Positions 1 to 25,984 of a stretch of DNA of 25,984 bases are shown here, one piece after another. The notes under the pieces were generated by a model. It did no database searches, had not been told where the DNA came from, and saw only the letters and a program-made list of their open reading frames with translations. A program made the translations under genes and the position numbers. The DNA is from a virus, in IMG/VR virus record IMGVR_UViG_3300023109_000118, positions 1 to 25,984 of that record, one strand, 5' to 3'. The stretch's first letter is position 1; each line of letters opens with the position of its first letter.

Positions 1-1136
1 TTGAAGTTATTTATGGCTATCAACGGTTGATTGACCCTATTGATAACTCTGAAGGCATCTACTGCACGGTGTTCCATCGTGAGCTTTCTTCTAAAATTGA
101 AGAAACAAAACCATATGCCAAGTTTGAGTTGATGAACGGCTACGAAGATTATCCCGTGGTAGTGACTCGTATTAGCGAAGCGTCTAAACGTCTTTACGAT
201 GTCCAGAGCATGGCCGATGTTCTGCGTGGCATTCAGTGGCAGGTCAAAATTGAGCGGGACAGCCGTATTGATCGCAACTCAATGGCTACGATGCCTCCGA
301 TTATGCACCCCGTTGGCAATGCTCCTAGCGACTGGGGGCCTGGCCGGTTTGTTCCATATCGCCGTGGTGGAGAGTTTCAGTTTGGTCCACAGCCACAATA
401 CAACCCAGGTTCTATGGAAATGGAGCAAACGCTCCTAAAGGTTGCTGATGAGTTGGTTGGTCTTGGTCAGACCGACCCAGCATCTGCCACTAAGCGGCAG
501 TTTATTTTGGACAAGTTCTTGGCCCACGTCCAAGAGGTGATTAAAATGTCCTTTAAGTGCTACCAACGGTTTGGGCCAGACCAAGTGTTTTTCCGTGTCA
601 CCGGAGTTGTTGACCCCATGGAGTTTGATAAGGGTGATCCTGATGAGAACTACGACATTGTGATTGGCTACGACGTGCTTAATGCTGACCCCGAAACTCA
701 AGAGTCAAAACTTAATCAGCTTGTTAGCTTGATTCAGCTTGACCGAAATGGTCGGATTAACCCAGACGCGCTTATTGATATTGCGGCAAATGCTATTGAT
801 CCTATTGCAGCAGACGCCGTATTGCAGCCCGTAGAAGAGGCCCAGCAGCAAATTGTGAAGTTTGTTACCGATGACCTAACTAAAATCTTTGCAGGCATTG
901 AAATGCCTGCTAGACCAAATGGTGCTCAAATCGCATTGCAAGTCATCCAACAATACACCCAACAGCCTGACGTTGCTGAACGTCTACAAGATGATGAAGC
1001 ATTTTCAGCGCGTATTCAGAAGTATGCTGCTCAATATACCTTCCAGCAGCAGCAAGCTCAGAACGCGCAAATTGGCCGCGTTGGGACTACTCCTGCTGCC
1101 ATGGGCGATGTTAACACTCAAAGTATGGGTGGTTAA
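1..1136 (+). CDS. Portal protein, C-terminal part (5' end cut by window edge)
   Basis: The portal is the dodecameric ring at the head vertex through which DNA is packaged and ejected and to which the tail attaches. The reading frame is open from base 3 with no stop upstream, so the apparent TTG start at base 27 is internal and the N-terminal part lies outside the window. About 378 residues are visible. They include a clip/stem-like stretch, a run of long helices near residues 130-200 and a Gln-rich tail, typical of podovirus portals, ending in a flexible Gly/Gln segment. The assignment rests on overall character plus position directly upstream of scaffold and capsid genes. A terminase gene would be expected to the left. 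The stop is followed one base later by the lysozyme start. Confidence 0.75.
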   Translation, partial: EVIYGYQRLIDPIDNSEGIYCTVFHRELSSKIEETKPYAKFELMNGYEDYPVVVTRISEASKRLYDVQSMADVLRGIQWQVKIERDSRIDRNSMATMPPIMHPVGNAPSDWGPGRFVPYRRGGEFQFGPQPQYNPGSMEMEQTLLKVADELVGLGQTDPASATKRQFILDKFLAHVQEVIKMSFKCYQRFGPDQVFFRVTGVVDPMEFDKGDPDENYDIVIGYDVLNADPETQESKLNQLVSLIQLDRNGRINPDALIDIAANAIDPIAADAVLQPVEEAQQQIVKFVTDDLTKIFAGIEMPARPNGAQIALQVIQQYTQQPDVAERLQDDEAFSARIQKYAAQYTFQQQQAQNAQIGRVGTTPAAMGDVNTQSMGG

Positions 1137-1137
1137 T

Positions 1138-1674
1138 ATGCCTGATGTTGGCAACTACAATGAGATAGCTAATCGGGCAAGCCCGCAGCAAAAGAAATTC
1201 TCTGAAGACCTATATAGGCAAATTGCTCAACACGAAGGAGTTAGGCAATATGCCTATCTTGATAGTGAGAAAAAGCCTACTATTGGTATTGGATTTAACC
1301 TATCACAGCCTCATAACCAGCGGATTATTAGGAAGATGGGTTATAACGTGAAAGACCTAGTTGACAAAAAGGTTCGGCTAACCGAGCCGGAAATTAAACG
1401 TCTTTATAATGAGTCTATTACCCAAGCATTTAACGATGCTCGTAAGTGGTTACCGAACTTTGATGAGCAGCCGTCCGACGTAAAGAAGGCTATAATTGAT
1501 ATGTCTTTCAATCTAGGTTTGACTAAACTAGGAAAGTTTAAAAAAACTAAAGCTGCTCTTATGGAAAAGGATTACAACGTAGCAGCGCGTGAAATGCTTG
1601 ATAGCAAGTGGGCTCGTCAGGTAAAGGGACGCGCACTCAACCTTGCTTCAATGGTTCGTAAATACGCTCAATAA
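1138..1674 (+). CDS. T4-type lysozyme (GH24 muramidase)
   Basis: This 178-residue enzyme should cleave the N-acetylmuramic acid to N-acetylglucosamine bond of peptidoglycan. The T4 lysozyme catalytic triad is visible with exact spacing: E33 (in HEGVR), D42 (YLDSE) and T48 (PTIGIGF), 9 and 6 residues apart as for E11/D20/T26 in T4. The C-terminal half has the family's typical DMSFNLG and RALNLASMVRKY segments. The frame stays open further upstream inside the portal gene, but the ATG at 1138, one base after the portal stop, is the sensible start. No signal peptide or membrane anchor is seen, so release would depend on the holin encoded at 8491. It sits between portal and scaffold, far from the holin, so a virion-associated wall-degrading role is an alternative to an endolysin role. 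Confidence 0.88.
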   Translation: MPDVGNYNEIANRASPQQKKFSEDLYRQIAQHEGVRQYAYLDSEKKPTIGIGFNLSQPHNQRIIRKMGYNVKDLVDKKVRLTEPEIKRLYNESITQAFNDARKWLPNFDEQPSDVKKAIIDMSFNLGLTKLGKFKKTKAALMEKDYNVAAREMLDSKWARQVKGRALNLASMVRKYAQ

Positions 1675-1895
1675 TGTCACTAGAACAATCATTAGATCAT
1701 CTTTCCCACGTTTCCCAGTTTGCAGACTTTCTGCAATCAATTAAAGACGAGCGCGAGTCCTGCATTGCGGCCCTGTTTGATGCAGAAACTGAAAAGGTTC
1801 AGCAAATCTCTGGGCAGATTCTGGCATACGACCAAATCCTTAAAATGTCTAACGCCGAAAGTATACTGTTTCGGCACGCAGAAAAGACGCACTAA
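1674..1895 (+). CDS. Small helical protein of the head region
   Basis: A 73-residue hypothetical protein whose ATG overlaps the lysozyme stop (TAATG), which suggests translational coupling. It is predicted to be almost entirely helical, with alternating charged and hydrophobic residues (residues 15-60 resemble a coiled coil), and has no cysteine pairs or catalytic signature. Small helical proteins of this size often lie next to portal genes in podoviruses. A head-completion or chaperone role would be inference only. Its end overlaps by four bases the convergent small gene on the other strand. Confidence 0.6.
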   Translation: MSLEQSLDHLSHVSQFADFLQSIKDERESCIAALFDAETEKVQQISGQILAYDQILKMSNAESILFRHAEKTH

Positions 1896-2098
1896 ATACT
1901 TTTTAATACATGCGCTGGAGGATTTCTCCGTGAGTATTGAAAAATAGGATGCTCTTTAATCACTAGCTCCCCAAACGGGTATAGCTTTGCGTGGTGCTCG
2001 TTGTTTTTAATTTTAACGCGATCCATTGTTTTGGCTACGTTCCAATGTTCTGGAGCGGTCCAATCGTGCGCTGATTGCTTAGGGGTATTAGAACTCAT
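1892..2098 (-). CDS. Small hypothetical protein encoded against the virion operon
   Basis: A 68-residue ORF is the only plausible gene between the 73-residue protein and the scaffold gene, and it runs opposite to every other gene of this arm. Its composition looks protein-like: balanced charge, two Trp, several His, and a central stretch VKIKNNEHHAKLYPFGELVI. Its stop overlaps the neighbouring + strand gene by four bases, the packing expected of a real gene. I recognise no family. Upstream on its own strand the DNA is very AT-rich, with a TTTACA-like box and a weak TACTTT box 17 bases apart, which would put the transcript start close to the ATG. No Shine-Dalgarno sequence is visible. It could be an accessory (moron-like) gene or, less likely, a chance ORF. 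Confidence 0.5.
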   Translation of the reverse strand: MSSNTPKQSAHDWTAPEHWNVAKTMDRVKIKNNEHHAKLYPFGELVIKEHPIFQYSRRNPPAHVLKSI

Positions 2099-2125
2099 AA
2101 ATAAAAGTATTATTTTTTTGTTTTT

Positions 2126-2155
2126 TTGTAAAGCAATAAAAATGACTGTTATAAT
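2126..2155 (+). promoter_or_regulatory. sigma70-type promoter with extended -10, upstream of scaffold
   Basis: TTGTAA at 2126-2131 is followed 18 bases later by a perfect TATAAT at 2150-2155, with the extended -10 TG at 2147-2148. Directly upstream lies a strongly T-rich tract (two runs of seven T around 2113-2127) that could act as an UP-like element. The predicted start near 2161 leaves a leader of about 40 bases before the scaffold ATG at 2203. This would drive scaffold and capsid. Confidence 0.65.
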
Positions 2156-2202
2156 GTCATTATCGCAAATCGCTCAGGCGTATAAAGAGAGCGTTGATAA
2201 CT

Positions 2203-3333
2203 ATGTCTAATGAAGTCCTAACACCCAACGCTGCGGGTGAACCAAGTCCAGCGGAACAGTCAGATAATCTTGCGTTTGGAATGTATGCACTCCATCGCAA
2301 AGGCGGTAATGGAAAGCCTTCTGGTGAACCTAAAGTGTTTACTAAGGAGATTAATACAGAACCCCAAGAATCGGAAGTTAAGGCAGAACAGGTGGAGGAG
2401 GAAACTGCTCCAGAGCCTCAAGACGAATCTAACGCGGAAATCGTCAACGAGGGTCAGCTTGAAAGCCAAGACGAAGAAGAAGTTCTTTCTAAAAGCGAGA
2501 TCGACCTAGAATCCATGTCAGAGGCCGAGCTTCGTGAACTAGCCGAAAAGCTAGGGAGCCGAGCAGTAGCTAGATTTGGTGAGCTTACCGCAAAGCGTAA
2601 GCAAGCCGAGGAACAGCTTAATGCCTTAAAGCAGGAAATGCAAAGTCGTGAAAGCCAAAAAGATCCCTTGGAAGTTAAGAAGGTTGAAAACAACCCCTTT
2701 TCTGACATCAATACCGTTGAAGATTTGCAGGCAAAAGCCAGCGAAATCGACGAAGCTATTGAATGGGCGGAAGACATTTTGTGGAACAACGACCATCTGG
2801 CAGCAGATGATGTTGTTGCATACAATGGCAACCAAGAGATCACAAAGGCTCAGGTGCGAAAGGTTTTGCGAGATTCCCAAAAATCCCGTAAGACGTTTTT
2901 GCCTGCACGATTGCAGGATTTACAGGCTAAAGAGCAACGCCTTAATATGAAGGCGCAGTTTTCTGAGGCTATTAAGTCCGAGCTTTCTTGGATTGATGGA
3001 GAGGATAATGATGTGCGAAAGCAGTTTGAATCCCTTCGCGAAAGCCCCTTGATTAAGGAGGCCGTAGAGAAGGTGCCTGATCTGGAACCGTATATGGAAT
3101 ATATGATAGCTCACGCTGCTAATTCCATTTATAATCGTAAGCCAGTTAATCAGACAAAGCCTAGCGCAAGAATCACTCCTCCGTCCATCTCGATTAGTTC
3201 CACTGCTCAAAGCGAGCAGCCAGAACCTCGCGCTGCTAAAGCAGTGAAAGATGTCCAACAACGATTCTCAACTTCAGGTGCTACACAGGACTTTATAGCT
3301 CTCCGCACTCTTCAACACTCTAAGCGTAAATAA
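2203..3333 (+). CDS. Capsid scaffolding protein
   Basis: This protein should guide procapsid assembly and leave before or during DNA packaging. It has 376 residues and shows the usual scaffold pattern: a low-complexity, very acidic Glu/Gln-rich N-terminal part (about residues 45-105), a charged coiled-coil stretch (about 105-150), further helical segments, and a basic C-terminus ending in HSKRK. It sits directly before the major capsid gene, the standard place for scaffold. A TTG codon three codons earlier could also start translation, but the ATG at 2203 is preferred because it is a standard start and AGAGAG, a weak ribosome site, lies about 11 bases upstream. No protease motif was seen. Confidence 0.8.
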   Translation: MSNEVLTPNAAGEPSPAEQSDNLAFGMYALHRKGGNGKPSGEPKVFTKEINTEPQESEVKAEQVEEETAPEPQDESNAEIVNEGQLESQDEEEVLSKSEIDLESMSEAELRELAEKLGSRAVARFGELTAKRKQAEEQLNALKQEMQSRESQKDPLEVKKVENNPFSDINTVEDLQAKASEIDEAIEWAEDILWNNDHLAADDVVAYNGNQEITKAQVRKVLRDSQKSRKTFLPARLQDLQAKEQRLNMKAQFSEAIKSELSWIDGEDNDVRKQFESLRESPLIKEAVEKVPDLEPYMEYMIAHAANSIYNRKPVNQTKPSARITPPSISISSTAQSEQPEPRAAKAVKDVQQRFSTSGATQDFIALRTLQHSKRK

Positions 3334-3341
3334 TTTTACTT

Positions 3342-3347
3342 TATAAT
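3342..3347 (+). promoter_or_regulatory. Perfect TATAAT box just before the capsid start
   Basis: TATAAT lies one base before the capsid ATG in the 15-base gap after the scaffold stop. There is no good -35 box at 16-18 bases. A transcript starting 6-7 bases downstream would begin inside the capsid gene, so this may be chance in AT-rich DNA. It is listed because it is a perfect hexamer in one of the few intergenic gaps. Confidence 0.25.
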
Positions 3348-3348
3348 C

Positions 3349-4338
3349 ATGGCTTTTTCAAATACCTACGACACCACTAATCCTGGTTCTGGGGTCTCCA
3401 ATCGTGAAGACCTCACCGACATCCTGACGATCCTCGCTCCCGAGGAGACTCCTGTTCTCTCGTCTGCTCCCAAAAGCAAAGCAACTGCCACCTTCGTTGA
3501 ATGGACGGTTGATTCGCTGGCTGCTCCTGTTACCACGGGTGTTGCCGAGGGTGCTGACGTTCCCGCGAATGGATTTACCGACAAGTTTAGTGGCCGCGCC
3601 CGTCTCGGCAACTACGTGCAAAAGTTCCGCCGTGACTTCATGGTTTCGGACCTGCAGGATGCCGTTGAGTCCGTTGGACCGGCTAAGATTGCTGAGGCCG
3701 AAGCTAAGTCTGCCCGCGAACTCAAGCGCGACGTAGAGGCTACCCTCTGCTCCGCAAATGATCGCACGGCTGAAAATGGTGCTGGCGTCGTTTATGGCCT
3801 GCGCGGCCTTGGTGGCTGGATTGATTCGGCTGGTCCGACTGACGTTCCTGCTGCTTACCGCACCCCTGCGGATTCCATCCACAGCAGTGGCTCCCTGACC
3901 GAAAGCGGCTTTAACGACCTCATCACGTCCATCTACCGGGTGACTGGCAGCACCAACAACCTCACCTTGGTTGCTGACACTGCTCTTCGTCGGGTTATTG
4001 CTGACTATGCTCGCACCTCTGGATCGACCAACGCGGTTTACCGTCAGGTTACCCAGACTGCTGATTCCAAGACCATCAAACTCTCTGTTGAGATGTATGA
4101 GTCTGATCACGGTATGGTGAGCATTGTTAACATGAACCCTGACTGCGCCCCTGACACGTCGAACAAGGACACGGGTTACCTCATCAATCCTGACTACTAC
4201 GGCGTTTCCGAGTTGATCGGTCTTGGTTCGACCCGCCTTCCGAATCAAGGTGGCGGTGAGCGTGGTTACGTTGACACCACCCTGTCGCTGTTGGTCAAGC
4301 ACCCTGGTGCTCACGGTAAGATCACCGCTATTGCGTAA
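3349..4338 (+). CDS. Major capsid protein, HK97 fold (DUF5309/SU10 type)
   Basis: This is the main shell protein, 329 residues. The N-terminus, with TNPG followed by REDLTDILTILAPEETPVLS and then a TFVEWTVDSLAAP segment, is the hallmark of the DUF5309 / SU10-like major capsid family. The rest fits an HK97 fold: E-loop region around residues 60-100, the long spine helix around 100-130 (DAVESVGPAKIAEAEAKSAR) and a P-domain ending in a conserved beta region. Codons are more GC-rich and uniform than in neighbouring genes, as often seen in highly expressed genes, and this gives long open frames on the other strand that are shadows. No Shine-Dalgarno sequence precedes the ATG. A stable hairpin follows the gene. 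Confidence 0.93.
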   Translation: MAFSNTYDTTNPGSGVSNREDLTDILTILAPEETPVLSSAPKSKATATFVEWTVDSLAAPVTTGVAEGADVPANGFTDKFSGRARLGNYVQKFRRDFMVSDLQDAVESVGPAKIAEAEAKSARELKRDVEATLCSANDRTAENGAGVVYGLRGLGGWIDSAGPTDVPAAYRTPADSIHSSGSLTESGFNDLITSIYRVTGSTNNLTLVADTALRRVIADYARTSGSTNAVYRQVTQTADSKTIKLSVEMYESDHGMVSIVNMNPDCAPDTSNKDTGYLINPDYYGVSELIGLGSTRLPNQGGGERGYVDTTLSLLVKHPGAHGKITAIA

Positions 4339-4358
4339 ATCTAACTACTAGACTTACA

Positions 4359-4367
4359 TGTTATAAT
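4359..4367 (+). promoter_or_regulatory. Extended -10 element after the capsid gene
   Basis: TGTTATAAT is a perfect extended -10 (TG at 4359-4360, TATAAT at 4362-4367) placed between the capsid stop and the hairpin at 4369. No convincing -35 box was found. A transcript from here would start within the hairpin, about 25 bases before the gene at 4398. Confidence 0.35.
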
Positions 4368-4368
4368 G

Positions 4369-4390
4369 GGGCTATCCTTCGGGGTAGCCC
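4369..4390 (+). terminator. Stable UUCG hairpin downstream of the capsid gene
   Basis: A nine-pair stem (GGGCTATCC with GGGTAGCCC, one G-T wobble) closes a TTCG tetraloop through a C-G pair, the extra-stable cUUCGg form. It is followed by TATTATT, a poor U-tract. This suggests a leaky terminator that lowers expression of genes after the capsid, comparable in position to the T7 terminator after gene 10. It lies only seven bases before the next ATG, so it could also act on translation or RNA stability. Confidence 0.6.
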
Positions 4391-4397
4391 TATTATT

Positions 4398-4706
4398 ATG
4401 CATTTAATTACGTCATTCCCTAAGTATCACGACGGAGAAATTAATCGCGCCTTGATGCGTGAGCTTACTACGGGACTAGAGTTTAAGAAAGAAATTGAAC
4501 GCTCTAAGGAGGCGCAGGCTGCGGAACAGGCAAAGGAGTTGGTAAATCAAAGAGAGGTGCCGGGTTTGGGTCGTTGCATTGGAGTAATTCCTGAGTGGGA
4601 GTTTTTTCGTATGCAGCAAAAATACGGAGCCAAAGAGGTCCACTCCAAGGAGTTTATGAAGTATTATCAAAAGAAGTTTCCACATCTTTCTCCTAACAAA
4701 ATATGA
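4398..4706 (+). CDS. Small conserved-looking phage protein between capsid and adaptor
   Basis: A 102-residue protein of unknown function. It has a short N-terminal segment MHLITSFPKYHDGEINRAL, a highly charged helical middle (about residues 25-55, Glu/Lys/Ala-rich, coiled-coil-like), and a C-terminal part with aromatic residues (IPEWEFFRMQQKYG, EFMKYYQKKFP). The general plan (charged helix, then a line such as P-x-x-x-F-x-R-x-x-x-K-x-G and a terminal FxxxxP) is one I associate with small phage proteins next to capsid genes, but I cannot give a function. Its stop overlaps the adaptor start (ATGA). Confidence 0.65.
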   Translation: MHLITSFPKYHDGEINRALMRELTTGLEFKKEIERSKEAQAAEQAKELVNQREVPGLGRCIGVIPEWEFFRMQQKYGAKEVHSKEFMKYYQKKFPHLSPNKI

Positions 4707-5554
4707 CCGACCGGACGTATAGTGACCTCTACTCCTTAATAAGCTCGCTTTCTGGTGTAAGCAACTTTAACCCTAGCGAAAAGGGGAGCATCCTTAACTT
4801 TGTAAATCGCAGGGCATATCAGGCTTATCGACAAAACAAAGTTTGGCCGCGCTACATTGTGGGTGCACAGGCCCGGCCAGCGGTTAACAATCTTATTGCA
4901 ACTACTTTTACGCCTACGCAATATACTATTGAAGCGGCGTCTCGCTCTGGCACGATAGTTACAATTAGGTGCAATACGACTGTTAATTTTGCCGAGGGCA
5001 TGTATGTTACTGTTGCCGATCTAGATGCATCTGCAAATGGCAGTCATCAAGTTTTGTCAATTAGCACCGGATCGGTGGACAACGACACGTTTACCTATGA
5101 GCTTTCCAGCGGAAGTGGTTCCCAAACCTATACTCCATCTGGAACAGTGATTGCTAATAGCGTTTCTGAGATTGATAGCTTTAATCGTATTTGGAGCAGC
5201 AACCCACTAAACATTAACTCTGCTATTGAGTATGAGTTTTGGGTTGATAGCGACGGTGCTAATGTAATACACAACAACACAGAACTTAGCGGATTTTGGG
5301 TGGGTTATTTGAAAAAGTGGGAAGGCCCATATTCAGATTCATCTACCAACATCCCGTCGGAGTTTTTTGAATATATAGCTCACGCAGCATATGCAGACTT
5401 CTTGCGGATGGATGGTCAAATTGACAAGGCCATTGCTGAAGAAAATGTAGCGCAGCAATACCTTTTGATAGAATTGGATAAAGCAGAAACTCAGAGGAAC
5501 AATAACGCTTTATATCGTCGAATTTCAACTTACGTTTCTCGCCAATCTCGTTAA
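4703..5554 (+). CDS. Tail adaptor (tail tubular protein A / gp11-like)
   Basis: This protein of 283 residues should form the dodecameric adaptor between portal and nozzle. The N-terminal helices (residues 1-55, with NFVNRRAYQAYRQNKVWPR) and the C-terminal helical part (residues 200-283, with FFEYIAHAAYADFLRMDGQIDKA and a long terminal helix) match the helical-bundle plan of T7 gp11-type adaptors. Between them, roughly residues 74-151, is a beta-rich Ser/Thr/Gly insert (RSGTIVTIRC, FAEGMYVTVAD, SHQVLSIS, DTFTYELSS) that looks like an added immunoglobulin-like or small beta-sandwich domain. The start overlaps the previous stop (ATGA), and no ribosome site is seen, so translation is probably coupled. 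Confidence 0.75.
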   Translation: MTDRTYSDLYSLISSLSGVSNFNPSEKGSILNFVNRRAYQAYRQNKVWPRYIVGAQARPAVNNLIATTFTPTQYTIEAASRSGTIVTIRCNTTVNFAEGMYVTVADLDASANGSHQVLSISTGSVDNDTFTYELSSGSGSQTYTPSGTVIANSVSEIDSFNRIWSSNPLNINSAIEYEFWVDSDGANVIHNNTELSGFWVGYLKKWEGPYSDSSTNIPSEFFEYIAHAAYADFLRMDGQIDKAIAEENVAQQYLLIELDKAETQRNNNALYRRISTYVSRQSR

Positions 5555-5558
5555 TACT

Positions 5559-5882
5559 ATGCCTAATACTTTTTCAGTTAATCTTTATCCTGTTCCCACT
5601 GAAGGTGGAACGGATGAACGTTTAGTAGTTTCTTCAACCGTTGTTGAGTTTGCAACAACTTGGTATGACGAAAATACGAAGTTTGTTTATGTTGATGTTC
5701 AGGGTAACGGGAACAATAGCATTATGGTTACCTTCGATGGGTCAGACCCCTCTGCGTCTAACGGCCATGAGTTTGTGGCTGGATTCCACGGCTTTTGGTC
5801 TGCTCGCCAGGCCGATTCGGCTAAGATGTTTCACGGTGGCGGATCAACTATTGCCGTGCAGGCTTCACCCTTTACTGTTTAA
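5559..5882 (+). CDS. Small beta-rich virion protein, paralogue 1
   Basis: 107 residues, mostly beta by pattern, with no cysteine. Its core V-x-V-Q...IMVTFDGSDPSASNGHEFVAGFHGFW resembles the core of the next gene's product (VLVQVN..IRVTMDGTTDPTASLGYRMPAG..VYW), so the two appear to be tandem paralogues. The motif VTxDGxxPxAxxGxxxxAGxxxxW also occurs, from general knowledge, in small proteins of many environmental phages without assigned function. Placed after the adaptor and before the fibre, it could be a tail or head surface protein; this is inference. It begins four bases after the adaptor stop. Confidence 0.65.
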   Translation: MPNTFSVNLYPVPTEGGTDERLVVSSTVVEFATTWYDENTKFVYVDVQGNGNNSIMVTFDGSDPSASNGHEFVAGFHGFWSARQADSAKMFHGGGSTIAVQASPFTV

Positions 5883-5886
5883 TACC

Positions 5887-6213
5887 ATGCCTAACGCAAG
5901 AATTGTTAATACGCCATCTCAGGCAATCCCCCAAAACGCCACCACCCACCGGCAGAACACAATCAGTTCTACGGCGGAGCAGGTGTTGGATTGGACATTA
6001 AACTCTGGCACGACGCATGTGCTTGTTCAGGTTAATGATGCTGCAATTCGTGTAACGATGGATGGCACCACCGATCCGACCGCTTCACTTGGTTATCGTA
6101 TGCCCGCAGGAAGTTCTGTTTATTGGACGCGGGAGATGGTTTCCAAGGTTAAGGCTATTCGCGAAGCAAGCACGGATGCTGTGCTTGAAATGCAAGAGTT
6201 GAACTATTTGTAA
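5887..6213 (+). CDS. Small beta-rich virion protein, paralogue 2
   Basis: 108 residues starting from the ATG four bases after the previous stop. The frame is open further upstream inside the previous gene, but that part is a shadow. It begins MPNARIVN, echoing MPNTFSVN of the preceding protein, and shares its central VTxDGxxDPTASxGxxxxAGxxxxW segment (about residues 56-80). After that come more helical charged residues (MVSKVKAIREAST) and a divergent C-terminus. Function is unknown. Tandem duplication followed by divergence is the simplest explanation. Confidence 0.65.
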   Translation: MPNARIVNTPSQAIPQNATTHRQNTISSTAEQVLDWTLNSGTTHVLVQVNDAAIRVTMDGTTDPTASLGYRMPAGSSVYWTREMVSKVKAIREASTDAVLEMQELNYL

Positions 6214-6214
6214 A

Positions 6215-8182
6215 ATGGACGTTTTTAAGACCCTCATTCTGGATACACCAGACTCCCTGAATAATATTAGTGGCGTATTGCCCATTGTTAATGGTGGAAC
6301 GGGGGCTGACAATGCGTCTGATGCACGAGATAACCTTGGTCTTGGCAACTCGGCAACTTTGGACGTAGGCACCACCGCAGGGACGGTCGCAGCAGGCGAC
6401 GACTCTCGGTTCTTGGGCGGCGACATAGTCGGCCCGGCGTCATCCACCGACAATGCTGTTGTGCGATACGACGGCACGACCGGGAAACTGGTTCAAAACT
6501 CAGGGGTAGCGATAGATGATAGCGGCAACGTTAATTTAGCCGACGACTCGTCACTCAACTGGAGCACCGCGCCGGGTCGCCCTTACATTGTTGGCAATAA
6601 AGCTAATGACCTAATAAAACTAGGCACACCAACGGGAGGAGATCTTCTAAATCTTGTCGGTGCGAAAGTCGGCGTGGGGACGTCGTCACCAGCACGAGCG
6701 TTAACCGTAGCAGCAACCGAAGCGGTTGCATCATTAATGGAGGGCACGAGCACATCGGGGACGTTCCTCGATTTTACTAATACGAATTACTACTCTAACG
6801 GCGTCGCACGACTTGGACTCGACTCTTCGGGCAATATGCAGATTGGCGCAGTAGGAGCTGGTGGCGATTTACTGCTACTAACCGGTAGCACAACAAAGGT
6901 GTCTGTTCTCAACAACGGCAACGTCGGCATCGGCACGACGGCACCCGGGAGTAAGTTGTCCATTTCTGGAACCGCAGCTGCTGGTGGTTTATACATTGAA
7001 GATAGTTCTGCTTCTGGATTTTCCCCTGCAATTATCAATATAGGAAAACGATCCGATAATAATGCATCCCAAGGATTTAGCGGAAAATTAGCACTTGTAA
7101 AAAATAGAACAGATGCTGCTATTGGTTCTTCAAATACGCTAGGCACAGTTTATTTTGGCGGAAATCACACAAATGGAACATTGGCGAATGTAGATTATGC
7201 CGCATCTATGTCGGGGATATCTGAAGGAACTTTTAATTCCGCTTCTGATATGCCGACAGGTTTAGTATTTTATACCGGATCAACGGGTAATGGTGGCTTA
7301 GATAGTTTGACAACGGCTGGAAGCGAACGGATGCGGATCGACAGCTCGGGCAACGTCGGCATTGGCACGGCGTCACCGGCAGCAAAGCTCAGCGTCACCA
7401 ACACGGCCAACGATGCCGGGGCTGTTGCGTTGCTACTTGAGAACGCAGACAGCAACGCTGGGATCGGGTCGCGCCTTGCTTGGCGGCTAGATAATCTTGC
7501 AAACGAATGGGGCTACATCAATGTAAGCCGAGTTGGTGGAGGCGCGACGGCGCAAATGGACTTTGCCGTAAACGGCGCAGCATACAGCGGCGCAGCCTCA
7601 ACCGTGATGTCGCTGGACTCCACCGGCATTCAGATGGCAACCACCAGTCAAATCAGTTTTTTTAACACCGGTTATTTTGTTCGTGCGTCTACTGGGTTAG
7701 AAGTGCAGTCGGCTGATTCTACACGGTTCCTAACTAATGGAGCCAACGAACGGATGCGGATCGACAACTCCGGCAACGTCGGCATTGGCCTGACGGCACC
7801 TGCATACCAGCTCCAATTGAGCACCGACTCCGCCGCAAAACCATCAACCAACACTTGGACCATTGCGTCCGACGCTCGTATTAAAACCGAAACCGGTGAA
7901 TACACAAAAGGGCTCGACGCAGTGCTTTCACTGCGCCCCGTCACCTACCGATACAACGGTAAGGCCGGTATGATCGATGACGGCGAGGATAAGATTTCCA
8001 TCATTGCTCAAGAGGCAATCACCGCATTCCCTGAGTGCGTTGGCAGCTACATGGTTAAGCTAGAGGAGGACGATGAGCAAGAAACCGAAGTGCTGAACTG
8101 GAATGGACACGCCTTAACCTTCGCGCTTGTCAACTCGATCAAGGAACTCACGGCCCGCCTTGAGGCGTTGGAAAATAACTAA
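6215..8182 (+). CDS. Tail fibre with C-terminal S74 intramolecular chaperone
   Basis: A 655-residue modular fibre. Residues 1-110 carry phage-tail modules ([49 protein letters not shown]). The middle holds at least four NVGIGT-P type repeats, two preceded by ERMRIDxSGNVGIG. From about residue 550 comes a peptidase S74 / endosialidase chaperone domain: TIASDARIK (S552-D553 is the expected self-cleavage site), then GLDAVLSLRPVTYRYNG, ISIIAQEAITAFP and a terminal coiled coil NSIKELTARLEALE. Such domains trimerise the fibre and are then cut off. GC content changes sharply inside the gene, suggesting recombination of modules. It presumably binds a host surface receptor. Four bases separate its promoter-bearing downstream gap from the stop region. 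Confidence 0.88.
   Translation: MDVFKTLILDTPDSLNNISGVLPIVNGGTGADNASDARDNLGLGNSATLDVGTTAGTVAAGDDSRFLGGDIVGPASSTDNAVVRYDGTTGKLVQNSGVAIDDSGNVNLADDSSLNWSTAPGRPYIVGNKANDLIKLGTPTGGDLLNLVGAKVGVGTSSPARALTVAATEAVASLMEGTSTSGTFLDFTNTNYYSNGVARLGLDSSGNMQIGAVGAGGDLLLLTGSTTKVSVLNNGNVGIGTTAPGSKLSISGTAAAGGLYIEDSSASGFSPAIINIGKRSDNNASQGFSGKLALVKNRTDAAIGSSNTLGTVYFGGNHTNGTLANVDYAASMSGISEGTFNSASDMPTGLVFYTGSTGNGGLDSLTTAGSERMRIDSSGNVGIGTASPAAKLSVTNTANDAGAVALLLENADSNAGIGSRLAWRLDNLANEWGYINVSRVGGGATAQMDFAVNGAAYSGAASTVMSLDSTGIQMATTSQISFFNTGYFVRASTGLEVQSADSTRFLTNGANERMRIDNSGNVGIGLTAPAYQLQLSTDSAAKPSTNTWTIASDARIKTETGEYTKGLDAVLSLRPVTYRYNGKAGMIDDGEDKISIIAQEAITAFPECVGSYMVKLEEDDEQETEVLNWNGHALTFALVNSIKELTARLEALENN
7324..7366 (+). 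repeat. 43-base direct repeat in the fibre gene, copy 1
   Basis: Encodes ERMRIDSSGNVGIG. It matches the copy at 7747-7789 at 41 of 43 bases by hand alignment. That is higher DNA identity than the other, older protein-level repeats in the same gene, which suggests recent duplication or gene conversion. It could serve as a recombination point for swapping fibre segments. Confidence 0.85.
7747..7789 (+). repeat. 43-base direct repeat in the fibre gene, copy 2
   Basis: Second copy of the repeat at 7324-7366, differing at two bases and encoding ERMRIDNSGNVGIG. Between the copies lie 380 bases coding for one fibre segment, which a recombination event between the copies would remove or replace in frame (423 bases copy to copy, a multiple of three). 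Confidence 0.85.
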
Positions 8183-8212
8183 TTGACAACCACCGTTAAG
8201 TTGAGTTATAAA
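8183..8212 (+). promoter_or_regulatory. Consensus sigma70 promoter after the fibre gene
   Basis: A perfect TTGACA (8183-8188) and TATAAA (8207-8212), 18 bases apart, fill the 38-base gap between the fibre stop and the ATG at 8221. The predicted start, 6-8 bases after the -10, falls at about 8218-8220, so the transcript would be leaderless or nearly so. It would drive the two tiny genes and probably the lysis and basic-protein genes after them. The first 10 bases (TTGACAACCA) also begin the minus-strand promoter near 25015. Confidence 0.75.
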
Positions 8213-8220
8213 TTGTTTGT

Positions 8221-8364
8221 ATGACTATTCAAGAAAAACTTAATCAACTATACATTGCCACGCGCATTGCCGCTCTAAGCGCGGACCAGCACGCAGCCTT
8301 ACAGCAGCATGCAAAGGATATCTTGGAGGCCCTTAAAGAGCCAGAACCTGAAACCGAAGAATAA
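8221..8364 (+). CDS. 47-residue hypothetical protein
   Basis: A short ORF too small for many gene callers: MTIQEKLNQLYIATRIAALS, then SADQHAALQQHAKDILEALK and an acidic end PEPETEE. It is predicted to be helical with an amphipathic pattern and could oligomerise. It directly follows a consensus promoter, whose start site falls at its ATG, and ends one base before the next ATG (TAAAATG). No family is recognised. Support comes from position, codon pattern and tight spacing. Confidence 0.6.
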   Translation: MTIQEKLNQLYIATRIAALSADQHAALQQHAKDILEALKEPEPETEE

Positions 8365-8365
8365 A

Positions 8366-8461
8366 ATGCCATACGGAAAAGGAACATACGGAAACAAAGT
8401 TGGTCGCCCATCCAAGGCCAAGGGTAAAAAGCGAACAATGCCTAGAAAAAAATGTAAGTGA
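8366..8461 (+). CDS. 31-residue basic peptide (MPYGKGTYG family-like)
   Basis: MPYGKGTYGNKVGRPSKAKG followed by a Lys/Arg-rich tail with one Cys near the end. Very short proteins with an MP-x-GKGTYG start and a GRP...KK tail occur in many environmental phages from general knowledge, always without known function. The GRPxK segment resembles an AT-hook, a minor-groove DNA-binding motif, so DNA binding is possible. It is one of four small, very basic proteins encoded between the fibre and nozzle genes. Confidence 0.65.
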   Translation: MPYGKGTYGNKVGRPSKAKGKKRTMPRKKCK

Positions 8462-8476
8462 GTGGTTGTAAACATG

Positions 8477-8485
8477 TGTTAAAAT
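8477..8485 (+). promoter_or_regulatory. Extended -10 promoter for the holin gene
   Basis: TGTTAAAAT (TG at 8477-8478, TAAAAT at 8480-8485) ends five bases before the holin ATG, so the transcript start would coincide with the start codon. No clear -35 is present, as is usual for extended -10 promoters. The identical nine bases lie in the same position before the gene at 13717. Confidence 0.55.
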
Positions 8486-8490
8486 AACTC

Positions 8491-8934
8491 ATGTTTACGT
8501 TTCTTTCTAGTGCGGCGGGTGGGTCTATTTTAGGCGGCATTTTTTCAGTTGTTCAAAAGATAGTAGACGCAAAGTCTAAGGCTTGGGAAACTGAGCTTGA
8601 GATTAAGAAGATGGAATCTATTTCTCGCCTCAAGGTTACCGAGGCCGAGTTTAAGAGTTTCGACTCAAGTCTAAAAAGCGATAAAGAGTCGGTTGAGATT
8701 CCAGAAAACACTCCTTTGTGGGTGATTTCTACACGGGTAATGGTGGATGCCTTTAGAGCGTTTACTCGTCCAGGGCTAACATGGGCTATGGTTATTTCCC
8801 TGATTCTATTTATTGCTGCGGGATTTGTAGGGGAGGCCGCAGTTGCTGTGATTCTGGGTGACTTTGTGTTTGCTACATCAACAGCAGTAATGTGGTGGTT
8901 TGGATCACGTCCATTGCAAAGGACCGCCAAGTGA
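8491..8934 (+). CDS. Holin, three-segment type (GTA_holin_3TM-like)
   Basis: 147 residues. A hydrophobic N-terminal segment (about 8-24, with GGSILGGIFSVV), a charged helical stretch (27-70), and two adjacent membrane segments (about 97-116 and 117-137) ending in WWFGSRP match the 3TM holin family (PF11351 in my memory), whose members typically end in an aromatic-F-GSR motif. It would form lesions in the inner membrane at the end of infection and let the lysozyme encoded at 1138 reach the wall. It starts right at a predicted transcription start, and its stop overlaps the next gene's GTG. Confidence 0.75.
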   Translation: MFTFLSSAAGGSILGGIFSVVQKIVDAKSKAWETELEIKKMESISRLKVTEAEFKSFDSSLKSDKESVEIPENTPLWVISTRVMVDAFRAFTRPGLTWAMVISLILFIAAGFVGEAAVAVILGDFVFATSTAVMWWFGSRPLQRTAK

Positions 8935-9146
8935 TTCAGCTATTTGATACTATCAGGATTGGCTTGCTAAACGCCCTTAGCTGGGCATCAACACTTGCAG
9001 TCCTTCAACTGGCTGCTGACCTTTTGCAAGTGGCTGCGTTGCTTGGATCAATTACGGTTAGTATCTTTTCTGTCCGTTGGATTATGAAACAGTCTCAAAA
9101 CCTTGATAAACTTAACAAGGAGAAGAGCGTCAATAAGGCCAAATAA
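8931..9146 (+). CDS. Small membrane protein, possible second holin or antiholin
   Basis: 71 residues starting at a GTG that overlaps the holin stop (GTGA), with AAAGGA eight bases upstream, one of the few good ribosome sites in this arm. The frame is open upstream inside the holin gene, but the overlap and ribosome site favour GTG 8931. One long or two short hydrophobic segments (residues 8-50) are followed by a Lys/Asn/Ser-rich cytoplasmic tail ending KSVNKAK. Size, charge and position suggest a class II/III-like holin, an antiholin, or a spanin-related partner. The sequence alone cannot decide. Confidence 0.65.
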   Translation: MIQLFDTIRIGLLNALSWASTLAVLQLAADLLQVAALLGSITVSIFSVRWIMKQSQNLDKLNKEKSVNKAK

Positions 9147-9173
9147 AGCCATTTTAAGGCGATACCTATACCA

Positions 9174-9422
9174 ATGCCTAAGAACCCTAGAGATTTGCCC
9201 TGTAATAGCCCTAGAAGGGAAGTTAAGGGCGGTAAGAAGTTTGTCGTCAAGGCTTGTCAGGACGGAAAAGAGAAAGTGGTGCGCTTTGGCGATGCCAATA
9301 TGACCATTAAGAAGAGCCAGCCAGCTCGCAAGAAGAGCTATTGCGCTAGGTCTGGTGGCATCAAGGGTAAAAGCAACAAGCTGTCCGCCAACTATTGGAG
9401 TCGGCGTGCTTGGAACTGTTAA
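9174..9422 (+). CDS. Small basic protein with FGDxNMTIKK and SxANYWSRxxWxC motifs
   Basis: 82 residues, strongly basic, with four Cys. The segment KVVRFGDANMTIKKSQPARKKSYCARSGG, followed by a Ser/Asn-rich link and ANYWSRRAWNC, matches a widespread small phage protein type (KFGD-x-NM-x-I-K-x...RRKSF-x-ARH...YWS-C-x-W) that I recognise but whose function is unknown. The paired Cys and Trp residues suggest a small metal- or nucleic-acid-binding fold. It is the first of three adjacent basic proteins. A weak AAGG lies about 12 bases upstream of the ATG. Confidence 0.7.
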   Translation: MPKNPRDLPCNSPRREVKGGKKFVVKACQDGKEKVVRFGDANMTIKKSQPARKKSYCARSGGIKGKSNKLSANYWSRRAWNC

Positions 9423-9426
9423 CAAA

Positions 9427-9615
9427 ATGCCTGCTAAAAAATCTACTGTAAACTCTGCTGGCGTATATACAAAGCCAACAATGCGGAAGCGACGGTTTCA
9501 GTCGATTAAGTCTGGTGGTAAGGGCGGACGCCCAGGCCAGTGGTCGGCTCGTAAGGCCCAAATGCTGGCCAAGCAATACAAAGCCAAGGGCGGCGGATAT
9601 AAGACTTCTCGATGA
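9427..9615 (+). CDS. Small basic protein with GQWSARKAQMLAKQYKxxGGGY motif
   Basis: 62 residues from the ATG at 9427, four bases after the previous stop. The open frame extends upstream, but that part overlaps the previous gene and is a shadow. The motif PGQWSARKAQMLAKQYKAKG belongs to a very common phage and algal-virus small protein group, sometimes annotated with DUF5872-type domains; my family name is from memory and tentative. Roughly one third of residues are Lys or Arg, so nucleic-acid binding is likely. Its stop overlaps the next start (ATGA). Confidence 0.7.
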   Translation: MPAKKSTVNSAGVYTKPTMRKRRFQSIKSGGKGGRPGQWSARKAQMLAKQYKAKGGGYKTSR

Positions 9616-9848
9616 AAGCACAGCAAAAGAGTCTTGCCGACTGGACAAAGCAGAAGTGGCGCACCAACTCGGGAAAGCCCAGCCTTAAAACCGGAGAACG
9701 GTATTTGCCAGAAGCCGCATGGAAGTCTTTGACCTCCGCAGAAAAAGCCGCAACCAATAGGGCCAAGCGCAAGGGCATGAAGAAGGGCAAGCAGTTTGTT
9801 AAGCAGCCCAAGTCTATTGCCAAAAAAACGGCTAAATACCGGAAGTAG
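9612..9848 (+). CDS. Small basic DUF5872-like protein
   Basis: 78 residues. The line SLADWTKQKWRTNSGKPSLKTGERYLPEAA, then SLTSAEKAATNRAKRKG and KQFVKQPKSIAKKTAKYRK, is characteristic of the abundant family often labelled DUF5872 in phages of aquatic bacteria and in algal viruses; the label is from memory. It is highly basic, with no Cys. It is translationally coupled to the preceding basic protein (ATGA overlap), and in other genomes these two motifs are often adjacent or fused, which supports a shared role. A DNA- or RNA-binding function is inferred only from charge. Confidence 0.75.
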   Translation: MKAQQKSLADWTKQKWRTNSGKPSLKTGERYLPEAAWKSLTSAEKAATNRAKRKGMKKGKQFVKQPKSIAKKTAKYRK

Positions 9849-9864
9849 CCCTTGTGGCATAGGC

Positions 9865-9870
9865 TATACT
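9865..9870 (+). promoter_or_regulatory. -10-like box placed for a leaderless nozzle transcript
   Basis: TATACT ends six bases before the nozzle ATG in the 28-base gap after the last basic-protein gene, so the expected transcript start falls on the ATG. No good -35 or TG extension is present. The spacing equals that before 13717, which is why it is listed. Confidence 0.4.
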
Positions 9871-9876
9871 AAATGA

Positions 9877-11856
9877 ATGCCTCGGTATAGCAATTATGGC
9901 TCGCTTGATAACCCCATCGTTGATGAGGGAGACTTTTCGTTTTCTCGAATAAACGCACGGCTGCGACCCGATCAGCTCAGTCCATCCGAGGTGGCGATGT
10001 CCTCCAACGGACGTATGGACATTAATGGGGCGTGGCAAACCCGCAAGGGACATCAGCACTTTGGGTCTTCGCTTGTTACTGACGCATTGGCCCTTACTTT
10101 GCCATTTACCCTTGATGACGCTGGAACTCCCCCAGTCCTTGATGATGATGTCGTTAACGCTGCATACGGTTCGTGTTTGTTTTCCGACCCATCATCTAAC
10201 AATGAGGAGTATATTGCGATTGCGGCAAACTCAAAGGTTTTTCTTGTAAACCTTGTAGATGGAGTTGTTACTGACATTTCCTATCCTTCAGGCGTTACGA
10301 TTTCCTCAAAGGTTAATATGCTGCAAGCATTTAACTACATTTTTATTTTTAGGGACGGCGAAACGACCTTGCAGTGGGATGGAGACCTAACTGGAACTCC
10401 GGCGTTTGAGTTAGTAGGAAACGGTGACTATACCCAGCCTTTGGTGTATAGCACTTCTGGGAACACAGCAATTTCGGGTGGAGTGGTTACCGTCACTGAG
10501 TCCTCTGGCCACGATATTTCAGAGAACGATTTAGTTAAGATTATTTCTCGCGGCGACACCAACCTCAATGAGCTATCTGAGTATCGGGTGTTTTATGCTG
10601 ACTCCGACGCCGACCCCGGCCCACCTACTACGTTTAAGTTTTATGCTGACGCGGACGACATCGCTGGCGCGTCGGTGGTTTTAAGCAAACCAATGTCTGT
10701 AGGTGGCGGGTTTTCCCATATGCCTGCGCCGCCGTGGGCTATTTATCACCAGCGTAGGCTGTGGATGCCATTCCTTTATACGACATCAGGAGCCTCTGGG
10801 TCTCCCACAATTGAATCTCGCAATATTACGGATGAGATTATTGCTTCCGACATTCTGGATCAAAACACCTACGATCAGATCTATGGCAACTATCGCATTG
10901 CGTCTGGTGGTGCGGATCGTGTTGTGGCAATTCAGCCGTTTTCCGAGGACAACTTAGTTGTATTCAATCGGAATACCATCCACTTGATTCGTGGCGTAAC
11001 TGGGGCATTGGAGGAAACGGTTGTGCAGGAAATCACGCGAGAGGTTGGATGTTTGGCGCGTAAGTCCGTTGTGCAGGTTGGTAATCAAATTCTTTTTCTG
11101 TCGGATAACGGCGTGTATGCTGTTAAGTTCGAGGATTTATATAACCTGCGTGGTGCATCCATTCCCCTTTCGGAGTCTATTAATCCAATTATTAAGAGAA
11201 TTAATAAAGACTACGCTAGTAACTCGGTAGCCATTTATCACGACAACAGATATTATATTTCTGTCCCACTGGACGATTCTACCGTTAATAATACTATATT
11301 AGTTTATAACTTTTTAAATAATGGGTGGGAGTCTGTTGACACTACCCAAGGGGAAGGCTGGGATATTGAAAACTTAATTCGAGCGGGAGCTGGTTCATTA
11401 AATAAGTTGTATGCAATTAACTCTTTTGGAGGAATACACGTTTTAGAAGACCGGGAGGACGACAACGATTTTCTGGTTACTAGTATTGGAGTGTCTGCTT
11501 CTATCCGTAAGATTCCTTCTTATGTAACCACTCGACAATATACGGGTGGCACTATGGACAGAAAGAGATACAACTCTTTTGAGATTCAAGCAGAAAGCTC
11601 TGAGACTAACGATTCGGACATTGATATTACGTTTGAGGCAGAAAATCCAGATTCCGTAAACACAATGGATTCTTTTTCTGACCTTTTGGGGAACACCTTA
11701 GCCGTTGGGGAGGATGCTTCCGTGCGTGGCCGCATTGGCAATATTCGTGGGTATAGCGGCCAGTTTACGCTAGCTCCTAGAATTGGCCGACCCAAGGTAA
11801 GATCGCTGAAAGTTTCTTCCCAGCTCACCGACCTAAATATCAGTTCTAAAGAATGA
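9877..11856 (+). CDS. Tail nozzle (tail tubular protein B / gp12-like)
   Basis: 659 residues. It begins with the pattern of podovirus nozzle proteins: [36 protein letters not shown], that is, 'points of contact, then a list of parameters with an R-x-G mark'. Repeated beta segments follow ([90 protein letters not shown]), consistent with a beta-propeller-like platform as in T7 gp12 or P22 gp10. Residues about 196-272 form a beta insert resembling the one in the adaptor at 4922-5155. The protein should extend the tail tube and carry fibres. Its stop overlaps the tailspike start (ATGA). Confidence 0.72.
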
Positions 11857-13676
11857 GTGATATTAAAGCAGGTTTTGTTTGGTCTGATAAGGCTGAAAAT
11901 TTTGCCAACAATAAGGCAATGGCTTTGCGTCTTAATAAGACTATTGGAGAGGCAGCGGTTAATCTTAATGAAGTGCTGCCAGATCAATCAGGGCAGGCAG
12001 GAAAGTTTCTTAAAACTGACGGAACAGATGTTCTTTGGGACACGGCTTCTGGCGGAGGTTCAACGCCAGTGGGTCCAGCCGGTGGCGACCTTACTGGAAC
12101 ATATCCCGACCCAACGCTAGTGACTACAGGTGTTTCGGCTGGATCTTATGGTAGTGCATCACAAGTAGGAGGTTTCGCCGTAGATGCCAAGGGCCGTCTT
12201 ACGGCGGCGAGCAATACGCCTATTGCTATTGCGAACACGGCGGTCAGCGGGCTTGGCAACTCTTCGACGCTTGACGTTGGCACTACTGCTGGCACGGTTG
12301 CGGCAGGAGACGACTCGCGACTTAGTGATGCACGCACGCCGACCGGAACTGCTAGTGGAGATTTAGGAGGAAGCTATCCAAGCCCAACGGTTACTAGCGG
12401 CACTAACCACGGACATACATGGGGGCAAATTACTCAAAAGCAAGACCTGTCTTGGATTAACGTAGCTGAATACCCATACAATGCTGACAAAACTGGGACC
12501 AACGACGCAACCTCTGCTATTAACGCAGCAATAACCGCTGGGTTGGCAAATGAAAAATCTGTAATATTTTTCCCAGCAGGCACATATAAGATTAGTTCAC
12601 AGATTAATCACACGATTGGAGCCTCAAAAGATTTAGTTATTGCTGGGGCGGGTGAAAATGTTGTTATTTTGGATTTTGTAACTACTGGAAATGCGGGGTT
12701 AAAGTTTACACTAACATCAACAACAAGTAGCACAGGCAATTACGAGCCGGACTCGTCTGTAGAAATTAGGGATTTAACCTTATATGCTGGAGCGGTTGGC
12801 GGGAAAAACGCAATGGGAACCGCTATTACAATTATTCAGGACAATCAAATTAACACCACGCACAGAGTAACAGGCCCACTTATAAGGCGTGTTGCAGCTC
12901 ATGGCCCTGACGGAACCGTAACCGGAACTGGAGAAAATGTTCCATACTGGGAATACGGCGCATATATTAAATGGTGTTGGAATACTGAAATTAGCGATTG
13001 TTTTTTTTCGGGGCTTGAGGGTGATAATGAATATGAATCGGACTTTGGAATTTTGCTGCACGGGCGTTGTGTGAACTCTATGATTACTAGAACGCAATGC
13101 AATTGGTTTGACGTTGCTGTCCAATCAAGCCCGTTTGCACTTACTAGTGATCAACAAAACAATGAAGGGTTAGTTGTAGATACTTTTTATGCAGTTCCTT
13201 GCCGCGAAGGAATTGTGGTTACTGCAAACACTAGTGCAACTCAATCGCAAAGAGCAGTAAATATATTTATTTCTAATTGTCATTTTGACGCTAGAGATCC
13301 TCGCGTTTATGACCCTGGTCTATATCAGACTAATACAAACATAAGGATGGAAAATGTTTGGCAAGTTATGATTCAAAGTAACTTGTTTATAATGAACGGA
13401 AATAATTATACATTAGACTTTAATAATTGCAAAACTGTTGTTGTATCAAATAACACTTTTGATAGCTCTACTGTGGCGGCTGTTCTTTTTGATGGAACCT
13501 CGATTGCAAACATTGTTCAAGGCAATGCGTTTCAAGCAAATAATGTTCCTCAAGATATTGTTTTGGGAGCTAGCACTTCACACAATAAGGTTTATGGAAA
13601 TGCTAGCGTAGGCCGCACATCTATTATAGTGACCAATAGCGGAACAAATAATTTGGTTGGCAGCTCTGGCAATTAA
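11853..13676 (+). CDS. Tailspike with pectate-lyase-like beta-helix
   Basis: 607 residues. Residues 1-68 form an N-terminal attachment part. Residues 70-190 contain collagen-like or linker modules ([24 protein letters not shown] and [20 protein letters not shown]). From about 197 a right-handed beta-helix begins, with [28 protein letters not shown] and [13 protein letters not shown], the classic start of pectate-lyase-3 type phage spikes, followed by many NxxF/NNTF turns to the end. It probably binds or cleaves a surface polysaccharide; no catalytic residues can be assigned by eye. The N-terminal modules are GC-rich (12241-12300 is 37/60 G+C), while the helix is AT-rich (13321-13380 is 17/60), suggesting receptor-domain exchange. 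Confidence 0.82.
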
Positions 13677-13681
13677 CCACC

Positions 13682-13710
13682 TTTTCAACAATAACTAATT
13701 GTGTTAAAAT
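13682..13710 (+). promoter_or_regulatory. Promoter for a leaderless fibre-like transcript
   Basis: TTTTCA (13682-13687), 17 bases, then TAAAAT (13705-13710) with the extended TG at 13702-13703 fill the gap after the tailspike stop. The ATG at 13717 lies six bases past the -10, at the predicted transcript start. The nine bases TGTTAAAAT repeat the holin promoter. Confidence 0.6.
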
Positions 13711-13716
13711 ACTAAC

Positions 13717-14391
13717 ATGGCAATTCTCCAAACAGGAACCATCTACGCTGACGGTGATCAGGTTACATCAACGAACCTTAATGCAGCAGTTAATGCTGCT
13801 ACGTTTCAGTCTGGAGCAGTAGATGGTGATACAACCCAGCTTTCCGGTAGTGGGCAAATTATCGTAAAAGATAAAGGAATTACTGCAGCTAAACTAGAAA
13901 CTGCCGCTAACGGACAGCTATTTATTGGTAATGGCAGTGGGTTTAGTTTAAGTTCACTAACCGCCGGATCTGGAATTGGACTTGTGGTTGGCGCAGGCAG
14001 CATTGAGATTACGTCCACGGGATCAATGGGCGGCAGCAGCGGTAGCACCGACAATGCCATCATACGAGCAAATGGCGACCTCGGAAATACAATCCAATCA
14101 TCTAGCATTACCATTGATGACAGTAACAACATTGCTGGAGCTAACAACATTACGGCTGGAAACGTTGTTAATGTTACTTCCCCAAATGGCTATCAAGTAA
14201 ACGGCACTAAGGTGCTAGGTGCTCAGGGGGCCACAATAAACAGCCTTAGTGCTGGTTACATTGACACGGATTTTGAAAGTGAAACGGACCACACGGACCC
14301 ACAGTTAGTAGCAGGCGCATTTAACATTACAAATGCAAGAATTAACTTAATCCTTGCAGCCCTTCGCACCCATGGCATTATTGCTACCTAA
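13717..14391 (+). CDS. Fibre-like tail protein
   Basis: 224 residues, Gly/Ser/Thr/Asn-rich, with no Cys. It shares a module with the S74 fibre (SGSTDNAIIRANGDLGNTIQ...ITIDDSNN at residues 108-137). It also has ITAAKLETAANGQLFIGNGSGFSLSSLTAG and a C-terminal end NARINLILAALRTHGIIAT that is common at the end of small phage tail or baseplate-associated proteins. Beta-strand repeats dominate. It could be a short fibre, a fibre connector, or a second receptor-binding protein. The N-terminal DGDQVTSTNLNAAVNAATF segment is typical of phage tail-associated proteins. It is preceded by its own extended -10 promoter. Confidence 0.65.
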   Translation: MAILQTGTIYADGDQVTSTNLNAAVNAATFQSGAVDGDTTQLSGSGQIIVKDKGITAAKLETAANGQLFIGNGSGFSLSSLTAGSGIGLVVGAGSIEITSTGSMGGSSGSTDNAIIRANGDLGNTIQSSSITIDDSNNIAGANNITAGNVVNVTSPNGYQVNGTKVLGAQGATINSLSAGYIDTDFESETDHTDPQLVAGAFNITNARINLILAALRTHGIIAT

Positions 14392-14411
14392 TGTCGGCAA
14401 TATCTAAGGCA

Positions 14412-14441
14412 TTTAAACATTATTTCTTCTAGACATATTAT
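14412..14441 (+). promoter_or_regulatory. Weak promoter-like sequence before the internal virion genes
   Basis: TTTAAA (14412-14417) and TATTAT (14436-14441), 18 bases apart, lie in the 74-base gap before the GNAT-like gene, leaving about 18 bases of leader. Both boxes are imperfect and the DNA is AT-rich, so chance is possible. Confidence 0.25.
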
Positions 14442-14465
14442 TGCCTACAAACTAAACGTTACTTA

Positions 14466-14834
14466 ATGAGTCTTCTTCCTAAAGTTCGAAAGATCAAGGA
14501 TCTGGAAACCATGCAGCGCGTCCTTGCTGCCGCAAGGTCTGATAACGATGGTTGCTCCTACCCGTCCCACTACGTTGAAAAGAACGGGGAGATCGTAGGG
14601 TGTGCATCTGTGGCAAGCGTTCCTGTCCTAATGCTATGGCATGATTCAAAGAAGATTGGACCAAAGGAATCTATGCAGCTCCAGAACACTTACGAAACTC
14701 TTATAGAGGAAAAGGGTGTCCCCGGATATATTATTATGTGCAATAAAGAGTCCCCATATCACGGCCACATGCAAAAGTTTGGATATCAACCAGTCTGGGA
14801 AACCGACATTTTCGTAAAGGAACTTAATTTATAA
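14466..14834 (+). CDS. GNAT-fold-like virion protein (T7 gp13-like position)
   Basis: 122 residues. It reads like a short acetyltransferase-fold protein: an N-terminal helix (VRKIKDLETMQRVLAAAR), a strand-turn ENGEIVGCASVASVPVLML, a long helix, and a C-terminal strand-helix-strand with HMQKFGYQPVWETDIFVKEL, like the terminal MxKxGF motif of GNAT enzymes. A clear acetyl-CoA loop (Q/R-x-x-G-x-G/A) is not seen, so catalysis is doubtful. T7 gp13, also GNAT-like, lies in the same place before the internal core genes, supporting a role in core assembly or injection. It overlaps the next gene by one base (TAATG). Confidence 0.6.
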   Translation: MSLLPKVRKIKDLETMQRVLAAARSDNDGCSYPSHYVEKNGEIVGCASVASVPVLMLWHDSKKIGPKESMQLQNTYETLIEEKGVPGYIIMCNKESPYHGHMQKFGYQPVWETDIFVKELNL

Positions 14835-15949
14835 TGTGCACAAAAGTCAGAATGCCAAAGCCTCCCGAGGCTCCAACTCCAGTTGATCCTGGGAAATCAT
14901 CTTTGGATTTTATTCGAGCAATGGCCGATCCTGCGCTGCAACGTCAGCTTTTGCAGGCCGAGCAAACCTATCGCCCTGAATACACGGAGCTAGAGCTTGC
15001 GGACATTAACACTTTGCTGCGAGGCACAGAAGACCAAGCAGGACTGCTGGACATTCAAGACGAGGCTTCTCGTCGCGCTGCTGGTATTGGGCAGGAACTA
15101 ACAACGGCCCAACGAGAAGCAGACATTGCTGACGTTGAGGCTTTGGGTGGTAGGGCTACGGCGGCTTTGCGTTCCGCTGATCCAATGCAGCAGGCTTTGC
15201 TTGAGCAAATTAATCAAATGTCTCAAGACCAGTTTGCTCGATCTGGCCGTCTTACGCCTGAGCAAATGCGTAACGCGCAGCAGCAGGCACGTTTGGCTGG
15301 GGCGTCTCGTGGGCGCGTAGGAGATCAGGGCACGGTTGCTAGCGAAATATTGAACCGTGAACAGGCTTTGCGAAACCGTCGCCTTGAGGCGTTGCAAACC
15401 GGACAGTTGGCATTTGGCATGAATCAAGCCACTGCCGCCGACCCCTTTCAGGCTATCCTTGGTCGTCCCGCACAAGCCCCGGGCATGGGCATGGCGTCCT
15501 CACAGTTTGCTGCTGGACTGGCTGGACAACAGCTTGGTCCTAACCTGTTTGATCCCAACGCAGGCATTAACCTCGGTCTCCAGAATCAGGCTAACTTGTC
15601 AAATTATCAAAGCAGCATTTACGGCTCACAGGCTGGGTTTGCCGGTGCTCAAGCGCAGGCTAGAGGTGCTATGATTGGAGGACTAGCAAGTGGTCTAGGA
15701 AGTGTTATTGGCGGGAAGCTTGGATGCTGGGTGGCACGCGAAGTCTTTGGCAATGAGAATCCAATGTGGGTTTTGTTCCGGCAGTGGTTGTTTGAAAATT
15801 CACCTAATTGGTTCTTTAATCTCTATATTAAACACGGCGAAAAGTTTGCTCAGTTCATTTCGGACAAGCCGCTTATTAAGCGGATTATCCGCAAATGGAT
15901 GACAAGTATTGTTGAGCGCAAGTTTACCCCTAACCCCACTTTTATCTAA
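14834..15949 (+). CDS. Internal virion protein A (small ejection protein)
   Basis: 371 residues. The N-terminus is Pro-rich (KPPEAPTPVDPG). Residues 25-200 are charged helices rich in Gln, Ala and Arg. Residues 200-296 are Gly/Ala/Gln-rich and end in a hydrophobic glycine segment (MIGGLASGLGSVIGG). Residues 298-356 form a separate, aromatic-rich domain, starting CWVAREVFG and running through NPMWVLFRQWLF, SPNWFFNLYIKHGEKFAQFI, KPLIKR and IIRKWM. I recognise that end domain from many environmental phage proteins of unknown function. Position between the gp13-like protein and two larger Ala/Gln-rich proteins suggests a DNA-ejection apparatus component. The start overlaps the previous stop (TAATG). 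Confidence 0.65.
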   Translation: MCTKVRMPKPPEAPTPVDPGKSSLDFIRAMADPALQRQLLQAEQTYRPEYTELELADINTLLRGTEDQAGLLDIQDEASRRAAGIGQELTTAQREADIADVEALGGRATAALRSADPMQQALLEQINQMSQDQFARSGRLTPEQMRNAQQQARLAGASRGRVGDQGTVASEILNREQALRNRRLEALQTGQLAFGMNQATAADPFQAILGRPAQAPGMGMASSQFAAGLAGQQLGPNLFDPNAGINLGLQNQANLSNYQSSIYGSQAGFAGAQAQARGAMIGGLASGLGSVIGGKLGCWVAREVFGNENPMWVLFRQWLFENSPNWFFNLYIKHGEKFAQFISDKPLIKRIIRKWMTSIVERKFTPNPTFI

Positions 15950-16950
15950 TGGCTTACGGATTTGGATCAGGCGTTCGAGCAGAACTTGGCGCAACAGACT
16001 ATTCTAACTACCTTCGTGGTGCGCTTACCGGTGCCCAAATGCAGGCCCAGGGCGGGGCTGCTATGGCTGCGGGAGTGCAAAATGCGCTGGCTGGTGTCAG
16101 TGAGGGCATTCAAAAGTTTCAACAAAACCAACAAGAAATTGCAGCTATGGCTGGCGACGTCAAAGGAATGACACAAGCCAACCCATATCTTCTTGAAAGC
16201 TTAGATCCTAAGCAAATGAAGGTGTTGGAAAACATTCGTGATGGCGAGTCCGTAAAGAAAAAGGACATGCTTGAAGTGTATGGTGCTATTTCCGCGCAAA
16301 ACAAAATGCAACAACAACAGGCTGCGGCACAATCCCAGGCAGTTGCAGACGCATTAAGGCGGGCTCAAATTGGAGATATTGAAAATGAAAACCGATTTAG
16401 GCAGAAAACAGAGCAAATAAATAAAACCGTTAGAGATATTATTGCTGCCAATACGAACACAGACGGAGAGTTGCAAACGGACACTCTTTTGCCTGATCTT
16501 ATTAATGCCGGAGTTCCAAGTGATATTGCTTCAAATACAGTTGGCAATATTGTAAAGGCAAGTCCAGATAATGCATTCCGAGCAAACGCATATACAGTAG
16601 AAAATCCAGATACTGGTGAAGCATATACTGTTGTTAACACTTCTGAAGGCAGTGCCCAAATTATGCCTGGTCCTGAGAAGAAAAAGACAACCGCCTTCCA
16701 GCAAGACATTTCTGAAAAACAAAAGCAGTTTGCTAATGCGAGAAAAAGTTATGAATCTGGAGATGTTATATCTGCCATTCAAATCTTGCGATCATTGGGT
16801 GTTAAATCCAATATAACTGGCAATCTTATTGGACCGGAGGACTTGGAAGAGTTTTATGGAGTTTATACATCAAGCCAAAATTTAAATGATGTTGGCAATG
16901 TTGACTATAAAAATGTAGCAGAAATATTAAACGGTAATGCCGGAAAATAA
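15949..16950 (+). CDS. Internal virion protein B
   Basis: 333 residues. The beginning MAYGFGSGVRAELGATDYSNYLRGALTGAQMQAQGGAAMAAG is Ala/Gly/Gln-rich and helical, as in podovirus internal core proteins. Charged helices with long Gln runs follow (residues 125-165), and then a mixed region containing VENPDTGEAYTVVNTSEGSAQIMPGPEKK, probably a small beta element. No enzymatic motif is seen. It is coupled to the preceding gene by TAATG and overlaps the next by 14 bases. By order it corresponds to T7 gp15, but I see no sequence link. Confidence 0.65.
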   Translation: MAYGFGSGVRAELGATDYSNYLRGALTGAQMQAQGGAAMAAGVQNALAGVSEGIQKFQQNQQEIAAMAGDVKGMTQANPYLLESLDPKQMKVLENIRDGESVKKKDMLEVYGAISAQNKMQQQQAAAQSQAVADALRRAQIGDIENENRFRQKTEQINKTVRDIIAANTNTDGELQTDTLLPDLINAGVPSDIASNTVGNIVKASPDNAFRANAYTVENPDTGEAYTVVNTSEGSAQIMPGPEKKKTTAFQQDISEKQKQFANARKSYESGDVISAIQILRSLGVKSNITGNLIGPEDLEEFYGVYTSSQNLNDVGNVDYKNVAEILNGNAGK

Positions 16951-19900
16951 TACATTTTCCAACCAACAGCTTAATGAAGCCCTACAGCAGGCCCAGGAGG
17001 CTGGGGACCAAAAATCTGTTAGTATTATCAGTGCAGAAATCCAAAGGAGATCACTGTCTACTCCCGAGGATGATCCGTCTATTGGGCAGATTGCTACTGG
17101 CGTAGGCGCAGAAATTGGCATAGGACTTTCTGGCCAAACCGCAGGTGCAGCTCTTGCGCCATTTACATTTGGTATTTCTTATCCTGTCCTTGCTTTTACG
17201 TCTGGGGTAGCAGGATCTATTGCTGCACAAAAGATTGAAGGGCGAGATGATGTTTCAGTTGGCCGTGCGTTGTTTGCTGGTGCTATCAATCTTATTCCCG
17301 GTTCGTCCGTAACTAAGGGTGCAGTAAAAACAGCAAGTGCTGGGTCAAAAGTTGCTAAGGCTGGTAAGGCTGTATTGAGCGATGCGACACGCGGAGCGGC
17401 TATTGGGACAGGGGAGGCTGCGGCCATTAGTGTAATTGATGAAGGCCGCCCTCCTACATTTGAGGAAGTTCTTACATACGGCGGGGCTGGAGCAGGCGGT
17501 AATGTCATGCTTGGTGGTCTTGGCCGGATTGGTGGGAAGCTTTGGAATAAGATTAAAAACAAAACCCCAGAGCAAATTGACGACATGATTGCCAAGGGGG
17601 AAATCACCCCTACAGAACTAGATTCGGTTCCAGAACTTGCCGAAGCTGCTGTTGCAAAGCAATTGAGTGTTCGGGATAATGCCGCAGAAACAATTAGCAA
17701 TTGGAGAACTTCAGACATTGTGGCGTCCGTCGCCCCCTCCAAAACGCTTGGTAAGGAAATCCAGAATGCTGCCATCTACTACAAGAACGAAGTTCAAGCC
17801 ATAGACGAACTTGGTTCTCGAATTGCGAACATGGTTGATTCGCGCATAAAGAAGTTTGCCGACCCAAAGAAGGCAAGACTTGCAGTTGACAACTTCATGA
17901 ATGGGAAAACGGACAGGCTTCCAGATGGGCTTGCTCCGCTTGAGGCCGATCTAATCATTGCCCGCGAGAAGATTGCCGAACTGCAATCAAAGCTGATTGC
18001 CAATATTGATTCTGGTTTCAGTCCGCAAGCCGCCAACCAGCGTGAAATCATACTGAGGTCAATGGCTGAGGGGGATTACTTAACAAGAGAGTTTGAGTTT
18101 TTTACCAACAGGAAATATTCCCCGACAAACAAACAGCGTAACGCCGTAATTGAGGAACTTTCCACGGAGAACATGGCGGTGGCGCAGGTGGCTGGTAAAA
18201 AACTGTCGCCGGAAGCATCTAGACAATCTGCCATTTCCTACCTCAATAACCTCAATAAGAAAAAGAAAAGCAATGTAGATTCCGGCAACCGATTCCCCTC
18301 TGCAATAGACGGGGTGTTGCGCAGAAAAAAAGAGCTTGGCCCTGCATTGCTAGATTACCTTGGGGAAATTAAACAGCCGGGACAGAGGTTGGCTGGCACC
18401 ATGAGCAGGTTGGCCAGAGTGACGGAGCGGGATGCAACCGATGCCCGCATTAAAACCATGCTTGAAGAGATGGGGATTGCCACAAGGGAGCCGCAGGAAG
18501 GGTTTGTGGAAATTGCGCTAAAGCGCAGCGATGCAGATGGGTCCGGTCTTTATGCGCCGCCGTCGGTCCAGCGTGCCCTTAACATTCTTTATGTTGGAGA
18601 CGGTCAAAAAATGACCAACGACTTGATTTCCAATGGCCTTGCTGATATTTACATGACTTCCGTTGCTGCGTCTAAGGCAACAAAAGTCGTGCTTAATCCG
18701 CCATCATACGCGGTTCAGGTTTACGGCAATGCCTTCAATCTTGCTGGCATGGGGATCAATCCGTTTGATTCCAATGCGATGAAAGGAATGCGCCTTGCGC
18801 TTTCCGAATATGGCCCGATTGAACGACTTGCAAGTTCGCCTGAAGCACGCAAGGCTTTGCTTGGCGATATGTATGAAATGTCCCGCTATGGCATCAAGGC
18901 GGCAAACATCGTTGATTCCGACATTAGGTCGGGGCTAGAAAGGGGGATATTTCAAGAGACAGCACAGAAGGCAATTTCACCTGTTAGCAAGCTCTACACT
19001 GCACCGGACACGATGGGCCGATTTGTTGCATGGAAAGCCAATCAATCCGTAAACAAAGCTATTTTCCCGCAAGCCGACGGCAAGGCGGTAAAGACCCTAG
19101 CGGCCAATGTAACCAATGATACCTACCAGAACTACGACAGGCTTTCAAATACCGCAAAGGTGCTGTCTAGGGTTGGTGTAGTGCCGCAGTTTGCTTCATT
19201 CACCATGGAGTTTGCGCGCAACCAGTGGAACCAAGGCCGCATCATTAGGGAAATGCTTGATGGAACCTACGGGCAGGGGGTGGATGGATTGGGTCCAGCC
19301 AATCTTGAGGCCATGCGGGCAGAGGGACTTCGTAGGCTTGCGTCCCTTACTGCGCTGTATGGCATGACCTACGGCAGCATCCAAGGACTCAATGCGGCGC
19401 GGGGCGTTGGCAGGGAGGAGGAGATTGCACTAAAGGAGACCGTGCTTCCACAATACGACAAGAATAGCTTGCTCGCCATCACTTATGATAAAGATTCCCA
19501 ATCTGGGAAATATCTTAATCCCTCATATATTGTGCCGCATTCAATTGGCCTAAATATGCTCCATCAAGGACTGCTTGGACAACCAGTAGAGGGGGCAATA
19601 GATGTTTTGGTTGATGAGTTTGTTGGGACCGGAACCTTTGTTGGCAGTGCAGTGTATGCTGGTTTTGGCGGCAGGGACCCAGAAAGCGGTAGAGAACTGA
19701 GTCCAGAGGTTAAGCGGTTTGATAACGCATGGGACCGGACCAAGTGGGTTGTCACTGAAGCCTTTACTCCCGGCATCATGCGCGAGGCTGAAAAGTTGGG
19801 TGCTGCAACACGCGGACAGGGCAACCTCTCCACCGAAGATGTCGTGCTTCGTCAGGTTGGCCGAAGGGTCAATGACTTCACCATTGAAAAGGGAGCAAGG

Positions 19901-20530
19901 TTTAGAATCAAGGATACTGTTGGAAAAAGCAGGCTCGCAAAGGCCAACTACACCAATGCGAGGGATTACGGAAACCTTTCGCCAGAGGAGGTTGAGGCGG
20001 CCTACCAAAAGAACAACTCCGCATTCCGTGACGCGCAAGAGCTAAACATTCGTCACGCTAAAAACCTAGCTACACTGGGACTGAGTGATGATGAGCGCAT
20101 TGAGGTGATGAAGTCCGCAGGTATGGGGTCAACGGACATCCTGAACGCAATGGACGGCGTGATTGTGGACATCCCGAAGGTGGAGCGCGAAACCCCAAGC
20201 AAAATTTGGGATGAGAAAATCTTTAGCCTGTCCGATAAGAAAAGGCTGACTGAGATTCGCGAGATTGCGAAAGCTGACCCAGCATTGGCGAAGTCCCTGT
20301 ATGAAAAGAATAGACAGGATCAGCGGAACAAGGCTAAGGGCATTGATGCCATTGACCGCTTGGTGCTGGGTCTTGGAGTTGCTGATGGGGCGCGGGCCGA
20401 TTGGATTCGCAGAAAACTCCAGTCGCATCCCAACCCACGCGCATACCTATACTACTTGCAAAAAAAGGGGATTGCGACGAAGGAAGTTATGCGCCAGCTT
20501 AATTTCAGGGACGGGCGCCGCACACCTTAA
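16937..20530 (+). CDS. Large internal virion protein (ejection protein, gp16-like position)
   Basis: 1197 residues, the largest gene in the window and close to the size of T7 gp16 (about 1318). Residues 1-45 are helical. Residues 48-125 form a hydrophobic Gly/Ala-rich stretch (IGQIATGVGAEIGIGLSGQTAGAALAPFTF) that may insert into membranes. The remainder is long helical repeats with no clear catalytic centre; I looked for a lytic transglycosylase signature and did not find one, unlike T7 gp16. It probably lines the channel through which DNA enters the host. The start overlaps the previous gene by 14 bases. Its end overlaps the convergent minus-strand gene by 26 bases. From about 17.7 kb onward its codons become more GC-rich. 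Confidence 0.72.
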   Translation: MPENNTFSNQQLNEALQQAQEAGDQKSVSIISAEIQRRSLSTPEDDPSIGQIATGVGAEIGIGLSGQTAGAALAPFTFGISYPVLAFTSGVAGSIAAQKIEGRDDVSVGRALFAGAINLIPGSSVTKGAVKTASAGSKVAKAGKAVLSDATRGAAIGTGEAAAISVIDEGRPPTFEEVLTYGGAGAGGNVMLGGLGRIGGKLWNKIKNKTPEQIDDMIAKGEITPTELDSVPELAEAAVAKQLSVRDNAAETISNWRTSDIVASVAPSKTLGKEIQNAAIYYKNEVQAIDELGSRIANMVDSRIKKFADPKKARLAVDNFMNGKTDRLPDGLAPLEADLIIAREKIAELQSKLIANIDSGFSPQAANQREIILRSMAEGDYLTREFEFFTNRKYSPTNKQRNAVIEELSTENMAVAQVAGKKLSPEASRQSAISYLNNLNKKKKSNVDSGNRFPSAIDGVLRRKKELGPALLDYLGEIKQPGQRLAGTMSRLARVTERDATDARIKTMLEEMGIATREPQEGFVEIALKRSDADGSGLYAPPSVQRALNILYVGDGQKMTNDLISNGLADIYMTSVAASKATKVVLNPPSYAVQVYGNAFNLAGMGINPFDSNAMKGMRLALSEYGPIERLASSPEARKALLGDMYEMSRYGIKAANIVDSDIRSGLERGIFQETAQKAISPVSKLYTAPDTMGRFVAWKANQSVNKAIFPQADGKAVKTLAANVTNDTYQNYDRLSNTAKVLSRVGVVPQFASFTMEFARNQWNQGRIIREMLDGTYGQGVDGLGPANLEAMRAEGLRRLASLTALYGMTYGSIQGLNAARGVGREEEIALKETVLPQYDKNSLLAITYDKDSQSGKYLNPSYIVPHSIGLNMLHQGLLGQPVEGAIDVLVDEFVGTGTFVGSAVYAGFGGRDPESGRELSPEVKRFDNAWDRTKWVVTEAFTPGIMREAEKLGAATRGQGNLSTEDVVLRQVGRRVNDFTIEKGARFRIKDTVGKSRLAKANYTNARDYGNLSPEEVEAAYQKNNSAFRDAQELNIRHAKNLATLGLSDDERIEVMKSAGMGSTDILNAMDGVIVDIPKVERETPSKIWDEKIFSLSDKKRLTEIREIAKADPALAKSLYEKNRQDQRNKAKGIDAIDRLVLGLGVADGARADWIRRKLQSHPNPRAYLYYLQKKGIATKEVMRQLNFRDGRRTP

Positions 20531-21062
20531 CCCATACCCACTTGCCCCAGAAGTAGGCTGTAATGGCCGCAGAGAGCCACCAGAGGTGCTTCACCTCCAT
20601 GTTCTCGAACTTGGGCTTGCTTCCGCTAAAGAAGCGATAGGAATATGTGAAGGGCTTTTCTTTTTCACTCACCCATTCGCGGTAGAGGTTGCGGCGGTTG
20701 GTGCCGTTGTCTGAATCACTCCAATTGCCCTGCTGAATATCGCAGCGCATAGCGTGCTCGTGAACACGCCAGCGCTCAAACACGTTCCCTTCGCTGTGGC
20801 TCTTGAGGGTGATGATGTAGCGGGAAGTATCCCCAAACACATCAAAGTCCTGGAAGACGCAGTTATTGGTGTGTGTGCCCACATCCAGCACATCTTCATC
20901 GCCTCCGTTAATTATGGCCCCATGGAAAACTGTGTCGTTACACTTGAACGTTTTCATGGTGTCGCTCCAGTCCACCCATCCGTCTGCGTGGGGTTGTAGA
21001 GGACCAACGTATATAGATTCTTTCTCCACTTCTTCGTATGATTTGTAGTTCTTATCTCTCAT
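20505..21062 (-). CDS. Short beta-helix protein with C-terminal membrane segment
   Basis: 185 residues from the ATG that overlaps the exonuclease stop (ATGA), with AAAGGA a little upstream; an in-frame start 33 bases earlier is less likely. Residues 36-130 have repeated beta-helix turns of pectate-lyase-like character (KCNDTVFHGAIINGGDEDVLDV, NNCVFQDFDVFG, GNVFERWRVHEHAMRCDIQ). Residues 133-158 are polar. Residues 159-178 are a Trp-rich hydrophobic span (LWWLSAAITAYFWGKWVWV), probably a membrane anchor. No signal peptide is visible. Similar short proteins occur in aquatic phages without a known role. Being the last gene of the replication arm rather than in the tail cluster, it is unlikely to be a tailspike. 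Function is unknown. Confidence 0.72.
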   Translation of the reverse strand: MRDKNYKSYEEVEKESIYVGPLQPHADGWVDWSDTMKTFKCNDTVFHGAIINGGDEDVLDVGTHTNNCVFQDFDVFGDTSRYIITLKSHSEGNVFERWRVHEHAMRCDIQQGNWSDSDNGTNRRNLYREWVSEKEKPFTYSYRFFSGSKPKFENMEVKHLWWLSAAITAYFWGKWVWVKVCGARP

Positions 21063-21835
21063 CTCCCATCCTTTCTGGGGTTGTCCCGCCGCCACTCGCA
21101 GTAGTGCTTGTATGCAGTGGCAGAGATGTTGTAGGTGCGGTTGGAGACGTTGCAGCGCATATAGTGCTTAGGCGTGCCGGCAGCCGTGACATGAGCCTTG
21201 TTGTGGCAAACGTCCGTTGATCCGGCAACGTGTGGGCTCATCCACTTTTCTCCACCGTTGAGGACGGAAGCGTGGGTTTTTGCGGGAGAGTATGCGGCGA
21301 GGCGTTCATAAACTTCTTGGAGCTTCACAACGTCGCGCTTGCAATACCGCACCATCTTTGCCATAGCACTTGGGCACTGCTTAAGGAGGATGTCTTTCCA
21401 CATCCCGTATTCCGTTTTCAGCTTGCCTGCCCCCGTTAGGATTTCTCCCAGATAGTCGAGGCGGTTGGAGTTGAAATAGAAGCGACGTCGAGCCCACTGA
21501 AGGGTGTCAAGGCTCTTGGGCTCAGGCCATGCAGGAATCTCGTGCATGAGGGCGCGAGACCTAATCCAAGGAAGATCAAAGCGGTCCCCGTTGTGGAACA
21601 CCACCTCATCGGCTTCAGCCAAGATGTTAGTGAACTTTTCCAGCATCTCACGGTCGTCCTGGTTCTCGTCCCATGTAAGACATTCGGGACGCTTGGCGTT
21701 CTCCCATTTGTAGCCAATGCAAATGATGCCTCGCTCTTGGATGATGTTGTCGTAGGATATGTTCTGCTTGTATCCCGACCTCCAGAACAATCCAATGTTG
21801 GGGCTGGTTTCAATGTCTGCGAATAATCTGTTCAT
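21059..21835 (-). CDS. DnaQ-like 3'-5' exonuclease with degenerate zinc-ribbon tail
   Basis: 258 residues. The three exonuclease motifs are present: Exo I D7-I-E9, Exo II with N82 and D87 (FHNGDRFDLPWI), and Exo III Y164-x-x-x-D168 (YCKRDVVKL). This is the DEDDy arrangement of polymerase-type and RNase H-like exonucleases that use two metal ions. No polymerase domain follows, so it is a stand-alone enzyme, probably for proofreading, recombination or host DNA breakdown. After residue 195 comes a Cys/His-containing tail (C210, H211, H215, C228) that looks like a zinc ribbon with missing ligands. No Shine-Dalgarno sequence; a CAACAACAAGCAAC leader precedes the ATG. The stop overlaps the next gene (ATGA). 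Confidence 0.85.
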   Translation of the reverse strand: MNRLFADIETSPNIGLFWRSGYKQNISYDNIIQERGIICIGYKWENAKRPECLTWDENQDDREMLEKFTNILAEADEVVFHNGDRFDLPWIRSRALMHEIPAWPEPKSLDTLQWARRRFYFNSNRLDYLGEILTGAGKLKTEYGMWKDILLKQCPSAMAKMVRYCKRDVVKLQEVYERLAAYSPAKTHASVLNGGEKWMSPHVAGSTDVCHNKAHVTAAGTPKHYMRCNVSNRTYNISATAYKHYCEWRRDNPRKDGR

Positions 21836-21847
21836 GTTGCTTGTTGT

Positions 21848-22054
21848 TTAGATGAAGCGCACAGCCATAGCGAAGGCTATAGGCTTGGGCGCATTTACGC
21901 TGCCAGAATCAATAATGCCGGGAATGCCGCTTATGCACCATTGCCAGTGCCAGTATCCCCCTTCTTCAAACATACTAATCCTCATGCCTTGCGCGCTCTT
22001 GGTCTTAGCCAGTTGCTCAAGGGCTTCGTATGTTCGTGGAACGTTATGTGTCAT
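21848..22054 (-). CDS. 68-residue hypothetical protein
   Basis: MTHNVPRTYEALEQLAKTKS, a short charged helix, then GGYWHWQWCISG and a hydrophobic end IAFAMAVRFI. No family is recognised. There is no ribosome site before its ATG, but the ATG overlaps by four bases (ATGA) the stop of an 11-codon ORF that does have one, so translation is probably by reinitiation. It ends 12 bases before the exonuclease gene. The aromatic-rich middle may form a small beta unit; nothing more can be said. Confidence 0.6.
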   Translation of the reverse strand: MTHNVPRTYEALEQLAKTKSAQGMRISMFEEGGYWHWQWCISGIPGIIDSGSVNAPKPIAFAMAVRFI

Positions 22055-22086
22055 TGGTGGTGGGTTGATTCAATAGTGATTTTCAT
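22051..22086 (-). CDS. 11-codon micro-ORF bridging two genes by ATGA overlaps
   Basis: MKITIESTHHQ, too short for gene callers. Its ATG overlaps the stop of the preceding gene (ATGA at 22083-22086) and its stop overlaps the start of the next (ATGA at 22051-22054). GGGAG lies eight bases before its ATG, whereas the downstream gene has no ribosome site. The exact double fit suggests it carries ribosomes across the 28-base gap. It could also encode a real micropeptide. Confidence 0.45.
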   Translation of the reverse strand: MKITIESTHHQ

Positions 22087-22811
22087 TTCGTCAGCTCCCG
22101 TTCAAGGATTTCTAATGCCCGCCAAGCCGTAGCTACGTTGTCGCGCTCCATGAAATGGCGCGTCATTTGATTTCCGTCTCCCACACTCTTCTCCTTCAGC
22201 CATTCCATAGGGGCTCCATTGGTGGCTGGTCCATGCTGTTGCTGCGCCTTGTAGCTGTGGTGGGCTAGGGCCGCAATAGCGTGGGGGAAATAGTCACGAA
22301 TGAACGTGCCTACGGGGTATTCCTTGCGGGCTTCTGCGCCTGTGGGGAACAGGGGGGGAGTGTCGCTTGCGGGGTTCAGCGGTTCTTGTTCCGGTAGCGG
22401 GGGCGGTCCTTCGCTGCCGATAGACCAGCAAGCCATCCTATTCCAGAAGTCTACACCCTCCTCCGTGATGTGCCATTCTTGGAAATCATGAATGGCGTCC
22501 GAAAGATCCTCGCACATATCATCCAGCCAATTTTTATCACCCTGACTGATCGCACGCTCTCGATAGCCGTCAGGGAGTGTTTCTAGCCACCCCTTAACGG
22601 TGGTGGGTTCTGGCTTGTAGCCCTTCATGGGGCGGGCTACTACATACGGGGCACAAATCTCGCAACCCACATGGGTGTAGGAAACGGGGCTAAACCCCAA
22701 TTTAGATGCCGTGGTGAATACTGCCAGGTCTCCCTCCTTGTATTCGCCACTGTCCACCCGATAGTATCCATCCGGCATTTTCGCCGCAATTTGTTCGTCC
22801 GTCATTGTCAT
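22083..22811 (-). CDS. Protein with C-terminal dATP/dGTP diphosphohydrolase-like (MazZ, PF18909-type) domain
   Basis: 242 residues. The C-terminal part, about 154-242, matches the pattern of the phage dATP/dGTP diphosphohydrolase N-terminal family (formerly DUF5664; MazZ of phage S-2L belongs here, from memory): ARKEYPVGTFIRDYFPHAIAAL, NGAPMEWLKEKS, TRHFMER and a helix VATAWRALEILERELTK. These enzymes convert purine dNTP to dNMP and pyrophosphate. The metal-binding line normally read as S-x-D-H-x-D/N appears as KSVGDGNQ, so activity is uncertain. Residues 1-150 form an extra region with a GYYRVDSGEYKEGDLAVF segment typical of small phage proteins, then a Trp-containing helical part and a Pro-rich linker. 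An alternative ATG lies six bases downstream of the chosen start. Confidence 0.68.
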   Translation of the reverse strand: MTMTDEQIAAKMPDGYYRVDSGEYKEGDLAVFTTASKLGFSPVSYTHVGCEICAPYVVARPMKGYKPEPTTVKGWLETLPDGYRERAISQGDKNWLDDMCEDLSDAIHDFQEWHITEEGVDFWNRMACWSIGSEGPPPLPEQEPLNPASDTPPLFPTGAEARKEYPVGTFIRDYFPHAIAALAHHSYKAQQQHGPATNGAPMEWLKEKSVGDGNQMTRHFMERDNVATAWRALEILERELTK

Positions 22812-22812
22812 T

Positions 22813-23094
22813 CTATTTCTTTTTGTTAATGATGTGGTCTATGTAGAACTGCTGCATTGCCAAGGCTGTATGCTTGCAGATGTTGGAAATGTCAACCCCT
22901 TGCTTGCGTTTTGGCCGTAAAACGTAGTCGTCACGCTTACAGGAGCATCCGAAATGATCGGGGTGTAGGTCAATGATGTATTCCTCGTCTGAGTCTCTGG
23001 AGCTACCATAGGACTCGCAAATGTATTCGTATCCATTGCCGCCTTGTCGTTGGTAGCACTTAGGCGGGAGACTCACAGGCGTATTGCAACCCAT
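22813..23094 (-). CDS. Small protein with SWIM-type zinc-finger signature
   Basis: 93 residues. C50-S-C52, 20 residues, then C73-K-H75 fits the SWIM pattern CxC-x(n)-CxH, a zinc-binding module found in DNA-binding and ubiquitin-related proteins and often in phage and transposon proteins. The N-terminal half has two further Cys (C13, C26) and an acidic stretch SRDSDEEY. The ATG lies inside the preceding gene (35-base overlap), but GGAGG six bases before it is the clearest ribosome site in this arm and supports the start. Function unknown; DNA or protein binding is inferred from the motif. Confidence 0.68.
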   Translation of the reverse strand: MGCNTPVSLPPKCYQRQGGNGYEYICESYGSSRDSDEEYIIDLHPDHFGCSCKRDDYVLRPKRKQGVDISNICKHTALAMQQFYIDHIINKKK

Positions 23095-23269
23095 CTACGG
23101 CCTCCAGTCCTTGCACGGCGTCTGAAAATGTCTTGAGGCGTTGCAGGGATTGGAACAGGTCCACTTCCGCCTGTGGCTCGCCGTTGATGATGTCGCAGTA
23201 GCAGGAATACATATCCTCAATGAGATATTCCTGAACCTTCTTTAGCTGTGTGATGCTTTCTTGTGTCAT
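23060..23269 (-). CDS. 69-residue helical hypothetical protein
   Basis: MTQESITQLKKVQEYLIEDMYSCYCDIINGE, then EVDLFQSLQRLKTFSDAVQGL. It appears all helical with a heptad-like pattern, acidic overall, Cys only at three scattered places. No family is recognised. It starts two bases... that is, one base after the preceding HNH stop, without a clear ribosome site, so coupling is likely. Its last 35 bases overlap the SWIM protein's start region. Confidence 0.55.
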   Translation of the reverse strand: MTQESITQLKKVQEYLIEDMYSCYCDIINGEPQAEVDLFQSLQRLKTFSDAVQGLEAVDGLQYACESPA

Positions 23270-23270
23270 G

Positions 23271-23537
23271 TTATATGTTTTCTAGGTAGCCGTTCTCTCT
23301 GGCCCATGCCTTGTCATTCTCTATTCGCGAATGGCAAATGCGGCACAGTCCCATCCATGTCTCTACGGCGTTTAGGTAGGTGGCTCTTGGTTTCTTAGTG
23401 TGGTGAATGTCGGTGGCGGCGTTGTCGCACAGGTCGCAGGTGGGATGGTCCTTGAGGTATTGTTTGCGGAGGGGGTAGTAGGTGCGTAGTCGTTCCTGTT
23501 GCTTCTTGCTGATGCGGCGAAGGGGGGAGCGTTTCAT
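23271..23537 (-). CDS. Small HNH endonuclease-like protein
   Basis: 88 residues. A basic N-terminus (MKRSPLRRISKKQQERLRTYYPLRKQYL) is followed by a zinc-bound HNH unit: C34-x-x-C37, H45-H46 in TDIHHTKKP, then C65-x-x-C68-H69 (GLCRICHSRIEND) and a terminal AxENGYL helix. All expected metal and zinc ligands are present. HNH proteins of this compact kind are frequent in phage replication and packaging arms, as nicking enzymes or free-standing homing nucleases. The ATG overlaps the stop of another HNH gene (ATGA), an unusual tandem arrangement. Confidence 0.8.
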   Translation of the reverse strand: MKRSPLRRISKKQQERLRTYYPLRKQYLKDHPTCDLCDNAATDIHHTKKPRATYLNAVETWMGLCRICHSRIENDKAWARENGYLENI

Positions 23538-23908
23538 TTACGCTTCTTTCTTTCTGCTTGGGTTTTAATCTTGTGGTCCTTGGAGCACAGCACCTGGAAA
23601 GCCGCCGAATCCTCTGGGGTTAGTCTCTCTAAGAAAGCTGGAATATCGCCTGCGCATTTCAAGCTCCCGCATGGGATGATGTGGTCAATCTGCACGTCGG
23701 CACGCTTGAACCACTTCCTACATTTAGCGCATTGATATTCATATTTGAGACGTTTGTTCTTGGATTTGGAGGGCCGCTCGGCGGCTTTCAGGGCTTGTGT
23801 GGCGGGGGTCCAGTAGCGGAACTTAGAACGGAGGGCGGAACGAATGGCTGACCAGTATTGGCTTTCCGTCCATTTGCCCCCGTTGCGTGTTCTGGCTACT
23901 CTTGCCAT
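23534..23908 (-). CDS. HNH endonuclease-like protein, second copy in tandem
   Basis: 124 residues. A basic N-terminal region (ARVARTRNGGKWTESQYWSAIRSALR, possibly DNA-contacting) leads to C60-x-x-C63, D75-H76-I-I-P and, near the end, LC108SKDHKIKT. That is the HNH arrangement of DH, a spacer of about 30 residues and a final D/N-H-K-x-K-T. The second zinc pair keeps only one Cys, so zinc binding may be looser than in the neighbour. It does not closely resemble the 88-residue HNH protein, so the two are not a recent duplication. The start is 68 bases after the SSB-like gene; a hairpin in that gap includes its ribosome site (GGAG). Confidence 0.78.
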   Translation of the reverse strand: MARVARTRNGGKWTESQYWSAIRSALRSKFRYWTPATQALKAAERPSKSKNKRLKYEYQCAKCRKWFKRADVQIDHIIPCGSLKCAGDIPAFLERLTPEDSAAFQVLCSKDHKIKTQAERKKRK

Positions 23909-23918
23909 TCAAATTGGT

Positions 23919-23942
23919 GCTCCGTGATTAACCCCACGGAGC
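23919..23942 (-). promoter_or_regulatory. Hairpin that includes the HNH gene's ribosome site
   Basis: A perfect 8-pair stem (GCTCCGTG with CACGGAGC, 8-base loop) lies between the SSB-like gene and the HNH gene at 23908. In the minus-strand transcript the right-hand stem arm carries GGAG, which sits about 11 bases before the HNH ATG, so the folded form would hide it. No T-run follows, so it is not a standard terminator. Confidence 0.5.
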
Positions 23943-23976
23943 AAGGGCTGTTATGAACGAACACACTAACCAAAAA

Positions 23977-24708
23977 TTAAAAGGGCATTTCGTCGTCTTC
24001 TTCGGCGGGCAGCGTGGGCTCTGGGCTAGGAGCGGGAGGCTGGTATGCTTCCATCTCCTCGCTGTGCACCTTTGCGGCCTTGCCTTCTGGGGTTGCGGCG
24101 AAGTATGCGGTGAGGTAGGCTTGGAGGGTGCTGTCGGCCTCGTCTGCCTTCGCCTTGGCATCGTCCGAGAGGGTGTTACTCACCACCTTAAATTCTGGGA
24201 ATGAGTAATTCACCGATCCTTTCTTGCCTTCGCCAACGGACGGGACGCTAACAACAACGTCACCATAGACGGCCTTGGAGCCTCCAAGTTCCTTAAGGAA
24301 GTCAATCCATCCGCTCAGTGCGGCACCGGACAATTGGAAGTTCACAATCTCGTAGTCGTCTCCCAGCTTGGCAACGGCGTAAACAGAGGCACAGAACTTG
24401 GCGTAATGCACCTTCTCCTTCACTTCGCGCCAGGGGCCAGAGAACACTTCGCCGTCCTTGTCCTGCACTCGCATGGGGAGCTTCAGGTTGCGAACCTCGT
24501 TAGACCAGACGCCGCAGTTCTTACGGTCATTAAAGCCAGAGCAGGTGGAAAGCTGATCTAGGACAATGAAAGGGGTCTTGTGTGGAACAAGCTCCATACT
24601 CTCGGATTCCTTGTCCCAGTAACGCCAGCATTTGTCACCAGAAGCCCAGCGTAGGAACTTCTTACAGGGATTGATGGGGCGGTCGTCTTCTTGCAGTGTG
24701 CGGCTCAT
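23977..24708 (-). CDS. Single-stranded DNA-binding protein (gp2.5-like role)
   Basis: 243 residues. The N-terminus NPCKKFLRWASGDKCWRYWDKES and the middle TPFIVLDQLSTCSGF...WSNEVRNL form an OB-fold-like, beta-rich body that I recognise as a phage SSB-type protein. The C-terminus is flexible, Pro/Glu-rich and ends EEDDEMPF, the acidic tail with terminal Phe that SSB proteins use to bind partner enzymes. It should coat single-stranded DNA in replication and recombination together with the DnaB-type helicase. AAGGA lies eight bases before the ATG. It directly follows the 84-residue gene in the same operon. Confidence 0.8.
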   Translation of the reverse strand: MSRTLQEDDRPINPCKKFLRWASGDKCWRYWDKESESMELVPHKTPFIVLDQLSTCSGFNDRKNCGVWSNEVRNLKLPMRVQDKDGEVFSGPWREVKEKVHYAKFCASVYAVAKLGDDYEIVNFQLSGAALSGWIDFLKELGGSKAVYGDVVVSVPSVGEGKKGSVNYSFPEFKVVSNTLSDDAKAKADEADSTLQAYLTAYFAATPEGKAAKVHSEEMEAYQPPAPSPEPTLPAEEDDEMPF

Positions 24709-24709
24709 A

Positions 24710-24964
24710 TTAATTTCCTTCGGTGGAGTGGAATGTGTCTTTGATGATTTCCAAGGCTTCAGCGTTATTCGGAATCAGCCTTAGAAGAGATTGAATAATG
24801 TCATCTGCCTGCTGGTTTTCAGCCTGCAATACCGCCACAACCTCCGCGAGGTCGTTTACGTCTGCCTCCAGCTTGTCAATGTGTGCCGCACAACGCTTGT
24901 GCAGGGAGATGGTATACCATGGGAACGTGCAGGTGTCCTCCAGTAATGCTTGTTGATGTGTCAT
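24710..24964 (-). CDS. 84-residue coiled-coil hypothetical protein
   Basis: MTHQQALLEDTCTFPWYTISLHKRCAAHIDKLEADVNDLAEVVAVLQAENQ; residues 26-65 show heptad-like hydrophobic spacing, so a coiled coil is likely. Two or three Cys occur in the N-terminal third. No family is recognised. It is the first gene after the consensus promoter at 24988-25015, with a leader of about 18 bases that lacks a Shine-Dalgarno sequence and is CA-rich (CATCAACAACACACAACTA). The stop lies one base before the SSB-like gene's start context (TAATATG). Confidence 0.6.
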   Translation of the reverse strand: MTHQQALLEDTCTFPWYTISLHKRCAAHIDKLEADVNDLAEVVAVLQAENQQADDIIQSLLRLIPNNAEALEIIKDTFHSTEGN

Positions 24965-24987
24965 TAGTTGTGTGTTGTTGATGATGG

Positions 24988-25015
24988 TTTATAGGGGGTT
25001 GGTGATGGTTGTCAA
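24988..25015 (-). promoter_or_regulatory. Consensus sigma70 promoter for the replication arm
   Basis: On the minus strand TTGACA (25015-25010) is followed 16 bases later by TATAAA (24993-24988), in the 62-base gap between the helicase stop and the ATG at 24964. The predicted start near 24981 gives a short leader. Its first ten bases, TTGACAACCA, equal those of the + strand promoter at 8183. Confidence 0.72.
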
Positions 25016-25026
25016 GTGTTTGGTGG

Positions 25027-25984
25027 TTATTTAATCCAGTCCCGCCATTCGCCGAACGTCGTGATGCGTCGGTGGAACGCTAAGTCAATCTTTCCCAGTC
25101 CATCCCCTCGCCCCTTGGCCTGTAGGAGTTGAACGTAAATGACGGGGAGCCCTTGGTCGTTAGCATCCTGTGGCGCACCTTCTGGCGTCTGCTCTGGAAT
25201 GTGCATGAACCAAACGCGATCCGAGTCTTGCTCAATATTGCCGCTCTCCCGTAGGTCGGACAAGCGTGGGGCGCGTGTCTCTCTTTCTGATCCCCGTCCA
25301 ATCTGCGCCCCAAGGAACACAGGGACATTGTGCTGCATCGCCGCATCCTTGAGGGACATTGTGAAGCGTCCAATAGCCATGTCCCTTGTCTCCCCTCGCT
25401 CCTGCTGTGGGTCATAGCGTTGGAGGTAGTCAACGGCTACGGCCTTCAGGGGGTTCTCAGAGCGTGATGCGGCGGCAATACGGGCAATTAGCTGGTCCAC
25501 CGTCCTGTCCCTGTCGTTAATAATTAGGCGCGGTCCTATTCCCTTAACACGAGCCAGCCCTTTCTTGAATTTTTCCACTTGTTCATGCGGGCAGGTGCCG
25601 TCCCGCACTTCACGCCACGACACGGCTGAGGCTTCTTGTGCAAATATCGTCACAAGCTCCGTCATTGGCATCTCCCGTGAGAACAACAGCGTCCGGCCAA
25701 AGTGTTCGGCAATGTGCCGCACCAGCCCACGCATAAGCGAACTTTTACCCCCACCAGGACGGGCAGCAATCGTAATTAGCTCGCCCGGCCTGGGGGCTCC
25801 AAGGAATTTGTTGATGGACTCAATGGGAGTGGGCACTCCTAGCTCGCCCTGAATAATGTCTCCCGACTCAATGCGCTCAACGAGGGCAAGGGCATCATCC
25901 GCCGCATTAGCCAGCGTCACGGGCTTCTCCTGCTCATTAATGATGTCTAGGGAGCGATTGCTAATCCCTGCCGCTGTGGTGTGC
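25027..25984 (-). CDS. DnaB-type replicative helicase, C-terminal domain (5' end cut by window edge)
   Basis: The frame is open to the right edge, so about 318 residues are visible and the GTG at 25920 is internal, not the start. The RecA-like ATPase core of DnaB helicases is complete: Walker A ARPGGGKSS (about 25740-25770), the LLFSREMP segment, Walker B VAVDYLQ (about 25417-25443), then VFLGAQIGRGSERETRAPRLSDLRESGNIEQDSD, the family's conserved helicase motif, and an end QLLQAKGRG. It should unwind DNA ahead of the phage replication fork, as a hexamer. The N-terminal (primase-interaction) domain lies beyond the window. Whether it is fused to a primase cannot be seen. Confidence 0.9.
   Translation of the reverse strand, partial: HTTAAGISNRSLDIINEQEKPVTLANAADDALALVERIESGDIIQGELGVPTPIESINKFLGAPRPGELITIAARPGGGKSSLMRGLVRHIAEHFGRTLLFSREMPMTELVTIFAQEASAVSWREVRDGTCPHEQVEKFKKGLARVKGIGPRLIINDRDRTVDQLIARIAAASRSENPLKAVAVDYLQRYDPQQERGETRDMAIGRFTMSLKDAAMQHNVPVFLGAQIGRGSERETRAPRLSDLRESGNIEQDSDRVWFMHIPEQTPEGAPQDANDQGLPVIYVQLLQAKGRGDGLGKIDLAFHRRITTFGEWRDWIK

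Follow-up and report, generated by a model that had tools for sequence, protein, structure and literature searches.

Predicted leaderless mRNAs among the late genes of an uncultured phage group

Results

The window analyzed here is the whole of a 25,984-nucleotide stretch of viral DNA (IMG/VR record IMGVR_UViG_3300023109_000118). Its late genes include a putative scaffold gene, which has no family match of its own, the major capsid gene, a gene behind a terminator-like hairpin and, further downstream, four genes named here by the first base of their ATG (8221, 8491, 9877, and 13717), each with a −10 box close before the start codon (Table 1). For the 9877 product, the matches are to virion, head-closure, and tail families. 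The 8491 product may be holin-like. The 8221 ORF has no PHROG match, and the 13717 product has neither a PHROG nor a Pfam match.

Table 1. Genes and regulatory features of the window discussed in the text.
Feature	Position	Strand	Basis
Extended −10 TGTTATAAT, putative scaffold-capsid unit	2147..2155	+	6/6 extended −10; TGn in relatives
Conserved RNA element at predicted 5′ end	2164..2193	+	Covariation in relatives
Putative scaffold gene	2203..3333	+	Location ahead of capsid gene; Venkman annotation
Major capsid protein, SU10_MCP family	3349..4338	+	PF17236, E 1e-46
Extended −10 TGTTATAAT, overlapping terminator-like hairpin behind capsid gene	4359..4367	+	16/17 clusters
Terminator-like hairpin immediately upstream of ATG 4398	4363..4396	+	Relatives' rows
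Gene behind hairpin	4398..4706	+	ORF
Possible promoter of 8221, TTGACA-N18-TATAAA (alternatively TAAATT 8209-8214); start predicted 0-2 bases ahead of the ATG	8183..8212	+	5/37 orthologous upstreams
Short ORF, 47 aa, predicted near-leaderless start	8221..8364	+	ORF
Extended −10 TGTTAAAAT, TAAAAT 8480-8485, 5 bases before ATG 8491	8477..8485	+	Sequence, orthologous upstreams
Predicted leaderless gene, 147 aa, phrog_6637 (function not known)	8491..8934	+	PHROG match, ORF
−10 TATACT, 6 bases before ATG 9877	9865..9870	+	Orthologous upstreams
Virion gene, head-closure/tail-like matches, predicted leaderless	9877..11856	+	Family matches, ORF
Extended −10 TGTTAAAAT, TAAAAT 13705-13710, 6 bases before ATG 13717	13702..13710	+	Orthologous upstreams
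Late-arm gene, 224 aa, predicted leaderless	13717..14391	+	ORF

The virion had originally been taken for T7-like, and a late programme built on host sigma70 and leaderless translation was considered unusual for this reason. The T7-like label found no support. The capsid protein belongs to the SU10_MCP family, with the T7 capsid family absent from its family matches, and the RNA polymerase family PF00940 was found neither in the window nor in any of 19 relatives (records that may be fragments), while the T7 control was positive. A T7-like virion (Autographiviridae) was therefore rejected, and because this framing fails, late transcription by the host RNA polymerase comes as no surprise. A phage sigma factor was likewise rejected as a candidate, as no Sigma70_r4 or Sigma70_r2 match exceeded the cut-off in the 19 relatives (four weak Sigma70_r4 matches lay below it). 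The capsid family is shared with other phages, including the LUZ24-type Pseudomonas phages (Bruynoghevirus); gene order was compared by eye with that of Venkman and C75C1. The capsid protein of the window is 63% identical to that of C75C1, the nearest deposited phage, and less than 60% identical to those of the other 173 records. For the LUZ24-like phage UFV-P2, two promoters are predicted in late modules, and the paper states that viral transcription factors usually transcribe such genes (PMC3890496). Phage transcription factors other than a T7-type polymerase may act on the late genes of the window.

Direct reading of the sequence located the four −10 boxes where they had been predicted, and the nine bases said to be common to two of the gaps, TGTTAAAAT, do precede both 8491 and 13717. 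The alleged absence of Shine-Dalgarno (SD) sequences was corroborated: duplex energies with the anti-SD were −2.2, +0.9, −3.2, and +0.9 kcal/mol upstream of 8221, 8491, 9877, and 13717, respectively, so that none of the four has a clear SD, judged by an E. coli-type anti-SD that may not be the host's. TANNNT starts at −14 to −11 before 6 of the 22 plus-strand starts in the window (1674, 3349, 8221, 8491, 9877, and 13717), compared with 2.38 in dinucleotide shuffles, a count equalled or exceeded in 43 of 2000 shuffles. A consensus scan of positions 1-20000 listed 35 sigma70-like sites versus 25.3 (standard deviation 4.9) in shuffles; it picked the 13717 box and missed those of 8221, 8491, and 9877. 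Taken by itself, the window is weak evidence for adjoining −10 boxes, and it is the relatives that decide.

Conservation among relatives, which the original prediction had named as one of its tests, was found for 9877 and 13717 in diverged clusters, for 8491 within a close clade, and weakly for 8221. Before 9877, TANNNT starts at −14 to −11 in 56 of 63 orthologous upstreams and in 21 of 27 diverged clusters (shuffle mean 2.17, maximum 7 in 1000). The cluster boxes start at −12 (15), −11 (4), or −13 (2) and comprise six different hexamers; just 8 of the 21 carry the TG extension. Upstream gap length is uninformative here (matches, −1 to 279; misses, 5 to 180), and the box is absent from C75C1, the nearest deposited phage. 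Before 13717, the box is present in 30 of 44 orthologous upstreams and in 12 of 21 diverged clusters (2.76 in shuffles, maximum 9 in 1000), again as six different hexamers. All 12 cluster matches start at exactly −12 and have TG at −15/−14, which the filter did not require, and the predicted +1 is therefore the A of the ATG. Gaps range from 12 to 40 bases in matches and from 1 to 19 in misses, five of the nine misses having 3 or less. As clusters share descent, the shuffle counts overstate independence. With the box at a near-fixed distance across diverged relatives, the prediction of leaderless initiation is well supported for both genes.

For 8491, 9 of 29 orthologous upstreams, from one close clade, have an extended −10 at the matching position, TG included in every case; at the cluster level (2/7, with 186 of 1000 shuffles as high) this is not significant, and three of the five misses have a gap of 6 or less. 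Leaderless initiation of 8491 is thus plausible within the close clade. Of the four predictions, that for 8221 is the weakest. Its possible promoter consists of TTGACA (8183-8188), an 18-base spacer, and TATAAA (8207-8212) ending 8 bases before the ATG. As the sixth base of TATAAA is not T, the TANNNT count scores TAAATT, two bases downstream. All five scoring upstreams (of 37) do so as TAAATT and come from close relatives; TTGACA is present in all five, TATAAA in four, and TGTAAA in the fifth. At the cluster level (1/12, 607 of 1000 shuffles as high) the signal is not significant, and 9 of 11 misses have a gap of 6 or less.

Among 638 non-redundant ORFs from the fetched loci, TGNTANNNT at −13 to −11 was observed 22 times versus 4.7 expected, and 15 times versus 3.0 where gaps measured at least 15 bases (n = 290). 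Plain TANNNT at these positions also exceeds expectation in genes that adjoin their neighbor (17 versus 7.1; n = 186), and is therefore partly compositional or stop-codon derived; TGNTANNNT in abutting genes (0 versus 0.7 expected) is too small a number to weigh. The phage group is SD-poor, with SD sites in 52 of the 638 ORFs versus 25 of 40 in T7, albeit above background (8.2% versus 3.6%). At other starts, the box occurs in 3 of 17 clusters for the capsid gene (454 of 1000 shuffles as high), 3 of 12 for g5559 (83 of 1000), and 6 of 14 for g15949 (8 of 1000). A genome scan for the host yielded two MAG contigs, binned as Opitutae and Rickettsiales; binning is no proof, and no host is claimed, nor does the C75C1 record name one. 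Across ∼607 kb of the Opitutae MAG, SD sites precede 32 of 423 ORFs, with a weak adjoining −10 signal (21 versus 18.4 for plain TANNNT, 7 versus 2.4 for the −10-like subset, and 5 versus 1.1 for TGn). The corresponding values for the Rickettsiales MAG are 30 of 262 ORFs with SD, 13 versus 7.8 for the −10-like subset, and 1 versus 1.7 for TGn.

Judged by its sequence, the promoter class of the predicted leaderless genes also precedes two late units outside the original four, those of the putative scaffold gene and of the gene that follows the capsid gene. The window has two 6/6 extended −10 boxes, one of them before the putative scaffold gene; its TGn is kept by 44 of 53 distinct rows from relatives, and the box before 4398 is kept in 16 of 17 clusters. 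The leader element contains a covarying stem (2171-2175 with 2189-2193) and a probable pseudoknot stem (2164-2166 with 2178-2180); no Rfam family matched it at E ≤ 1 in the window, L173, or L050. When 36 elements were aligned with MAFFT, the covarying stem came out in the wrong register, and this alignment served for the other stem alone, whose two never-varying pairs are uninformative; covariation was instead counted on an in-register subset of 10 sequences, and 22 distinct arms were subjected to an arm-swap test. Two pattern scans were run for the element, and many of the matches listed are due to chance. From 136 loci with a capsid start, 7 were too short, 7 had no pattern match, and 3 (two distinct rows, L143 and L155) were discarded as spurious; 119 loci with 53 distinct rows remained, and one contig can supply several loci. 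Among the seven pattern misses are L148, in which the element is visible by eye, and Venkman, which has no match to the pattern.

Discussion

We consider it likely that the late arm is read partly by the host sigma70 polymerase and that the mRNAs of 9877 and 13717 are leaderless. Host RNA polymerase with its housekeeping sigma would read the arm, at least in part, from several short units, some of them using extended −10 promoters. At 9877 and 13717, where the −10 hexamer spans roughly positions −12 to −7 counted from the start codon's A, transcription would begin on or beside that codon, and the RNA would be translated by ribosomes accepting a 5′-terminal AUG. In its close clade 8491 may be expressed the same way, 8221 less surely; as the explanation rests on 9877 and 13717, its probability is unaffected by the register of 8221. 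What the sequences show is the −10 box with its spacing and conservation, the lack of a clear SD and, for 13717 and 8491, the TG; the start site, the use of host sigma70, and leaderless translation are predicted from these. Because many gaps are short, with many late genes directly behind the preceding gene, read-through from upstream genes probably contributes. The proposed programme of host sigma70 and leaderless translation is thus retained in its leaderless part for 9877 and 13717, but is not purely leaderless, given two late promoters with leaders.

How much the boxes contribute is a separate matter. It is quite conceivable, if not what we expect, and compatible with the main explanation, that they are real but minor promoters, with most mRNA made by read-through and leaderless RNA topping it up. 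The short gaps of the 13717 matches and the box-less relatives, in which the gene often lies directly behind its neighbor, fit this notion, as does the window scan, in which none of the four gaps has a plus-strand terminator, although it misses the 4363 hairpin too. Against a minor role stands the strong conservation of the box, at almost constant spacing, across diverged relatives. We regard it as improbable that the conserved bases are instead a translation signal, that is, an A/U-rich ribosome-binding element near −12 in genes read from upstream promoters. The scarcity of SD sites, the raised TANNNT in abutting genes, and the 13 of 21 cluster matches of 9877 without TG would agree with such an element; however, every cluster match of 13717 is a TG-bearing extended −10, and TGnTANNNT recurs far from an ATG, before the hairpin and before the scaffold leader. 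Chance in AT-rich gaps, compatible with the window shuffles and the cluster results for 8221 and 8491, may still account for 8221 and is otherwise very improbable, as none of 1000 shuffles reached the observed count for 9877 or 13717.

Beyond the likely leaderless reading of 9877 and 13717, a wider picture can be offered tentatively and with considerable doubt. The clade's late genes might be read by host sigma70 as self-contained units, their RNAs having three kinds of tailored 5′ end. Virion genes would be leaderless. One gene would be restarted from a promoter in or against the capsid-unit terminator, which would form in full only in read-through RNA. The scaffold-capsid mRNA would open with a new H-type pseudoknot regulating the synthesis of scaffold protein, perhaps through binding of the free protein. 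If true, terminator-overlapping promoter and 5′-terminal RNA element would amount to a compact control of capsid and tail protein amounts. A phage late programme leaning on leaderless translation would be a concrete, testable case, with start sites predicted to the base in a large uncultured phage group, and gene finders expecting an SD may misjudge such starts.

The leader of T4 gene 32 contains a pseudoknot, and the RNA element described here would likewise be a structured 5′ leader of a phage gene. In contrast to the T4 leader, it maps to the extreme 5′ end of the predicted transcript, ahead of the putative scaffold gene. The transcript of the lambda repressor gene, cI, is a leaderless phage transcript. 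Here, too, phage mRNAs are predicted to start at AUG, and the genes concerned belong to the late arm and are conserved over a clade. Leaderless initiation has been found in lambda (PMC3160421), and phage transcripts are described as often leaderless (PMC5312081). In bacteria, TANNNT ∼12 bp upstream of starts is taken as the mark of leaderless genes (PMC3160421), and those of Deinococcus-Thermus and Actinobacteria carry a −10-like TANNNT adjoining the start codon and no SD (PMC3160421, PMC12340547). The genes described here share this arrangement, and TANNNT at this distance exceeds chance for 9877 and 13717 and is not significant at the cluster level for 8491 and 8221. Unlike the bacterial cases, these are phage virion genes, with TG in 13717 and mixed with other late promoter layouts. 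A leaderless start, as known from bacteria, thus seems to be conserved here in structural genes of an uncultured phage group, beside two other unusual late promoters.

Conservation of −10 boxes adjoining late start codons

The four −10 boxes of the original prediction, including their distances to the ATG and the common TGTTAAAAT, were read in the window sequence at the correct positions, and no clear Shine-Dalgarno (SD) sites were found upstream of the four genes, as had been claimed. The TATAAA at 8207 lacks the final T; the hexamer scored for 8221 was TAAATT at −12. Within the window alone, TANNNT at −14 to −11 preceded 6 of 22 plus-strand starts (2.38 expected), a count reached in 43 of 2,000 shuffles, which is a modest signal.

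At 25,984 bases, the virus record that makes up the window is possibly a fragment. Three of its proteins were used to scan the viral collection, giving 77, 80 (the best 80 of 449), and 33 loci, from which orthologous upstreams were made distinct and then clustered at <70% identity over 40 bases (see the table). For 13717, a gene of the late arm, the box began at exactly −12 in all 12 cluster matches, each of which also carried TG at −15/−14, a feature outside the filter criteria. For the virion gene at 9877, the box began at −12 in 15 of the 21 matches, and TG was present in 8 of the 21. The inner bases of the hexamer vary among relatives. These features fit a −10 promoter, of the extended type in 13717, with its predicted +1 at the A of the ATG or a neighboring base.

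Promoter-associated features of the window and conservation of the four start-adjacent boxes
Feature	Window position (ATG or range)	Orthologous upstreams with box	Clusters with box	Shuffles as high
Box of 9877	9877	56/63	21/27	0/1000
Box of 13717	13717	30/44	12/21	0/1000
Box of 8491	8491	9/29	2/7	186/1000
Box of 8221	8221	5/37	1/12	607/1000
Extended −10, then conserved covarying RNA element at ~+1, before putative scaffold gene	2147-2205			
Extended −10 and overlapping terminator-like hairpin, which ends just before next ATG	4359-4398			

The proposed leaderless late genes thus hold in part: with the box kept across clusters, 9877 and 13717 are likely leaderless, a leaderless start of 8491 is possible, and the case for 8221 is weak. 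Adjacent −10 boxes are an established mark of leaderless genes in bacteria (PMC3160421, PMC12340547, available excerpts), and phage transcripts are called often leaderless in an excerpt of PMC5312081. Among the open-access matches listed, no report of the late programme or its elements was found, which does not imply absence from print.

The gap upstream of 13717 measured 12–40 bases in clusters with the box versus 1–19 in those without; gaps of ≤6 bases accounted for 3 of 5 misses at 8491 and 9 of 11 at 8221. For 9877, gap size did not tell the two kinds of cluster apart. TANNNT near −12 was also raised in relatives of the gene at 15949 (6 of 14 clusters; 8 of 1,000 shuffles as high), which in the window itself has none. 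Between 11853 and 13716, the sequence 5′ of the 13717 promoter varies among close relatives and the promoter block is constant, as if the preceding spike gene were exchanged.

Motif frequency across related ORFs

Among 638 non-redundant ORFs from the fetched related loci, whose starts were set automatically at the first ATG and are therefore wrong in some cases, TGNTANNNT at −13 to −11 occurred 22 times (4.7 expected): 15 times at gaps of ≥15 bases (3.0 expected) and never at gaps of <5 bases (0.7 expected). Plain TANNNT was also elevated where genes abut (17 versus 7.1). SD sites preceded 52 of the 638 ORFs (background 3.6%). By genome, the share of ORFs with an SD site was 4/30 for the window, 25/40 for T7, and 10/34 and 6/30 for the parts of phages Venkman and C75C1 compared; for TANNNT at −13 to −11, the respective counts were 7/30, 1/40, 0/34, and 1/30.

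Phage type, transcription machinery, and host

The supposed T7-like virion was not borne out: the capsid protein is SU10_MCP, and PF00940 was found neither in the window nor in 19 relatives, with T7 as control. C75C1 is the closest deposited phage by capsid protein (63% identity); the other 173 capsid records, mostly from Pseudomonas and Vibrio phages, fall below 60%. As the 19 relatives also lack any sigma-factor domain above the cut-off, use of host RNA polymerase for late genes would be unsurprising. Phage factors of other kinds might still act there; in an excerpt of a LUZ24-like phage paper, viral transcription factors usually read late genes (PMC3890496). Small ORFs (81–134 aa) of four relatives (L257–L260) gave weak Sigma70_r4-like matches under the cut-off and possibly encode a regulator.

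Two related phage contigs (L173, L174) were binned in an Opitutae and a Rickettsiales MAG, a weak pointer to the host. A second Opitutae MAG contig (L243; G019 contig 56) encodes a distant capsid-protein relative (29%). A tRNA gene on another related contig (L050:20916-20987) may be of use in assigning the host.

Predicted extended −10 promoters around the capsid gene

The wider late-promoter set is more novel than the leaderless genes. Scanning both strands of the window for 6/6 extended −10 boxes returned two, at 2150 and 4362. The 2150 box precedes the putative scaffold gene. In 51 of 53 distinct rows, 7 or 8 bases separate the end of its hexamer from a conserved CGC or CGAC, so that the RNA should start at the element; TGn precedes the hexamer in 44. 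The commonest form is CGC-AA-arm-GGCG-loop-arm-AUG. Its inner stem covaries: the summed pairing of cognate arms beat all 5,000 permutations (22 arms), although only 6 of the 22 arms paired best with their own cognate. In a set of 10 sequences that are in register, pairing holds for 88.9% of cells, two-sided changes occurred in 9 cells (3.6 shuffled), and the covariation score was 0.368 (0.174 shuffled), the latter two equaled in 0 of 500 shuffles; pairs with double changes (3 versus 2.3; 180/500 as high) and further pair types (8 versus 6.7; 84/500) were unremarkable. A second stem (CGCA/GGCG in 39 rows, CGAC/GTCG in 8, CGCC/GGCG in 5, CGCA/AGCG in 1) would make the element an H-type pseudoknot, which is likely but not proven because there is one compensated change, in one clade. 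The element matched no Rfam family; it may serve to control scaffold synthesis or to protect the 5′ end of the RNA.

The 4362 box lies 3′ of the capsid gene. An extended −10 at −50 to −15 of the following gene was present in 16 of 17 clusters (<75% identity) and 42 of 43 upstreams. For other genes, with five promoter-bearing ones left out, the count was 13 of 456. In the 16 clusters, the hairpin stem overlaps the hexamer or starts ≤3 bases past it, and 4 to 16 stem pairs have their 5′ base ahead of the predicted +1. The 60 upstream bases fold with a mean energy of −23.9 kcal/mol, compared with −5.2 kcal/mol (0 to −11.2) for the RNA from the predicted +1, a shorter stretch. Thus, judging from the sequence, incoming capsid-gene RNA could terminate at the hairpin, and RNA started at the predicted 4362 promoter mostly could not. 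In two clusters (L141, L148), RNA from the predicted +1 would keep much of the hairpin. In C75C1, the hairpin behind the capsid gene is present but the extended −10 is absent.
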